A program made the position numbers and the translations under genes. Below, in pieces: positions 1-64,000 of a stretch of DNA of 64,000 nucleotides. The stretch is from the NCBI RefSeq assembly GCF_014638915.1, contig NZ_BMFQ01000002.1, forward strand, positions 682,001-746,000, written 5' to 3'. Source of the stretch: Xanthomarina arctica (GTDB lineage Bacteria; Bacteroidota; Bacteroidia; Flavobacteriales; Flavobacteriaceae). Each line of letters begins with the position of its first letter. Position 1 is the stretch's first letter. The notes under the pieces were generated by a model, which saw nothing but the letters and a program-made list of their open reading frames with translations, was not told the origin of the DNA and ran no database searches.

Positions 1-1212
1 TTGCTCACTGTACTTTAATGATTCAATAGCTTCTTTTTTCTTACCTAAATGAATGTGTGCCCAACCGCGTTCCATGTGTGCATATTGCGATAAAGGTGCT
101 ATTCGGATTGCTTTTTCTATGTATAGATTGGCTTTATTGATAGGATCTTCTACAGTATAACCCATGGAATAGGAAGAAAGATATAGATCTCCCAATATTG
201 ACAAACACATCACATTATTCGGATCATTTTCTAAGGTTTTTTCTAAACCTTTTATCGCCTCTAAGAAGTTCTCTTCAGAATGCGTTAATTGCGCATGATG
301 AAACCATAAAACAGCATCGAAAGCTTGTAAATCTTGCTTCATATTACCTTCAACCAAACGCATGGTATCCTTAATAATAAAACCATAATGGCCACTTAAT
401 AAAGCAAAGACATCGTTATTAATCTGGTCTTGAATATCCATTATTTCATCATCTTCCAAACTATGGATATAATCTTTAGTCCAAATTTGCATGCCATTAA
501 CGGTTTCTCCCAGGCCTACACTCACTTTAATTTGCTTTGCTGAGCGTTTAACAGCACCAGCTATTACATAGTGAACCCCTAACTCAGATCCTACAACACG
601 AATGTCTTTAGGATTAGCAACGTACTTGAGCGTAGAAAAATGAGCAATTACATCTAAATCTTCAGAAGTACTAAAAACTCGGGTAAGCTCTTCGCCAAAT
701 CCATCTACAAAAAATTGATAGTCCTTGTTTGGTAATAAGTTACGAAAAGGAAGCACGGCAAGAGTGAGTCTTGATCGCGAATATACAACTGTATCATTAA
801 CTACTGTCGTTGTCTTTTCCCTTAAATCCTCTGTTGATTTTTCTATAACTTGTGTTCGAAATACGGGTACATAGGTCCCTTTAATAACCTCAATTTTTAT
901 ACTATCTGTAATGCCAGGTTGTAAATAATATTCGTTTAATAATCTTCTAAGTCTTCCAGCATGAATGCGAACAACAGCATCTGTTTGTGGGTTAAAATCC
1001 ACAGATTTACCCAAGGCACTCACAGCAATGGTGTATTCCTTTAAGCTATGTGTATGGCCTTCTAAAGTTTCCTCTACAATGAATTTTAGAAAATTACACA
1101 ATACGGCCGTGCGAGAAAAGAGTTCACTGTTTAGAATACAATCCAATTCCTTGAGAATATCCTGTTTCGAATAATTGAGTAAAATGTGATTTTCTGCGGC
1201 GTTATCTGGCAT
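1..1212 (-). CDS. CadC-like winged-helix regulator with TolB-like and TPR regions (3' end outside window)
   Basis: The frame is open from the ATG at 1210-1212 down to base 1, so the C-terminus is missing and only 404 residues are visible. Residues about 25-100 form the conserved N-terminal module seen in many proteins annotated as adenylate cyclase or CadC-like regulators; it includes EYTIAVSALGK and VVRIHAGRLRRLL, which suggests a winged helix. Residues about 148-185 (LAVLPFRN...FVDGFGEEL) resemble the TolB/FlgO-like domain of this family. From about residue 290 the sequence looks like TPR repeats. No cyclase catalytic domain is visible. The inferred role is a regulator or signalling scaffold; its targets are unknown. 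Confidence 0.8.
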   Translation of the reverse strand, partial: MPDNAAENHILLNYSKQDILKELDCILNSELFSRTAVLCNFLKFIVEETLEGHTHSLKEYTIAVSALGKSVDFNPQTDAVVRIHAGRLRRLLNEYYLQPGITDSIKIEVIKGTYVPVFRTQVIEKSTEDLREKTTTVVNDTVVYSRSRLTLAVLPFRNLLPNKDYQFFVDGFGEELTRVFSTSEDLDVIAHFSTLKYVANPKDIRVVGSELGVHYVIAGAVKRSAKQIKVSVGLGETVNGMQIWTKDYIHSLEDDEIMDIQDQINNDVFALLSGHYGFIIKDTMRLVEGNMKQDLQAFDAVLWFHHAQLTHSEENFLEAIKGLEKTLENDPNNVMCLSILGDLYLSSYSMGYTVEDPINKANLYIEKAIRIAPLSQYAHMERGWAHIHLGKKKEAIESLKYSEQ

Positions 1213-1923
1213 GGATTTCGACTATATTCTACTAATGTGTAGTTTAATGGTTCTTTATTAGATCATTCAAAAGTAGTATTTTTATAGTAAACTAGAGGTT
1301 CTAAAAAAGAAAAAAAAGCGTTTTTAATAGCCATCCATATCAACACGGCTAAAAGACTTATCATGCTTTTTCATGCTAAAATTCACAACCACTTCCCTCC
1401 TTTTACTTCCGTTGGTTTGCGAATAATAAAAATTTCTCGAAAGTACTGCAAAAGTGACCATGTTCCTTCTTAATGAATATTTCATATTGGGTTTAATTTA
1501 TTGTTGCTTACGTTCTTGTAAAAAGCTATTAGTGTGTAAGTTATAAAATTACTTTCAAATTATGAAAGAGCCAAATTTAAAAATTTTGGCATGCACTCAA
1601 ATATACAGCAACGTCGTTTAAGTAGCTAATAGCTCTAAATTCCCTTATACAAAATTCTTCAGTCCAATTATTATAAGAACTAAATATAATCAACTCTAAA
1701 ATGGTAGACCGTTACAAAAGCATTTAGATCACATATGGCATATATAATAACAGATTTATTATAAGGCTTCATGTCTTGTTTAAATCTGCTACCATATTTT
1801 AGGCCATGAAACCATAAGCTGTCTAAAAGGCATTTTATAAAAAACTATTTTTTTAAGATGCTTGGTGTTTGCGAGTTAAACCAATTAAGTTTAGATTCGT
1901 GAATCTTACTAAGATTTCCATTT
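1213..1923. other. intergenic region, mostly without recognised features
   Basis: This stretch of about 710 bases holds only the possible 53-residue frame at 1324-1485 and two dyads. One is a bulged inverted repeat: AAAATGGTAG at 1698-1707 with CTACCATATTTT at 1789-1800, enclosing AACAGATTTA at 1749-1758 with TAAATCTG from 1781. The other is the palindrome AGATTCGTGAATCT at 1893-1906, just upstream of the patatin-like gene, which could be an operator. No promoter is clear. Confidence 0.4.
1324..1485 (-). CDS. possible small basic protein, 53 residues
   Basis: An open frame runs from an ATG at 1483-1485 to a TAA at 1324-1326, upstream of and on the same strand as the CadC-like gene. The product is strongly basic and ends in MKKHDKSFSRVDMDGY. 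I do not recognise the family. It may be a real small gene or chance, and nothing else in the sequence supports it. Confidence 0.25.
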   Translation of the reverse strand: MKYSLRRNMVTFAVLSRNFYYSQTNGSKRREVVVNFSMKKHDKSFSRVDMDGY

Positions 1924-2835
1924 ATGAAAAAACAGTTTACATTTGTCGCCTTTTCAATATTGATACTTTTTGCAGCAACCTCATGTGCAAAACAATTTAT
2001 GGTAGTTGACACTCCTACATTACAACCCCCTGCACGTGTGCTTAAAGATAGACCTGCAGTTGCTCTTGTTCTTGGAGGTGGTGCATTTCATGGAATGGCT
2101 CATGTAGGTGTGATAAAAGTACTTGAAGATGCCGGAATTCCTATAGACCTTATTGTTGGAACAAGTGCTGGAAGTATGGTGGGTGCATTATATGCTGACA
2201 ACCCTAAAATTGATTCTCTAATTCCTTTAATAAAATCTACAACAGCCAAAGATGTTTTTGATTTTTCTTTATTTAGATCGAGTGAAGGCTATGTTTCAGG
2301 AAAAAAACTACAAAGTTATCTTAATAAACAGCTTCGAGTTACTCAGATTGAAGATACACAAATACCTTTTGTTGCTGTAACAACAGATCTTGTAAAAGGA
2401 GAAACTGTGGCTTTAAAAGCCGGCCCCATAGCTCCGTCTGTAAATGCATCTTGTGCCATACCAGGAATTTTTGAGCCAGTAAAAATGTATGGTTCTACTT
2501 TTGTAGATGGAGGTGTTCTTGATAATCTTCCTGTTAATATTGCTAAGGAGTACAATCCAGAATATATAATTGAGGTTAAAATTATGGCATTTGAGACTAC
2601 GGTCGATTTAAAAAACCATCAGGATGTAATAATAAGAGCATACTCTGTTGCTGCAAATAAAGCTAATGTTGAGCTAAACTCAACGGCTGATGTTTTAATT
2701 GCTCCTAACTTAAAGGGCATTCCATTAATGAGTAGTAAGGACAATGAAAAATTATATGAATTAGGAGTAAATGCAGCGAAAGAAATGCTTCCTGGAATAA
2801 AAGCTGAACTTCAAAAAAGAGGTATCCTTAAATAG
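1924..2835 (+). CDS. patatin-like phospholipase, lipoprotein
   Basis: The 303-residue product is a patatin/RssA-type serine acyl hydrolase. Its N-terminus is a lipoprotein signal ending in AATSC, with the lipidated Cys at about 21. The oxyanion-hole segment LGGGAFHGMAHVGV lies at about 50-63, the nucleophile motif GTSAG at 79-83 (Ser81), and the dyad partner DGG at 195-197. These are the complete catalytic parts of the family, so it is probably an active lipid esterase at the cell envelope. It stands alone, and a dyad at 1893-1906 lies upstream. The substrate cannot be told from the sequence. Confidence 0.93.
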   Translation: MKKQFTFVAFSILILFAATSCAKQFMVVDTPTLQPPARVLKDRPAVALVLGGGAFHGMAHVGVIKVLEDAGIPIDLIVGTSAGSMVGALYADNPKIDSLIPLIKSTTAKDVFDFSLFRSSEGYVSGKKLQSYLNKQLRVTQIEDTQIPFVAVTTDLVKGETVALKAGPIAPSVNASCAIPGIFEPVKMYGSTFVDGGVLDNLPVNIAKEYNPEYIIEVKIMAFETTVDLKNHQDVIIRAYSVAANKANVELNSTADVLIAPNLKGIPLMSSKDNEKLYELGVNAAKEMLPGIKAELQKRGILK

Positions 2836-2950
2836 TGTTTCCAAATAAAAATAAGATGCTAGTACGTTTATTAGTGGTTTCTGTATTTGATGATAATTAG
2901 ATTTAGACAATTGTCTTTATCCAATTGTTGAAACAAATTTGACAAAAACA

Positions 2951-3646
2951 ATGAGTGTTTTAAAGAATTTATGGGCTTTAGGTAAAACTGGTTTTGTTAA
3001 AGAAGAAATAAGAACTTTAAAGCAGTCAGTCCGATTTTTAATAAAATTGTTTTTATTTTTAGTCGTTGTCAAAATCTTGTATTTAGGACTAACTCTTATC
3101 ATTGATTTGTCAGATACATTTTCTATTCCTGTGGTTTCAAACGACTTTAAATTCGACAAGTATTCTGGAATTCAAAAATTCCTTTTGAGTGCTTTTTTAA
3201 TACCAATTTTGGAGGAACTGACATTTCGGCTTAATTTGAAATTTTCAAAACGAAACTTTCTTATAATGTTTCTTGGAATTAGCTACTCTGTTTTCAAAAT
3301 TATATTTCAATTGGACTGGTCTAATTCTTTATTAATAACTGTAATACTCACCTTATTATTAGGCTTGTTATTAAAGAATAAAATTCTCAATCGATTAGAA
3401 ATATTTTGGAAAGAAAATCGACTAATTGTATTTTATTTTTTACTTTTTAGCTTTGTTCTATTGCATTCGACAAATTACGATTTGGAATTTTCGACTTTAA
3501 TTTATATCCCACTATTAATGCTTCCACATTTTTTTGCCGGATTAGTTTTTAGTTATGCACGTTTAAAATCAGGAATAATAATGTCTATTAGTTTACATAT
3601 ACTAAATAACGGCTTGTATGCACTTCCATTGCTATTTGCAACATAA
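2951..3646 (+). CDS. CPBP family intramembrane metalloprotease
   Basis: This is a hydrophobic protein of 231 residues with several membrane segments. The CPBP/CAAX-protease motifs are present in order: EELTFR at about 88-93 (EExxxR), FVLLH at about 168-172 (FxxxH) and HILNN near 216-220 (HxxxN). I chose the ATG at 2951; a TTG four codons upstream at 2939 is also possible. Members cleave prenylated or other membrane substrates, or act in bacteriocin immunity; the role here is unknown. The gene runs opposite to the cassette array that starts 18 bp after its stop. Confidence 0.82.
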   Translation: MSVLKNLWALGKTGFVKEEIRTLKQSVRFLIKLFLFLVVVKILYLGLTLIIDLSDTFSIPVVSNDFKFDKYSGIQKFLLSAFLIPILEELTFRLNLKFSKRNFLIMFLGISYSVFKIIFQLDWSNSLLITVILTLLLGLLLKNKILNRLEIFWKENRLIVFYFLLFSFVLLHSTNYDLEFSTLIYIPLLMLPHFFAGLVFSYARLKSGIIMSISLHILNNGLYALPLLFAT

Positions 3647-3680
3647 ACTTACTACAACACCATGTTAGCCTTTTGTTATT

Positions 3681-4430
3681 TTATTTTATAATAATATGAC
3701 TATCCGAAATCTCTATAATTTTATTTAATAAAACATCTGCATTATTATACCTTTTTTCCAATTCAATTGCAGAATATAAGCTGTTATCTAGTGCATTTTC
3801 AAAACGTATTTCTTGTAATAAGTCTGAATTTTCAAGGTTGAACTTTGAGCCTTTCTCATTTTTTTCATTATAATGGTCAACATTCACCAAGGATCCTTTT
3901 TCAATTAAAAAATAAACTAGATAGTTTGAACTAGTATTTAGGCCCGTATGCCATTCTAGGATATCTTCATAAAGTCTATCCCAATCATATAAAAGAAGTT
4001 TCAGGTTTTCATTTTTCAAAGTTGATAATTTACCAGAATTCTTGATGTCATTTAATACGTAAGAACTTGGATTCCAAGTAGGATTAGAGATAGCATAATA
4101 AATTAAGCTATCAATTATAATGTTATTCACTTCAACATTTTTTAAACCAGAATATGATAATAAAGTATTACTCGCAGAAATTTTATTTTTAATACGTGAT
4201 AAGTCAATCTCTAGTTCTTTCAAATTCTTCCGGAATTCACTATTTAGATTTTCCGTTAATATTTTTAATGCATTATTTTCCTTTCGATTTTCATTCCATT
4301 GATTAATCTGAAGTGCAATTAATATTCCAATTACTACTAAAACAATTTCCCCAATGGCATATTTCAAATACTTTCCAGTTTTATTTTCCATAAGCAAGTT
4401 TTGTTGAATTTTTCTAAAGAATTTTATCAT
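3681..4430 (-). CDS. DUF6090 family membrane-anchored protein
   Basis: This 249-residue protein has the typical DUF6090 start: a basic N-terminus, then KYAIGEIVLVVIGILIAL as a single membrane segment at about 23-45, followed by QINQWNENRK and a helical extracytoplasmic region. Function is unknown for the family, which is common in Flavobacteriia. It is the downstream-most cassette of the array. Its ends, GTTAGCCTT at 3664 and AAGGCTAAC before 4463, pair with each other. Confidence 0.85.
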   Translation of the reverse strand: MIKFFRKIQQNLLMENKTGKYLKYAIGEIVLVVIGILIALQINQWNENRKENNALKILTENLNSEFRKNLKELEIDLSRIKNKISASNTLLSYSGLKNVEVNNIIIDSLIYYAISNPTWNPSSYVLNDIKNSGKLSTLKNENLKLLLYDWDRLYEDILEWHTGLNTSSNYLVYFLIEKGSLVNVDHYNEKNEKGSKFNLENSDLLQEIRFENALDNSLYSAIELEKRYNNADVLLNKIIEISDSHIIIK

Positions 4431-4453
4431 TTGGTAAGTGGTTGGTCATAATG

Positions 4454-4580
4454 AAGGCTAACGGCAGTCTGTCTAATAACTAAAACCTAATCTCTGAGAA
4501 TCGCCTATTCATGAATTTTCAAAGAGACCTCCCCGAATATCAAAGTTACAAAAATAGGTTATTAGACAGTCTGACGTTTA
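4454..4580 (-). repeat. attC-like palindrome, third type (single copy)
   Basis: The left arm has GTCTAATAAC (4471-4480) and the right arm GTTATTAGAC (4558-4567), extended outward by CAGTCTG-like bases. A second inner pair is AACCTA with TAGGTT. The outer left end AAGGCTAAC pairs with the start of the DUF6090 cassette at 3664. The centre differs from the other two palindrome families. The next palindrome follows after only a few bases, so no gene lies between them. Confidence 0.6.
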
Positions 4581-4586
4581 TGTTTA

Positions 4587-4698
4587 AGGTTAGTTGCGTG
4601 GTTAAGCAACTAAATTAGTAAAATGGAACGAACCAGAGGAAATTCCGTAGGAATTTCCAAGTAGGCAAGAACCAAGCAATTAATTTTATACGGTGCTG
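4587..4698 (-). repeat. attC-like palindrome, second type, long form
   Basis: The outer arms TTAGTTGCGTGGTT and AACCAAGCAATTAA are near-perfect reverse complements. The centre contains a perfect 9-bp-arm hairpin, GGAAATTCC-GTA-GGAATTTCC. The right edge, GCTGGAAATAGTAT, pairs with ATTATTGCCAAC before 5384 across the two-gene unit. The same arms recur at 8855-8929 with a different, shorter centre. Confidence 0.65.
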
Positions 4699-4985
4699 GA
4701 AATAGTATTTTTTATTTGTCTTCTTTTAAATAACGCAAATATAAAAACAATTAAAACGTGGGATATTAAGCAAAATGCTAATCTAAATAACATTCCTAAT
4801 CCATATTCATCGTGTTCCCAAATAACAGTTTTTCCATAAATTATAATTCCTACATATGTAATTACTAAAAGTGCATTTGCTATAAAAAAAATTTTAAACT
4901 TAATCCAATTAGAAAGCATATAAGCACTTGAAATCCAAAGAATAATTGGAATCAAAATGATTAGTAGTATTAACAAGGCTTCCAT
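4686..4985 (-). CDS. small membrane protein in cassette
   Basis: The 99-residue product has about three membrane segments (residues about 3-23, 30-50 and 66-88) and a short basic tail KRRQIKN. I do not recognise a family. The ATG lies four bases after the stop of the upstream gene at 4990-5340, so the two are probably co-translated and travel in one cassette. The 3' end lies within the palindrome's right edge. Confidence 0.65.
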   Translation of the reverse strand: MEALLILLIILIPIILWISSAYMLSNWIKFKIFFIANALLVITYVGIIIYGKTVIWEHDEYGLGMLFRLAFCLISHVLIVFIFALFKRRQIKNTISSTV

Positions 4986-4989
4986 TATT

Positions 4990-5340
4990 TTAGTTTGTTA
5001 ATGTCTCAATTTTAGGTAATTCAAAAATATCCGATTCTCCATCTATTGAGTAAAATTCTAATTCAGTTGGCATTTGGTCAGTTCCGAATACAGATATTCC
5101 AACCAATTCTCCGTTTTTACCTTTTCCTGCGTAATCTATCATTAAATTTCCTTTTTGAATTTCCGAGTTAAATGATTTTCCAAAAATTATAGTCGGACAT
5201 TTTCCGCATCCACATCTCGCAATTACTTTGAGGTTTTCAATTAAATTACTCCATTCCGATTTTTCTTTACGAAACAAATAAGTCAGAAATTCAATCTCTG
5301 ATTTGGTCAATTCTCTTTTATCTGGAATGCTATATTTCAT
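4990..5340 (-). CDS. hypothetical protein with CGCGKC motif
   Basis: This is a soluble-looking protein of 116 residues with no signal peptide. An N-terminal helical part (to about 42) is followed by RCGCGKCPT at about 43-51, where three closely spaced Cys could bind a metal, and then a beta-rich second half. I do not recognise a characterised family. It is the first gene of a two-gene cassette, with its ATG about 43 bases from the cassette boundary at 5383. Confidence 0.65.
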   Translation of the reverse strand: MKYSIPDKRELTKSEIEFLTYLFRKEKSEWSNLIENLKVIARCGCGKCPTIIFGKSFNSEIQKGNLMIDYAGKGKNGELVGISVFGTDQMPTELEFYSIDGESDIFELPKIETLTN

Positions 5341-5379
5341 TAAGCAATTTGTTCATTTTTTGCGTTCAGCTATATTATT

Positions 5380-5512
5380 GCCAACGGTTTTGTATATGGA
5401 AAGTGCGTGTTTGTGTCAGCGGATTTTCGGAACGAAAATCGGATAAAAACAAGTACGCACTTTCCTTTGGTTTAGCACTAAACTACGCATTTTTTTTATA
5501 CAGTGTTGTGGC
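5380..5512 (-). repeat. attC-like palindrome, main type, copy 1
   Basis: It has the conserved core of the main family: AAAGTGCGT..TTG and CAAGTACGCACTTT arms around the inner hairpin GATTTTCG-GAA-CGAAAATC, plus a side hairpin GTTTAG-CA-CTAAAC on the right arm and the outer pair GTATA/TATAC. The variable ends are GCCAAC (left, pairing with 4695) and GTTGTGGC (right, pairing with the left end of the copy at 6676). Confidence 0.8.
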
Positions 5513-5517
5513 TAGTT

Positions 5518-6627
5518 TTATTCTTTAACAATTTTCTTAATATTGACCTGATTAAATTCATCGATTGATTTTACAATATAAACTCCATTATTGAAATCAG
5601 AAAGATCTATACTATTCATTCCTTTATGTAATTTGAATGAAAAAATTTTTCGTCCTATGATATTATAAATTTCAACATTAATAGATGAGTTGAAATTGTT
5701 TAATATAAATAATTGATCCTTAGTTGGGTTTGGATAAATAAATAAATCGTTGTTTGAAAAATGATTAGAAACACTTAAGGAATTACAGTCTTCAGAAAAA
5801 ACAATTGTATTATCATAAGACCAATCATCATAAGGAGGATTACCATTATTGGCGTCAATTTCATTATCAACTTGTATACATGTTAAGTTAGGACTATTTA
5901 AAACGTTAACGTTATAATATGGGACTGTGTAATTTGTACCGTTTTTTAAATTTATTGTTGAAAGTGAATTATTTTCTGCCCAGAGCACTAATAATTCGGG
6001 GTTGTTACTTAAGTCTAAATCTCCAGTAAGAAGAGTATTTGATAAACCTAAAATTTGAAGATTTGGCCAGGATGAATATATATTAGTAACATCACCTTCA
6101 AGATTATTACCAAATACATGAAAATTACCCATCATAGTTAAATTTGCAAATTCCAGAGGTATAGTGCCAGTAAAATAATTCTCATCCAATTCAAGAGATA
6201 TTAGATTTGTATTATTTCCAATTTGAGGAGGAATAACACCAGTTAATTGGTTATTCCATAAGGATAGATGCGTTAAATATGGAAGATTTCCAATACTGGC
6301 AGGAATTGTTCCATTAAGATTATTATTTGAAAGTTCTAAATATGTTAAATGAGGAAAATCTCCAATACTAGCTGGAATTGTTCCATTAAGATTATTATGC
6401 GATAATTCTATTTTAGTCACATGGTCATTGCCAGAAATATTAGTAACGACAATACCATTCCAAGTTGATACTGGATTATCAATATCCCAATTATAATAAT
6501 TCCAATTCAAAACATCTGTAGATACAGCTAAATCTATTAAAGCATCTCTTTCTGAAATTGGTACTTGAGCAATTATTTTATTAAGTCCAAAAATTAGTAG
6601 GAGACTAAATAGTAATTGTTTTTTCAT
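5518..6627 (-). CDS. secreted leucine-rich repeat protein with T9SS sorting domain
   Basis: The 369-residue product has a signal peptide (about 1-20, ending IIAQ), then plant-type LRRs (residues about 70-215, repeats such as LTYLELSNNNLNGTIPASIG). A C-terminal type A T9SS sorting domain starts at the YPNPT motif (about 300) and ends in IVKE. It should be exported and released or anchored at the cell surface by the type IX system; LRRs suggest protein or glycan binding. Two adjacent repeats are nearly identical at the DNA level, indicating recent internal duplication. It is a single-gene cassette. Confidence 0.85.
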   Translation of the reverse strand: MKKQLLFSLLLIFGLNKIIAQVPISERDALIDLAVSTDVLNWNYYNWDIDNPVSTWNGIVVTNISGNDHVTKIELSHNNLNGTIPASIGDFPHLTYLELSNNNLNGTIPASIGNLPYLTHLSLWNNQLTGVIPPQIGNNTNLISLELDENYFTGTIPLEFANLTMMGNFHVFGNNLEGDVTNIYSSWPNLQILGLSNTLLTGDLDLSNNPELLVLWAENNSLSTINLKNGTNYTVPYYNVNVLNSPNLTCIQVDNEIDANNGNPPYDDWSYDNTIVFSEDCNSLSVSNHFSNNDLFIYPNPTKDQLFILNNFNSSINVEIYNIIGRKIFSFKLHKGMNSIDLSDFNNGVYIVKSIDEFNQVNIKKIVKE

Positions 6628-6675
6628 AGTTATTTAAGTTTATTGGTTTGCAATTTTTTATTGTTGTTGTAATTA

Positions 6676-6810
6676 CCCACAACGGTTTTGTACATAAAAA
6701 GTGCATGCTTGTGTCAGAGGATTTTCGGAACGAAAATCGGACGAAAGCAAGTACGCACTCTCCTTTGATTTAGTACTAAACTACGCATTTTTTTATACAG
6801 TGTTGTAAAC
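6676..6810 (-). repeat. attC-like palindrome, main type, copy 2
   Basis: It has the same core as the main family (inner GATTTTCG-GAA-CGAAAATC hairpin), with small changes such as GTGCATGC in the left arm. The left end CCCACAAC pairs with GTTGTGG at 5505; the right end GTTGTAAAC pairs exactly with GTTTACAAC at 7257. Confidence 0.82.
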
Positions 6811-6815
6811 AGTTT

Positions 6816-7235
6816 TTATCGGCTTAAAGTTTCCTTTAAAATACCTTCTCCTAAAATTTCAGATTCCCAAGTCATAGAGTTGCTTGTTAATTCAGAAACA
6901 GTATAAATTTTCGTTCCCATATCTACATTATCAAAATCTATTGTTAATATATTTTCGTTCTTTGACCAATTACCTTGGAAAACTCTTAATTCTAACTCAC
7001 CACTAGGATCACCAACATCAATTAAATATCTAAATTCTGCTCTATTTTCGGCAGATAATAATCGAGTAATACTTTGATTAGTAATTATTTCTCCATTTAA
7101 TGTAGTTTCACCTACAGACCAACCTCCAACCACTGATAATTCAGTTTCAGTATCATTATTGTCATCGTTATTCGAACAGGATGAGAAGGTCATAAATCCA
7201 ATAGATAAAGTGAAGAGTAAAATAAGTTTTTTCAT
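6816..7235 (-). CDS. lipocalin-like lipoprotein
   Basis: This is a 139-residue lipoprotein with a signal ending FSSCS (Cys at about 20), an Asn/Asp-rich linker, then a beta-rich domain starting VVGGWSVGETTLNG and ending MTWESEILGEGILKETLSR. That layout is typical of small lipocalin-like lipoproteins of Bacteroidota. Ligand unknown. It is a single-gene cassette whose two ends are perfectly complementary over nine bases. Confidence 0.72.
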   Translation of the reverse strand: MKKLILLFTLSIGFMTFSSCSNNDDNNDTETELSVVGGWSVGETTLNGEIITNQSITRLLSAENRAEFRYLIDVGDPSGELELRVFQGNWSKNENILTIDFDNVDMGTKIYTVSELTSNSMTWESEILGEGILKETLSR

Positions 7236-7256
7236 TTGTATAGTTTCGGTTAAATT

Positions 7257-7392
7257 GTTTACAACGGTTTTGTATATGAAAAGTGCATGCTTGTGTCAGA
7301 GGATTTTCGGAACGAAAATCGGATGAAAGCAAGTACGCACTTTCCTTTGGTTTAGCACTAAACTACGCATTTTTTTATTCAGTGTTTTGCGC
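7257..7392 (-). repeat. attC-like palindrome, main type, copy 3
   Basis: This is a main-family core with the perfect inner hairpin. The left end GTTTACAAC pairs with GTTGTAAAC at 6802. The right end GTTTTGCGC pairs with GCGCCTAAC at 8063. Confidence 0.82.
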
Positions 7393-7395
7393 TGG

Positions 7396-8052
7396 TTATT
7401 TTGTCAGTCTAATATTCAGCTGTTTTGCTAATTCCGAGACATAGTTCTTATGAGGTTTTTTACTCTCAATCGAATTATAGTATTCGTTAAAAATTCGTTC
7501 ACCGTTTTTTCTGTCGATTTCCAATTCAATAATGGCTCCGCAAAGCTTTTCTCTTGGTGAAAATTTTATTTCTTTTGATTGAATTAATTCCGCAACAATT
7601 TTGGTTCGATTGTTAAATCTGTCGAACCAATTTTTAACATCAGATTTAATTCGGTCAATTATTAATTCAGCCGTTTTCTGATAATCAGATTGCAATGAAA
7701 ACCATATTTCTTTTCCATCCACCTTATCATTTATTCTTGTCCGAATTTCGCAATCATATTCTTGAATAAAAACCTTTGGTTTTTGATTAAATGTCTTTTC
7801 GTACAATTCAGGAATAAAAACTCCAATGTTTATTGTGAAATTCTTATAAAGATTATTCCTTAAACCAGGAATTTCAACAGTATTTTCAAATTCATAATTA
7901 GCCATTTGGAAATTAACGACTTGGATGATTCCATTGTCAAGAACTTTATTATGAGTTCTTCCTTTTTTCTTAAACCCATCCACTTTCAATTCGGAATGAA
8001 CTGTTTTTTGGATTTCGTCAAGTGTCTTTTTATAGTCGATGTTGTTTGTCAT
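7396..8052 (-). CDS. DUF4304 domain-containing protein
   Basis: This is a 218-residue cytoplasmic-looking protein without a signal peptide. The N-terminal half (ELKVDGFKKKGRTHNK, then VVNFQM and INIGVFIPEL) has the DUF4304 pattern; the C-terminal third is helical and charged. The family has no established function. It is a single-gene cassette with its ATG about 19 bases from the boundary at 8071. Confidence 0.75.
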   Translation of the reverse strand: MTNNIDYKKTLDEIQKTVHSELKVDGFKKKGRTHNKVLDNGIIQVVNFQMANYEFENTVEIPGLRNNLYKNFTINIGVFIPELYEKTFNQKPKVFIQEYDCEIRTRINDKVDGKEIWFSLQSDYQKTAELIIDRIKSDVKNWFDRFNNRTKIVAELIQSKEIKFSPREKLCGAIIELEIDRKNGERIFNEYYNSIESKKPHKNYVSELAKQLNIRLTK

Positions 8053-8062
8053 TTGTCAACTA

Positions 8063-8200
8063 GCGCCTAACGGTTTTGTACATAAAAAGTGCGTGCTTGT
8101 GTCAGAGGATTTTCGGAACGAAAATCGGATGAAAGCAAGTACGCACATTCTTTTGGTTTAGCACTAAACTACGCATTTTTTATATACAGGGTTGCCATAC
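8063..8200 (-). repeat. attC-like palindrome, main type, copy 4
   Basis: This is a main-family core. The left end GCGCCTAAC matches RYYYAAC and pairs with the right end of the copy at 7257. The right end GTTGCCATACG pairs with the CATGTATGGTTA left edge of the second-type palindrome at 8855, so different palindrome families can bound the same unit. Confidence 0.8.
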
Positions 8201-8217
8201 GTTTTTTTTTATTTCAG

Positions 8218-8622
8218 TTACCCTTTTTTAGGTTTAATATCAAATTCGTCTAATTTTTGTAACCAATTTGGACCATCAATATTCATTTTCACAGTTTCTA
8301 AAAGATATCTTTCTCTTTTTACGTTATAACTGTAACCTTCTAACATTTTTTGTTCAGTATCCATGATGTAACCTAAATCGAGGTCTTTGTCAGCATAAAT
8401 GCGATAGGTTATTTTTTTGTCTACTTTGAATGGTTGATTATATATAATATTCTTTACTTCATTTCCAATGTCATTTATATTCACAAGATTAGATTCTATT
8501 CTAACATCTTTGTTTTGATTTATAAAAACATTAATAAAGTAGGATTCATTAGAATCCGATTCTTGTGCAAAAAAGATATTGCTGATTAAAGCTACAACGA
8601 TAAATAATTTAATTTTTTTCAT
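8218..8622 (-). CDS. secreted protein resembling an ExbD periplasmic domain
   Basis: The 134-residue product has a signal peptide ending FFAQE. The segment INVFINQNKDVRIES, then ITYRIYADKDLDLGYIMD, resembles the periplasmic domain of ExbD/TolR proteins, but the transmembrane anchor with its functional Asp is replaced by a signal peptide. This similarity is by eye only. Unlike the other cassettes it has a long leader (about 235 bases) between boundary and ATG. Confidence 0.6.
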   Translation of the reverse strand: MKKIKLFIVVALISNIFFAQESDSNESYFINVFINQNKDVRIESNLVNINDIGNEVKNIIYNQPFKVDKKITYRIYADKDLDLGYIMDTEQKMLEGYSYNVKRERYLLETVKMNIDGPNWLQKLDEFDIKPKKG

Positions 8623-8854
8623 AATGTTTATTTTATCTTGGATTAATATAATTTAGGTGTTATAAATTTATTGCTTTATAATGATTTTAGCTAAAGTTGA
8701 AAATAAAATTTTAAATCAAACTTTAGATGTCGGTCATTTTCTCGTTTTGGTCAAATATGTTACAACGTGTTTCTTTAGTTAGTAATAAATATCTTTAGAT
8801 AGAAAAAGTGGATAACTTACCTTGTTTTATAATTACCGCTTAATGACAATTACA
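8623..8854 (-). other. long leader inside a cassette
   Basis: This AT-rich stretch upstream of the gene at 8218-8622 is inside the cassette. I see no gene and no convincing -33/-7 pair. It may hold a promoter, which would make this cassette independent of read-through, but the sequence does not prove it. Confidence 0.3.
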
Positions 8855-8929
8855 TGTATGGTTAGTTGCGTGGTTAAGCGAGTAAGCTCGACAAGCAATT
8901 AACTATAACCGGCTTAATTTAGGATACGT
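8855..8929 (-). repeat. attC-like palindrome, second type, short form
   Basis: The arms TTAGTTGCGTGGTTAAGC and AAGCAATTAA match those at 4587-4698, but the centre is only the hairpin CGAG-TAAG-CTCG. The left edge CATGTATGGTTA pairs with GTTGCCATACG at 8191. The right edge (TTTAGGATACG) pairs with GTATGGTAAC at 10416. Confidence 0.65.
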
Positions 8930-8960
8930 TTTTTAAGAGTTCATTCCGTTTCAAATTATC

Positions 8961-10364
8961 TCAATTATTTAGATTTAATAAATCATCTTCGAGGGTAATA
9001 TCAGAAGGCTTTTTTGCATTAAAATCAATTATATTCCCAGCCTTATCTAAAATAATATATCTTGGTAAACTTTCTATTAAATAATTTTTTTTAAAGTCAG
9101 CAAATTCTTCTGGTTGACAAAATAATTGAATACCATCAAATGATTTTTCTCTAATTACATTTTGCCATTTTAAGGAATCCGTTTGAATACAAATATTGAC
9201 AAACTTTATATCATAGTTATTTAATTTTTGTTGAAGTTTATTTGAATACTCAATTTCATTTATACAAGGATTGCACCAACTTGCCCAAATATCTATATAA
9301 ACTAAATTTCCTTTTAGGTCATTAAGGGAAACTAATTCATTATTTTTATTTATAAACTCAAAATTTGAAACCTTTGAACCTATATCATAATCTTTTAACT
9401 TATAATATTTTTTTTCAATAATATTTTTCAAGTAGATATCCTTTGTTGAAGTATTATAGGTTTCATAAAAAACGTCTAAATTATTTGTATGTTCTATATT
9501 AAAAAATGCTGTTACGTACATTAACTGCTCACGAATCTTTTCACTTTTCATAAACGTCGTATCAGTTTTAACTAATTTTAAATGAGCCAAACCTATATCA
9601 TTAATTGAATCTAGCTTATTGTTAGTCATAAGTCCAGAGTAAATATAAAGATTCATCATAAACAATGGAACTTCAATGAAATCTTCATTTTTAAGGTCTA
9701 TCCCTTTAAAAAAAATTGGATATGAGTTTGATTTCTCATAATTTTCGTCAACATTTTTTCTAGTAAAAGAATAAGTAAGGTATTTACTAGTTCGCAATGC
9801 TAAATTCTCTAATTCCAAAAAATTTTTGAATTCGTTGTCATCAAAGGAAGCTTCATTAATTAATTTATCATATAAACTTTTAATTGAATCTGTTAGTTTT
9901 AAAAACTTGTCTTCTTTCAGATTTGCAAAATGGTGATAAAAGTTAACTGAAGCCAGTTTTTCAGCTAGTGCCTTGCTTTGTTGGCTATAGGTGTTTTCTT
10001 TTGCTCCATAACCTGAAAATTCAATTTTAGAATCATTAATAGTTATATGTAAATCATATCCTTTATTTAGATAAATAGGATATGTAATGTCTCCAACGGA
10101 GAGATCGTAAAATCCGCGAGGTATTTCGAGAGTTTCTTTAAAGGAATTGTCAGAGTCAATTTGGAGATTCCAGTTGTTAATTGATTTTCCCGTAACGTGG
10201 TAATTTGGATGGGTCTTAATGTAAATTGTATCTAAATTATTGTTTTCTATAATTCCAGAGATAGTTAGATTACTTGATTTACCATTGGATTCACAGGATA
10301 ATGTGACAATGACCAATATTATTGAGAGTAAATTTCTCAAAATAGCAAATATGTTGTAACTCAT
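8961..10364 (-). CDS. TlpA-like thioredoxin-fold lipoprotein
   Basis: The 467-residue product has a lipoprotein signal ending TLSCES. An N-terminal beta region and a helical middle precede a C-terminal TlpA/AhpC-type thioredoxin domain (from about 330, GSKVSNFEFINKNNELVSL) with the redox motif WCNPC. Bacteroidota proteins of this layout are thiol-disulfide oxidoreductases of the periplasm. The partner is unknown. It is the largest gene of the cassette array. Confidence 0.85.
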   Translation of the reverse strand: MSYNIFAILRNLLSIILVIVTLSCESNGKSSNLTISGIIENNNLDTIYIKTHPNYHVTGKSINNWNLQIDSDNSFKETLEIPRGFYDLSVGDITYPIYLNKGYDLHITINDSKIEFSGYGAKENTYSQQSKALAEKLASVNFYHHFANLKEDKFLKLTDSIKSLYDKLINEASFDDNEFKNFLELENLALRTSKYLTYSFTRKNVDENYEKSNSYPIFFKGIDLKNEDFIEVPLFMMNLYIYSGLMTNNKLDSINDIGLAHLKLVKTDTTFMKSEKIREQLMYVTAFFNIEHTNNLDVFYETYNTSTKDIYLKNIIEKKYYKLKDYDIGSKVSNFEFINKNNELVSLNDLKGNLVYIDIWASWCNPCINEIEYSNKLQQKLNNYDIKFVNICIQTDSLKWQNVIREKSFDGIQLFCQPEEFADFKKNYLIESLPRYIILDKAGNIIDFNAKKPSDITLEDDLLNLNN

Positions 10365-10416
10365 GTTTAAACTAATTATTTCTGATTAATTTTTTTCCTA
10401 TTGAGAGAGCAAAAAG

Positions 10417-10554
10417 TATGGTAACGGTTTTGTATATGAAAAGTGCGTGCTTGTGTCAGAGGATTTTCGGAACGAAAATCGGATGAAAGCAATTACGCAC
10501 TTTCCTTTGGTTTAGCACTAAACTACACATTTTTTATATACAGTGTTTGGCATA
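10417..10554 (-). repeat. attC-like palindrome, main type, copy 5
   Basis: This is a main-family core with AATTACGCAC in the right arm. The left end TATGGTAAC pairs across the TlpA cassette; the right end GTTTGGCATAG pairs with ATGCCTAAC at 11163. The stop codon of the next gene (10534-10536) lies inside it, so the palindrome encodes that protein's last residues. Confidence 0.82.
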
Positions 10555-11154
10555 GTTTTTTATTTTTTGCTCCATGTTATCCCAAATTTTCAATAGAGTA
10601 TTTGTGTCTTTTGAAGCTGTTTTATAGTCATCTCTACCTTTTGCAGTCAGAGTGTGTTTTTTTCCTACTTTACTTACTAATCCTTTCTCTGATAGCCACG
10701 AAATAGAAGTTTGTATTTCTTTATGTGTTGGAACGGCATGATTAATTCCATCCGCAATCATAGAGATGCCATTAAAGTCTGTTGGTTCAGTTTCTGAAGC
10801 CATTGACAACGCCAAATAAATCCATGAGATTGTTCTTCCTTCGCTTGGGTTATTATATGGCATTATTTCAATTCTTTTTGGCACTCTATTTCGCATTATA
10901 AATCCCGATTTTTTTTTGTCAGGTGTTAGCTCATTATATCGGCTTTTGATATATGGTCTAGCACCGTCAGCAGGAGAAAATTCAGTTTCCAAATATTCAA
11001 TATCCTCTTCATCTAATTCACTAACTGTTCCATCTTCGTTGACATAAACATATTCAAATCCAAGTTCTTTGGGTCTCAAAGGGACGAAGTATTTGAGGTA
11101 GACAAATAGTCCAACAATTACAATAATGCCTATTATGAAATATAATATCGTCAT
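10534..11154 (-). CDS. membrane-anchored hypothetical protein with winged-helix-like C-terminus
   Basis: The 206-residue product has one N-terminal membrane segment (about 2-22), an acidic stretch, and a C-terminal region (about 145-185, THKEIQTSISWLSEKGLVSKVGKKHTLTAKG) that looks like a winged helix. No named family recognised. The last seven codons lie in the palindrome. The ATG is about 16 bases from the cassette boundary at 11171. Confidence 0.68.
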   Translation of the reverse strand: MTILYFIIGIIVIVGLFVYLKYFVPLRPKELGFEYVYVNEDGTVSELDEEDIEYLETEFSPADGARPYIKSRYNELTPDKKKSGFIMRNRVPKRIEIMPYNNPSEGRTISWIYLALSMASETEPTDFNGISMIADGINHAVPTHKEIQTSISWLSEKGLVSKVGKKHTLTAKGRDDYKTASKDTNTLLKIWDNMEQKIKNYAKHCI

Positions 11155-11162
11155 TTTTAATT

Positions 11163-11302
11163 ATGCCTAACGGTTTTGTACATAAAAAGTGCGTACTTGT
11201 GTCAGAGGATTTTCGGAACGAAAATCGGATGAAAGCAAGTACGCACTTTCCCTTTAGTTAAGCACTAAAATAAGCATTTTTTATACACAGTAGTAGGCAT
11301 AG
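11163..11302 (-). repeat. attC-like palindrome, main type, copy 6
   Basis: This is a main-family core. The left end ATGCCTAAC is a textbook RYYYAAC. The right end is GTAGTAGGCAT, where the usual GTT is GTA. The outer right-arm side hairpin is degraded here (TTAGTTAAGCACTAAAA). Confidence 0.8.
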
Positions 11303-11305
11303 TTT

Positions 11306-12289
11306 TTATTGTCTATTATAAAAAGTAATAAACCATTCATTTAATTCTTGATATTCTAATTCTGTAATTGTATTATATTCATTTGGACTAATTATCTTCC
11401 AACCAAAAACAGGATGAAAGATCCATTTTACATCTTTTTTTAGATTTGAAAAAAAATATAAGGTATAAATGTAATTCTCATTTTCATCTTCAATAAATAT
11501 TGTTTGTGACCTTTCTACATTTTTCACGTATTTTGGGAAATCTTTTTTTTGTGGGCATTCCGAATTTATGATAGCCTGTATTTGATTTTCAAATTCTATT
11601 GGTAAATTGTTTGTTCTTCTATAAAAGCTTTTTAAGATAATACCAGTCATGTCCTCTGAATCTGTAATTCCAAAGTTTTCAAAATATTTATTGAGTCTTG
11701 AAGTATGACCATATAGTCCCCAATTATTCCTCATCCATCTTCCAATTGTTAAATGACTTTTACCAATAAAATCATTAATAGATATTTTTTTTATTCCTTC
11801 TTTTTCTTCAGTGCTTAAAGCAGTATCTAATTCATTTAACGCATCATTTAAATCAAAAGGAATATAAATACCATTTATACTATCCATTACCATTTGTTCC
11901 TCTACATATCGCTCTCTTTCTTTTAATTCAATTAAGTATGGTTGTGTAATTTCAGATAAACAAATAGGATTACCTTTTAATTTGTGGAAAGAGTATCTTG
12001 ATATAATGTGTTCAATTTTATATTCTGGTATTTTTTGTACTCCATTTAGATTAAAGAATTTAATCACTGATTTATAATCTTCGTAGTTGAAAATATAAAA
12101 ATCATCAAAAGAAAAATACTCATTATATGAATTAAGTTGAGAGATACTATCCTTTTCTTTCTTGGGGATTTTGCTTAAAATTTTTTCAGATAATTCATTT
12201 ATTTGAATTGGATGGCAAAAATCAGAATTTTGACCTAAAACATTTAGGGTTAAAAATAAGAAGGATATGTTTAATATTATTTTGGTCAT
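11306..12289 (-). CDS. secreted protein with DUF6794-like region
   Basis: The 327-residue product has a signal peptide ending VLGQ. Residues about 130-225 contain YIPFDLNDALNELD, then GRWMRNNWGLYGHTSRLNKYF and MTGIILKSFYRR, which match the DUF6794 pattern of Bacteroidota. The C-terminal part is beta-rich. Function unknown. It is a single-gene cassette with its ATG only about 14 bases from the boundary. Confidence 0.7.
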   Translation of the reverse strand: MTKIILNISFLFLTLNVLGQNSDFCHPIQINELSEKILSKIPKKEKDSISQLNSYNEYFSFDDFYIFNYEDYKSVIKFFNLNGVQKIPEYKIEHIISRYSFHKLKGNPICLSEITQPYLIELKERERYVEEQMVMDSINGIYIPFDLNDALNELDTALSTEEKEGIKKISINDFIGKSHLTIGRWMRNNWGLYGHTSRLNKYFENFGITDSEDMTGIILKSFYRRTNNLPIEFENQIQAIINSECPQKKDFPKYVKNVERSQTIFIEDENENYIYTLYFFSNLKKDVKWIFHPVFGWKIISPNEYNTITELEYQELNEWFITFYNRQ

Positions 12290-12297
12290 TTCAAATT

Positions 12298-12440
12298 ATG
12301 CCTAACGGCGGTTTTGTATATGAAAAGTGCGTGCTTGTGTCAACGGATTTTCGGAACGAAAATCGGATGAAAGCAAGTACGCACTTTCCTTTGATTTAGC
12401 ACTAAACTACGCTTTTTTTTATACAGTGTTTTTGCGCTGG
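12298..12440 (-). repeat. attC-like palindrome, main type, copy 7
   Basis: This is a main-family core with three extra bases (AACGGCGG) at the left edge. The left end ATGCCTAAC pairs with GTAGTAGGCAT at 11290. The right end GTTTTTGCGCTGG pairs only weakly with the GACACATAAC edge at 13324, the poorest match in the array. Confidence 0.78.
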
Positions 12441-12444
12441 TTTT

Positions 12445-13290
12445 TTATTCCTTGATTATTTTTTTAGTTATCGTTTTATTCTGTGATTGAAATTTGATAA
12501 AATAAATTCCTGAATTTAGGTTAGATAAATCAATTTTATTACTCTGTAGTTTTGTGTTAAGAACTAATCTTCCAGTAGTGGAATAAATTTTAATACTCTC
12601 TATAATCAAGTTTGAGTTAATCGTTAATTCATTTTTTGTAGGGTTTGGGAAAGTCGTTATTGCATTGTAATAGAAATCTGTTATACTTAAGGAACAATTT
12701 TCACTGAAAATTGTAGAATCATCTATACACCAACTGTTGTCATCACAAGTTTGATTGTTGGAATAATCCACATCATCAACTTGAATACATTGTAAATTAG
12801 GTGAACCACTAGTCCATAGTCGTTCAAGGTTTATATTATTTCCATTTTGGATGTTTAAATATTCAAGTGAATCGTTAACATCACATTCTAATGATTTCAA
12901 GTTTATATTTGATGATAAATCTATACTCACTACTTGATCTATATCCCAACATCTTAATGTTTCTAAATTGATAAGAGAAGTAACATTAAGTTCCACTAAA
13001 GGATTATCAGTACAATATAGTAAAGTAAGATTAGTGAAATTTGCAATTCCTTCAAGTGATGTAATATTTTTATAATCAACATTCAAACTGATTACTGATT
13101 CAGCTTCACTAACTTGAATTTCTCCATCATTGTTTAAGTCAGCATCTGAATCCCAAGTTCCATTATCATCGGTATCTACAACATTATCGTTTACCAAAGC
13201 ATTTTTAAAATTAATATCGGGAATATTTACAATTTGAGATTGACATAAAAAAGAAGTCATTAAAAATGTCAGAATGCAGATTTTTTTCAT
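12445..13290 (-). CDS. secreted LRR-like protein with T9SS sorting domain
   Basis: I took the ATG at 13288-13290 because it is followed directly by the signal peptide MKKICILTFLMTSFLCQSQ; an in-frame ATG ten codons upstream is possible. The mature part has an Asp-rich segment (DTDDNGTWDSDADLNNDGE) like calcium-binding dockerin/EF loops. Irregular LRRs follow (LTLLYCTDNPLVELNVTSL), then a T9SS type A domain from FPNPT to IIKE. It is predicted to be a surface protein exported by type IX secretion. It shares architecture but little sequence with the LRR cassette at 5518-6627. Confidence 0.82.
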   Translation of the reverse strand: MKKICILTFLMTSFLCQSQIVNIPDINFKNALVNDNVVDTDDNGTWDSDADLNNDGEIQVSEAESVISLNVDYKNITSLEGIANFTNLTLLYCTDNPLVELNVTSLINLETLRCWDIDQVVSIDLSSNINLKSLECDVNDSLEYLNIQNGNNINLERLWTSGSPNLQCIQVDDVDYSNNQTCDDNSWCIDDSTIFSENCSLSITDFYYNAITTFPNPTKNELTINSNLIIESIKIYSTTGRLVLNTKLQSNKIDLSNLNSGIYFIKFQSQNKTITKKIIKE

Positions 13291-13323
13291 AGTTTTATTT
13301 TTGGGTTTGAGGTTCGTCAAAAT

Positions 13324-13461
13324 GACACATAACGATTTTGCACATAAAAAGTGCGTGCTTGTGTCAGAGAATTTTCGGAACGAAAATCGGATAAAAACAA
13401 GTACGCACTTTCCTTTGGTTTAGTACTAAATTACGCATTTTTTATACAGTGTTGGTAACAG
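13324..13461 (-). repeat. attC-like palindrome, main type, copy 8
   Basis: This is a main-family core. The left edge GACACATAACG lacks the usual GG. The right end GTTGGTAACAGTTA pairs with TAATTGTTACCAAT at 14133-14146, which closes the last unit on the right. Confidence 0.8.
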
Positions 13462-14124
13462 TTATTTTAAACTTTTTATTTTTTCCCAATGAATATTAAA
13501 CAGTGTTCTTGCTACTTGGATAGTTTTATCTCTTGAAATTCTAACTTTGGTTTCGAAATTAGGCTCTTTACTTTTATTCGTGATAAGAGTTAATAAATTC
13601 TCGACTGAATCAATAAGGTCTTTTTGTTCCGTTTTTGAATCACTTAATAATAATTCAAGTTTGGATTTCGCAAATACTAATTTTTCTAAAAATTTATTAT
13701 TTTCATCAATTTTATCATTTTCAATATTAGATAAATACAAAGTAGACGTTAAAAATTCAGTTAGAGTATGTCTAACTTCATTTATCCAATCTTGTCTGTT
13801 TTTTGAAGCTATTGTAGCTTTATATTCGATATTCAGGTTTTCTTTTGTTGTTTTTCTTAATTGATTTGCAATAATGTAGTTTGCTAAAACGGATAATAAT
13901 CCAATAATTAATGCCACAATCCAAGGCATTTTATCCTTCCACTCGTTTTTCTCATTTAAATCACTTCCTATATTTTCAATTTTAAGAGTTTCAGGTAAAT
14001 TAATGGAAATTTTTGTTTCGACTTCTTTTTTATGATTTTCATAATTTATTGAATCTACTGCAGTTTGGGCCGATGATAAAATAGAGATAAAAATGAAATA
14101 CATTAAAAGAAGTAGTTTTTTCAT
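13462..14124 (-). CDS. membrane protein with cytoplasmic helical domain
   Basis: The 220-residue product has a signal peptide (1-20, ending SSAQT), a transmembrane segment at about 69-90 (WIVALIIGLLSVLANYII), and a long helical, charged C-terminal domain (KNRQDWINEVRHTLTEFL). I do not recognise a named family. By polarity it is the first cassette of the array, nearest the expected attI position. Confidence 0.68.
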   Translation of the reverse strand: MKKLLLLMYFIFISILSSAQTAVDSINYENHKKEVETKISINLPETLKIENIGSDLNEKNEWKDKMPWIVALIIGLLSVLANYIIANQLRKTTKENLNIEYKATIASKNRQDWINEVRHTLTEFLTSTLYLSNIENDKIDENNKFLEKLVFAKSKLELLLSDSKTEQKDLIDSVENLLTLITNKSKEPNFETKVRISRDKTIQVARTLFNIHWEKIKSLK

Positions 14125-14877
14125 GTGAGTGAGTTAATTGTTACCAATGTGTTTTATCAACTCTAAATATACTCATATCCCTTAAATAATACAGATAACA
14201 ATACTAATTTACATCAATTTAGAACATAGCCATTACACAAATCCTAAATGTATCTTACTGTTATTTACATTTTTTTTCCACTTTTAGTTCGGGTCTCCAA
14301 GGGGTCTCCTCCGGGTTTAGTTCGGGTTTACTTCGGGTTTACTTCGGCATCGGTCGGGTGGAGTTCGGGTGTATAAGCCTAATTCGGGTCCGAAAAAAAT
14401 TACCATAACAAAAATCTATAGTAATTATTCTATCTTTTTTATGCTATAAAACCGCTACTCTGGTATGTATTATATTAATTTTCCTACTTAATATGTTAAA
14501 TATGCACTTTTTTTAAAAACCATGTTTTTTGCTAAAAATTCAAAAGCTATCCAACTGTTAATGAGAATAATATAATTTTTTCATACAATAAGAGCCATTT
14601 TTTAAATTATTTTCAGCTTTTTACGTATTTTACTGATTACAAGATAATTACACCTATTTTTTTATTCAAATATTTGTTCTATGTTTGAAACGTTAAACAA
14701 CATTGTGGGGTATTCGCGGTACTGCAACTTGTGTGTTTAATTAATTGGATATCCAATAATTCTCCTAAAAATTAATAGTCCCAAAGCTGGAGCAGATTCT
14801 AAGTCTGTATCCTTATTTTTAACCTAACCGGGTGTTACTATTAAATGCCAAATCACTTGGTTATAAATCTTATTATT
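14125..14877. other. intergenic region at the right end of the array
   Basis: Bases 14133-14148 are the last cassette boundary (TAATTGTTACCAAT). The rest, about 700 bases, holds no convincing gene and no integrase. It includes the G+C-rich TTCGGGT repeats at 14285-14394. A -7-like TATGTTTG occurs near 14675. An attI site would be expected around 14140, but I cannot identify one. Confidence 0.45.
14285..14394. repeat. G+C-rich degenerate TTCGGGT(TTA) repeats
   Basis: The unit TTCGGGT, often with TTTA or similar spacing, occurs about six to eight times in 110 bases, in an otherwise very AT-rich intergenic region. The composition differs sharply from both sides. No hairpin or gene explains it. 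Confidence 0.6.
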
Positions 14878-15678
14878 ATGGCAAGAAATAATTCATTTGT
14901 AAAACTTGACGGTACCCTAGATGGACTGACGTTTTACCGTAAAAACGGAGAAAATTTGGTTAAAACTCAAAGCCGAATTAGTAAAAAACGTATTATGAGC
15001 GATCCCGCTTTTAAACGTACCCGAGAAAACATGATGGAATTTTCAGGCGCATCTAACGCTGGTAAAGCGCTTAGAGACGGGTTTGCAAATACCATAAAAC
15101 TTATGGGCGATCCCTATTTAAGTTCGCGCATAAGTGGTATCATGAGACGGATTATCAGCGTAGGCGCTGGTAAACGTGGAGAACGTGAAATAGACGTGGT
15201 AAGCATGAGAGACATGTTTAAAGGCTTAGAATTAAACAAAATCCTGCCTTTCCGCACTATTTTCTATGCACCCTACTCCCTACCCACTATTTCCGCCTCG
15301 CGTAATGTGGTAGACTGGACAGTAGTAGACTTTGCCACAGACCAATTTATATCTGCCCCCTTAGGAGCAACTCATTTTAAATTGGTATTAGCCGCTGGTT
15401 ATGTTAGTAACTACCAATATAACCCTGCCATGCGTGGCTATGAGCCTGTAGACGACACCGTCAATAGCCTTGGTGGTACAGCTTACAGCAGCTATATCCC
15501 TCTGGGTAATTTGGTTGGTAGCGATACAGTCCTGCAAGTAGATTTAACTTCGTTGGGAGTAATCCCTGCTAGCTCGGCTATCTTTACTGGAATTGGTATT
15601 ATCTTTTACCAAGAGATTAATGGAGACTTGTACGAATTGGCTCAAGCAAATGCCATGATGATTCCTGTTGCAGGATAA
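14878..15678 (+). CDS. hypothetical protein with DUF6266-like N-terminus
   Basis: The 266-residue product is counted from the ATG at 14878 (MARNNSFVKL), where homologous proteins seem to start; an upstream ATG at 14845 would add eleven residues. The N-terminal pattern LDGTLDGLTFYRKNGENLVKTQS resembles the GxxGxxxFyxxxGxxxVR start of DUF6266-type Bacteroidota proteins. An Arg/Lys-rich segment follows, then a beta-rich second half. Function unknown. It stands alone beside the array, with G+C-rich repeats upstream and a terminator downstream. Confidence 0.7.
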   Translation: MARNNSFVKLDGTLDGLTFYRKNGENLVKTQSRISKKRIMSDPAFKRTRENMMEFSGASNAGKALRDGFANTIKLMGDPYLSSRISGIMRRIISVGAGKRGEREIDVVSMRDMFKGLELNKILPFRTIFYAPYSLPTISASRNVVDWTVVDFATDQFISAPLGATHFKLVLAAGYVSNYQYNPAMRGYEPVDDTVNSLGGTAYSSYIPLGNLVGSDTVLQVDLTSLGVIPASSAIFTGIGIIFYQEINGDLYELAQANAMMIPVAG

Positions 15679-15697
15679 ACAACTCTTAATTAATATA

Positions 15698-15745
15698 AAA
15701 CCCTACTTTAGTTTTTTGGGAGAATTTCTAAAGTAGGGTTTTTTA
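15698..15745 (+). terminator. intrinsic terminator
   Basis: AACCCTACTTTAG and CTAAAGTAGGGTT form a 13-bp stem around an 18-base loop, followed by a T run. It ends the gene at 14878-15678 and may also serve the minus-strand RDD gene. Confidence 0.85.
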
Positions 15746-15777
15746 TGTTTTAGTAACAACCAAAACTGCCTAGCTAT

Positions 15778-16590
15778 TTACATACTCTGGGTATAAAAAT
15801 TGTAATCTTTTAAAACAATATCTATAAACTCCTTATCATTGGTATGCACAGACTTAATTTCGGTAACTTCAATAATCTTACTACGTAACTTGATAAGCGT
15901 TTTATAGTCTCTCATCTTGGTTGCCTTGTAAAAAGTCTCCTTAATTATTCTGGCATCATTATCAGATAATCTAATAACCGCCGGATAAACAGGTTTATAA
16001 GTGTCTGTAATTTGCTCTAAAATGGTATCCGTAAACTTTACGGTATCTTTTAAATAAATTACCACAGTATGGGCCATAATATCCCCAAAACGCTGATGCT
16101 TTTTAGTTAATACAATCAATAAAAACCCAATAAGTTTTCCAATTAAAAAGCATACTATTATTAATTGGAAATTACTATCCAAGCCTAAAGAAGCAAAATA
16201 AATAAAGATTAATGAGAAAAAATTAAAATCAATAACCCTTAAAAACCATCTAATAATATAGTCGGTAATAGAAGGTTTAAACCCGTCCACATTAATCACT
16301 TTTATTTTAAGAAACTTCTTTCCTATGGTTTGTCCGTCCAATAAGATTTCAGAATATAAAGAATAGAAAGTAACAGGTAGAAAAATTAAAATATCTATAG
16401 CCGCTATAGACCATTGATCATCATTAAAAGTATCTCCAATAAGATTGAAATTTAGAAACTTAATAGCAAAATAGATATAGGCAAACTTTATAACATTATC
16501 TATTAAGAAGGCTAACAAGCGTTGCCCAACATTTGCTAAAGTAAAATTGATATCTACATTTTGTGCCGTTTTTATTTGGAGTCTTTTCAT
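15778..16590 (-). CDS. RDD family membrane protein
   Basis: The 270-residue product has an RDD domain with several membrane segments: RLLAFLIDNVIKF at about 24-36, GQTIGKKFLKIKVIN near 86-100, and a segment ending QRFGDIMAHTVVIYLK. The family may transport small ions or molecules, or act as an assembly factor. The gene is divergent from the SpoIIM/MoxR cluster, with only 21 bases between the two chosen ATGs. RDD genes commonly accompany this cluster, so a joint function is likely. Confidence 0.85.
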   Translation of the reverse strand: MKRLQIKTAQNVDINFTLANVGQRLLAFLIDNVIKFAYIYFAIKFLNFNLIGDTFNDDQWSIAAIDILIFLPVTFYSLYSEILLDGQTIGKKFLKIKVINVDGFKPSITDYIIRWFLRVIDFNFFSLIFIYFASLGLDSNFQLIIVCFLIGKLIGFLLIVLTKKHQRFGDIMAHTVVIYLKDTVKFTDTILEQITDTYKPVYPAVIRLSDNDARIIKETFYKATKMRDYKTLIKLRSKIIEVTEIKSVHTNDKEFIDIVLKDYNFYTQSM

Positions 16591-16611
16591 GCAATGTTTA
16601 AATTCGCTCTA

Positions 16612-17577
16612 ATGAGAGAAGTCGCTTTTATTAAGCAAAATAAAGAAAAATGGCTTGAATTTGAACAAAAAAGTTCAAATAATGATAAAAAAAGCCCCGA
16701 CGATTTAGCTAACCTACACATCAAAATCATGAACGATTTAGTGTATGCGCAAACCTATTACCCTAAAAGTAAAGTTACTATCTATTTAAACAAACTAGCT
16801 AAAACTAGTTTTGAAAATGTATATCATGCCAAAAGAAGAAATAAAAATGTTCTCTTAAACTTCTTTCTAGACACCGTTCCCCTACTCTCTTACAAGTATA
16901 AAAAATACATTTACATCTCTTTTATAGTTTTCTTTATCAGCTTTTTTATCGGTTTACTATCAACCTTTAACGACGATACCTTTGCTAGACAAATTCTAGG
17001 AAACGGCTATGTAGATCAAACTCTGGAGAATATAGAAAACGGCGATGCCATGGCTATTTACAAGGGCGGAAGCAATTGGGGTACCTTTATTGGTATCTAC
17101 GACAATAACCAGCGGGTGGGATTAAACATGTTTTTATCTGGGTTGTTTTTAGGAATCGGTACTGGTTTTTATGTCATGTATAATGCCATAATGGTGGCTG
17201 TATTTCAAGCGTTTTTCTATCAGCACAACAGTTTATTCGATAGTTTAAAAGGCATCTGGATTCATGGTACTTACGAAATCTTCGGAATGATTATAGAAGC
17301 GGCAGCTGGTTATATTATTGGCGCAAGCATTTTATTTCCAGGTACCTTAAAAAGATTTGAGTCCTTTAAAATAGGCGTTAGAGAAGCTTTTTATATTTTC
17401 ATTAGCACCATTCCTTTCACCATTATTGCCGCCTTTTTAGAAGGTTATATTACCAGATATTCTAATACAATGCCAATAATAGCATGCTTTGCCATTATTC
17501 TATTTAGTCTGGCCACCATTAGTTATTACTACCTTATTCTACCCTATCAAGTAGCTAAAAAACACGCCTTAAGATAA
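16612..17577 (+). CDS. SpoIIM/DUF95 family membrane protein
   Basis: The product has 321 residues counted from the ATG at 16612 (MREVAFIKQNKEKW), the usual start of this family; an ATG at 16594 and a TTG at 16561 are in frame. A helical cytoplasmic N-terminus is followed by several membrane segments. The GTFIGIYDNNQRVGLNMFLSGLFLGIGT segment is typical of the SpoIIM-like family (DUF95). This organism is not a spore former; the protein is part of the MoxR/DUF58 cluster. Its stop overlaps the next ATG by one base (TAATG). Confidence 0.85.
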   Translation: MREVAFIKQNKEKWLEFEQKSSNNDKKSPDDLANLHIKIMNDLVYAQTYYPKSKVTIYLNKLAKTSFENVYHAKRRNKNVLLNFFLDTVPLLSYKYKKYIYISFIVFFISFFIGLLSTFNDDTFARQILGNGYVDQTLENIENGDAMAIYKGGSNWGTFIGIYDNNQRVGLNMFLSGLFLGIGTGFYVMYNAIMVAVFQAFFYQHNSLFDSLKGIWIHGTYEIFGMIIEAAAGYIIGASILFPGTLKRFESFKIGVREAFYIFISTIPFTIIAAFLEGYITRYSNTMPIIACFAIILFSLATISYYYLILPYQVAKKHALR

Positions 17578-18296
17578 TGAAAAAGTGTTTGCTCCTTCTT
17601 TTCCTACTAACCTCTCTCATTGGATTTTCTAAGTCCTTTCAAGATACCTTACAAGCAAGTGAAGCTTCAAATACCTACAATAAAACCACAGAGTTTGAAG
17701 ATAAACTAGTTTTTATACCAGACCTTAAAGAGAAATACAACGATAAAGAGTTTACCTACGTAGACAATTTAAAAGAAGTAGAACCAGCTAAAGAAGAAGT
17801 TTCCTCGCCTGGTAGCATGGGATTGCTAGCCGCACTTGCCGGTTTTCTAACGTATTTTTTTCCCTTTCTTTTAGGAATTATAGTAGTTTTTATCATCCTG
17901 AAAGCCTTTCTTGGAACAGGTATGGATTTTTGGAATTTCAAGAAAGCCTCTAAAAAGGTAGCCGATAAATTAATTTATGAAGATGAAGACATCCATGAAG
18001 CAGATTTCAACAAACTCCTTGAAAACGCCATTACCCATGCAGATTATAGATTAGCTACCAGATATTATTACCTGTCATTATTAAAAAAACTGTCAGACAA
18101 AAAGTCCATAGCATATCATAAAGACAAAACCAATACAGATTACTTATTTGAAATAGAAAACAAAGATATTAGAAGCCAGTTTTCCCAAGTATCCCATATT
18201 TATAGCTATGTGTGGTACGGAGAGTTTCCAATAGATTCATTGAAATTTCAGACTGTAGAAAAGAAATATAAAACCCTATTTAACAGCATTAATTGA
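17577..18296 (+). CDS. DUF4129 domain-containing membrane protein
   Basis: The 239-residue product has a signal peptide (1-20), a periplasmic stretch, a membrane segment at about 92-112, and a cytoplasmic helical domain (RLATRYYYLSLLKKLSDK ... YSYVWYGEFPID) that matches DUF4129. It is translationally coupled to the SpoIIM gene (1-base overlap) and overlaps the next gene by four bases. Function unknown; the cluster suggests envelope-related work with MoxR. Confidence 0.82.
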   Translation: MKKCLLLLFLLTSLIGFSKSFQDTLQASEASNTYNKTTEFEDKLVFIPDLKEKYNDKEFTYVDNLKEVEPAKEEVSSPGSMGLLAALAGFLTYFFPFLLGIIVVFIILKAFLGTGMDFWNFKKASKKVADKLIYEDEDIHEADFNKLLENAITHADYRLATRYYYLSLLKKLSDKKSIAYHKDKTNTDYLFEIENKDIRSQFSQVSHIYSYVWYGEFPIDSLKFQTVEKKYKTLFNSIN

Positions 18297-19501
18297 ACGG
18301 CTTTAACAACATACAAAAGGGTTTCCTCCTACTTGCTTTATGCAGCCTAATAAGCTGTAATAATACCAACTGGAACGAGAACTTTAAAGAAAAGAACAAA
18401 AATCCTTTTGGCACTTATATTCTTTACAATGAAGCCGGAGAATTGTTTAAGGATCAGGAAGTCACGTACCTAAAAGAAAACATTTACGACTACCTATTCC
18501 ACAATGTAAAGGATACCACTTTTGGTAATTACATTTGTATTAAACCTAATGCCTATAAGCTTGACGAAGATGGTTTTGACTATTTATTATCCTTTATCAA
18601 TAAAGGAGATCACGCGTTTCTATCCCTTAATTACTTTAGCGAGCATTTAAGCGACACCTTACAATTTACCACAACCTATTTAGACGAAGCTATTTTTTCT
18701 CCGGAAGAGTTAAAACAACTAAAAGGAGAGCTATACTTAGAAAACACCAGTTTTAAACACCAGCCTTTTCTTTACGATAGAAATATAAGAAGAACCTACT
18801 TCGACAGCTATGACGAAAACAACACCATTGTTTTAGGTACCATAGAAATCGATGGCGTAAAGCAACCCAACTTCATTAAAGTCTATTATGGTAAAGGCGC
18901 TATCTTTTTGCATAGCAATCCGGTGGTATTTACTAATTACAACATGCTTAATGGCAACGAAAATTATGTAGAGAATGTCTTATCCTATTTACCAACCGAA
19001 GACATTCTATGGGATCCACAAATAAAATCTAGTAACTATTCTAATTCCAATGAAGAAGACCAGGAATCCATCTTTAAATTCTTCTTGCAACATCCAAGCT
19101 TAACATGGTTTCTAGGGGTTTCTTTTTTAGGATTAACCTTGTTTATGCTATTTAATGCCAGAAGAAAACAAAGAGCCATTCCAATAATTAAACCTTTACA
19201 AAATTCGACGATTGAGTTTGCTCAAACCATTTCTAATTTATATCTCAAAGAGGAAGATCATAAAAATTTAGTAGATAAAAAAATAGCCTACTTCTTAGAA
19301 AAAATAAGAGAAAAATACTTAATTGATACCAATAATTTAAATACCCAGTTTATTGAGAATCTAGCCTTAAAGTCTAACAATGACATACAAGGAACTAGAT
19401 ATTTAATAAACACGATAATAGCTTTAAATAAGAAAACAGAATGTTCTAAAAACGAGCTACTTATATTAAACAAAATGATAGAGAATTTCTTTAAAAAATA
19501 A
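18293..19501 (+). CDS. DUF4350 domain-containing lipoprotein
   Basis: The 402-residue product starts at the TTG 18293-18295, which overlaps the preceding stop (TTGA); no ATG fits better. The N-terminus is a lipoprotein-like signal (LLLALCSLISCNN). The DUF4350-type region spans about 40-240, and there is a membrane segment near 262-282 before a cytoplasmic tail. It sits between the DUF4129 and MoxR genes, the usual order in Bacteroidota. Confidence 0.82.
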   Translation: MNGFNNIQKGFLLLALCSLISCNNTNWNENFKEKNKNPFGTYILYNEAGELFKDQEVTYLKENIYDYLFHNVKDTTFGNYICIKPNAYKLDEDGFDYLLSFINKGDHAFLSLNYFSEHLSDTLQFTTTYLDEAIFSPEELKQLKGELYLENTSFKHQPFLYDRNIRRTYFDSYDENNTIVLGTIEIDGVKQPNFIKVYYGKGAIFLHSNPVVFTNYNMLNGNENYVENVLSYLPTEDILWDPQIKSSNYSNSNEEDQESIFKFFLQHPSLTWFLGVSFLGLTLFMLFNARRKQRAIPIIKPLQNSTIEFAQTISNLYLKEEDHKNLVDKKIAYFLEKIREKYLIDTNNLNTQFIENLALKSNNDIQGTRYLINTIIALNKKTECSKNELLILNKMIENFFKK

Positions 19502-19505
19502 CCTT

Positions 19506-20510
19506 ATGGAAGAACAAATCAACACAGAAGTATCAGAGAATTTAGAATTCAAAAATAGAATCGATGTCTCTGAATTACAAGAAGCTGTACACAATATAAA
19601 AAAGCAATTACAGAAAGTTATTGTGGGTCAAAAAGACATGATCGACTTACTAATTGTGTCCCTTTTAGCCAATGGCCATGTGTTAATTGAAGGTGTTCCA
19701 GGAGTAGCAAAAACCATCACAGCGAAACTACTTTCTAAAACTATGGATGTCGATTTTAGTCGTATTCAGTTTACCCCAGATTTAATGCCTTCAGACATTT
19801 TAGGAACCTCTGTTTTTAATGCCAAAACATCCAACTTCGAATTTAAAAAAGGACCTATCTTTTCTAGCATGATCCTAATAGATGAAATCAACAGAGCACC
19901 CGCAAAAACACAGGCTGCCTTATTTGAAGTCATGGAAGAAAAGCAAGTAACCATTGATGGAGAAACTTATAAAATGAAAGAACCCTTTATTGTTCTAGCT
20001 ACTCAAAACCCTATAGAACAAGAAGGAACTTACAGATTACCAGAAGCACAATTGGACAGATTTCTCTTTAAAATTAATGTAGAATACCCAACTGCCGACG
20101 AAGAATTAGAGATTATTATTAGAGAGCAAGGCCTCCAAAACACAACGAAAATAGAAAAAATAGAGAAAATAATTACGGGTCTAGAAATTGAAAAATACAG
20201 GGCGCTTGTCAATCAAATAAGTTTGGAGGAAAATTTACTAAAATACATAGCCAATATTGTGGTGAATACCAGATCCAATTCTTTTTTATATTTAGGAGCT
20301 TCCCCAAGAGCCAGCATTGCTATTTTAAAAGCTTCCAAGGCATTTGCCGCTATAGAAGGCAGAGATTTCGTAACCCCAGAGGATATTAAAAGAGCCTCCA
20401 CTCCAGTGCTTCAACACAGAGTTATTGTAACCCCAGAAAGAGAGATGGAAGGTTTAACTAGCAAACAAATTATCGAACAAATAATTGAAGCGGTAGAAAT
20501 CCCTAGATAG
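19506..20510 (+). CDS. MoxR family AAA+ ATPase
   Basis: The 334-residue product has a Walker A of MoxR type (GVPGVAKT, 63-70), Walker B LIDEINR at about 124-130, sensor 1 (ATQNP) and the C-terminal lid domain. MoxR ATPases act as chaperones for assembly or activation of partner proteins, often with DUF58 and VWA proteins. The DUF58 gene follows 38 bases downstream; no VWA gene is present in the window. Confidence 0.95.
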   Translation: MEEQINTEVSENLEFKNRIDVSELQEAVHNIKKQLQKVIVGQKDMIDLLIVSLLANGHVLIEGVPGVAKTITAKLLSKTMDVDFSRIQFTPDLMPSDILGTSVFNAKTSNFEFKKGPIFSSMILIDEINRAPAKTQAALFEVMEEKQVTIDGETYKMKEPFIVLATQNPIEQEGTYRLPEAQLDRFLFKINVEYPTADEELEIIIREQGLQNTTKIEKIEKIITGLEIEKYRALVNQISLEENLLKYIANIVVNTRSNSFLYLGASPRASIAILKASKAFAAIEGRDFVTPEDIKRASTPVLQHRVIVTPEREMEGLTSKQIIEQIIEAVEIPR

Positions 20511-20548
20511 TATAAGCATATAATAAGCGATTTTAATGCGTTAACCCA

Positions 20549-21883
20549 ATGAAAAAACTATACAGTTCCTTGTTTTTAAACAACAGATTCTTCTACATCT
20601 TAGCTGTAATATCAGTTTTATTTGTGGTAGGGTTTTTTGTACCAGTAGTTTTTTACATCTCTAAAGTCTTATTATTTATTCTAAGCCTTTTGGTGTTGGT
20701 AGACATATTCATTTTGTTTAATAAAACCACCGGTATTACCGTAGAACGATTACTACCTGAAAGACTATCTAATGGAGACGAAAACAAAATCACCCTTCAA
20801 ATAAAAAATACCTATCCCTTTTTAAGTCATCTATCCATTATCGAAGAACTACCTTTTCAATTTCAAAAGAGAGATTTCTTCTTTGATTTAGAGTTAAGTT
20901 CCAATCAAAACAAGACCATTCATTACAATGTACTTCCTACAGAAAGAGGTCTTTATAGTTTTGGACATGTTAATGTTTACGCTTCTTCCCCACTTAAGTT
21001 AGCCACAAAGAAGTATCAATTAGCTGAAGCAAAAGAGCTTAAATGTTATCCGTCTTTTTTAAAGCTAAGAGAATTTAATTTCAATGCTTTTACAGATGCG
21101 ACTATTTCATATGGAACTAAAAAAGTAAGACGCATTGGACACTCCTTAGAATTTGAACAAATTAAAGAATATGTTTCAGGCGATGATATTAGAACTTTAA
21201 ACTGGAAAGCTTCAGCCAAAAGAAATCAATTGATGATTAATCAGTATGTGGAAGAAAAATCCCAGCCTGTCTATTCTGTTATCGATAAAGGACGTGCCAT
21301 GCAAATGCACTTTAATAATATTACCTTGTTAGATTATGCTGTAAATGCCACTTTAGCTATAAGCAATGTTATTTTAAGAAAACAAGATAAAGCTGGCATG
21401 CTTTCTTTCTCCAGAAAGCTAGAAGACATTGTAGTTGCAGAGCAAAGAAACTCACAAATGAATTTAATTTCTGAAGCCCTCTATAATATAAAAACAGATT
21501 TCTCAGAATCGGACTTTAGTAGTTTATACGCTGTGGTAAAGCGAAAAATAACCAACAGAAGTTTACTCATCTTATATACCAACTTTGAGACTATGGATGG
21601 CTTAAACAGGCAACTTTCCTATTTAAGAGCTTTAGCTAAAAATCATTTATTGCTTGTTGTTTTCTTTAAAAACACAGAGTTAAATGCGGTTGTAAATTCC
21701 AAGTCGGAAAACATCCAAGATGTCTATGACACCATCATTGCAGAAAAGTTTATGCATGAGAAAAAAAGAATTGTAAACGCCCTAAAAAAATATGGCATTC
21801 AATCTGTTTTAACAGAACCACAAAACTTAACAGGAGATACCATTAATAAATATCTAGAATTAAAGTCTAGAGGCCTTTTTTAA
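20549..21883 (+). CDS. DUF58 domain-containing protein
   Basis: The 444-residue product has two membrane segments near the N-terminus (about 14-55). The diagnostic DUF58 segment GDDIRTLNWKASAKR lies at about 215-230, followed by a VWA-like fold (PVYSVIDKGRAM). It is the last gene of the SpoIIM-DUF4129-DUF4350-MoxR-DUF58 operon. It is probably a partner of the MoxR ATPase at the membrane. Confidence 0.93.
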   Translation: MKKLYSSLFLNNRFFYILAVISVLFVVGFFVPVVFYISKVLLFILSLLVLVDIFILFNKTTGITVERLLPERLSNGDENKITLQIKNTYPFLSHLSIIEELPFQFQKRDFFFDLELSSNQNKTIHYNVLPTERGLYSFGHVNVYASSPLKLATKKYQLAEAKELKCYPSFLKLREFNFNAFTDATISYGTKKVRRIGHSLEFEQIKEYVSGDDIRTLNWKASAKRNQLMINQYVEEKSQPVYSVIDKGRAMQMHFNNITLLDYAVNATLAISNVILRKQDKAGMLSFSRKLEDIVVAEQRNSQMNLISEALYNIKTDFSESDFSSLYAVVKRKITNRSLLILYTNFETMDGLNRQLSYLRALAKNHLLLVVFFKNTELNAVVNSKSENIQDVYDTIIAEKFMHEKKRIVNALKKYGIQSVLTEPQNLTGDTINKYLELKSRGLF

Positions 21884-21975
21884 TTAAAGTGGGATAAAGG
21901 AAGTTGTTAACATTTTAATTGGTAAAGAAGATAATATTGTTAAATTAGCAGACTTAACCTACAAAAAACAATAAA

Positions 21976-22344
21976 ATGAATTGGTATTTAAAAGTATTAA
22001 AACAGTATGCAGATTTTAGTGGAAGAGCTAGACGTAAGGAGTATTGGATGTTTTTTCTATTCAATATGATTATATCTTATAGTATTACTCTTTTATCTGT
22101 ATTTTTAGAAGTCCCTAGTTTAGCTATAGTATCAACATTATACAGTATTGCAGTTTTAATTCCAGCCATTGCAGTAGGAGTTAGACGCATGCATGATGTT
22201 GGAAAAAGTGGCTGGTTTTTATTAATCCCAATCTATAATTTAATTTTAGCTTGTACAGATAGTGATCCTGGACCAAACAAATGGGGACAAAACCCTAAAG
22301 AAGTTGGTAATGATAGTGTGATCGATTCTATAGGAACGGAATAA
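21976..22344 (+). CDS. DUF805 family membrane protein
   Basis: The 122-residue product starts MNWYLKVLKQYADFSGRARRKEYWMF, the DUF805 signature, and has three membrane segments. A conserved VRRMHDVGKSGW motif (about 74-85) precedes the last segment, and the tail contains DSDPGPNKWGQNP. Function unknown. It is a single gene between the DUF58 operon and a convergent oxidoreductase. Confidence 0.9.
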   Translation: MNWYLKVLKQYADFSGRARRKEYWMFFLFNMIISYSITLLSVFLEVPSLAIVSTLYSIAVLIPAIAVGVRRMHDVGKSGWFLLIPIYNLILACTDSDPGPNKWGQNPKEVGNDSVIDSIGTE

Positions 22345-22426
22345 ATTTTCCCGTTTACAATAACTTATAAATCTTGTTTATTTTTGTGCAATCTAGATGT
22401 TGCCACATAAAATAGACAAGATTTTT

Positions 22427-23431
22427 TTATTGCAACTCCTTCATAATTTCGGCAAACAATTGGTAAGAGCGTATTCTATCTTTAATATCATAGATATTAG
22501 TAACAGCAATCAGTTCGTCTGCTTCCGATTGTTCCATAAACTCCTTTACCTGAGCCTTTACGGTAGCTTTACTGCCAATAAAAGAATACTTAAGCATTTG
22601 GTGCACTTGTGGGTTCCGCATCACATCTCTAAGTTCCTCTGTCATGTCTGTTGGCGGTTTCACATAATCACGTTTCCCTGTAAAGATGCCAACAATCATT
22701 CTAATTAGAGAGGTTGATAAACGCTGAGCTTCTTCATCTGTATCGGCAATTATAATATTAACCCCTGCCATGACATAAGGTTTTTCTAAAACCTCCGATG
22801 GCTGAAATTCTCTTCTATAAACAGCCATAGCTTCCCATAAATGAGTTGTTGCAAAATGACTTGCAAAAGCATAAGGCAATCCTTTCTTAGCCGCTAAATG
22901 GGCACTATCTGTACTGGATCCCAAAATATACAACGGAACCTCAACGCCTTCTGCTACTGTAGCACGCACCATGGCATCTTCATTTTCTACAGAAAAATAG
23001 GTTTGTATTTTCTCCAATTCATTTGGAAAAGAATGAGCTGCCTTCATAAAATCCGAACGGATGGCTTGTGCCGTTTCCATATCTGTTCCGGGTGCTCGCC
23101 CTAAACCTAAATCTATTCGGTTAGGATACAAAGAACCTAAAGTTCCAAACTGCTCCGCAATAATTAATGGCGAATGGTTTGGCAACATAATTCCTCCGGA
23201 ACCTACCCGAAGCGTGCTAGTTCCTTCGGCCACATAACCAATCAATATAGAAGTAGCACTACTTCCTATGGTTGCTGCATTATGGTGTTCTGCCAACCAA
23301 TAACGCGTGTATCCATATCCTTCGGCATGCTGTGCTAAAGAAAGACAATTATTAAAAGTTTGTTTCAAAGTGGTGCCTTCAGAAACTAAGGCAAGGTCTA
23401 AAATAGAATAAAGAGTAGGTTCTGTTTTCAT
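22427..23431 (-). CDS. luciferase-like (LLM class) flavin-dependent oxidoreductase
   Basis: The 334-residue product has the LLM fold of the MsnO8-type group. Features are RYWLAEHHN near 42-50, GSGGIMLPNHSPL near 77-89, and RIDLGLGRAPG near 104-114. The flavin is reduced F420 or FMN in the superfamily; FMN is likely here because Bacteroidota generally lack F420. Substrate unknown. It stands alone, convergent with the DUF805 gene. Confidence 0.9.
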   Translation of the reverse strand: MKTEPTLYSILDLALVSEGTTLKQTFNNCLSLAQHAEGYGYTRYWLAEHHNAATIGSSATSILIGYVAEGTSTLRVGSGGIMLPNHSPLIIAEQFGTLGSLYPNRIDLGLGRAPGTDMETAQAIRSDFMKAAHSFPNELEKIQTYFSVENEDAMVRATVAEGVEVPLYILGSSTDSAHLAAKKGLPYAFASHFATTHLWEAMAVYRREFQPSEVLEKPYVMAGVNIIIADTDEEAQRLSTSLIRMIVGIFTGKRDYVKPPTDMTEELRDVMRNPQVHQMLKYSFIGSKATVKAQVKEFMEQSEADELIAVTNIYDIKDRIRSYQLFAEIMKELQ

Positions 23432-23657
23432 AATTAATTAATCCCCATTTAGAAGCGGTTTTTTTTCAATACTACAAAGTTACATAATGCTAAACAGAAT
23501 TAAATAATGAAATTCGTGTAATTAATAACAAAAATATTTACATCTTGAATTATTAGTGTTAATCGTATTCAAAAAGATATAGTAGCTAAAGCCATTTAAA
23601 AGTGAATGTGAAGTATCTTTGTAAAATAAACGAAGTTAGAAGTAAAAGAATAAATCC

Positions 23658-24245
23658 ATGATAGTTTTAATTGCCCCAGAAAAGGATCTCCCAAACGAAA
23701 TAGACATACTCCATGAGTTATTTCAGGAAGGTTTAGAATACTATCATTTAAGAAAGCCAGATAAAGATGTTCAAGCCTATGCCACTTATTTAAATAAAAT
23801 AGACACAAGCTATCACAACAGAATAGTGATTCACGAGCACCATGAGTTAATTAACACCTTTAATTTAAAAGGCATTCATTTTCAAGAGCAACAAAGAATT
23901 GATCATTTAGACAATCCAGGGAGATATTTTAAAAACCTGAGTCTCTTTGGAAAAACCATTAGTTCTTCGTTTCATGACCCTAAAGAATTGGAAGATTGTT
24001 ATTTTGAATTCGATTATCATTTACTTAGTCCTGTCTTTTCATCCATCTCAAAGGAAAGCATAACAGGACGTGGATTTGATGTAAATGGAATCGACAAAAG
24101 AATTATAGGGATGGGAGGCGTTACGGAAGATAACCTAAAAACCTTTGACACTTTAGGCTATAAAGGCATTGGTGTTTTAGGTGGTATTTGGAATAGTGAA
24201 ATTCCCGTAACTGTTTTCAAGAAAATGAAACAACATTTTCAATAA
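23658..24245 (+). CDS. thiamine phosphate synthase-like protein (ThiE/TenI family)
   Basis: This 195-residue TIM-barrel protein matches the ThiE/TenI family, with YYHLRKPDK near 28-36, GIHFQEQQR, and the phosphate-binding GMGGVTEDNL...GYKGIGVLGGIW. It is more divergent than the neighbour at 24303. A -7-like TATCTTTG lies at 23614-23621. It may be a TenI-like paralogue or a second ThiE. The two genes are 57 bases apart and likely co-transcribed. Confidence 0.82.
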   Translation: MIVLIAPEKDLPNEIDILHELFQEGLEYYHLRKPDKDVQAYATYLNKIDTSYHNRIVIHEHHELINTFNLKGIHFQEQQRIDHLDNPGRYFKNLSLFGKTISSSFHDPKELEDCYFEFDYHLLSPVFSSISKESITGRGFDVNGIDKRIIGMGGVTEDNLKTFDTLGYKGIGVLGGIWNSEIPVTVFKKMKQHFQ

Positions 24246-24302
24246 CTGGCGTAAGCAAAGAAATAGAAGGAATAAGATTAGTAAGCATAAAAAAACAAAG
24301 AC

Positions 24303-24947
24303 ATGATTATCCCGAAATTACATTATATAGCTCAAGGTGAAACTAAAAAAGAGTTACTAGAAAATATTCAGAAAGCCTGTACTTCTGGTGCTGAACTTGT
24401 GGAGTTACGTATGGAAAATGCTTCAGAAAACAAAGTTTTAAAAGTAGCCAAGGAAGCTATAAAAATCACCGAACATTTTCAAACCAGATTAATAATTAGT
24501 GGGCATTACAAAATAGCAAAAGAGATTAAAGCAGATGGGGTCCACCTAGAAAAAACGGACGTCGCTCCTACTGTAGTTAGAAAACATTTATACCCTTGGC
24601 AAAGTATTGGGGGAACTGCGAATACTTTAGCCGACTGTGAAAACTTATTGGATGAAGAAATCGATTATATTACTCTAGGACCTTTTAGAGAAACATCAAC
24701 GAAGGTTGATTTAGGTCCTGTTTTAGGACTAAAAGGTTATACTGCAATCACAGATATTTTAAAAACACCTATCCCAATTATTGGCTTTGGGGGCATTACC
24801 ACAGAAGATATTACAGACATTTTACAAACAGGAATTTCAGGAGTTGCAGTTTCTGAAGCCATTACCCAAAACTTTGACTCTATAAAAACATTCAACCAAT
24901 TATTAAAAGCATCTTCTACAGAAGAGCAACGTCATACTTTTGAATAG
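24303..24947 (+). CDS. thiE: thiamine phosphate synthase
   Basis: The 214-residue TIM barrel joins HMP pyrophosphate and thiazole phosphate to make thiamine phosphate. Seen are SIGGTANTLADCENL, DYITLGPFRETSTK (phosphate loop with TxTK), LGLKGY and PIIGFGGITTEDI, all characteristic of ThiE. The rest of the thiamine pathway and a TPP riboswitch are not visible here. Which of the two neighbouring paralogues is the main ThiE is an inference; this one keeps more of the motifs. Confidence 0.85.
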   Translation: MIIPKLHYIAQGETKKELLENIQKACTSGAELVELRMENASENKVLKVAKEAIKITEHFQTRLIISGHYKIAKEIKADGVHLEKTDVAPTVVRKHLYPWQSIGGTANTLADCENLLDEEIDYITLGPFRETSTKVDLGPVLGLKGYTAITDILKTPIPIIGFGGITTEDITDILQTGISGVAVSEAITQNFDSIKTFNQLLKASSTEEQRHTFE

Positions 24948-24966
24948 CCTATTTTAAATGGATAGT

Positions 24967-26175
24967 TTAAGAAGGTTTATTGTTAGTTTTGGCGGCTCTT
25001 ATTTGTTGAAATAACTCTTTAAACAAACCACGAGCAATCAATATTTTCATAATCTCATTGGTGCCAGCATAAATCCTGGCTACTCTATTATCTGCATACA
25101 TTCTGGCAATGGGATAATCCCACATATAGCCATAACCTCCAAATAACTGCAGGCATTCATCTACCACTTTTCCATGCATCTCGGTAGCGGCATATTTAGC
25201 CATGGAAGCGCTTTCAGCAGTTAATTTATGCTCTGCTAACAAAAGCGTACAGCGATCTAAAAATGCTTGATGCAATTGTAATTGCGTAGCACATTCGGCT
25301 AGTTTAAATTGCGTATTCTGAAAACCAGCAATGGGTTGCTTAAAAGCCCTTCTTGTAGACGTATAGGCAATGGTTTTTTCTATAGCACCTTCTGCGCCAC
25401 CAATAGCATTAAGCCCTACTGTTAAACGCTCTCTAGCTAATTCGGTCATCATAATTTTGAAACCCATGCCTTCTACTCCTAGTAAATTCTGTTTTGGTAC
25501 TTTCACATTATCAAAAAACAACTCACAAGTATCCTGAGCTTTCATACCTATTTTCTTAAAAGGAACGCCCTTTTCGAAACCTTCATAAGCACTCTCCATG
25601 AGTAATAAAGACACGCCTTCTTTCTCTGTACCTGTATTGGTTTTTACTGCAACTATAGACATGTCACTCATAAATCCATTGGTAATAAAGGTTTTCTGTC
25701 CATTTACCAAATAATGATCACCTTTATCTACGGCATTGGTTTTAATAGCTTTAAGGTCGCTCCCACAGTTAGGTTCCGTCATTCCAATAGATGTAATTAT
25801 TTTTCCGCTAGCCATTAAAGGAAGATACTTTTTCTTTTGAGCTTCGGTGCCATATTTTAAAAGATAAGGCGCTACAATATCGGAATGTAAAGAAAACCCA
25901 GGCCCATTAACGCCTTCTTTTCCCATTTCCTCAATAAGTAAGGCATTAAAACTAAAATCCAAACCTCCACCTCCATATTCCTCAGGCATATCCATACAAA
26001 GCAATCCTAATGCTCCAGCTCGTTCCCATATGTCACGGCTAACCATACCATTTTTCTCCCATTCGTCGGTCTGATCCAGAATCTCATTCTTAATGAAATC
26101 TTGAATCATTTCCTGCACCATTTTATGTTCTTCTGATGCGTATATTTCGCGTGCTAATAAAACATTCTGTAACAT
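24967..26175 (-). CDS. acyl-CoA dehydrogenase
   Basis: This 402-residue FAD enzyme catalyses the alpha-beta dehydrogenation of acyl-CoA. Motifs are SIGMTEPNCGSDL (FAD/substrate loop, about 132-144), FKKIGMKAQDTCEL, and the C-terminal IYAGTNEIMK, whose Glu374 is the expected catalytic base. Length is as usual for the family. Chain length and pathway (fatty acid or branched-chain amino acid breakdown) cannot be told. It is convergent with thiE. Confidence 0.93.
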   Translation of the reverse strand: MLQNVLLAREIYASEEHKMVQEMIQDFIKNEILDQTDEWEKNGMVSRDIWERAGALGLLCMDMPEEYGGGGLDFSFNALLIEEMGKEGVNGPGFSLHSDIVAPYLLKYGTEAQKKKYLPLMASGKIITSIGMTEPNCGSDLKAIKTNAVDKGDHYLVNGQKTFITNGFMSDMSIVAVKTNTGTEKEGVSLLLMESAYEGFEKGVPFKKIGMKAQDTCELFFDNVKVPKQNLLGVEGMGFKIMMTELARERLTVGLNAIGGAEGAIEKTIAYTSTRRAFKQPIAGFQNTQFKLAECATQLQLHQAFLDRCTLLLAEHKLTAESASMAKYAATEMHGKVVDECLQLFGGYGYMWDYPIARMYADNRVARIYAGTNEIMKILIARGLFKELFQQIRAAKTNNKPS

Positions 26176-26525
26176 ATAACCTGATATTAAAAAGTGTGAA
26201 CTCTAATATATTTCGTTGCTTCTTGTAGCTTCCTCTAAGGTAGATAAATCCAATGAGTTTTTTTAATTATTTGATTAAGACCTTTTAATGCAATTAAACC
26301 TCTCATGATTTATCTATGATTTTAAGCTCTAAGCCACCTATCAACTAACTATCAATCCCGTTTCGAACCTGTTAAACATTTTTCTCAGCTACTTTATATT
26401 TTTTTAATTTAGGTCAACCAATAAATTAACTTATAAAAGTACTTTCGTAACCGTATCATAATCTTTAGTTTTTACAGAGGTAAACTTCGAGAAGTAAATT
26501 GCACCCTTAAACTAAAAACTAAATT
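26176..26525. other. intergenic region between divergent genes
   Basis: About 350 AT-rich bases between the divergent acyl-CoA dehydrogenase and the large repeat protein. Promoters for both should lie here. A TACTTTCG at about 26441-26448 is a poor -7 candidate; I see nothing else. Confidence 0.3.
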
Positions 26526-29500
26526 ATGTGTAAAAAACTTACAATTTTAAGTGCCCTTTTACTTACTAACCTTTTTGCCTTTGCGCAAGTGTCTCTACAA
26601 GTCACGGAAATCTGGCCAGGTAACGAACCTGGTTCTAACCTAACGTCAGACTGGTTTGAAATTACAAATAATGGATCTACTGCTTGGGTTTCTGGAGTAG
26701 ATGCCGATTTGTTTTATGATGATGATTCTCAAGATCCATCAACTGCCGATCTTATTAATGGTATTACAGATATCCAACCTGGTGAACGTGTTATTATTGT
26801 CATTGGAGAAGCTATCGACGTAACAGAGTTTACGGCTGTTTGGTCCTTAGACTATAATTTAACGGGGATAGAAATTGGTTATACAGATGGTTCTGGTTTA
26901 GGTGGCGGTGGCGATGGTGTTACCTTATTTTTAGGTGGTCCAACCGTAGCAGACATTGTTGATTTTGAAACCTATCCAGATGCAGATTCTAATGGCGGAC
27001 AATCTTACGATGTCGAATTAGCAGCATTTAGTACTTTAATGAATACAAGTAATGCAGGTGCTACCAATAGTACTTTAAATGATGAAGGGCAAGTAGCTAT
27101 TGCTTCTCCAGGGAATCAGGGTCCTTTAGCAACAATTGCCGATTTACAGATAACAGAAATCTGGTCAGGAAATGATCCAGGATCTAATCTAACTTCAGAT
27201 TGGTTTGAAATTAGAAACACTGGTACTGCTGCTTGGGTTTCTGGTGTAGATGCCGATTTATTTTATGATGATGATTCTCAAGATCCATCTACTGCCGATC
27301 TTATTAATGGTATTACAGATATTCAACCAGGAGAACGTGTTATCGTTGTTATTGGCGAAGCGATTGATGTCATTGAATTTACAACTGTTTGGTCTATCGA
27401 TTACGACTTAACTGGAATAGAAATTGGTTATACAGATGGTTCTGGCTTAGGTGGCGGTGGCGACGGTGTTACCTTGTTTCTAGGTGGCCCAACTGTGGCT
27501 GATATTGTGGATTTCGAAACCTATCCTGACACAGAAAATAATGGCGGACAATCTTACGATGTAGAATTAGTAGCCTTTAGTACTTTAATGAATGTAAGCA
27601 ATGCAGGAGCTACTTATAGTACCTTAAATGATGAAGGACAAGCAGCTATTGCTTCTCCAGGAAACCAAGGACCTTTAGCTCCATCTACCTTAACCATTTT
27701 AGTAGATACTGCTAATTTAACACCCTTTTTAAGTCTGCCTGAAGCCAATGCTGGATATGCTAGTGCTGTTTTAAATGATCCAACAGATCCTGCAAGTATC
27801 TATGGAATTCCTTTTGATATTATGGATGTTGAAACTCCTGTAGCTAATTTAGTAGTTACAGTATCTAGTAGTGAAGAATCTGTAGTGCCTAATGCCAATT
27901 TAATATTAACTGGAACAAACAGAGATCGCTTATTAAACATCACACCTATTGCTTTCGGGTTTACAACCATAACTGTTACGGTTGAAGATACCGATATGAA
28001 TACATCTACCTATACTATTAATTATGCAGCATCTGAAGCATCTGTTGTGCCAAGTACAAGTCGTTTTTATACTGGAGCATCAGATGGTTCTACAGGAATT
28101 GAAATTGAAGACCAGTATGTTTGGGTTGCAGACGACGAAGACCAAACCATTAGATTATATGATGGTTTACAATCTGGCCTACCAGTAAATGCAATAAACT
28201 TTAATGCAGATTTAGGTTCTACAGAAGAAGCAGATTTAGAAGGCTCTTTCAGATTAGGAAACACGATTTACTGGAATGGTTCAACATCAGAAACAGACAG
28301 ATCGGTTATTTTTACAACTACAATTTCTGGCTCAGGAGCTAATTCCATGTTAACTTATGGAGATAGATATAATAACCTTCATGATGATATCGTGGCTTGG
28401 GATGTGAATAACGGTCACGGTTTAGGGGCAAACTATTTTAATTTCAATTCTCTCTTAGAAGTAGAAGCCTTGGCTTTAGCGCCAAACAGTACAACAACTG
28501 CTTACTTAGGTTTACGTAGCTCCACATCAGAAAATCAAGCTATTATTATAACGGTAACAAACTTTACAAACTTACCAGGCATGCCTGCAGGTTCTGCAAC
28601 GTTTGGAGCTCCTATCCTACTCGATTTAAAAGGAAGAAGTTTACGTGCTATGGAATGTAATGCCGAAGGGTGTATTTTAATTGGTGGTCCTTTTGGTACC
28701 AAACCAGATTTTAAATTATACACTTGGACAGGTGATGCCAACGATACTCCAGAACTTAGAAATGCAAATTTAACTGCTTTAAATACTCATGGTTCTTTTG
28801 AAGGTTTAGTTTCGCTACCAAACTCTAGTTTCTTAGGAACTGATGGAGATTCAGATACCGTAAAACTATTAGTAGATTTAGGTGCAACCACTATTTACAA
28901 CAACGGCGTTGAAAATAAAGATCTACGTGCCGAGTGGAAAAAATTCAGAACAGACATTGTAACTCTTGGAACTGTTGCTACTCCTATAATTAAAACCCCT
29001 GTAATTAATGAGTTTGTTGCAGACCATTCTGGAGCAGATTCTGCAGAGTTTGTAGAAATTCTTGGAGATCCATTTACAGATTATTCAAATTATACAATTC
29101 TTGTAATTGAAGGAGATAGTGGAAACACAGGCTTAATTGACGCTTCTTTTACTTTAGGAACTTCAAATGAAAATGGATTCTGGACAACTCCTTTCTTTTC
29201 TAACGATATAGAAAATGGGAGTATCACCTTATTACTTGTCGATGGATATACTGGTATCCTTGGAGATGATATCGATACATTAGATGATGGTAATATTGAC
29301 ACAACTTATTGGACAAGCATTGTTGATGGTATTGCTAGCTCTGATGGTGGTGTCGATGATTTTGTTTATGCTTTAGATTTAGCTCCTGGTTATGATGGTG
29401 ATACGTTTCAAGTTGGTGGTGCATCTCGTATTCCTAATGGTTTAGATACGGATGCTACTTCAGACTGGGTAAGAAATGATTATGATGGTGAAGGTCTTGT

Positions 29501-30371
29501 AGGTTTTACTGGAACACCTATAGAAGGTGAAGCTTTAAACACTCCTAATGCTTACAACAAACTTGTTGGTCCAATTTTAAACATTACTGAAATATGGCCT
29601 GGAAATGGTGATGGAAGTAACCTAACTGCCGATTGGTTTGAAATTACGAATAATGGTCCAATGGCATGGACACCTGCGGTTGGTGGACTTTATTTCGATG
29701 ATGATTCTCAAGATCCTGCTTCCGCTGTTTTAATTGAGGGAATTACATCTATTCAACCTGGAGAATCTGTTATAGCTGTTGATGCCGGAACTAACGATAA
29801 CTTTATCGCTGTTTGGGGAGGTGTTTATAATCTTTCTGGAGTACAAGTAGGAACATATGCTGGTGCTGGTTTATCTGGTGGTGGAGATATGGTTACTCTA
29901 TGGATTGGAGAGCCATTAACTGTAGGTACTATTGTTGATGCTGAAGCTTATCCTGATACAGCTTCAAACCCTGGTCAATCTTACGATGTAGAAAAAGCTG
30001 GTTTTAGTATTGTTAACGAAACTCCTTATTTGCCGGCAGCAACTGCTGGAAATGATGCTGGTGAGTCAGCTATTGGTTCCCCTGGGAATCAAGGTCAGAC
30101 TTTAAGTGTCGAAAGTAACAGTTTTTCAGATTTAAGTATGAAACTGTATCCAATGCCATTTACTAATGAAATTAATATGTCTCTAAATTTAACGACTTCT
30201 GTTCCAGCTACTATTAAAATAGTAAACTTATTAGGAGCAACTGTTTACAGCGAAAAAGCACAGGTTTCGAATGGCACAACTACCATTTCTAATTTGTCTC
30301 ATCTTTCTGCTGGAGTTTATGTATTACATATTTCAGAATTAAACTTGACGATGAAGATTATCAAGAAATAA
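26526..30371 (+). CDS. large secreted protein with lamin-tail-like repeats and T9SS sorting domain
   Basis: The 1281-residue product has a signal peptide (1-20, ending FAFAQ). Two near-identical tandem domains (LQVTEIWPGNEPGS..., starting at residues 24 and 207) and a third copy at about 1018 resemble lamin-tail (LTD) domains. A middle region (about 515-780, DGSTGIEIEDQYVWVADDEDQ) looks like a DUF3616-type beta-propeller, with another LTD-like segment (about 825) before the third copy. The T9SS type A domain (LYPMPFTNEINMS to IKK) ends the protein. It is predicted to be a cell-surface or secreted protein; binding partner unknown. Confidence 0.85.
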   Translation: MCKKLTILSALLLTNLFAFAQVSLQVTEIWPGNEPGSNLTSDWFEITNNGSTAWVSGVDADLFYDDDSQDPSTADLINGITDIQPGERVIIVIGEAIDVTEFTAVWSLDYNLTGIEIGYTDGSGLGGGGDGVTLFLGGPTVADIVDFETYPDADSNGGQSYDVELAAFSTLMNTSNAGATNSTLNDEGQVAIASPGNQGPLATIADLQITEIWSGNDPGSNLTSDWFEIRNTGTAAWVSGVDADLFYDDDSQDPSTADLINGITDIQPGERVIVVIGEAIDVIEFTTVWSIDYDLTGIEIGYTDGSGLGGGGDGVTLFLGGPTVADIVDFETYPDTENNGGQSYDVELVAFSTLMNVSNAGATYSTLNDEGQAAIASPGNQGPLAPSTLTILVDTANLTPFLSLPEANAGYASAVLNDPTDPASIYGIPFDIMDVETPVANLVVTVSSSEESVVPNANLILTGTNRDRLLNITPIAFGFTTITVTVEDTDMNTSTYTINYAASEASVVPSTSRFYTGASDGSTGIEIEDQYVWVADDEDQTIRLYDGLQSGLPVNAINFNADLGSTEEADLEGSFRLGNTIYWNGSTSETDRSVIFTTTISGSGANSMLTYGDRYNNLHDDIVAWDVNNGHGLGANYFNFNSLLEVEALALAPNSTTTAYLGLRSSTSENQAIIITVTNFTNLPGMPAGSATFGAPILLDLKGRSLRAMECNAEGCILIGGPFGTKPDFKLYTWTGDANDTPELRNANLTALNTHGSFEGLVSLPNSSFLGTDGDSDTVKLLVDLGATTIYNNGVENKDLRAEWKKFRTDIVTLGTVATPIIKTPVINEFVADHSGADSAEFVEILGDPFTDYSNYTILVIEGDSGNTGLIDASFTLGTSNENGFWTTPFFSNDIENGSITLLLVDGYTGILGDDIDTLDDGNIDTTYWTSIVDGIASSDGGVDDFVYALDLAPGYDGDTFQVGGASRIPNGLDTDATSDWVRNDYDGEGLVGFTGTPIEGEALNTPNAYNKLVGPILNITEIWPGNGDGSNLTADWFEITNNGPMAWTPAVGGLYFDDDSQDPASAVLIEGITSIQPGESVIAVDAGTNDNFIAVWGGVYNLSGVQVGTYAGAGLSGGGDMVTLWIGEPLTVGTIVDAEAYPDTASNPGQSYDVEKAGFSIVNETPYLPAATAGNDAGESAIGSPGNQGQTLSVESNSFSDLSMKLYPMPFTNEINMSLNLTTSVPATIKIVNLLGATVYSEKAQVSNGTTTISNLSHLSAGVYVLHISELNLTMKIIKK
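26595..27692 (+). repeat. tandem 549-bp coding repeat, two copies
   Basis: The segments 26595-27143 and 27144-27692 encode almost the same 183 residues (LQxTEIWxGNxPGS to NQGPLA) and match closely at the DNA level. They keep the reading frame. A third, more distant copy starts at 29577. This indicates a recent in-frame duplication. Confidence 0.88.
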
Positions 30372-30388
30372 AATATTTTTCTTTCCTT

Positions 30389-30427
30389 AAAAAAGCCAGT
30401 TTGAAATCCTTCAAACTGGCTTTTTAT
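30389..30427 (+). terminator. intrinsic terminator
   Basis: AAAGCCAGTTTGAA and TTCAAACTGGCTTT form a perfect stem with an ATCC loop, flanked by an A run and a T run. It ends the large repeat-protein gene and can act in both directions, though the next gene on the minus strand ends at 30590. Confidence 0.9.
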
Positions 30428-30589
30428 ATTAAAGTCTTTTAGCAAATTGCTTATAGTAGAAACTGAATTAAAATGCATCTCAGTTCTATGAGACTTCTTT
30501 TTATTGCTTGTTTAAATCTTGTGAATGAATTAGATTGATAGCTTGGTATTGTATTAAAACATCTGTATCAAGAAATATATGGAACTTGT

Positions 30590-31894
30590 TTATCTGCTAC
30601 CTACTTTTTTTACTTTAGTTCTATAGACTTTTTCAATAACAAAGGATAGAACAATCATACCAGCTAAAATCCATAAATGATCTTTTGTTGCTGGGTTTTC
30701 ATCTACTTTAATACAAAGTATTATTAAAGCAAAAGCAGTCATTATTGCCGCCAAGCCAGAAAGCCATTTCAAACTCCCAGTTTCCTTTGCCAAACGAACA
30801 TTAGCAATATTAACCATCATAAAAATCAGTAAAAACCCGGCGCTTCCCATGGTTGCTATGGCTTCTAAGGGAATAAAATTGGCCACAATTATCGCCAATC
30901 CAGCTGTAAAAATGGTTCCAACCAGATGTTGCCCTCGAAATGTAGCTTCCATTTTACTTGGTAGTTCACCACTTTGGGCTATTGTATTGGTGAGACTCCC
31001 GGTACTATAAAAAGTAGCATTAATAGCTGAACTTGTAGCCAATAAGGCTGCAATGGCTATAGCAATAAACCCCTTTTTACCCAACATTTTCTCTGCCGCT
31101 ACAGATAATGAATTGACACTATTTAATGCTATTTCATTAAAATTAAGATGCCCAATAACAACGGATACAATCAATAAATAGAATATCATAGCTATTAGAA
31201 TGCCACCAATATAAGCTATGGGTAATGTTTTCTTCCGATTGGCTACTTCTCCTGAAGCGTTTGCTATTAATTCGAAACCTTCATAATTTAAAAAAATAAG
31301 CATCGCTCCAGATATCATACCTAAAGGCGAAACGTAGTTCTCTGGTTCAATACGCGTCCAATCGGCATCCATGGTTAAACCAAAAATGATAAACCCCAAT
31401 AGGATAATCATCTTTAGAGCATTGAATAGGTTTTCCGAACGAATCACTAATTTACCACCAAAAGCATTTACAAATAAAAGTAAGACTATAATTCCTGTGG
31501 TTAGCGTATAACGCCAAAACTCCTGATCGGCTTCTGGGAAAAAACTCGAGCCGTAGCCTCCAAAAGCATAGGCATAAACCGAAACTAAAACCACATAACT
31601 GAATAAAAGTAGAATGTTTAAGCCTCCAGTAAAAGTTCCTGTTCCAAAGCCTTTATTTAGGAAGGATACGGTACCTCCTTCTCCTGGGTATTTTAGTGTC
31701 AATTTTAAATAAGAATAGCCCGTTAGTAAAGCTACAATTCCCGCAATTCCAAATGCAATAGGTGCGCTTCCTCTGGCAATTTCAATGGATAACCCAGTAA
31801 CAGCAAATATACCACCACCAACCATACCACCAATACCAATAGACAAGGTAGAAAAAGTTCCTAGTCCTTTTTTGCTTTCACTTGTCTTTGCCAT
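30590..31894 (-). CDS. APC family amino acid permease
   Basis: The 434-residue protein has about twelve membrane segments. The start GLGTFSTLSIGIGGMVGGGIFAVTG is the conserved first helix of the APC superfamily, which carries the substrate-binding unwound glycines. It presumably imports an amino acid or similar cationic or neutral substrate by proton symport or exchange. It is a single gene; specificity cannot be read from the sequence. Confidence 0.92.
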   Translation of the reverse strand: MAKTSESKKGLGTFSTLSIGIGGMVGGGIFAVTGLSIEIARGSAPIAFGIAGIVALLTGYSYLKLTLKYPGEGGTVSFLNKGFGTGTFTGGLNILLLFSYVVLVSVYAYAFGGYGSSFFPEADQEFWRYTLTTGIIVLLLFVNAFGGKLVIRSENLFNALKMIILLGFIIFGLTMDADWTRIEPENYVSPLGMISGAMLIFLNYEGFELIANASGEVANRKKTLPIAYIGGILIAMIFYLLIVSVVIGHLNFNEIALNSVNSLSVAAEKMLGKKGFIAIAIAALLATSSAINATFYSTGSLTNTIAQSGELPSKMEATFRGQHLVGTIFTAGLAIIVANFIPLEAIATMGSAGFLLIFMMVNIANVRLAKETGSLKWLSGLAAIMTAFALIILCIKVDENPATKDHLWILAGMIVLSFVIEKVYRTKVKKVGSR

Positions 31895-32022
31895 TTATAA
31901 TTGAATCGTTTTTGGTAAATATATACATTTAATAAGTACGCTTGTGCCTGATATTGTTTAGGGTTATAACCATACCTAAAAAAGTAGCTATATTAGATGT
32001 CTTGTTATTAAAAAGAGAGTTA

Positions 32023-33270
32023 TTATGAATCGATTTTATTCTTATTCAAATCTTTCAAGAGGTTGAATGCCACATACAAAATCATAAGACTTGCAATCCC
32101 AATACAACACCACATAAACCAGGGTTGTTGCCAGATTGAGGAACTCTCCTTGGTTGTTTCAGCTTCTTGTTCATAAACTACAGAGCTTATTTTAGCAATA
32201 GGCAATATGCTTTTCGTGGTATTGGTGACATCAAATATATCATAGTCGGGAAAAGTCAAGGTGTCATTACCTGCAGTTACTTTATAAGTTTCTAAGCTCT
32301 TTAAGGAGGCTACTAAATAAACGGCTTCTTGCAAGAATTGAAGCTTCTTAATTTGCAGTTTGGGATTGTCTTTATTGTCTATTTCCAAATAAACCTCTTT
32401 TTCTATACTTCTTGGAACGTTGAAAACCAAGTCTTTGTCTGAGCGAATTGAAAAAGATGCTACGTTTTGTCTATAAGATTCCATACTACGTTTTACTTCA
32501 CGCTCTTTTATGGTATAAAAACTGGCATTCCGGCTATATAGTTCTGGAGAAGTTATCTGCATTCTAATTTGATCAATAAGCTGTGGCCTATTAAAACGAA
32601 TATGAATTTGGGTCCTTTTATCCTTCTCTAAAAATTCGATACTTTTTACTGGAATTTGTTCCTTAATGATTGGCACTACCGCTACAGATTCTGTAGTTGC
32701 CATCCCTATTTTCAAGAGATTTATTGGTAAAGACTTTCTATCATCAAATACAACTTTGAGGTACTGATACCTACACAATGGAAAATGAATGCTCTTATAA
32801 ACACTCGTTTCTGTTGAGTGACTTAACTGGTTTAACTGCCCACTATTCACAATCCCAAACCATTGTTTTTGATTGTTGCTACCTTCTAATTTATAGCTTT
32901 TATTGCCTTGGTAATTTGCAATTAAAAACACGGCTTTTTCCAGAGTGTCATAAGGATTTTTAAAAATATAAGTAGCACTTGAATCTGCGATTCTTGTACT
33001 TGAAACAATTGAAAATTCCTTGAAGTCTGAAACTCTGGTGTTTATATAATCAGTAGTAGGTTGAATAAAATAAGGTACTTGTTTGCCTTTATCAGCCCAT
33101 ATTCTAATGTCACGCAAATCGGATGTCGCATAAGAACGCATCTCCTGTGGCATTTGAATACGATATAACCCATCTTCTTGTACGGGATCTATTGTTCCGG
33201 TAACTAAGGATGTCTGGGCAAAAGTGACACTCCCCAAAAGCATTGCAAAAAGCTTAATCAATTTTATCAT
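32023..33270 (-). CDS. DUF3999 family protein
   Basis: The 415-residue product has a signal peptide (ending TFAQ), a large periplasmic beta-rich region, and a single C-terminal membrane segment (about 386-405, WFMWCCIGIASLMILYVAF) followed by a short basic tail. The family (DUF3999) is regularly encoded next to DUF2339. Here it overlaps the end of the DUF2339 gene by 17 bases, so the two are co-transcribed. Function unknown; a joint envelope complex is inferred. Confidence 0.82.
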   Translation of the reverse strand: MIKLIKLFAMLLGSVTFAQTSLVTGTIDPVQEDGLYRIQMPQEMRSYATSDLRDIRIWADKGKQVPYFIQPTTDYINTRVSDFKEFSIVSSTRIADSSATYIFKNPYDTLEKAVFLIANYQGNKSYKLEGSNNQKQWFGIVNSGQLNQLSHSTETSVYKSIHFPLCRYQYLKVVFDDRKSLPINLLKIGMATTESVAVVPIIKEQIPVKSIEFLEKDKRTQIHIRFNRPQLIDQIRMQITSPELYSRNASFYTIKEREVKRSMESYRQNVASFSIRSDKDLVFNVPRSIEKEVYLEIDNKDNPKLQIKKLQFLQEAVYLVASLKSLETYKVTAGNDTLTFPDYDIFDVTNTTKSILPIAKISSVVYEQEAETTKESSSIWQQPWFMWCCIGIASLMILYVAFNLLKDLNKNKIDS

Positions 33271-35695
33271 TCTTAGGTGTTTTGTCTTCGTCTATTACTA
33301 AAACTTTAATCTTTTGATATACAAATGAAATAATTAAAATAAGCACGCCTAATAAGATAAACGCAATAATCTTTCCTGTTTCAGATACATTACTAATGTC
33401 GTATGCAAATAATTTTACAATGGTTAGCCCCAGCAAGGTTAAAGCAATAATTCGTAATTGTTTTATTTGTTTTTTAATCCCTATCAATAATAATATAAAG
33501 GCCAAGATTCCCCATAATACCGGTAGTCCTGTTTTTATTATTTTATATCTAGCGGAAGAGATCATTTCGTAAGCCAAATCAAACTGTCCTGGTTCAATGG
33601 TGAAAGTCATGATATGCAAGCCTTGTAAAATAACTTCGGTACTCGTTAAAACCACCAAAATAAAAACAGCAAACCATAAGGCTAATTTATTATTAAAGGC
33701 TAAAAATACCTTTTGTGATTTGTTACTTTTAACAATCAAATACCAAAAATATACCAGTATGACTAGAGATACCATATGAAGATAGTATGCGAGATGATTA
33801 TCTTCATTCCTTATAATATTTTCGCGATGTTCAGAAAAAGGAATTGCTACAAATAAGAATGTAAAAGCTACGATGTTTAAAACGGCAAGAATATTAATTG
33901 TTTTATCATTTCCTGAAGTCCTGTTTCTAAATAAAACAAAGCAGAAAACTGCTGTGAACAATAAATGATACAGCACGATAATAGCCAAAAAGTCATTAAT
34001 TGAAAAATAGGTTATGGACTGATATGATACTTCAAAAAGGCCTACAAAATAACCTGTAGTTATAGCCATAATGTGACATATCTTTCTATAGAATGTCGGG
34101 TTGAAGGTCAAACCAAACTTAGTTAGTTTTTCTGTTTCATTACGCAATAAGTATCCAACAACCACAAAGGAAGCCACAACAAAAGCACCACCAATAAAAA
34201 TAGGATTGCCAATAATTCTCAAATTTTCATAAATACTAATATAATTAGGCCAATCCATTATCAAACTTCCTAACATTAAAATTTGCACGATAACGGACGC
34301 AAAACGATAACTTTTTATTTGAGATTTTTGAGCTAGCCACATTAATAAAACAGCTTCAACAGCCCAGAACATAGTAATATTATTCCCTGAAAATTGTACA
34401 GGAATAGCTAAGGTTATAAAGGTTAATGTTAAACCTATTAATAAATATATGGCTATTTTGTCTAAGCCAAATTTCTTGTACAATAACAAGGCATAACCCA
34501 AATTCAACAAGGCTAAAAGCGTTGTAAAAAGTCCTGAAAACTCAGGTTTATAATGAGATAACACCAACATACCAATCCCATAAAAAACAAAATTATTAAC
34601 AGTTAGCATGACCAGTTGTATCTTGGAGAAGCTATCTTTTGTTCGTAGATTGTTAATGATATTTGTAATAATAAAAATGAGGTAAAAAACAAACCCAAAA
34701 ATTAAAGCCCCCAAGTAATGTGGATTCTCAGCGTTCATTTCTGTAAGCACCCAACCAGAAAATAAAAGGGTTGTAAATACAAAGGCGAGAATGTGCACCA
34801 AATGCCACTTTTTAAAATAAGCTAGCGTTAAAATACCAATATCTAAAATGGCGATATAGGTAAACAACACCAAATAGTTTCCGCTTCCAGTGCTTATCAT
34901 AAAAGGCACTAAAAAACCACCAATTAGGGATAATATGGCGAGTTCCATTCTATTATAAGATAGAGAAATTAAACAGCTGAAAGCCGTTATTAACACCATA
35001 ATGGCAAAAGCGACCTCTTGTCCAAATAATTGATATTCATGAAAAGCTATGGCAATGGTGAAATAAAAGATTGCGATGGCTCCAGCAACTAGAACAGAAC
35101 TGAATGGCGCATATTTTACACGAAGTTTATGGGCGATAAATAATACCAAACTCCCAGCTAGAATACCAATTCCCACACGAGCAGGTTCATTAATCCAATC
35201 CTTGTCTATGGCAAATTTCACAAAATAACTGATTCCTAAAACCAAAATAAGAATACCAATTTTGTTGATTAGGTTTTCCCCAACAAATTTCTCAAGATCG
35301 GGGTTTCTTTGTTTAAATCGTTCCCAGAAACTAAGAGTTGGTTCTTCAATGACTTTTTTAGCAGGTGCCGCAGTCATAACAGCCTTTGCGGAAGCCGCTA
35401 GTACCTCTGCTTCTTTAGCTTCTACTTGCTTGGTAAGCTCTGGAATAGGTGGTGTTACTATAATAGGTTCCGATTTAACCAAAATTTCAGGAATAGGTTC
35501 AACCGGTTTTATTAAATCATCTTTTACAGGTTCATTTTCTTTAGTTTTTATACCCTCTTTACGCTGGGTTAAAAGACTATTTAATTTGTTATTTAGCGTA
35601 TTGAGGTCTTCTTTTAGACTCAGGTTGTCTCTACTATATTTTTTATTCTGAAAGATTAATAATACAATAACAACAATTGAAAGGACATATTCCAT
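33254..35695 (-). CDS. DUF2339 family polytopic membrane protein
   Basis: The 813-residue product has an N-terminal membrane segment (1-15), a coiled-coil (about 22-50), and a Pro/Glu/Ala-rich linker (about 55-120). Then come more than twenty hydrophobic segments typical of DUF2339, beginning near NLINKIGILILVLGISYFVKFAIDKDWI. The family's function is unknown. It precedes and overlaps the DUF3999 gene. Confidence 0.9.
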   Translation of the reverse strand: MEYVLSIVVIVLLIFQNKKYSRDNLSLKEDLNTLNNKLNSLLTQRKEGIKTKENEPVKDDLIKPVEPIPEILVKSEPIIVTPPIPELTKQVEAKEAEVLAASAKAVMTAAPAKKVIEEPTLSFWERFKQRNPDLEKFVGENLINKIGILILVLGISYFVKFAIDKDWINEPARVGIGILAGSLVLFIAHKLRVKYAPFSSVLVAGAIAIFYFTIAIAFHEYQLFGQEVAFAIMVLITAFSCLISLSYNRMELAILSLIGGFLVPFMISTGSGNYLVLFTYIAILDIGILTLAYFKKWHLVHILAFVFTTLLFSGWVLTEMNAENPHYLGALIFGFVFYLIFIITNIINNLRTKDSFSKIQLVMLTVNNFVFYGIGMLVLSHYKPEFSGLFTTLLALLNLGYALLLYKKFGLDKIAIYLLIGLTLTFITLAIPVQFSGNNITMFWAVEAVLLMWLAQKSQIKSYRFASVIVQILMLGSLIMDWPNYISIYENLRIIGNPIFIGGAFVVASFVVVGYLLRNETEKLTKFGLTFNPTFYRKICHIMAITTGYFVGLFEVSYQSITYFSINDFLAIIVLYHLLFTAVFCFVLFRNRTSGNDKTINILAVLNIVAFTFLFVAIPFSEHRENIIRNEDNHLAYYLHMVSLVILVYFWYLIVKSNKSQKVFLAFNNKLALWFAVFILVVLTSTEVILQGLHIMTFTIEPGQFDLAYEMISSARYKIIKTGLPVLWGILAFILLLIGIKKQIKQLRIIALTLLGLTIVKLFAYDISNVSETGKIIAFILLGVLILIISFVYQKIKVLVIDEDKTPKNDKID

Positions 35696-35936
35696 AGGTT
35701 TCTTTGGGGTTAGCTAGGTATAATTTAGACTAAGATAATGGGATTTTATTATAAACGCATTGGTTACGGCTAAAATGAAAATGTTATTATACTTAATTTT
35801 ATTAATCCTCAAACTCGTTTGTTTAGGATTTGAGTAGAATTAGAGCATATATAATTTCTAAATTTATTTCATTTTTAATAATGAAATAATAACTTCTCAA
35901 GTTAGATTCTCTCGTTTCTGCAATGATCATTCATGC

Positions 35937-37472
35937 CTACCAATCGATAGGAAAATAATCCTTCAAAAACTTACCGGACCAATGTTTTCCTGTATTTATA
36001 CCATCTATTAGCGGATCCATGACTCTGGCCGCGCCATCAACGATATCTAATGGTGGCTGAAAATCGTGAACTTCAACTTTTTTCTTAGATAAGGCTGCAG
36101 GATCTTCATCTGTAACCCAACCAGTATCAACAGCATTCATATAAATCCCCGATTTGGCAAAGGTTGCCGCCGAGGTATGTGTTAGCATGTTTAAGGCTGC
36201 TTTGGCCATATTGGTATGCGGATGTCTGTCTTGTTTTTTAAATCTATGAAACTTGCCTTCCATGGCAGATACATTTATAATATGCTTCTTACCTGTATTT
36301 TCTTTCATCATTAAATTAGACAAACGATTACATAGTACAAAAGGCGCTACTGCATTTACTAATTGAACCTCAACCATTTCAGTAGTTTCAATTTCACCTA
36401 GTTTTAAACGCCAGCTATTGGTTTTTCTTAAATCTACTTGTTGTAAATCGGCATCTAATTTGCCTTCCGGAAAGACTTCGGCTGTTTGCAGAGAATTATC
36501 AAAACTGTAAGGAATTTGAGACAATTCTGCTGAATTACGTAAACCAATTCCTGGTTCTGGTCCGTGCCATGTAACTGGTAACACGTTATTCTTACTCGTT
36601 TTTGAAGCGCTAACACTTAGACTGGAAAGTTCTTCTAAACAACTTTCGTGATCCTTAAGTAAGGTTTGTGCTAGTATAGGTAATTGGTTGATAGGGAGTT
36701 TTTCATTTTCCATTAAATGAAAATAAAAACCTGATGGTCTTCGTACCGTTTGTGCGGCGTTATTTATTAAAATATCTAAGCGATCGTACTTTTGTTCTAT
36801 ATAATTACAAAAAATCTCTACACTTGGAATGTGTCGTAAATCCAAGCCATGAATATGTAACCGGTGACTCCATTCCTTATAATCGTCTTCTTTAGAAAAC
36901 CTAATGGCAGAATCAGCCGGAAAACGTGTGGTTGCCACAACAGTAGCACCAGAACGTAATAACATTAAGGTAATATGATAGCCTATTTTTAATCTAGAAC
37001 CTGTAATAACAGCTACTTGATCTTTTAAATCTGTAGTTTGAAAACGTTTCGCATAGTTTAGATCGCCACATTCGGTACACATGGTATCATAAAAATGATG
37101 CAATTTTGTAAAGACTGTTTTGCAGACATAACAGTTTCTTGGAGATTCTAATTCTAGAGTGTCTTCTGGAATTGAAGCCGATGCCAATAACTTTGGCGCT
37201 ACAAATAATGCGGCTTCACGTGCAGAACGAATGCCTGTTGTTTTTCTGGCATGCTTATCCTTAGCAATCATTTTACGCTTCGTTGCTTTTTTAGCATCCT
37301 TTTTTCTGCGTTGAAACTCATCCCTGTTGGGTCTGGTTAATTCACCTGCCGCTTTAAAAAGCGCAACTCTTTGGTCTTCTGGTAATTCAAAAAGTTGATT
37401 GGTGTCTTCCAGTAGACTCTTTAAGGTAGCGATACAAGCTTCTATATCTGGATTACTGACGTTTTCACTCAT
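35937..37472 (-). CDS. SDR family protein with N-terminal zinc-ribbon-like extension
   Basis: The product has 511 residues, about twice a classical SDR. Residues 50-80 are highly basic. CxxC pairs at 114/117 and 132/135 could bind zinc. The Rossmann part starts at [12 protein letters not shown] (153-164), followed by INNAAQ (236-241). Ser402 (NVSAMEG) is in the catalytic Ser position, but the YxxxK motif reads TNMAK (420-424), so the catalytic Tyr is Thr. Either the enzyme works differently or it has become a binding protein. It is a single gene. Confidence 0.85.
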
Positions 37473-37560
37473 AACAACAACTTACTTATAATCTATTTAG
37501 GTATTTAAAAATATTGGGTAAAGATAAACAACCTTTTGAGAGAGCAAACTATTGTATACT

Positions 37561-37590
37561 AAAAGAGCCCATCTAATAGATGGGCTCTTT
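37561..37590 (-). terminator. intrinsic terminator of csp gene
   Basis: AAAGAGCCCATCTA and TAGATGGGCTCTTT form a near-perfect palindrome of 28-30 bases, just downstream of the cold-shock gene that ends at 37612. Confidence 0.88.
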
Positions 37591-37611
37591 CTGAAAATAT
37601 TTAGATATATA

Positions 37612-37803
37612 CTAGATAACTTTTACGTTTACTGCGTTTAATCCTTTGTTTCCTTCTTGTAAGTCGAATTCAACTTCATCTCCTTCTCTAATCTCATCGA
37701 TTAATCCAGAAATGTGTACAAAATGATCTTTATCAACTCCCTCTTCGGTGATGAATCCAAAACCTTTAGCGTCGTTGAAAAATTTTACTGTTCCTTTACT
37801 CAT
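37612..37803 (-). CDS. cold-shock protein, CspA family
   Basis: The 63-residue single cold-shock domain has RNP1 KGFGFI (13-18) and RNP2 HFVHI (27-31). It binds single-stranded RNA or DNA and acts as an RNA chaperone. It differs in only four residues from the copy at 60620-60811. Both share an upstream GGCAyCATCTTTGyAA element 20-50 bases before the ATG (here near 37838), probably their promoter's -7 region. A terminator follows. Confidence 0.95.
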   Translation of the reverse strand: MSKGTVKFFNDAKGFGFITEEGVDKDHFVHISGLIDEIREGDEVEFDLQEGNKGLNAVNVKVI

Positions 37804-38067
37804 TGTAATATAATTTATTATTAATACTTGTTAGATTGCAAAGATGGTGCCACAAATGTAAAATACAGTTATAATCTTATTATAATCATTAAGTTATGGT
37901 GTGCTTTTAAAAATTAGTACATCGCCAAGTCCGATTTCATATAAAAATTAATTAGTTTCATAATCTCAAAAAGATATGAAACTTTAAGTCTGGATGCGGA
38001 CTAAGGCCATCTGAAATTATAAAGCTATGATAGCATCCTTTAAACTTTTGAATACAACCAACGTCTC
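37804..38067. other. cold-shock gene promoter and leader region
   Basis: On the minus strand, CATCTTTGC (near 37838-37846) is the best -7-like element for the csp gene, and it is conserved upstream of the second csp at 60812-60860. I find nothing clear for the plus-strand gene that starts at 38068. Confidence 0.4.
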
Positions 38068-39147
38068 ATGAACATTTACATACTAGGTTTTTTTACACCA
38101 TGGATTATCTATGCTATTATTACCTTATTACATTATTTCCTCCCTGGACGTTGGGTGACAGGATATGTGCGACACTCCGAAACAGGCGATTTATTAAAGT
38201 ACCGATTAAATGGCAGATTGGTATTAATTACTAGCGTCCTTATCTGGTTTGTCTTAGGATATTTTGACTACGTGGCATTCGATTGGCTTTATGAAATTAG
38301 ATGGGCTAGTCTAGCCGGAGCTTTTGTTTTTGGCCTGCTTTTTTCCTTATGGATTGTTTTACCTTTTCCCTCAACTGGAAAATCTGTTTTGTCTGATGTC
38401 TTTTTAGGGCGTCTAGAGAATCCTCAATTTAAAAAAGGAACAATAGATGCTAAAATGTGGCTGTATCTAATTGGAGCTGTTATGCTAGAATTACATGTAC
38501 TCAGTTTTTTAGCCCATCATTATAATACCTTTGGAAGTATTGCTCCTGGATTAATGCTTTGTGCTGCCATGCTAACATATTTTGTTTTAGACTATTTGAG
38601 TTTTGAAAAAGTACATCTTTATACCTATGATTTTTTTGCTGAACGGGTAGGAATTAAATTAGGCTGGGGCTGTTTGGCCTTCTACCCCTATTTTTATTTA
38701 ATAGCTATCTGGTCTACAGTAAATTTACAAAATCCACATACCCCTATCTGGTTGCTGATATGTTATGCGCTTATCTTTCTAATGGGTTGGAGTTTGGCTC
38801 GTGGTGCCAATATGCAAAAATACTTTTTTAAGACCCAACCCAATCGGGCATTTCTGGGTATAAAACCAGAAACCATTACAGATGGCAAAAAGACCTTATT
38901 AGTGAATGGTTTTTGGGGACTAAGTCGTCATATTAATTATCTAGGTGAAATTCTTATGGGTACTGGAATTGCATTGAGTGTTGGTCACCCTGAAGTATTT
39001 TGGGTCTGGCTTTATCCAATATATTATATAGCCTTATTATTACCAAGACAAATTGACGATGATAAAAGATGTGCTTCAAAATATGGTAATTTGTGGCAGG
39101 TCTATATAAACAAGGTCAAGTATCGGATTATTCCATATTTATATTAA
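38068..39147 (+). CDS. ERG4/ERG24-like (sterol reductase family) membrane protein
   Basis: The 359-residue polytopic protein has the family signature near the C-terminus, NGFWGLSRHINYLGEILMGTG (about 290-311), and ends in a YRIIPYLY-type tail. N-terminal GDLLKYRLNGRLVL resembles the substrate region of C14/C24 sterol reductases. Bacteroidota rarely make sterols, so it may reduce another isoprenoid lipid or act as an isoprenylcysteine-methyltransferase-like protein (inference). It is a single gene. Confidence 0.82.
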   Translation: MNIYILGFFTPWIIYAIITLLHYFLPGRWVTGYVRHSETGDLLKYRLNGRLVLITSVLIWFVLGYFDYVAFDWLYEIRWASLAGAFVFGLLFSLWIVLPFPSTGKSVLSDVFLGRLENPQFKKGTIDAKMWLYLIGAVMLELHVLSFLAHHYNTFGSIAPGLMLCAAMLTYFVLDYLSFEKVHLYTYDFFAERVGIKLGWGCLAFYPYFYLIAIWSTVNLQNPHTPIWLLICYALIFLMGWSLARGANMQKYFFKTQPNRAFLGIKPETITDGKKTLLVNGFWGLSRHINYLGEILMGTGIALSVGHPEVFWVWLYPIYYIALLLPRQIDDDKRCASKYGNLWQVYINKVKYRIIPYLY

Positions 39148-39336
39148 AAGGCTATTTACTATACATACTTATATTATGGGAGAAATGGGTTCGGTTTTTA
39201 ATCTATCCTAATACAAAATGATTTCTCAAATTGCTTATCAGTTTAAATACCTTTTGCCTAACCCTTTTAGTTCCGTATGTCAACATGAATTAAATATTTA
39301 AATTATTAGCTTCATTAAATCTTTGTTAAAAAAAAG

Positions 39337-39364
39337 AATGAACGTTCATTTTTACATATCTTTG
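39337..39364 (+). promoter_or_regulatory. TetR operator palindrome and -7 box
   Basis: The perfect 14-bp palindrome AATGAACGTTCATT (39337-39350) lies six bases upstream of the -7 box TATCTTTG (39357-39364), and the TetR ATG follows at 39383. No well-spaced -33 TTG is visible. A palindrome overlapping the promoter of a TetR gene is the typical arrangement for self-repression. Confidence 0.7.
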
Positions 39365-39382
39365 CCTCATAATAAAAACAAA

Positions 39383-39967
39383 ATGGCTAAGCTTCAAAAA
39401 AGTATAGATAAACGAAATGCCCTTATTAAAGCAACAATTGAGTTGGTAAATAATAATGGCTTTCATGCAACACCTATGAGTAAGATTGCTAAAATGGCGA
39501 ACGTATCACCTGCAACTATCTATTTGTATTTTGAAAATAAACAAGATTTAGTAAATCAAACTTATATTGAGGTAAAAGCAGAATATACAGACTATGCTTT
39601 TGCAACATATAAGGATACGATGTCTGTGGAAGATGGTTTTAAATTAATATGGCATCGTATTGCAGATTTTAAACTTAAAGAATGTGAAAACGCGATGTTT
39701 TTAGCTCAATGTGACAATACGCCTATGATAGATGAACCTAGCCGATTAGAAGGCATTAAACATCTTCAACCCTTAGTGGAACTTTGGGCACGTGGTAAAA
39801 CAGAAGGGATTATCAAACCCATTTCAGATTATATCTTGTATGCTTATTCTATAAATCCGCTCTCTTTCTTAATGATTATTCAAAAAAGAGGAGATTTTCA
39901 ACTAGACAAAACACATATAGAAGAAGCCTATCAATCTGCTTGGAGCAGTATTAAAGTTTGCAACTAA
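39383..39967 (+). CDS. TetR family transcriptional regulator
   Basis: The 194-residue product is counted from the ATG at 39383 (MAKLQKSIDK); an upstream in-frame TTG lies in the promoter and is rejected. The N-terminal helix-turn-helix reads ATIELVNNNGFHATPMSKIAKMANVSPATIYLYFENKQDL, and a ligand-binding helical domain follows. The palindrome AATGAACGTTCATT upstream is probably its operator. It heads a run of four oxidoreductase-type genes that end at a terminator at 43675, which it likely controls. Confidence 0.92.
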   Translation: MAKLQKSIDKRNALIKATIELVNNNGFHATPMSKIAKMANVSPATIYLYFENKQDLVNQTYIEVKAEYTDYAFATYKDTMSVEDGFKLIWHRIADFKLKECENAMFLAQCDNTPMIDEPSRLEGIKHLQPLVELWARGKTEGIIKPISDYILYAYSINPLSFLMIIQKRGDFQLDKTHIEEAYQSAWSSIKVCN

Positions 39968-40015
39968 ATAGCACAATAAATTAAACTTAAAACGACAATT
40001 ACAAAAATTAAATAC

Positions 40016-40648
40016 ATGGAATTATTAGACAAATTAAACTGGAGATATGCTGCAAAAGCAATGAATGGAGAAAAAGTTGCCGAAGATAAAATTGAACGCA
40101 TCTTAGAAGCGGCACGCTTAGCTCCTACCTCGAGTGGCTTACAACCTTTCGAAATATTTGTTATTAAAAATCAAGAATTAAAAGAGAAAATTAAACCTGT
40201 AGCTTGGAACCAATCTGTTATTACAGACTGCTCTCACCTACTTGTTTTTGCGGCTTGGGATACCTACACAGCAGATAGAATTAATTATATGTTCGATTTA
40301 ACCAACGAGATTCGTGGCTTTAAAAACGAAGGTTGGGAAAATTACCGTCAGATGTTATTGAGTTCTTATCCTCAAAAAGATGCTGAAGAAAACTTTAATC
40401 ATGCGGCGAAACAAGCATATATCGCTTTTTCTCAAGCCATTGCTGCGGCGGCTTTTGAAGGTGTAGATGCTACCCCGTTAGAAGGCTTTGATCCAGATGC
40501 TGTAGACGAGATTTTAGGACTACGTGACAAAGGTTTACGTAGTGCCGTTTTATTGCCTCTTGGTTACAGAAAAGAAGATGAGGATTGGTTGGTAAATCTT
40601 ACAAAGGTTAGAAAACCTATGGATCATTTAGTAACAGTTATAAACTAA
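40016..40648 (+). CDS. nitroreductase family protein
   Basis: The 210-residue FMN-dependent enzyme has the N-terminal WRYAAKAMNGEKV and EAARLAPTSSGLQPFEIFVI, and GLRDKGLRSAVLLPLGYRKEDED near the C-terminus, all typical of NfsB-type NAD(P)H oxidoreductases. It reduces nitro or quinone compounds in the cytoplasm. It starts 48 bases after the TetR gene and 13 bases before the next gene. Confidence 0.92.
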   Translation: MELLDKLNWRYAAKAMNGEKVAEDKIERILEAARLAPTSSGLQPFEIFVIKNQELKEKIKPVAWNQSVITDCSHLLVFAAWDTYTADRINYMFDLTNEIRGFKNEGWENYRQMLLSSYPQKDAEENFNHAAKQAYIAFSQAIAAAAFEGVDATPLEGFDPDAVDEILGLRDKGLRSAVLLPLGYRKEDEDWLVNLTKVRKPMDHLVTVIN

Positions 40649-40661
40649 AAACAACATCAAG

Positions 40662-41657
40662 ATGAAAACTATTTTATTAAAAAACAGACCAGAAGGAAAA
40701 CCTTCTCTTTCAGATTTTGAATTTGTTACAGAAGACACCGATTTAAAAATTAACACAGGAGAAATCCTTTTAGAAACCACCTACGTATCCGTAGATCCTT
40801 ATTTAAGAGGTAGAATGAGCGCCGCTAAATCCTACGTTCCTTCTTTCGAACTAAACAAACCCATACAATCTGGTGTTATTGCCAAAGTTATAGAATCTAA
40901 AAATGAGAACTTTCAAGTAGGAGATTTTGTTTCCGGCATGTTAGATTGGAAAACAAAACAAGTATCTACAGGCGAAGGTCTCTTAAAAGTAGATGGCTCT
41001 AAAGCGCCATTAAGTGCTTACCTAGGTGTTTTGGGGATGACTGGTTTAACAGCATACTTGGGACTTACCCAAATTGGAAAACCTGTAGCAGGAGAAACAT
41101 TAGTAGTTTCTGGCGCTGCTGGTGCTGTTGGATCTGTTGTAGGACAGATAGGGAAAATTTTAGGCCTAAGAGTTATTGGTATTGCGGGAACAGATGAAAA
41201 AATAGACATGCTTAAAAGCAAATTCGGTTTTGATGCTGGAATCAATTACAACACCAGTACAGATATTGCAGCAGATATAGCTAAAGTCGCACCAAATGGC
41301 GTTGATATTTATTATGATAATGTTGGAGGCCCAATTTCAGATGCTGTGTTATTCAATATCAACAAATTTGCAAGACTTATTATCTGCGGCGCCATTTCGG
41401 TTTATAATAATAAAGAACATCCAAAAAGTATCAGTGTACAACCCTTCTTAGTAAAAAATAGCGCCTTAATGCAAGGGTTTATTGTTTCTAATTATGCCTC
41501 TAAGTTTCCAGAAGCCATGAAACATTTATCAGGATGGTTAGCAGAAGAAAAATTAACTTATACAGAAACTGTTGTAGAAGGTTTTGATAACATCCCTAAA
41601 GCTTTTATCGATTTATTTGAAGGTAAGAACAAGGGGAAAATGATTGTAAAAATTTAA
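40662..41657 (+). CDS. NADP-dependent oxidoreductase, MDR superfamily (CurA-like)
   Basis: The 331-residue product shows the MDR layout: SVDPYLRGRMS near 44-54, NADP-binding VSGAAGAVGSVVGQIGK near 149-165, and DIYYDNVGGP near 218. No catalytic-zinc ligands are present, as in the CurA/leukotriene-B4-dehydrogenase group, which reduces alpha,beta-unsaturated carbonyls. It fits an operon that handles reactive electrophiles. Confidence 0.93.
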   Translation: MKTILLKNRPEGKPSLSDFEFVTEDTDLKINTGEILLETTYVSVDPYLRGRMSAAKSYVPSFELNKPIQSGVIAKVIESKNENFQVGDFVSGMLDWKTKQVSTGEGLLKVDGSKAPLSAYLGVLGMTGLTAYLGLTQIGKPVAGETLVVSGAAGAVGSVVGQIGKILGLRVIGIAGTDEKIDMLKSKFGFDAGINYNTSTDIAADIAKVAPNGVDIYYDNVGGPISDAVLFNINKFARLIICGAISVYNNKEHPKSISVQPFLVKNSALMQGFIVSNYASKFPEAMKHLSGWLAEEKLTYTETVVEGFDNIPKAFIDLFEGKNKGKMIVKI

Positions 41658-41679
41658 AGAATTTAAATAGAAAAAGAAG

Positions 41680-42840
41680 ATGAACAATTTTGAATTTAAA
41701 AACCCTACTAAAATAATATTTGGTAAGGATACTATAGAAAAATTAGAAAATGAAATCCCTAAAGACGCCAAAGTTTTATTACTTTACGGTGGTGGGAGCA
41801 TCAAGAAAAATGGTATTTACGACCAAGTAAAAAAAGCTTTAGCCAAAGTTGAGGTTGTAGAGTTTGGAGGCATTCCTGCAAACCCAGAATATGCTGTATT
41901 AATGCAAGCTTTAAAAGTAATTAAAGACAAAAACATTACGTATTTATTAGCTGTTGGTGGAGGTTCTGTTATTGATGGTACCAAGTTTTTATCGGCTGCC
42001 GCTTTATATGAAGGCGATACCCCATGGGATATTTTAACTAAAAACATTAGAACTGAAAAAGGGATGCCTTTTGGAACGGTATTAACCTTACCAGCAACGG
42101 GATCTGAAATGAATTCGGGAGCCGTTATTACTAGAGCAGAAACGAAAGAGAAATTAGCCATGGGAGGACCAGGATTGTTTCCGGTGTTCTCTATTTTAGA
42201 TCCTCAGGTAATTACCTCTATTCCAAAACGTCAGTTAGCGAACGGATTAACAGATGCGTTTACTCACGTTTTAGAGCAATATATGACTTTCCCATCTGGA
42301 GCCTTATTACAAGATCGTTTTGCTGAAGGTATCTTACAAACCTTAGTAGAAATTGCTCCAACGGTAATAAAAGATCCTTCAGACTATAATGCCGCCTCTA
42401 ACTTTATGTGGAGTTGCACCATGGCTTTAAACGGATTAATCCAAAAGGGAGTTCCTACAGATTGGGCTGTTCACGCCATGGGACATGAGCTTACCGCCTT
42501 GTTTGGTATTGATCATGCTAGAACTTTAGCTGTGATTGCCCCTAGCCATTACAAGTTTAATTTTGAAGCTAAAAAAGAAAAATTAGCACAATACGGCGAA
42601 CGTGTTTGGAATTTAAACGAAGGAAGCATCGACGATAAAGCCCATGCCGCTATAGAAAAAACAGAAGCTTTTTTCCATCAATTAGGTATTGACACGAAGT
42701 TATCAGATTATACCAAAGATTACGAAGGCACAGCAGAAAAAATTGCTAAACGCTTTACAGAACGTGGTTGGATGGGATTAGGTGAGCACCAATCCTTATC
42801 GCCAGATAAAGTAGAGAAAATAGTAAAAATGGCTTATTAA
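41680..42840 (+). CDS. iron-containing alcohol dehydrogenase (YqhD/BDH type)
   Basis: The 386-residue product has NAD(P)-binding YGGGSIKKNG (about 32-41) and VGGGSVIDGTK (about 89-99), and metal ligands in NGLTDAFTHVLEQY and HAMGHELTALFGIDHARTLA. The length and sequence match the YqhD/butanol dehydrogenase group, which reduces aldehydes with NADPH. It follows the MDR gene by 22 bases and precedes the DJ-1-like gene by eight. Confidence 0.94.
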   Translation: MNNFEFKNPTKIIFGKDTIEKLENEIPKDAKVLLLYGGGSIKKNGIYDQVKKALAKVEVVEFGGIPANPEYAVLMQALKVIKDKNITYLLAVGGGSVIDGTKFLSAAALYEGDTPWDILTKNIRTEKGMPFGTVLTLPATGSEMNSGAVITRAETKEKLAMGGPGLFPVFSILDPQVITSIPKRQLANGLTDAFTHVLEQYMTFPSGALLQDRFAEGILQTLVEIAPTVIKDPSDYNAASNFMWSCTMALNGLIQKGVPTDWAVHAMGHELTALFGIDHARTLAVIAPSHYKFNFEAKKEKLAQYGERVWNLNEGSIDDKAHAAIEKTEAFFHQLGIDTKLSDYTKDYEGTAEKIAKRFTERGWMGLGEHQSLSPDKVEKIVKMAY

Positions 42841-42848
42841 GTTTCATT

Positions 42849-43655
42849 ATGAAAACATTACAAACCTTAGCCTTGGTTTGCACCCTTATAACAGCATCTA
42901 GTTGTAAAGAAGGCACCAAGGAAACTGCTTCTGAAAACGCTTTAGAAGATAAAACAACATTAAAAGAACAAAAAGACATGAAAATTTTATTTGTATTAAC
43001 ATCTCATGATAAACTAGGAGATACAGGAAAAAAAACAGGCTTTTGGGTAGAAGAATTTGCAAGCCCATATTACACACTTTTGGATCAAGGAGCTAAAATT
43101 ACTATTGCTACTCCAAAAGGAGGCGCAGCTCCAATAGACCCAAGTAGTGACTCCCCAGACGCAGCCACTGAAGAAACAGAACGTTATAATAACGATGCTG
43201 TAGCACAAGAGAAAATTGCAAACACCAAAGTGTTAGCAGATATGAATCCAGACGATTTTGATGCGGTTTTCTATCCAGGTGGTCATGGACCATTATGGGA
43301 CTTAGTAAACGATAAAAATTCTATCGCTTTAATCGAAAAATTTAACAATCAGAAAAAACCTATTGCTTTTGTTTGTCATGCTCCAGCCGTTTTACAAGAT
43401 GTTAAAAATGCTGATGGAAGTAGATTGGTTAAAGGTAAAAAAGTCACTGGCTTTTCAAATGCAGAGGAAACTGCTGTTGGATTAACAGAAGTTGTCCCTG
43501 TATTACTTGAAGATATGCTAATTGAGCATGGTGCTTTTTATTCTAATGGCGATTCATGGGCACCTTATGCCATTCAAGATGGAAATTTAATTACGGGTCA
43601 AAACCCAGCTTCTTCTAAGTTGGTTGCCGACAAATTATTTGAAAGCTTAAACTAA
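42849..43655 (+). CDS. DJ-1/PfpI (Hsp31-like) lipoprotein
   Basis: The 268-residue product has a lipoprotein signal with Cys19 (ITASSCK). The class I glutamine amidotransferase-like fold shows GFWVEEF at about 64-70, YPGGHGPLWD near 142-151, and the nucleophile elbow AFVCHAPA with Cys176. The Hsp31 group hydrates or detoxifies methylglyoxal or chaperones proteins. A lipidated form is less usual and would act outside the cytoplasm. It is the last gene of the TetR-headed run. Confidence 0.88.
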   Translation: MKTLQTLALVCTLITASSCKEGTKETASENALEDKTTLKEQKDMKILFVLTSHDKLGDTGKKTGFWVEEFASPYYTLLDQGAKITIATPKGGAAPIDPSSDSPDAATEETERYNNDAVAQEKIANTKVLADMNPDDFDAVFYPGGHGPLWDLVNDKNSIALIEKFNNQKKPIAFVCHAPAVLQDVKNADGSRLVKGKKVTGFSNAEETAVGLTEVVPVLLEDMLIEHGAFYSNGDSWAPYAIQDGNLITGQNPASSKLVADKLFESLN

Positions 43656-43674
43656 ATAATAGTTATTGAAATAT

Positions 43675-43710
43675 AAAAGGCTGTCTGAAAAGGCAGCCTT
43701 TCTTTTTTAA
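43675..43710 (+). terminator. intrinsic terminator
   Basis: AAAGGCTG and CAGCCTTT form a stem with a short loop, followed by a T run. It closes the operon headed by the TetR gene. Confidence 0.8.
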
Positions 43711-43925
43711 ACTTATCAACCTAAATTATTTTTTAGTACCTACTTTTTTTAGAGTTAAAGATTTCATCATTACAAGACATCCTTTTTAATTAAAATATAG
43801 AACTTATAAAAAATAAATCTGGGACCAATATATTTAAGATTTGTCTTACTGTCAGCCTTGTATTCAATGATTAATTTGCTATGAATGTGGGTTTAATTGG
43901 TTCCTTAAATTAAATAATAAATATT

Positions 43926-44441
43926 ATGATTAGACCACAAGAACAAGCACCAGAATTACAATTAAAAGTTATAGGTGGAGAAACATGGAATCTTGCCAAG
44001 CAAAATCCGAAGAACTTCACAATGGTTGTATTTTATAGAGGGATACATTGTCCTGTATGTAAAAAATATACTGAAGAATTACAAAACTTAAAATCGAAAT
44101 ATAACGAATTAGGAGTTGACATTATTGCTGTAAGCATGGATACCGAAGCTAAGGCAAGAAAGGCTAAAATGGATTGGGATATTGCCGATATTCCAATAGG
44201 TTATGAGCTAACCGAAGAACAAGCAAAAGCTTGGAATTTATATTTATCTAAAGGAGTTAAGGACGCGGAACCCCAGTTATTTTCTGAACCTGGTTTATTT
44301 TTAATTCGCCCAGATAATGAAATTTATTATATTGCTTTAAATTCACAACCCTTTGGACGACCTGAATTAAGTTCCTTTGTCAAATCAATTGATTTTATTG
44401 TATCTAAAGACTACCCTTCTCGTGGAGAGGTTTCTTATTAA
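43926..44441 (+). CDS. peroxiredoxin-like redoxin (AhpC/TSA family)
   Basis: The 171-residue thioredoxin-fold protein has FYRGIHCPVCKKY with Cys42 and Cys45, matching the peroxiredoxin-like AhpC/TSA family whose CPxC replaces the classic PxxxTxxC. The substrate is probably peroxide or a protein disulfide. It has no signal peptide. It is a single gene followed by a terminator. Confidence 0.88.
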   Translation: MIRPQEQAPELQLKVIGGETWNLAKQNPKNFTMVVFYRGIHCPVCKKYTEELQNLKSKYNELGVDIIAVSMDTEAKARKAKMDWDIADIPIGYELTEEQAKAWNLYLSKGVKDAEPQLFSEPGLFLIRPDNEIYYIALNSQPFGRPELSSFVKSIDFIVSKDYPSRGEVSY

Positions 44442-44443
44442 AT

Positions 44444-44480
44444 AAAAAAAGCCAACTAGTAATTTATACTAGTTGGCTTT
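44444..44480 (+). terminator. intrinsic terminator
   Basis: AAAGCCAACTAGTA and TACTAGTTGGCTTT form a perfect 14-bp stem with a short loop, within an A run. It terminates the peroxiredoxin-like gene. Confidence 0.88.
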
Positions 44481-44494
44481 ACTATAAAAAGAAT

Positions 44495-44533
44495 ATGGGC
44501 TTTAGTAAGGTTGATATCCAGATCTAAAGCCCA
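44495..44533 (-). terminator. probable terminator of the porin gene
   Basis: ATGGGCTTTAG and CTAAAGCCCAT form an 11-bp stem around a 17-base loop, just downstream of the minus-strand porin stop at 44540. The following bases are AT-rich without a clean T run. Confidence 0.6.
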
Positions 44534-44539
44534 TTTATT

Positions 44540-45121
44540 TTATTGTTTTGATTTTGATTTCGTCTTAAAAAAGAAGTAGCCAACAGACACTTGAAACACG
44601 CCATTTTTATACGAATCCGATGATCCCTCAATACCATTGATGTTGGTTAATCCCAAATCGTATCTGGCTCCAAAATTAAGTCCATTATTTAGTTTGTAAC
44701 CCAAACCAAAGTTAACACCAAAATCTACTGTATTAAAATCGTCTTTTACATTTCTACCTTCATTATCTCCATAAAGTAAAAACCCAATTTGTGGACCAGC
44801 TTCTATGCTTAATCCTTTAGTTACATAATATTTAGCCATTAATGGCACGTTTAAATAACCTAGGGAAATAATATCATCTCCAATACTAGTACCCTGTGGC
44901 GAAAACATTATTTCAGGTTGAAAAGAAAATTTCTCACTAAAAGACATTTCTGCCATAATACCAACATTAAAAATGCTGGTAATGGGATCAAATAATCCTG
45001 TATTATCTCCATAAATATCTGAAAGATTAACACCTACTTTAGCACCAAACTCAATTTCCTGAGCCTTGACATTTGTAATTCCGAATACTGCGATTGCAGC
45101 GACAAGTAATAGTTTTTTCAT
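44540..45121 (-). CDS. outer-membrane beta-barrel protein (porin/PorT-like)
   Basis: The 193-residue product is counted from the ATG at 45119-45121 (MKKLLLVAAIAVFG), which gives a clean signal peptide ending VKAQ; the upstream ATG at 45145 would put a basic tail before it. Alternating hydrophobic strands (EFGAKVGVNLSDIYG, INVGIM..., VSVGYFFFK) match the small outer-membrane beta-barrel family common in Bacteroidota. Function unknown. Confidence 0.87.
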   Translation of the reverse strand: MKKLLLVAAIAVFGITNVKAQEIEFGAKVGVNLSDIYGDNTGLFDPITSIFNVGIMAEMSFSEKFSFQPEIMFSPQGTSIGDDIISLGYLNVPLMAKYYVTKGLSIEAGPQIGFLLYGDNEGRNVKDDFNTVDFGVNFGLGYKLNNGLNFGARYDLGLTNINGIEGSSDSYKNGVFQVSVGYFFFKTKSKSKQ

Positions 45122-45324
45122 TGTTTTAAGTTTTAATTGTTTCAAACAAAAGAAATCATTATTACTAGATGTAGGATTCGTATTATAAAAGCTTTAACCT
45201 TTTTAACCAATTTTAACAATGAAACTAAAAACACCTATAGGTCTTAAGTCTATTTCAAAATTTAAACGAAACGAGTACCTAATTAAGCATCTGCATTCCA
45301 ATTCATTACACACCAAAAATATTA

Positions 45325-46710
45325 TTAAGGTTTGATATTTTGATTCACACGAAACAAATTTTCAGGGTCGTAGGCTTTTTTAATTTGAAGCAATCTATCG
45401 TAGTTATGTTTGTAACTAGCTTTCACTCGTTCTTGTCCTTCGTCCATCATAAAATTAGAATAGGCACCTCCAGCGGCATAAGGATGCAATGCGTTGTAAT
45501 ATGCTTTACACCAATCCGTTATAATATTTGCCTTTTCTGGGTCTGGATCCACGCCCACATAAACGCCAGCATATTTGGAATCTCTAAAGGCCCAAGGCGT
45601 ATCTGTAGGGCCTACTCGACTTGCAGCACCACTAATTGGATATAAATGCATTTGCGACAGAACTGTTGGAATATTAGAACCAAACTTTAAATGCTGTGCG
45701 GTAATTTCTGGAGTTAAGGCGTTAAAAAAATCGGCTCTCCAATACCATTGCATGCCTTTTGGAAAAAAGCCATCAAACATGGTTTGCAAAGCAGGATAAG
45801 GCATTTCACCTACATGTACAAAAAGAGGTTTTTGGTCCAAAACAGGTTTAAAAATGTCGTCGAATTTATCTGGATCTCCTACATAACACCACACAATACC
45901 ACAAAACTTTTTATTGTGTAAATGCTCTGGAAAGGGAGATTCTGGAATGACCATAGTGGCTATAAAACCATTTAAATCTTCTGTTGCCTCTTGAATAAAA
46001 GTGTCATACCAAGTCATAACTTGTTCCACCTGTTCTATGGGCCATAAGGTTGGTCCGCCCATAAGCATTTTTACTGGATGGGCTTGAAAAGTAAAGGAAG
46101 TAACGACTCCATAATTTCCCCCACCTCCACGGATAGCCCAAAACAAATCTGTATTCTCGTTTTTATTCACTGTAACAAAATCGCCATTAGCTAAAACCAT
46201 GTCAGCTTCCAATAAATTATCTATGGTTAGACCATATTTCCGAGTTAAATATCCAACACCACCACCAAGCGTTAATCCACCAACACCCGTTGAAGATACC
46301 ATTCCTGATGGAATGGCCAAACCAAATTCGTGAGTCGCCTGATCCACTTCATTCCAAATATTTCCACCTCCTACCTTTACGGTGTTCTTTGCCGTTTCTA
46401 CCTCTACAAATTTTATACCTGATAAATCGATAACCAAACCACCATTGCAGAGCCCTAAACCACCACCATTATGACCACCTCCTCTTATGGCAATTAATAA
46501 ATTGTTGTCCCTTCCAAAGTTGACGGAAGCTATGACATCGGAGGCATTTTCGCACATAGCAAAGAGACCAGGACGTTTATCTATCATGGCGTTATAAACC
46601 TGACGAGTTTCATTATAGGTTTTATCTGAAGGTGAAATGAGTTTGCCTTTTAATTGCGATGCAAAGGCTTTTATGATTTGAGGAGCGAGGTTTTGAACTG
46701 TATTTTTCAT
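45325..46710 (-). CDS. FAD-binding oxidoreductase, BBE-like
   Basis: The 461-residue product has a PCMH-type FAD domain with RGGGHNGGG (76-84; His80 is the expected covalent flavin site), SSTGVGGLTLGGGVGYL near 147-163, and the C-terminal BBE motif YDPENLFRVNQNI. The bicovalent Cys of berberine-bridge enzymes is absent (VSSTG there), so the flavin is probably singly attached. It oxidises an alcohol, sugar or alkaloid-like substrate that is unknown here. No signal peptide. Confidence 0.9.
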   Translation of the reverse strand: MKNTVQNLAPQIIKAFASQLKGKLISPSDKTYNETRQVYNAMIDKRPGLFAMCENASDVIASVNFGRDNNLLIAIRGGGHNGGGLGLCNGGLVIDLSGIKFVEVETAKNTVKVGGGNIWNEVDQATHEFGLAIPSGMVSSTGVGGLTLGGGVGYLTRKYGLTIDNLLEADMVLANGDFVTVNKNENTDLFWAIRGGGGNYGVVTSFTFQAHPVKMLMGGPTLWPIEQVEQVMTWYDTFIQEATEDLNGFIATMVIPESPFPEHLHNKKFCGIVWCYVGDPDKFDDIFKPVLDQKPLFVHVGEMPYPALQTMFDGFFPKGMQWYWRADFFNALTPEITAQHLKFGSNIPTVLSQMHLYPISGAASRVGPTDTPWAFRDSKYAGVYVGVDPDPEKANIITDWCKAYYNALHPYAAGGAYSNFMMDEGQERVKASYKHNYDRLLQIKKAYDPENLFRVNQNIKP

Positions 46711-46784
46711 TTTAAGGTTTTGAATTTATAATAGGATTTATTAGAGAATAATATTAGATGCTCTGCAAACTATCATTACAGGCT

Positions 46785-47312
46785 TTAACCTGTTACTTTT
46801 GATAAAGGAGAATGATGTTCGTGAACTAATTTCCAACCATTTTCCGTATTCACGAACAACAGAGTTATTTGATCATTAACCACGACTAAATCACTTCCAA
46901 ACATTAATTGAAAATCGGAGTGAAATGTTAGATTCGCAACATCTCCATAAACTGCGATTTGTAAATCATTGGCATCAAACTTAAGAACTTCTGTTACAGA
47001 ACCGAAAACTGATCTTTCGTAAGTTTCATTGGCTTCTCCTTCATTTCTTGGTTGACCATTCTTGAATTCAGTAAACTTAGGACTATAAGCATGAAAGGAA
47101 ATCAGCTTATCTAAATCGCCATCTTTAATACTTTGAGCAATAGCCCCGAAAGTTTCCAAGACTTCTTGTTGTGCTTCAGGAAATGGTTCATTGATTAAAT
47201 CAATTGAAATTTCCTCTACTTTAACTATTTCTACTGTTGGTTCTTGCTGCTTGCATCCCATATTTATTGCTACAATTAGTATCAGATACCCTAGTGATAA
47301 TTTTGTCTTCAT
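46785..47312 (-). CDS. SnoaL/NTF2-like lipoprotein
   Basis: The 175-residue product has a lipoprotein signal ending NMGCKQQ. The rest (about 50-170) has the NTF2/SnoaL-like pattern: ETFGAIAQSIKDGDLDKLISFHAYS, then beta strands ending TLLFVNTENGWKLVHEHHSPL. Such domains bind small molecules or act as isomerases or scaffolds. It lies between the FAD oxidoreductase and an AraC-type regulator on the same strand and may belong to their regulon (inference). Confidence 0.82.
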   Translation of the reverse strand: MKTKLSLGYLILIVAINMGCKQQEPTVEIVKVEEISIDLINEPFPEAQQEVLETFGAIAQSIKDGDLDKLISFHAYSPKFTEFKNGQPRNEGEANETYERSVFGSVTEVLKFDANDLQIAVYGDVANLTFHSDFQLMFGSDLVVVNDQITLLFVNTENGWKLVHEHHSPLSKVTG

Positions 47313-47447
47313 TGTTTTATATTTAATTGGTTTTCATCAAAAGTAGAACAGAAATGTTTTTCATTATTCTACATTTAGACCAAATAAATGTAATTTTAGA
47401 CCAGGGAGAAATTTAGGAGACAAACTATTGTATAACAATCGGTTATA

Positions 47448-48539
47448 CTAATAACTCTTTACATTTGAAGGAAGTACACCATACTTTTTATGGAAACATT
47501 TTGAAAAATAAGCTGGGCTACTAAAACCAGTTTGGTAGGCAATTTCAGAAATAGTGGCCTCTTGTTTTTTAAGCAAATCTAAAGCTTTATTTAAGCGATA
47601 GTCTCTTAAAAATGCATTAGGCGATTTACCTACCAAATGCATCATGGTTCTATAGAGTTTGGATTTACTATAGCCTAAATTCTCTTCAAAGTCATTAACA
47701 TTTGTGGTGGTATGTGACCAAATGCTTTCTGTAAAATCCATTAATTGTGTCATAAACGCTTCTTCATTGTTATTTATAACAAGAATGCTATTATTGGTTT
47801 CTAAGGATATATTTTGATTTTCACCTTCATACAAATCTTTGATAGCCGAAGTTATAGAAAAGTTTCCTTTAACAATATCACTTAAATAATTTGAAGTTTT
47901 TATGGTATCCTCAAAAATACCTTCTTTATCGGTTACAGGGATTCCTGCGCTTATACCTATTTTAAACTCTAAATCGGGTGTTATTATGCCATTATAAGAC
48001 TCTTGAATTTTTATACCACAATGAATGGCATCTGAAACAGTATCAAAAGACATTAAAAAACTATTTGTTTCTTGCTTAACTAATCGTCCCTGATATTGAG
48101 GAACTATAGCTTTAATGGAATACGAATATCCTCTAATAGCCGTTTTTAAAGTTTCAACATCTTTGGACCGCAGAGATTTACTTTTTATTTTAACTACCAT
48201 AATGGTTCTAAATGCTGGATCATTGATAATATTTAGGCTAATATTCTTAGATTTTTCAGGATCTTCAATACGTCCCAAAAAAGATTCTACAATGGTGTCA
48301 TTAACTTCAATAATACGTGTAGGAATAGCACCATGAGCATGCTCATGTAAATCAATAAGAGCCTGTTTGTTTGGAGCATCAATTAAACAAAATGCTGTTT
48401 TTCTTTTTTCATCACACCAATAGGTAAGCCCACGACAATTATATTTGTGTTCAGTATCTAAATCTGCTTGATGCATTTCGGCAACATGTGCCGCTGTAAT
48501 ACCTTCAGGAAGTTCATGTAAATCTAAAAATAATGGCAT
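47448..48539 (-). CDS. AraC-type regulator with DUF4242 and cyclase-like sensor domains
   Basis: The 363-residue product has three parts. Residues 1-90 match DUF4242, a nickel-binding-like ferredoxin fold (MPLFLDLHELPEGIT...DLHEHAHGA). Residues about 112-230 resemble a class III nucleotide cyclase domain (GRLVKQETNSFLMSFDTVSDAIHCG; FKIGISAGIPV), but the catalytic Asp position is not kept, so it is likely a sensor. Residues about 265-363 form the AraC HTH pair (TISEIAYQTGFSSPAYFSKCFHKKYGVLPS). Targets are probably the adjacent genes; the signal is unknown. Confidence 0.88.
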   Translation of the reverse strand: MPLFLDLHELPEGITAAHVAEMHQADLDTEHKYNCRGLTYWCDEKRKTAFCLIDAPNKQALIDLHEHAHGAIPTRIIEVNDTIVESFLGRIEDPEKSKNISLNIINDPAFRTIMVVKIKSKSLRSKDVETLKTAIRGYSYSIKAIVPQYQGRLVKQETNSFLMSFDTVSDAIHCGIKIQESYNGIITPDLEFKIGISAGIPVTDKEGIFEDTIKTSNYLSDIVKGNFSITSAIKDLYEGENQNISLETNNSILVINNNEEAFMTQLMDFTESIWSHTTTNVNDFEENLGYSKSKLYRTMMHLVGKSPNAFLRDYRLNKALDLLKKQEATISEIAYQTGFSSPAYFSKCFHKKYGVLPSNVKSY

Positions 48540-48757
48540 AGTATTGATTTTGAGACTGTAAGGTACATTTTTTTAATTAAATATATAGTTTCAATAAGCT
48601 TTCTATGGACATTTCACTGGGGGTTATTTTAGAAAATAATTGTTAATTAATCAACGAAACCCGAAAAGCCTCAAAGATTTTTCAATCAAAGGGAAAGGCC
48701 TGTACTATTATTTTTTGGACTAATGTCCTATCTTTGAAAGGTAGCATGTAGCAAAAA

Positions 48758-49627
48758 ATGAAAAACATCCTCCTCCTATTTATTTTTATGACCATTTCAT
48801 ATATTGGGATCAGTCAGAACACCATTTTATGGAAAGTTACAGACACCATAAATAATAAAACCTCTTTTGTTGTTGGTACATTTCATCAGTTAGGAAATTC
48901 GTTTGTTGATTCCATTCCCGAAATACAAGAGAGTTTATACCAATCAGAATTAGCCATTTTCGAAAGTGTATCTAAAATAGCGGAAACCCGAGAATTAATT
49001 AATCAAAGAGAAAAATCATACGAAATAGAAAAAAAATTAAATAAAAAAGATTTCAAAAACCTTTTAGAAATAAGTAAAGATTGGGAAGTTGATATTTATA
49101 AATTAAAACCCATAGAAGTTAGGTGGAAATTACAGCAGGAATTTCAAAATATTATATGCGAAACCGTCAAACCTATTGACAAATGGACTCATTTTGATAG
49201 CTATTTACAAGAACTTGCCGAACAAAAACAAATAGAAGTTCTAGGTTTAGAAACGGATAGTGTGCAATTAAATTTTATCTATAAGCAATATAAATATCCT
49301 AGTTGGAAAGATGAAAAAAGGAATCTTAGTTACCTTATAAAGCAAATGACCACAGACAACCCAAATATGAATCCTTGTAATCTTGTGAACGAGTATAAGG
49401 CCTTTGATTTAAATTACGACTTTGAGAAACCTTGTTCGATTGATGTTTTAATTATAGAGAGAAATGAAAATTGGCTCAAAATACTCCCTCAATTAATGCA
49501 AGAAAAAAACTGCTTTGTAGCTGTGGGCTTTTATCATTTAAAAAATGATTGTGGCATACTTCAGCAATTAAAAAACATGGGGTTTATAGTTGAACCTGTA
49601 AAAATACAGTCAAAAGTTGTTGATTAA
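48758..49627 (+). CDS. TraB/GumN family protein
   Basis: The 289-residue product has a signal peptide ending GISQ. The TraB/GumN fold shows VVGTFHQLGNSFVDSIPEI near 41-59, EVLGLETDSVQL near 160-171, and the C-terminal CFVAVGFYHLKNDCGILQQLKNMGF. These are the conserved Gx3H-type motifs of the proposed metalloprotease family. A TATCTTTG -7 box lies at 48729-48736. Function and substrate unknown. Confidence 0.87.
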   Translation: MKNILLLFIFMTISYIGISQNTILWKVTDTINNKTSFVVGTFHQLGNSFVDSIPEIQESLYQSELAIFESVSKIAETRELINQREKSYEIEKKLNKKDFKNLLEISKDWEVDIYKLKPIEVRWKLQQEFQNIICETVKPIDKWTHFDSYLQELAEQKQIEVLGLETDSVQLNFIYKQYKYPSWKDEKRNLSYLIKQMTTDNPNMNPCNLVNEYKAFDLNYDFEKPCSIDVLIIERNENWLKILPQLMQEKNCFVAVGFYHLKNDCGILQQLKNMGFIVEPVKIQSKVVD

Positions 49628-52417
<2,790 letters not shown>

Positions 52418-52449
52418 AAAAACCTAGCCAACAATTTGCTAAAATAATA

Positions 52450-52487
52450 ACGGCTTCGGTTCTTTACCGAAGCCGTATTTTTTTTGC
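52450..52487 (+). terminator. intrinsic terminator of katG
   Basis: ACGGCTTCGGT and ACCGAAGCCGT form an 11-bp stem around TCTTT, followed by a T run. Confidence 0.92.
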
Positions 52488-52532
52488 CTATTTACCCCTT
52501 TTACCTTAATTGATAAAACAAAACATTAAATA

Positions 52533-53105
52533 ATGATAATAAGAAAAGCAACCAAAGCCGATTCGAAAATAATTTCAGAACATATGGTTTTGGCCATGCA
52601 GGATATTATTTATGAATTTATTGGAACGAAAGACTTAAAGAAAGCAAAAACTTTTTTATTATATTTTGTTGAAAGAGAAAATAATCAATATTCCTATACT
52701 AATTGTTTTGTTTTAGAAATTGATAATGAACTGGTTGGAACTATTAATATATATAATGGCGCAACACTAAAAACTTTAAGAGAATCTATTGCACTTTATA
52801 TTAAAAATCATTTTGAAATAGATTTTAATCCTGAAAATGAAACCCAGCAAGGGGAATATTATATTGATACTATTGGTATAAGTCCAGAGCACCAAGGAAA
52901 AGGAATAGGAACTCACTTATTAAAATATATAATAGAAACATATTGTATCAAACGGCAACAAACCATTGGATTATTAGTTGATGAAGACAACCCAAATGCC
53001 GAAAAATTATATTTGAACTTAGGTTTTGAGTTTGTTGGAAAAAAGGTATTAGCTGGAAAACAGATGAAGCATCTTCAAAGGAAACCATTGAAAGATATAA
53101 CATAA
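52533..53105 (+). CDS. GNAT family N-acetyltransferase
   Basis: The 190-residue product has the acetyl-CoA binding motif A, GISPEHQGKGIGTHLLKYI (about 115-133, Q/RxxGxG/A), and the C-terminal DNPNAEKLYLNLGFEFVGKK typical of GNAT. The substrate is unknown. It is a single gene between katG and the broken Coa1-like gene. Confidence 0.88.
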   Translation: MIIRKATKADSKIISEHMVLAMQDIIYEFIGTKDLKKAKTFLLYFVERENNQYSYTNCFVLEIDNELVGTINIYNGATLKTLRESIALYIKNHFEIDFNPENETQQGEYYIDTIGISPEHQGKGIGTHLLKYIIETYCIKRQQTIGLLVDEDNPNAEKLYLNLGFEFVGKKVLAGKQMKHLQRKPLKDIT

Positions 53106-53229
53106 GTGAATTTTCTAAACATTGTTTGCTATTAAGACATGCTTCTACCCAAATTAACGTTAAGTTAAAAGCACTTTTCAAAACCAAAAATTAGATTACA
53201 TTAGTTCTTATAAATAGTATCAAAACATT

Positions 53230-53680
53230 ATGAATAATGATTTAATTGTACAAAAAAGTTGGTGGAAACAAAATTGGAAATGGTTGGTTCCAATTATTGG
53301 AATCGTTCTTCTTTCCATTTTTTCATTACTATCTTCTGGGTTTGGTGGTGTTTTAGGTGACTATACAAAAGCTTATGCTGACCCTGAGCTGTATGAAGGA
53401 GCCATAGCAAAGAATCCGATTGAATCCACGAGTTAAGGACGTTTTAGGTGAAGTTGAACCCATTGATCCTATGACCATTCTAAATGGTTCTGTAAGTTAT
53501 TCAGACGATAATACATCGGTTAATTCCACAATAAAAATTACATGCAAAAATGGAAAAGCCATGCTCGATATTTCTGCGGACCGAGTTAATGGAACTTGGA
53601 ATTACTCCAAAATTGCGATTAGAATAAAAAGTCCGCCAGAGAAGAAAGAAACCATAGAAATACTAAATCAAGAATTATAA
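53230..53680 (+). pseudogene. Coa1-like (cytochrome oxidase assembly factor) gene, frameshifted
   Basis: Two frames make one protein. 53230-53436 encodes a basic N-terminus, one membrane segment (about 20-40) and AKAYADPELYEGAIAKNPIE. 53420-53680 continues as NPRVKDVLGEVEP and the beta-rich VNSTIKITCKNGKAMLDISADRVNGTWNYSKIAIR, which matches the Coa1 family. The second frame is shifted by one base. GAATCC occurs twice within ten bases at 53415-53427, so a 10-base insertion or a one-base slip is likely. This could be a true mutation or a sequencing error. Confidence 0.8.
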
Positions 53681-53692
53681 GAAAACGAATCT

Positions 53693-54361
53693 ATGCCTGA
53701 TTATTCCTTTTTACATACTTCCAATATCGTTTTTCATGTAATTGCTGGTTCCATAGCTTTATTATTAGGCTTTATTGCTTTATTTACAAAAAAAGGTGAA
53801 AAATGGCACACAACAAGTGGGAATTATTTTCTCTTCTTTTTAATTTTAGAAGTGCTGACTGGATTGATAGGAGTCTTTATTTTTAAACGAAATACCTTCT
53901 TATTAATAATTACGGTTTTGAGCGCTTATTATGGATTTTCTGGCTATCGGATTCTAAAAACCAAAACTAATAGCCCGAAAATAATTGATATTACAGTTGC
54001 AATAGTCTCACTAATTTCGGTTTCTTACTTTTTATATTATTTCAAATCGATGGGAATGTATTGGTCACCAGTGATTGTTTACAGCACAGTTGGAGCTTTG
54101 CTACTGATAATTACTTATGATTTCTTGCGTTACCTAATTCCTAAAAAGACGTACAAAAACATGTGGCTTTACGAACATATCTTTAAAATGATTGGAGCTT
54201 TTACCGCATTGTTATCTGCCTTTTCAGGAACTGTATTTGAGAATTACCAACCTTATAGCCAGTTTTTACCTTCTGTTTTTGGTACCTTATTACAAATTGG
54301 ATTTATAGTTTATTATGTTAGAAAATTTAAACGAAGTAGGAAACAACGTCTCAAAGGATAA
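53693..54361 (+). CDS. DUF2306-like membrane protein
   Basis: The 222-residue product has seven or so membrane segments, starting IVFHVIAGSIALLLGFIALFTKKG (about 12-35) and followed by HTTSGNYFLF, a pattern of DUF2306-type proteins. A basic tail KFKRSRKQRLKG ends it. Function unknown. It begins 12 bases after the Coa1-like remnant and was probably co-transcribed with it. Confidence 0.72.
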   Translation: MPDYSFLHTSNIVFHVIAGSIALLLGFIALFTKKGEKWHTTSGNYFLFFLILEVLTGLIGVFIFKRNTFLLIITVLSAYYGFSGYRILKTKTNSPKIIDITVAIVSLISVSYFLYYFKSMGMYWSPVIVYSTVGALLLIITYDFLRYLIPKKTYKNMWLYEHIFKMIGAFTALLSAFSGTVFENYQPYSQFLPSVFGTLLQIGFIVYYVRKFKRSRKQRLKG

Positions 54362-54430
54362 TATTTAAATTTGTCATGGGATTTTATTCAATTTATCAAC
54401 TAAAAAATATAGTATGCCGTGAATAGAAAC

Positions 54431-54463
54431 TTGTGTTTACTTCTTTCTGTTTAACTATCTTTG
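54431..54463 (+). promoter_or_regulatory. promoter of dus gene (-33/-7)
   Basis: TTG at 54431-54433 and TATCTTTG at 54456-54463 are separated by 22 bases, a good Flavobacteriia-type pair. The ATG at 54481 follows 17 bases after the -7 box, so an in-frame TTG-type start at 54433 is really promoter sequence. Confidence 0.72.
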
Positions 54464-54480
54464 CCCAACTAAATAATAAG

Positions 54481-55446
54481 ATGGCTTTCACACTACTTTC
54501 ATCACCTTTACAAGGTTTTACAGATTTCAGGTTTCGAAATGCCTTCAATCATTATTTTGGTGGCATTGATACTTTTTATGCACCATACATTAGACTTAAT
54601 GGGAAGCTAAAAATTAAGCAATCTTATCAAAACGATTTACTTCCAGAAAACAACAATACCTTAGAAGTCATTCCGCAAGTTATTACTAACGACCCTGATG
54701 AGTTTCTTTTTGTTGCCAAGTACGTTCAGAGTTTAGGTTATAAAGAATTAAATTGGAATTTGGGTTGCCCCTATCCTATGGTTACCAAATCAGGAATGGG
54801 TTCTGGCTTAATTTGCAATCCGTCACGAATTAACGAGGTTTTACATAAGGCTCATAACGAAACAGATATTTTGGTTTCTATGAAAATGAGAATGGGTTAT
54901 GAAAATCCAGAAGAAATTCTAGAAGCCTTTCCTATTTTAGATCAATACCCGCTTAAAAATATTGCTATTCATGCCAGAATAGGAAAACAACTTTATAAAG
55001 GCCCAGTTAACTTAGATGGCTTTGAAAAATGTTTAAGTAGTACCAAACACAAGCTTTACTACAATGGTGACATTACCAGCGTTGCGGCTTTTAAAGCCAT
55101 AGAAAATAGATTTCCAACCCTTGATCACTTTATGATTGGCCGTGGCTTAATTGCAGATCCTTTTTTACCAAGTATGATAAAAAATAATACCACGGAATAC
55201 CCAGAAAACCGATGGGCTATTTTTTCTGAATTTCATGATACCATTTATCAGCAATACGATGAATACTTGTCTGGACCAACGCCTATAAAGATGAAAATGT
55301 TAGGGTTTTGGGAGTTCTTTTCTCAATCGACTTCAAACCCACAAAAAACTTACAAAGCCATAAAAAAAGCGACAAATCCTGTGAAATATAGAAAAGCCGT
55401 AGATCTAATTTTAAATACAGAAATGAAGCTTAAAAGTACTTTTTAG
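54481..55446 (+). CDS. tRNA-dihydrouridine synthase family protein
   Basis: The 321-residue FMN enzyme reduces uridine in tRNA to dihydrouridine. SSPLQGFTDFRFRN (7-20) is the FMN-binding start, NWNLGCPYPMVTKSGMGSGL (91-110) contains the catalytic Cys96, and MIGRGLIADP (about 220) binds the FMN phosphate. The start is set by the promoter at 54431-54463. The sequence is closest to the DusC-like subgroup by eye. Single gene. Confidence 0.9.
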   Translation: MAFTLLSSPLQGFTDFRFRNAFNHYFGGIDTFYAPYIRLNGKLKIKQSYQNDLLPENNNTLEVIPQVITNDPDEFLFVAKYVQSLGYKELNWNLGCPYPMVTKSGMGSGLICNPSRINEVLHKAHNETDILVSMKMRMGYENPEEILEAFPILDQYPLKNIAIHARIGKQLYKGPVNLDGFEKCLSSTKHKLYYNGDITSVAAFKAIENRFPTLDHFMIGRGLIADPFLPSMIKNNTTEYPENRWAIFSEFHDTIYQQYDEYLSGPTPIKMKMLGFWEFFSQSTSNPQKTYKAIKKATNPVKYRKAVDLILNTEMKLKSTF

Positions 55447-55594
55447 ATTAGACTTTCAGTCACATATTTATCACACAGATCTATTGAAAAATTCGGTTAA
55501 TTTCTATTTTTTCAAATGGCAAGTACACAGCATCATACCAGAATTAAAAGAGAACCCAAAATTGTTTTGATTCTAAAACAAAAGAACGATATAT

Positions 55595-56194
55595 TTGACT
55601 TATCAATTACAAGGATTACAAGATTTGCAACAAATAAAAGCACACTTAGAACAAATAGCAACCATTTCTGATACAGATTGGGACTTTTTTATGTCCAAAT
55701 TACAACGACGTACGTTTAAAAAGAAAGCTGTTTTTCTAAAACTTAATGATGTTGAAAACTACATCTCTTTTATTGAAACCGGTGTAGTACGATTATATAT
55801 CCCAAAAGAAAATCCAGATAAAGAGATTACCTTTGGGTTTAGTTTTAAAAACCAGTTTATTAGTGCTTACGATTCTTTTTTAACTCAATCTCCTTCTGCA
55901 TACGAATTACAAGCACTGACAGAAACAAGCGTTTTATGTATCACTTATGCCGATTTACAAGCTGTTTATAATCAAACAAAAATAGGTAATTTAATAGGTA
56001 GAATAACAGCTGAGCGTCTATTTTTAATAAAATCTAAACGGGAGCAACACTTATTGAATCTTACTGCAGAGGAACGCTATATCAAACTATTTAAAGAGCG
56101 TCCAGAGCTTTTAAAAGTGATTCCCCTAAAATACATTAGTTCTTATATTGGTGTTACTGCACAGGCTTTAAGCCGAATTAGGAAACGAATTTAA
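55595..56194 (+). CDS. Crp/Fnr family transcriptional regulator
   Basis: The 199-residue product has an N-terminal cyclic-nucleotide-binding-like domain (about 35-140) and a C-terminal HTH in LKYISSYIGVTAQALSRIRKRI. The CRP-type Arg/Ser ligand residues are not obvious, as in many flavobacterial members of this group. The start is a TTG; no ATG lies upstream in frame and the next internal ATG is too late. It precedes a desaturase gene with its own promoter. Confidence 0.87.
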   Translation: MTYQLQGLQDLQQIKAHLEQIATISDTDWDFFMSKLQRRTFKKKAVFLKLNDVENYISFIETGVVRLYIPKENPDKEITFGFSFKNQFISAYDSFLTQSPSAYELQALTETSVLCITYADLQAVYNQTKIGNLIGRITAERLFLIKSKREQHLLNLTAEERYIKLFKERPELLKVIPLKYISSYIGVTAQALSRIRKRI

Positions 56195-56282
56195 CTCAAT
56201 ATCTGATTGCCACGTAATATATTGGATTGTGGAATTTAATTTTTTAGGGTTTTAAAACCTGCGGTTTTTTGATTTGGGTTCA

Positions 56283-56313
56283 TTGTTTGAATCACGCTTT
56301 CAGATTATCTTTG
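56283..56313 (+). promoter_or_regulatory. promoter of the first desaturase gene (-33/-7)
   Basis: TTG at 56283-56285 and TATCTTTG at 56306-56313 are separated by 20 bases. The ATG at 56325 follows by 11 bases, which decides the start over the in-frame TTG at 56274. Confidence 0.75.
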
Positions 56314-56324
56314 TAAAAAAAGGT

Positions 56325-57068
56325 ATGACAATCGTTATTTTTGTTTTAGTGCTGTGGTATGGAGGCTTATTCTTCCAGTCTTTCTTTTTGCATCGTTATG
56401 CGGCACATCAAGTATTTACCATGTCCAAAACCATGGAACGTATTACCTTTGTTTTAACTTGGGTTTTTCAAGGCGCTAGTTATTTAAGCGCTTATGGCTA
56501 TGGCGTTATGCACCGCATGCACCATGCTTATACGGATACGGAACAAGATCCACACTCTCCTTCTTATGATGCTAATTTGTTTGCCATGATGTGGAAAACA
56601 AAAACCATTTATCAAGATATTAATACACAACGTGTTGCTGTTGATTCTCGTTTTACTAAAAACGTTCCTCAATGGAAAAGTTTTGATGCCTTTGCAAGTT
56701 CTCGTTTTTCTAGAGTCCTTTGGATTAGCTTATACATTTTATTCTTTGCTTTTTTTGCAACAGCTTGGTGGCAATGGTTATTATTACCAATTACCTTTTT
56801 AATGGCACCTATACATGGGGTAATAATTAATTGGTTTGGACATATCTATGGTTATGTGAATTTTAAAATGAAGAATACCAGTAAAAACCTCTTTCGTTTT
56901 GACTTTTTAATGATGGGTGAAGGTTATCATAACAATCATCACATGCACGCCAGTAGTGCTAATTTTGGTGTGAAATGGTACGAGATTGATATGACATATT
57001 TAATAATAAGAGTTTTAAATGCTCTTGGGTTTATTAAATTAAAACCAATTTCAGTAAAAAACAAATAG
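56325..57068 (+). CDS. acyl-CoA/fatty acid desaturase (delta-9-like)
   Basis: The 247-residue membrane di-iron enzyme has three histidine boxes: HRYAAH (23-28), HRMHH (63-67) and HNNHH near 205. It also has four or more membrane segments. It introduces a double bond into fatty acyl chains. A promoter lies directly upstream. Together with the desaturase at 61244-62341 it may support membrane fluidity at low temperature. Confidence 0.88.
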   Translation: MTIVIFVLVLWYGGLFFQSFFLHRYAAHQVFTMSKTMERITFVLTWVFQGASYLSAYGYGVMHRMHHAYTDTEQDPHSPSYDANLFAMMWKTKTIYQDINTQRVAVDSRFTKNVPQWKSFDAFASSRFSRVLWISLYILFFAFFATAWWQWLLLPITFLMAPIHGVIINWFGHIYGYVNFKMKNTSKNLFRFDFLMMGEGYHNNHHMHASSANFGVKWYEIDMTYLIIRVLNALGFIKLKPISVKNK

Positions 57069-57104
57069 ACTATCGTTCCGTAAGAATTATTAAAATAACT
57101 CCAT

Positions 57105-57146
57105 AAAAAAAGTATCATAGAGCGTAAGCCTTATGATACTTTTTTA
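57105..57146. terminator. bidirectional intrinsic terminator
   Basis: AAAAAAGTATCATA and TATGATACTTTTTT form a 14-bp stem around a 12-base loop, between two convergent genes, with A and T runs on both sides. Confidence 0.9.
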
Positions 57147-57199
57147 TTTTCAATACTTTCTATAAAGAAAGCTAGATGTATAGTTCTTTTAATTAACTA

Positions 57200-57649
57200 C
57201 TAAGCCTCTTCAAGCGTGCGCTTAGACATTCTATAGGTGTAGTTAGGATAAATATTACGTTTAGCAAAACGATTTACTTTATCGCTATTAATCATTTTAA
57301 TATATACTGGTTTCGTTACACCAAAGTATTCGTACGTTGTTCCATCTTGAAAAGTGATTTCCAACAACAAACCTTTATGGATAAAATCCAAAATTCCAGA
57401 GTTATTAATTGTTTCTGTGTAATTATCTAAGTTAGCTGCAATGGTTTCTGGAGCAATACTTACTAAAAAATGGTATCCATCGATAATCTTACGACTATTA
57501 ATTTCAGCTTCTTCCTGTAACGCGTCTCCGTTTTGGAATTTGTCTGGATGCCATTCTTTTACTAAATCACGGTAACTTCTTTTTAAAGTCTTTAAATCGA
57601 CTTCAGTTTCCATTCCAAAGAGTTTCTTGTATTCGTTTATGCGTTTCAT
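57200..57649 (-). CDS. J-domain protein with KTSC domain
   Basis: The 149-residue product has a J domain (about 5-65, HPD at 34-36, YRDLVKEWHPDKF) that would stimulate an Hsp70. A C-terminal KTSC domain (about 100-145: EYFGVTKPVYIKMINSDKVNRFAKRNI) follows. This pairing is typical of small flavobacterial DnaJ-like proteins. Client unknown. Confidence 0.9.
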   Translation of the reverse strand: MKRINEYKKLFGMETEVDLKTLKRSYRDLVKEWHPDKFQNGDALQEEAEINSRKIIDGYHFLVSIAPETIAANLDNYTETINNSGILDFIHKGLLLEITFQDGTTYEYFGVTKPVYIKMINSDKVNRFAKRNIYPNYTYRMSKRTLEEA

Positions 57650-57728
57650 ACCAAATTTATTTGAGGGCGCAAAAGTACATGTTATTATTGCATTTATTAC
57701 TATAAAATATCAATAAAAAACAACCTAG

Positions 57729-59042
57729 CTATAGAACAGTTACTCGAACCTTTTTCTTTTTTAATCTGCTGTTATTCAATTTATCAGCTAATGCCACGGC
57801 AATACTAAGCGGAACGGCAACAAATGCACAATCCTGTTTTAATTCAATAGTCCCTAACTGATCCTTGTTTAAACCACCTTCTTTAAAAAATAGTCCAGCA
57901 ATATCTCCTTTAGAGATTTTATCTTTTCTTCCTCCAGAAATAAATAGAGTTTCCCAGTATTGAGGTTTTAAAGGCGGATTCTTAGTAATCGTCTCTATTT
58001 TTGGTTTCCCAACAAACTCGGGAAGATATTCTTTGTCCCATTTCAAAATATAAGCCGTTCCCTTAGCTTGCACTCTTGCTGTTCTACCATTTCTATGCGT
58101 GAATTCTTCTAAAGCATTTGGAAGCTCGTAATGAATGATGTAATTTAATTCTGGAATATCAATTCCTCTAGAAGCTAAATCGGTGGCTAATAAAATCTGA
58201 CTCGAGCCATTTCGAAAAGTAATCAAAGAGCGCTCTCTGTCTTTTTGTTCCATGCCACCTGAAAAACACGAATGACTGATGTTGTTTTTTTCTAAAAACC
58301 TACTTACCACATCAATGCTGTCTCTTAAATTGCAGAAAACAATCCCTTGTTGGTTACCAAGATGCAAAAGTAAATTTAATAAGGTGGGAAGTTTGTTACT
58401 TGTTGGAGAAACTACTGTTTTGACAATTAATTTTGGTTTCGCGTTATCATTTAAATAATTGATGATAGTTGGCTTATCCAATCTCACAAAACCAGGAATC
58501 GTAACGCCTTGAGTTGCAGATGTTAGAATTCGCTTATTTAAACTAGGTAATTGCTTAATAATGTCTTTCATTTCCTTTTCAAAACCTGTTTCTAATGACT
58601 TGTCAAATTCATCTAAAACCAAAGTTTTTATATTTTCTAACGAAAATCTTTCATTGTTAAAATGATCTAAAATCCTTCCTGGAGTTCCTATTAAAATAGC
58701 TGGAACATGTTTTATTTCAATTTTATCTTTAGACATGGATCTGCCTCCATAGACGGCATTCACTTTAAATCCAGACCCCATATCTCGAGCTACTTGTTCA
58801 ATTTGAATAGCCAATTCTCTAGACGGGACTAAAATAAGCGCCTGTACATCTGGACAATCTGGTTTTAACATTTTTATCAATGGTAATAAAAAAGCTAAGG
58901 TCTTTCCAGAACCGGTAGGAGAAAGTAAAACCGTATTTGTCGTGTTTTCTATAACAGGAATAGCTTTCTCTTGCATAGAGTTTAGCTGATGGATATTTAA
59001 TTTGTTTAAAATATCCTGCTGATCTTTGATCTCATTTGCCAT
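57729..59042 (-). CDS. DEAD-box RNA helicase, DbpA-like
   Basis: The 437-residue product has the motifs of the DEAD-box family: I SPTGSGKT, Ia PSRELA, II LDEFD (Asp replaces the usual Ala), III SAT, V ATDLASRGIDIP and VI HRNGRTAR. The C-terminal domain (GRKDKISKGDIAGLFFKEGGL...FVAVP) resembles the DbpA RNA-binding domain, which binds 23S rRNA in E. coli. A 5-base gap separates it from the next helicase, upstream on the same strand. Confidence 0.9.
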   Translation of the reverse strand: MANEIKDQQDILNKLNIHQLNSMQEKAIPVIENTTNTVLLSPTGSGKTLAFLLPLIKMLKPDCPDVQALILVPSRELAIQIEQVARDMGSGFKVNAVYGGRSMSKDKIEIKHVPAILIGTPGRILDHFNNERFSLENIKTLVLDEFDKSLETGFEKEMKDIIKQLPSLNKRILTSATQGVTIPGFVRLDKPTIINYLNDNAKPKLIVKTVVSPTSNKLPTLLNLLLHLGNQQGIVFCNLRDSIDVVSRFLEKNNISHSCFSGGMEQKDRERSLITFRNGSSQILLATDLASRGIDIPELNYIIHYELPNALEEFTHRNGRTARVQAKGTAYILKWDKEYLPEFVGKPKIETITKNPPLKPQYWETLFISGGRKDKISKGDIAGLFFKEGGLNKDQLGTIELKQDCAFVAVPLSIAVALADKLNNSRLKKKKVRVTVL

Positions 59043-59047
59043 AAAAA

Positions 59048-60379
59048 TTATTTTTTTTTTGCCTTATCAGCATTGGGATTCCCCATGTTTGTTTGTGATA
59101 GATAATCCGCCAATACTTTATCTATTAATTCTTCTTTTGTTAGATGATGAAAAATAGTTGTTATCTTATTTTTATATTCCCCGGAAATATGACGATTGGG
59201 TTTGGTTTTAAATATTTTTTTAGCCCAAAGCAAGCCATTATTTTCTTCGATACTAAGAGCATCTGCTTTTTTAAACTTTTTAAAGCTTATCCCTAATTCC
59301 TGTTCGAAATCGGCTATATCCACAACTTCTTCCTCTTGTAAAATAGTCAAGGAAAGCCCCTTTGCTCCTGCTCTTGCTGTACGTCCACTTCTATGAACAT
59401 AAGCATCATAAGTGTCTGGTAAATGATAATTTACAACATAGGAGATTTCTTTTACATCAATTCCACGTGCAGCTAAATCTGTTGCTACTAAAATATCAAT
59501 ATAACCTTCTCTAAATTGTCCCATGATACGATCTCGAATCCCTTGAGTTAAACTTCCATGAATAGCTCCAGACGAAAATTTATTGATTGCTAGGTTTTTA
59601 GCTAACTTATTAACTGCGGCTTTTGTTTTACAAAAAATAATACCTCTTTCGCCTTCTCTAGAGTTTAAAAAATGAAGTAAAACATCTAACTTCTCTATAG
59701 GTTCAACAACAACATATTGATGATCGATGCCTTGATGTCCAACTGTAGCCATATCAGCTTCAATTTGAACGACATGTTTGGACATATAATTTTGAATCAT
59801 CTGTTTGATGGTTCCTGGCATGGTAGCAGTAAAAAGCAACGTTCTTCTAACTTTTGGAAGTTCTTTAATAATGCTATCTAAACCTTCTTTTAAAGCACTT
59901 ACCATTTCATCTGCTTCATCTAAAATAAAATAAGAGATGTTTTTGATGTTAACAGCGTTTCTACTAACCAAATCTGCCAAACGTCCTGGCGTTGCAACAA
60001 TAATATGTGTTTTAGATTGCAAGCGCTCCATTTGAGGTTTAATTGGAATCCCTCCACAAAGTGCCGCGATAGAAATCTCTGGGCTATTAGATGCAAAAGA
60101 TATTAAATTATGATAAATCTGCTGTCCTAACTCACGTGTTGGTGCTAGAATAACAGCTTGAATGTCTGATGAAGTAACATCTATTAATTGCAACAAAGGC
60201 AATCCAAAGGCTGCTGTTTTACCAGTTCCAGTTTTTGCCAAAGCCACAACATCCTCTTTCTGATTAAGAATGACTGGGATTACTTTTTGCTGAATATCTG
60301 TAGGAACAGAGATTTGTAAGTCCGTTAAGCTTTTTTGTAAACTTTCGATAATTCCTAAATCTGAAAACGTTTTTGACAT
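59048..60379 (-). CDS. DEAD-box RNA helicase, RhlE/DeaD-like
   Basis: The 443-residue product shows the complete motif set: Q motif, I AKTGTGKT, II DEAD, III TAT, V ATDLAARGID and VI HRSGRTAR. A lysine-rich tail follows. It sits immediately upstream of the DbpA-like gene and downstream of the csp gene at 60620-60811, a cluster that suggests ribosome or mRNA work in the cold. By eye it is of the DeaD/RhlE type; precise orthology is not determinable. Confidence 0.93.
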   Translation of the reverse strand: MSKTFSDLGIIESLQKSLTDLQISVPTDIQQKVIPVILNQKEDVVALAKTGTGKTAAFGLPLLQLIDVTSSDIQAVILAPTRELGQQIYHNLISFASNSPEISIAALCGGIPIKPQMERLQSKTHIIVATPGRLADLVSRNAVNIKNISYFILDEADEMVSALKEGLDSIIKELPKVRRTLLFTATMPGTIKQMIQNYMSKHVVQIEADMATVGHQGIDHQYVVVEPIEKLDVLLHFLNSREGERGIIFCKTKAAVNKLAKNLAINKFSSGAIHGSLTQGIRDRIMGQFREGYIDILVATDLAARGIDVKEISYVVNYHLPDTYDAYVHRSGRTARAGAKGLSLTILQEEEVVDIADFEQELGISFKKFKKADALSIEENNGLLWAKKIFKTKPNRHISGEYKNKITTIFHHLTKEELIDKVLADYLSQTNMGNPNADKAKKK

Positions 60380-60564
60380 CTAATAATTTTCAGCAAAGAT
60401 AACCACAGTTTTTCTAGAAGTGCTTTCTAATGGCCGATTTTAATAATTAATTAGACCTATTTACTATCTGAAGCACTTTTTGACAAGGGTTTAAAAAGTT
60501 TAATAGAATCGTTATTATTAAAATGGTTGTTAAGCATGCCCATAAATCCAATGGGTAAAAACAT

Positions 60565-60596
60565 AAAAAAAGCCCATCAATATATTGATGGGCTTT
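60565..60596 (-). terminator. intrinsic terminator of csp gene
   Basis: AAAGCCCATCAATA and TATTGATGGGCTTTT form a near-perfect palindrome downstream of the csp gene ending at 60620. The layout matches the terminator at 37561. Confidence 0.87.
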
Positions 60597-60619
60597 TGTG
60601 TAATTTGAAAGTATATGTA

Positions 60620-60811
60620 TTAGATAACTTTTACGTTCACTGCGTTTAAACCTTTGTTTCCTTCTTCAATATCGAATTCAACATTATCGCCTTCACGAAT
60701 TTCGTCAATTAATCCTGAAATGTGTACAAAATGGTCTTTATCAACACCTTCTTCTGTTATAAAACCGAATCCTTTAGCGTCATTGAAAAACTTTACTGTT
60801 CCTTTACTCAT
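60620..60811 (-). CDS. cold-shock protein, CspA family
   Basis: The 63-residue single cold-shock domain is almost the same as the protein at 37612-37803 (four changes, all at residues 43-49: EVEFDLQ versus NVEFDIE). RNP1 and RNP2 are intact. The upstream CATCTTTGTAA element is shared with the other copy. Confidence 0.95.
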   Translation of the reverse strand: MSKGTVKFFNDAKGFGFITEEGVDKDHFVHISGLIDEIREGDNVEFDIEEGNKGLNAVNVKVI

Positions 60812-60959
60812 TGTTTGTAATTTAATTTATAATACTATTTATCTTACAAAGATGATGCCATTATTTTAAAATTCAGCACATTAGTTCATCTTTCTTCAAT
60901 ATAATTTTCTTCTAATACAGATTGTATGCTAATTATTTTTTCCCTAAATCTAGTAGTTT

Positions 60960-61202
60960 TTAGATTTTAGAAACGTTTACTGCTACTAATCCTTTTTCAC
61001 TTTTTTCAATTTCGAAGGTTACTTGGTCTTTTTCCTTAACTGGACTATTAAGGTTTGAAGAATGAACAAATATTTCTTGATCAGAATCTTTAACGATAAT
61101 AAAGCCAAAGCCTTTTTTATTATTAAAAAACTTTACAGTTCCTTCTTTCGTTGTAGTTACATTAATCGCATTCTTTAATTTGTTTAAAATTCTTTTAATC
61201 AT
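60960..61202 (-). CDS. cold-shock domain protein with N-terminal extension
   Basis: The 80-residue product has a basic 18-residue start (MIKRILNKLKNAINVTTT) followed by a cold-shock domain with KGFGFI (RNP1) and EIFVHSS (RNP2). It is more divergent than the two Csp copies. It lies 41 bases downstream of the desaturase gene on the same strand and may be co-transcribed. Confidence 0.88.
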   Translation of the reverse strand: MIKRILNKLKNAINVTTTKEGTVKFFNNKKGFGFIIVKDSDQEIFVHSSNLNSPVKEKDQVTFEIEKSEKGLVAVNVSKI

Positions 61203-61243
61203 CTTTTTTTTATTCTGTTTATAAAATCTTTAATCACTTGTCA

Positions 61244-62341
61244 TTAGGTGACACTAACGGTTTGATTATTACCCAGCAATTTAAGCATTTTAGTATGATC
61301 TTTTATAGCATGGAACATACTTTTTTTAACATGGTACGGCATGTTAAACTCATGAGCCGTTTGTTTAACGATACCCGTTAAGTTTTTATAATGAACATGA
61401 CACACATCTGGTAAAACATGATGTTCTACTTGATAGTTTAATCCGCCAATCAACCAAAATAGCAACTTGCTATTTGGTGCAAAATTACTTGTTGTAGCTA
61501 ATTGATGTCTGTACCATTCATTTTTCATCATGCCATCTTCGTCAGGTAATGGGAAATCTGTTTCTGGCATAATATGAGCTATTTGAAATACAATACTCAC
61601 CATCAAACCTGTAACAAGATGCATGCATAAAAAGCCTAAGGCAATAATATACCATGGCAAAGGTACCATAATTAGTGGTAATATAAGTGCATAAGAATAA
61701 TAGAATAATTTCCAAGCCGTCATTTCTACTAGGCCTTTTTCATATTCGTTTTTTTTATTTAACAAACCCATATCCTTATAACGTTTTAAACGCACAAAAT
61801 CTTTTGCCGTGATCCAGAAAAGTGTAGAGATTGCATAAAAGAACCAGATATAGATATGTTGAAATTTTTGTGACTTATGATGTTCTCCATTAGGTGAAAA
61901 ACGTAAGAAAAAAGGTGTATTAATATCGTCGTCTGCATGATCTATATTGGTATAAGAATGATGTAAGACATTGTGTTGAATTTTCCAAATTTCGGCATTT
62001 GCACCAATAAGATTAAAGGTATAGCCCAATAATTTATTTACTATTCTATGTTTAGAATAAGAACCATGTAAAGCGTCATGCATAACTCCCATTCCTATTC
62101 CAGACATGCCAAACCCACAAATTATATAGCAGGTAAAAAGCAACCAGGTGCTTGTAACAAAACCTGTAGAAAGCAAAATTAATGGTCCGAAAAACAAAGA
62201 TGACATTACAATTGTTTTCACAACCATATTGGCATTACCTTTCTTACTGATATTATTATCTTTAAAATACTGATTGACTCTTCTTCTTAAAGTTTTTGAA
62301 AAATCTTTATCAGTTACTCTTGAAAACTTTGGATTCTCCAT
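61244..62341 (-). CDS. fatty acid desaturase (FADS-type)
   Basis: The 365-residue membrane enzyme has the histidine boxes HDALHG (about 107-112), HNVLHH (about 144-149) and the C-terminal QVEHH (about 300-304). The Gln-containing third box is typical of front-end/acyl-lipid desaturases related to linoleoyl-CoA desaturase. It is probably a membrane-lipid desaturase; position and substrate unknown. Confidence 0.9.
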   Translation of the reverse strand: MENPKFSRVTDKDFSKTLRRRVNQYFKDNNISKKGNANMVVKTIVMSSLFFGPLILLSTGFVTSTWLLFTCYIICGFGMSGIGMGVMHDALHGSYSKHRIVNKLLGYTFNLIGANAEIWKIQHNVLHHSYTNIDHADDDINTPFFLRFSPNGEHHKSQKFQHIYIWFFYAISTLFWITAKDFVRLKRYKDMGLLNKKNEYEKGLVEMTAWKLFYYSYALILPLIMVPLPWYIIALGFLCMHLVTGLMVSIVFQIAHIMPETDFPLPDEDGMMKNEWYRHQLATTSNFAPNSKLLFWLIGGLNYQVEHHVLPDVCHVHYKNLTGIVKQTAHEFNMPYHVKKSMFHAIKDHTKMLKLLGNNQTVSVT

Positions 62342-62693
62342 AGGACTCTTTATTTTTTAAATTTGTGGCATGTACTCCTTCAAAACGTTCTGTTTTGAAG
62401 TTTCGCATTTCTAAGAGAAAAGTAATTATGAAGATTTTTTTCAGAAAGGAATAATTCAAACAAACCTGAAAAGTCTTAACAAATAAAGTGTCTAATATAC
62501 TACGATATTAAACTATTGAAGAAAGCAAAGGATTGATTAAAATTGTGGGAAAATTAAAAAAGAAGGCAGTCTATATAATTTAAGCTCCAAAATTAGACTA
62601 CTTAAAAGTAAATTAATACAATTATACGTTAAAGTGTTGAAGCTCCTTATTTAACTACTCTCGTTAATACGGACAAAGAGACGTGAATTTGTT
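62342..62693. other. intergenic region
   Basis: About 350 AT-rich bases between the desaturase and the peptidase gene. I see no gene, RNA or clear promoter. Confidence 0.3.
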
Positions 62694-64000
62694 CTACCAA
62701 ATTTTAATTCTCTCTTCTTCTGTTTTATAATTTATTCCTCCAGGTTGGATATTAAAAGCTTCGTAAAAAGGTGTAAAGTTCATTAGAGGACCATTCACTC
62801 GCCAAATTGGTGGCGAATGTGGGTCTGTTGCTACATAATTACGTAAAAATTCGTCACGCATTTTAACACGCCAAATAGTTGCAACAGATAAAAAGAAACG
62901 TTGGTTTGGAGTATAACCTCCAATTTTGGTCGTATCCTGTCCTTGTTTAGTAAGTTTAAAAGCATCGTAAGCAATAGCAATTCCACCATTATCGGCTGTA
63001 TTTTCACCCACAGTTAAAGCTCCCTTTAAATGAACACTATCGAGAACTGTAAAAGCACTATACTGCTCTATGATTTGCTGTGTTTTTGCTTGAAATTTGG
63101 TATAATCTTCTTCCGTCCACCAATCGGTTACATTTCCGTTTTTATCATATTGAGCCCCTTGGTCGTCGAAGGCATGAGTAAATTCGTGGCCTATTACCAT
63201 ACCAATGCCTCCATAATTTACGGCATCGTCTGCATATAAATCAAAATACGGAGCTTGTAAAATTCCCGCAGGAAAAACTATTTCATTAGCAGATGGATTA
63301 TAATAAGCAGTAACCGTAGATGGTGTTGTGTACCATTCGTCTCTGTTTGGTTCTTTATTGAGTTGGTTTAATTTATATTGATAATCGTTTTCACGAAGCG
63401 CCACAACATTTTCAAAAAACTGATCTCGATTAATAGACACGTCGTAGGTTCTCCACATATCTGGATAACCAATTTTTTTCTTAATAGCATAAAGTTTGTC
63501 TTTAGCTTTCACTTTGGTACTATCGCTCATCCAGTCTAGAGCATCAATGCGCTTTTCTAATACTTTTTGGAAGTTTTCAACTAAATCTAAAGCTCGTTTT
63601 TTAGCATCTTCATTAAAATATTGCTTCACATATAATTGTCCCAAGGCAAATCCCATTTGATTATCTACCCGACGAACCATAAGTTTTTCTCTAGGTTGCT
63701 GTTCAGATTGACCTGATAATTCTTTAGAATATTTAAAAGACACATCCTGAAAGGGTTGACTTAATATATTATCATGAGATTTAATCGAGTTCGCTTTTAG
63801 GTAAAGTTTCCATTGATCTAATGAAACTGAACTTAACATATTGTTTAGAGCATTATAATAAGCAGGTTGTGCGACATCAATAGAGTCTACCTTAGCTCCT
63901 AAAGTATTTAGTATGGCGTTCCAATCAATATTTGCATGTTTAAGTTGTAATTCTGAAACAGCCATCTTGTTGTAATTCTCCTTGATAACTCTGCGTTCAA
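62694..64000 (-). CDS. M13 family metallopeptidase (5' end outside window)
   Basis: The frame is open to the window edge: codons before the ATG at 63965 read ERRVIKENYNKM, so the gene starts beyond 64000 and the visible 435 residues are the C-terminal part of a protein that is usually about 670-690 long. The zinc site HEFTH (about 260, VIGHEFTHAFDDQG) and GENTADNGG are complete, as in neprilysin-type M13 peptidases. It is probably secreted or envelope-bound; the signal peptide would be outside the window. Confidence 0.93.
   Translation of the reverse strand, partial: ERRVIKENYNKMAVSELQLKHANIDWNAILNTLGAKVDSIDVAQPAYYNALNNMLSSVSLDQWKLYLKANSIKSHDNILSQPFQDVSFKYSKELSGQSEQQPREKLMVRRVDNQMGFALGQLYVKQYFNEDAKKRALDLVENFQKVLEKRIDALDWMSDSTKVKAKDKLYAIKKKIGYPDMWRTYDVSINRDQFFENVVALRENDYQYKLNQLNKEPNRDEWYTTPSTVTAYYNPSANEIVFPAGILQAPYFDLYADDAVNYGGIGMVIGHEFTHAFDDQGAQYDKNGNVTDWWTEEDYTKFQAKTQQIIEQYSAFTVLDSVHLKGALTVGENTADNGGIAIAYDAFKLTKQGQDTTKIGGYTPNQRFFLSVATIWRVKMRDEFLRNYVATDPHSPPIWRVNGPLMNFTPFYEAFNIQPGGINYKTEEERIKIW

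Follow-up and report, generated by a model that had tools for sequence, protein, structure and literature searches.

A satellite cassette array in Xanthomarina arctica points to an integron-like gene-capture system of Flavobacteriaceae with a non-IntI recombinase

In the genome of the flavobacterium Xanthomarina arctica, a run of small genes in one direction alternates with large palindromes, which raises the question of whether these genes are cassettes that move as units and, if so, by which recombinase. The window analysed here, the whole stretch of 64,000 nucleotides around this run, very probably holds a satellite array of cassettes that belongs to a gene-capture system of the integron type, native to Flavobacteriaceae. 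Judging from their sequences, a complete integron-like machine appears to let many marine flavobacteria gather small genes and rearrange them; its parts appear to be a recombinase without the known integrase hallmark, a docking site, and gene cassettes tailed by hairpins.

Layout of the array

The array spans positions 3664-14147 and consists of ten units and nine hairpins of about 125 nt each, with genes and hairpins all on the minus strand and no local recombinase (Table 1). The initial annotation had described the same orientation and the separating palindromes correctly but counted eleven units; our division into ten rests on hairpins matched by model R1, and the earlier reading presumably split the unit 8194-10422 at a degenerate element. 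This element, near 8740-8920, was recognised by eye and has no model match. The array limit was set at 14147, where the first unit begins ATT-GGTAACA, so that the preceding base is not G. The unit 12431-13330 is perhaps fused or rearranged. Rfam gave no match at E<=1 in a scan of window positions 1-20000. When a syntenic empty site was sought for the window array, only its right flank (15777-17597) was clearly found, in two congeners, and the left flank was not, which leaves the insertion undated. The 99-aa frame of the unit 4698-5382 extends 12 nt into its hairpin.

Table 1. Cassette units and hairpin elements of the window array, listed from the 5' limit of the array
Positions	Strand	Element	Pairing score	Bits	Remarks
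13454-14147	-	Cassette unit, 220-aa protein gene	11		Array 5' limit; start (A)TTGGTAACAATT pairs with own end
13331-13453	-	attC-like hairpin element		119.6	Model R1
12431-13330	-	Cassette unit, 291-aa protein with Por secretion tail	5		Ends unpaired, GTTATGTGTC vs GTTTTTGCGC
12304-12430	-	attC-like hairpin element		128.3	Model match 12307-12430, three bases shorter at GTT end
11295-12303	-	Cassette unit, 327-aa DUF6794 protein	10
11169-11294	-	attC-like hairpin element		121.4
10548-11168	-	Cassette unit, 206-aa protein	9
10423-10547	-	attC-like hairpin element		143
8194-10422	-	One unit, or an old fusion of two; 467-aa thioredoxin-like and 134-aa proteins	11		Score of outer ends
8069-8193	-	attC-like hairpin element		135.2
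7387-8068	-	Cassette unit, 218-aa DUF4304 protein	8
7263-7386	-	attC-like hairpin element		127.3
6805-7262	-	Cassette unit, 139-aa protein	12		Sub-threshold lipocalin-like match
6681-6804	-	attC-like hairpin element		123
5508-6680	-	Cassette unit, 369-aa leucine-rich repeat protein with Por secretion tail	9
5383-5507	-	attC-like hairpin element		138.3
4698-5382	-	Cassette unit, two small genes (116 aa, 99 aa)	8
4573-4697	-	attC-like hairpin element, second interior type		76	Ends CGTC, not CGTT
3664-4460	-	Last cassette unit, 249-aa DUF6090 protein	9		Without own hairpin

Pairing of unit ends

The variable ends had been said to pair across each gene unit and not across the palindrome, and this was confirmed for 9 of the 10 units, with a mean score of 9.2 for the true end pairs; the sole failure, 12431-13330, is the unit flagged earlier as weak (12428-13333). 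Wrong pairs (n=90) averaged 4.6 with a maximum of 10, neighbours across the same palindrome averaged 5.2 with two of the nine at 8 and 9, and the observed pairing sum was reached by 0 of 100,000 permutations. Under a strict rule, which asks for an uninterrupted run of at least 6 directly after GTT/AAC, 1 of 6 tested units in the window passed, a low rate that is due to point differences in these copies. Across five genomes, with the count limited to units of 100-6000 nt and to hairpins that the model covered almost completely, 150 of 184 units passed (81.5%; 17 of 27 in this genome), compared with 2.0% for shuffled ends (maximum 5.4% over 2000 shuffles) and 4.5% of 202 comparisons across the same hairpin. 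In a further set of named genomes the rule was passed by 54 of 73 units, compared with 2.3% after shuffling (maximum 9.6%), so that terminal pairing withstood the shuffled controls in the window, the five genomes and the named genomes alike. Unit ends read GTT-R-N6, and position 11 is an A in 183 of the 184 units; the AAC and GTT limits are found as in integrons, but the integron consensus GTTRRRY is not followed.

Hairpins and cassettes across genomes

The window array is a satellite of a genome-wide system. The palindromes were found again elsewhere in the genome, which has at least 73 related hairpins among up to 150 candidates scored, some of them in an array that has a tyrosine recombinase gene at its head. 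Cassettes share one direction and carry a single attC-like hairpin at the 3' end, and the units are compact, with median gaps of 28 nt on the 5' side and 14 nt on the 3' side; their main ORF is forward in 148 of 184 units and reverse in 8, and 28 have none of at least 50 aa. Folding, carried out for units with a pairing run of at least 6, predicted the bottom strand to be the more stable in 199 of 201 circular sites (145/147 and 54/54), counts that are not independent since the elements are of common ancestry. Folded examples have a predicted short bulge, which may correspond to the extrahelical bases of attC, and a consensus structure over all hairpins together retained only 9 pairs, with interior types that differ.

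Repeated cassettes (9 families, 90 pairs; seven within genome G021, one within G005 and one between G004 and G005) usually stay alike as far as the end of their own hairpin, and identity falls directly behind its GTT; upstream of the units it is low. The hairpin moves with the upstream gene in most pairs. Exceptions are 3 of the 90 that lose identity inside the hairpin, 5 that share at least 100 nt upstream and 3 that share more than 150 nt downstream; identity beyond the cassette limits is as when neighbours were duplicated too. In two species that differ in the sequence upstream of it, one cassette has 99.9% identity over 909 bp. Gene order in close relatives is not fixed, and related species differ by whole units, as the initial annotation had anticipated for mobile cassettes. 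At one chromosomal site compared in seven congeners, five have no hairpin, G005 has one cassette and G004 has 6.4 kb with 4 hairpins; the flanks are 94-97% identical between G004 and G005, and the last hairpin, common to both, follows different genes. This is not a clean empty site, since about 4 kb is absent from the five other congeners and the G005 cassette makes up only about 0.6 kb. The window cassette 6805-7262 has a 95% copy at an attI-like site in a congener, with homology beginning exactly at GTT, and its copy in G005 carries another hairpin type; gene and hairpin do not always travel together. At the level of sequence, end pairing, GTT boundaries, and whole-cassette movement and duplication are established.

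Recombinase and docking site

The recombinase that heads the main array in this genome lies at C3:831132-832337. In 80 loci, which are the regions around relatives of this protein, 140 of 140 hairpin matches fall downstream of the recombinase and on its strand, and 40 of the loci have such a match. An HMM count in the same loci gave 107 hairpins downstream, 0 upstream over 709 kb and 1 on the other strand, with 47 loci lacking a hairpin; many are hairpin-free because of contig ends, and 6 of the 27 with at least 4 kb downstream are still without one. In genome G049 a recombinase (252.8 bits) occurs with no hairpin matched among up to 58 candidates scored, and in G026 at least 28 hairpins occur with no recombinase at E<=1e-70. 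The test of linkage to arrays covered mainly Flavobacteriaceae. In 55 of 74 loci, against 0.01 expected, the motif ATATAACNNGTT directly follows the stop codon of the recombinase. The first hairpin detected has an arm whose partner stands after an upstream GTT in 30 of 34 loci (control 17/680); for 20 of these (20/34) this is the GTT of the motif. On this evidence a putative attI-like docking site where cassettes join is located beside the recombinase; in the second recombinase lineage it is a palindrome. The linkage of recombinase, docking site and array is likewise established by sequence, and so is the bottom-strand bias of predicted folding.

The protein scores 185.5 bits against the IntI model TIGR02249 (cut-off 265), and its nearest NCBIfam model by score is XerA (205.1 bits, cut-off 220). 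It lacks the 42-residue IntI insertion: the spacing from KGxKxR to HxLRH is 58-59 residues in 27 of 28 new recombinases (one is without the motif) and in 8 of 9 of the second lineage, compared with 100 in 18 of 19 IntI and 64-69 in the 9 of 13 Xer proteins that have the motif, and in an alignment with IntI4 about 22 of its residues stand opposite about 65. In a tree of 69 rows, with a long-branch warning and IntI from this phylum only, the recombinase falls outside IntI, the 19 IntI forming one clade (100/100) without the new proteins. Absence of the insertion, a score under the cut-off and the position in the tree together argue that it is not IntI. The integron-cassette reading of the initial annotation therefore holds for one split recombination site per cassette and not for an integron in the accepted sense.

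An extra N-terminal domain weakly resembles HARP/XPB-DRD. Foldseek with the full-length model placed it among tyrosine recombinases (XerA, IntI4) and gave nothing on this domain, which when searched alone had no match at E<=0.001; Pfam returned nothing credible for it in six single sequences. The XPB resemblance may reflect a common arrangement, as the other VIA-align rows are SUI1/eIF1-like folds.

Relation to integrons and other systems

Sedentary chromosomal integrons (IntI, attI, attC) are alike in having a recombinase gene with an adjoining docking site, same-direction and mostly single-gene cassettes with one hairpin site each, AAC/GTT cores, pairing of about 10 nt between cassette ends, a bottom-strand preference (here predicted), and satellite arrays without a recombinase. 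The flavobacterial system differs in its end motif, in a recombinase that bears an additional N-terminal domain and lacks the IntI-specific insertion, in a recombinase gene that reads in the array direction, and in docking sites of its own. PMC8138268 states that the insertion is not fully conserved in the integron-like subgroup of recombinases, yet is essential for integron function. The literature searched, published papers with few from subscription journals among them, contained no description of this system.

It is improbable that the units are ordinary IntI-type cassettes (CALIN) moved by a classical IntI missing from the assembly or lost. Their cores, single site per cassette, bottom-strand folding and end pairing are as described for attC. 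In addition, according to passages of PMC9892861, the CALIN sites of Polaribacter phage P12002L were published as integron attC in a phage without recombinase, and IntI1 recombined one of two tested; those passages contain no description of a host platform. Phage sites with the ends AACACCGTATATAA...CATATACAAGTACGTT match the present hairpin family, candidates lying at 38036-38089 and 38880-38935 of P12002L, and the published phage appears from its sequence to carry such sites. Against an IntI origin, no IntI above cut-off was found in this genome, on which ground a plain integron with a hidden IntI was rejected, nor was there any in a Flavobacteriaceae genome among the 105 positives in 395 sampled genomes, a sample in which the family's share is not given; moreover, all the hairpin matches of the 80 loci lie behind a non-IntI recombinase with its own docking motif.

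Movement by Xer-dif modules or an IS200/IS605-type single-strand transposon is highly unlikely. Archaeal XerA is the best sequence match of the recombinase among solved structures, and XerA and bacterial XerC/XerD have the same catalytic fold. Xer proteins act on dif sites, and the hairpin ends recall IS200/IS605. However, the sites here are hairpins, one per unit, a tyrosine recombinase with an extra N-terminal domain heads the arrays, and XerC and XerD are present separately, on other branches of the tree. The reading of the palindromes as transcription terminators or REP/MITE-like repeats inserted after genes without cassette movement, which we rejected as scarcely credible, has in its favour that the hairpins follow genes and could also serve as terminators, but it fails the pairing and boundary tests, as unit ends co-vary across the unit, homology between copies mostly begins and stops at GTT, and related species differ by whole units.

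Proposed mechanism

We infer recombination itself, on the integron-type reading, to proceed as follows. A cassette would be one unit, usually one gene, with its downstream hairpin element, and its ends would each supply half of a single recombination site, GTT+7 nt from the start and 7 nt+AAC from the end, two halves that meet only in the circular cassette. The reaction is probably carried out by a dedicated tyrosine recombinase, whose gene stands at the head of main arrays and reads the same way as the cassettes; it would recognise the folded bottom strand of the cassette site on a substrate that is likely single-stranded DNA. Exchange would take place at or next to GTT, the exact cut possibly being G^TT, with the docking site (the attI equivalent) or with another cassette's site, and the N-terminal domain may read the hairpin in place of the IntI insertion.

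A wider reading that joins these parts, to which we give just under an even chance, is that a second integron lineage apart from IntI is one of the main gene-trading systems of the class Bacteroidia, with a folded single-stranded site read by the added HARP/XPB-DRD-like domain, of a kind that binds branched DNA, rather than by the IntI insertion, and with two docking-site types sharing one common pool of hairpin cassettes, including phage-borne ones. A working platform without the IntI insertion, if true, would mean that integron logic arose, or can run, another way, and would offer a natural comparison by which to tell whether the hairpin, the GTT core, the strand bias and the docking site are each needed. 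Common marine bacteria carry arrays with dozens of genes, many with no known function, and these would become accessible as a large gene pool that is so far unexamined.

Distribution

The recombinase family, both lineages together, was found in 188 of 299 sampled Flavobacteriaceae genomes (E<=1e-70) and, within the class, in 126 of 395 sampled genomes (E<=1e-100). IntI genes are common in other classes of the phylum, the 105 sampled genomes above the cut-off including one in this class. An integron in Bacteroidota, a phylum outside those in which the initial annotation placed most documented arrays, is consequently not a surprise in itself; the actual surprise is the non-IntI platform. Carriage of the recombinase by phages was rejected, as viral contigs gave 41 weak relatives, the best at 42% identity over part of the protein. 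By blastn, the first main-array cassette had no match in phages, and none was found in plasmids for one window hairpin. Contig ends tend to fall at arrays (a comparison of 131 of 136 class hits, with 5 Flavobacteriaceae rows left out), so that arrays are under-reported in assemblies. The window unit 4698-5382 has copies of 89-93% over its 116-aa gene in two other genera.

Cassette array and pairing of unit ends

The window lies on contig C2 of a 3.9-Mb genome, and its array consists of cassettes, all but the last being a gene unit with an attC-like hairpin downstream. The encoded proteins include leucine-rich repeat and Por-tail proteins, one redoxin-like protein and several DUFs, and 3 of the 10 cassette proteins scanned had no protein family match. 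The initial annotation proposed that the variable ends of the palindromes pair across the gene unit, and this was borne out when each unit start was scored against each unit end: the true pairs of the ten units scored 11, 5, 10, 9, 11, 8, 12, 9, 8 and 9, versus a mean of 4.6 and a maximum of 10 for the 90 wrong pairs in the window and a mean of 5.2 for ends facing each other across one palindrome. The observed sum was matched in 0 of 100,000 permutations.

When 150 of the 4225 first-look candidates in the source genome were scored with a model built from 35 hairpins, at least 73 hairpins were detected (E<=0.01); they form about ten clusters of mostly uniform internal direction. The model also had matches in 37 of 60 relatives. 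Variants of about 75-78 nt also match the model, and site length therefore varies. Under a strict rule (a run of at least 6 straight after GTT/AAC), 150 of 184 units from five genomes paired (81.5%), versus 2.0% with shuffled ends (maximum 5.4% in 2000 shuffles), so that end pairing survived the shuffled control suggested at the outset. Pairing across the same hairpin passed this rule in 4.5% of 202 cases, and in a named set of 73 units from 20 loci 54 of 73 passed, versus 2.3% for the control. Of 6 window units put to the strict rule only 1 passed, and the window array therefore looks somewhat worn.

Features of the window array and related loci (window coordinates unless a contig or segment is named)
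Feature	Position	Strand	Remarks
Cassette array	14147 to 3664	minus	10 gene units and 9 hairpins, each ~125 nt
Unit without end pairing	12431-13330		the one such window unit; score 5
Inverted repeat, 21 nt	4460-4578		arms 77 nt apart; between hairpin 4573-4697 and last cassette; perhaps a small insertion splitting the array end
Stretch with a TCGGGT-rich tract	14285-14419		just outside array; 88% copy at C1:877769 of same genome
Tyrosine recombinase, 402 aa	C3:831132-832337 (source genome)		heads array in its own direction up to contig end
Short hairpin variants	C4:229440-229517, C3:173071-173148, C2:621775-621849 (source genome)
Arrays in single-contig genome G021	C1:2735000-2795000 (L085-L087), 2215000-2275000 (L089-L091)		~45 and ~40 hairpins
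attI-like site, genome G005	L280:1404-2010		on different contig from the recombinase found in G005
Chromosomal site of 6.4-kb array in genome G004	covered by L306/L307
Phage P12002L (lytic) sites	L324:38036-39244 and 14503-14624		two sites only 54-56 nt; some adjoin methyltransferase genes
Gene run in the main array	L024:11843-17016		DNA methyltransferase, 826-aa gene (ATPase/kinase-like by eye) and two more genes, consecutive; possibly a defence system moved as cassette

Structure of the predicted recombination site

The matching span between unit ends comprises GTT and seven variable bases. At position 11, nearly all unit starts have A (183 of 184) and most unit ends have C (129 of 147 folded units), which reads as an A.C mismatch on the top strand and a T.G wobble on the bottom strand; beyond it three further positions match again. 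The recombination site would be whole only once the cassette is circular. When the joined end, hairpin and start were folded with DNA parameters (units with a run of at least 6 only), the bottom strand was predicted to be stabler in 145 of 147 folds (mean -28.3 vs -23.4 kcal/mol) and in all 54 folds of the named set. Integron attC sites are described as using the bottom strand, with conserved AAC and GTT, a length of 57-142 nt and 9-11 nt of possible pairing (PMC2727003), and the hairpin sites fit this description in cores, size, pairing length and, as predicted from folding, strand. A folded cassette site would recombine, at GTT or next to it, with the docking site or with a second cassette site.

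Mobility of cassettes

Cassettes recurring among the units examined fell into nine families, of which seven came from G021 alone, one from G005 alone and one was common to G004 and G005 (99.9% identity across 909 bp); a 432-bp cassette was present in 13 copies in G021. Across 90 repeat pairs, identity was 0.94-1.00 in ten-base bins up to the end of the downstream hairpin and 0.24-0.46 in the first bases past its GTT, and when each family was represented by a single pair (n=9), values of about 0.9, with 0.67 for the final base, gave way to 0.1-0.2. Repeat pairs share little 5' of the unit except the conserved hairpin end. Exceptions were pairs losing identity within the hairpin (3/90), or having at least 100 nt upstream (5/90) or more than 150 nt downstream (3/90) common to both copies. 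Unit medians (184 units) were 765 nt in length, with 28 nt 5' and 14 nt 3' of the gene; the main ORF was forward in 148, reverse in 8, and 28 had no ORF of at least 50 aa.

Comparison of related species, for which close strains had been suggested initially, revealed differences of whole units. At one chromosomal site compared in seven congeners, five had no hairpin, G005 had one cassette after an attI-like sequence, and G004 had 6.4 kb with four hairpins and flanks 94-97% identical to those of G005. This is not a clean empty site in the other congeners, because the segment specific to G004 and G005 exceeds the cassettes in size. Secondary docking sites may seed satellite arrays. The window array was matched in pieces only, among the matches listed for 99 relatives. 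Window cassette 6805-7262 corresponds to a G005 cassette at 95%, with homology starting exactly at GTT; the G005 copy has a hairpin of a different type, so gene and hairpin can separate.

Recombinase and docking site

Relatives of the recombinase, taken as the best 80 of 576, gave 80 named loci, mostly Flavobacteriaceae by title. Hairpin matches were present in 40 of these by our count, and all 140 matches lay downstream on the recombinase strand. With the HMM at 20 bits, 107 hairpins were downstream, 0 upstream over 709 kb and 1 on the opposite strand; 33 of the 80 loci were positive, and 21 of the 27 with at least 4 kb of downstream sequence. Contig breaks within 2 kb of the recombinase were found downstream in 33 of 73 cases and upstream in 2 of 58 (Fisher 2e-8; 131 of 136 listed hits in a sample of the class). 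A second recombinase lineage, of about 380 aa and 33-40% identical to the first, heads an array in one clear case (G004:C71). Two genomes do not fit a simple one-to-one relationship: hairpin matches are absent from G049, which encodes a recombinase, and the 28 hairpins of G026 are accompanied by none at E<=1e-70.

The putative docking site, equivalent to attI, follows the recombinase stop codon. Upstream of the first hairpin detected, a partner for its arm (at least 6 of the 7 bases after GTT) was present in 30 of 34 loci, versus 17 of 680 for shuffled arms. By count of sequence contexts, the partner GTT was part of the motif ATATAACNNGTT in 20 of these loci, part of a near variant in 2, and preceded by the apparent end of another hairpin in 8. 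In 55 of 74 loci the motif occurs no more than 200 bp from the recombinase stop, against an expectation of 0.01 based on upstream sequence. Recombinases of the second lineage are followed instead by a palindrome, after which GTT and a matching arm come in two cases.

Relationship to integrons

Judged from sequence, the system has the anatomy of an integron and would work like one. The recombinase itself fails the defining protein test for the classical integrase, IntI, scoring 185.5 bits with the curated model TIGR02249, below the cut-off of 265. The spacing between the two catalytic motifs is 58-59 residues in all 27 new proteins that have both and 100 in all 18 such IntI (one further protein of each kind lacks a motif), and about 22 residues of the new recombinase stand opposite about 65 in IntI4. 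In a tree of 69 rows, the 19 IntI grouped together (100/100), and a further clade (91/86) united the new proteins and the second lineage; there is slight mixing of array-lineage labels, a long-branch warning applies, and IntI is represented by Bacteroidota sequences only. Because of these differences in motif spacing, model score and tree position, the system is filed as a new variant among integron-type platforms, outside the IntI integrons. The integron-like reading of the initial annotation holds for anatomy, end pairing and cassettes, and does not extend to IntI identity.

Of 395 genomes sampled across the phylum, 105 had IntI above the cut-off, 1 of them in class Bacteroidia and 0 in Flavobacteriaceae. 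For Bacteroidetes proper, one survey gives a single complete integron, in Salinibacter ruber, and earlier only In0 (PMC9024848); a review includes Bacteroidota in its list (PMC8618304), and the eleven taxon-specific attC models set out in another paper include none for Bacteroidetes (PMC8352920). A published description of the recombinase-headed host platform was not found in the literature searched.

A phage-integron study reports a CALIN, a cassette cluster without an integrase, in Polaribacter phage P12002L, where IntI1 recombined one of the two sites assayed when it was supplied as bottom strand (the top strand gave no clones) and the other gave no verified joints (PMC9892861). In this phage we found hairpin-family matches with typical ends at 39123-39244, 14503-14624 and 38036-38089 (E 3e-6 to 1e-4), the best HMM score being 13.4 bits, while the highest among 20 shuffles was 7.3. 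P12002L thus appears to contain sites of the hairpin family, which may or may not be those assayed, and phages may carry cassettes of this family.

Cassette cargo

We compared 145 cassette proteins chosen from units with Pfam and PADLOC. Among the first 25 of 108 Pfam families listed, the largest were TPR (6) and ankyrin repeats (3), with two proteins each for DNA methylase, WapI-type immunity protein, ParE-like and type III restriction. The largest among the first 25 of 153 listed for PADLOC were a candidate system protein (3) and methyltransferases (2).
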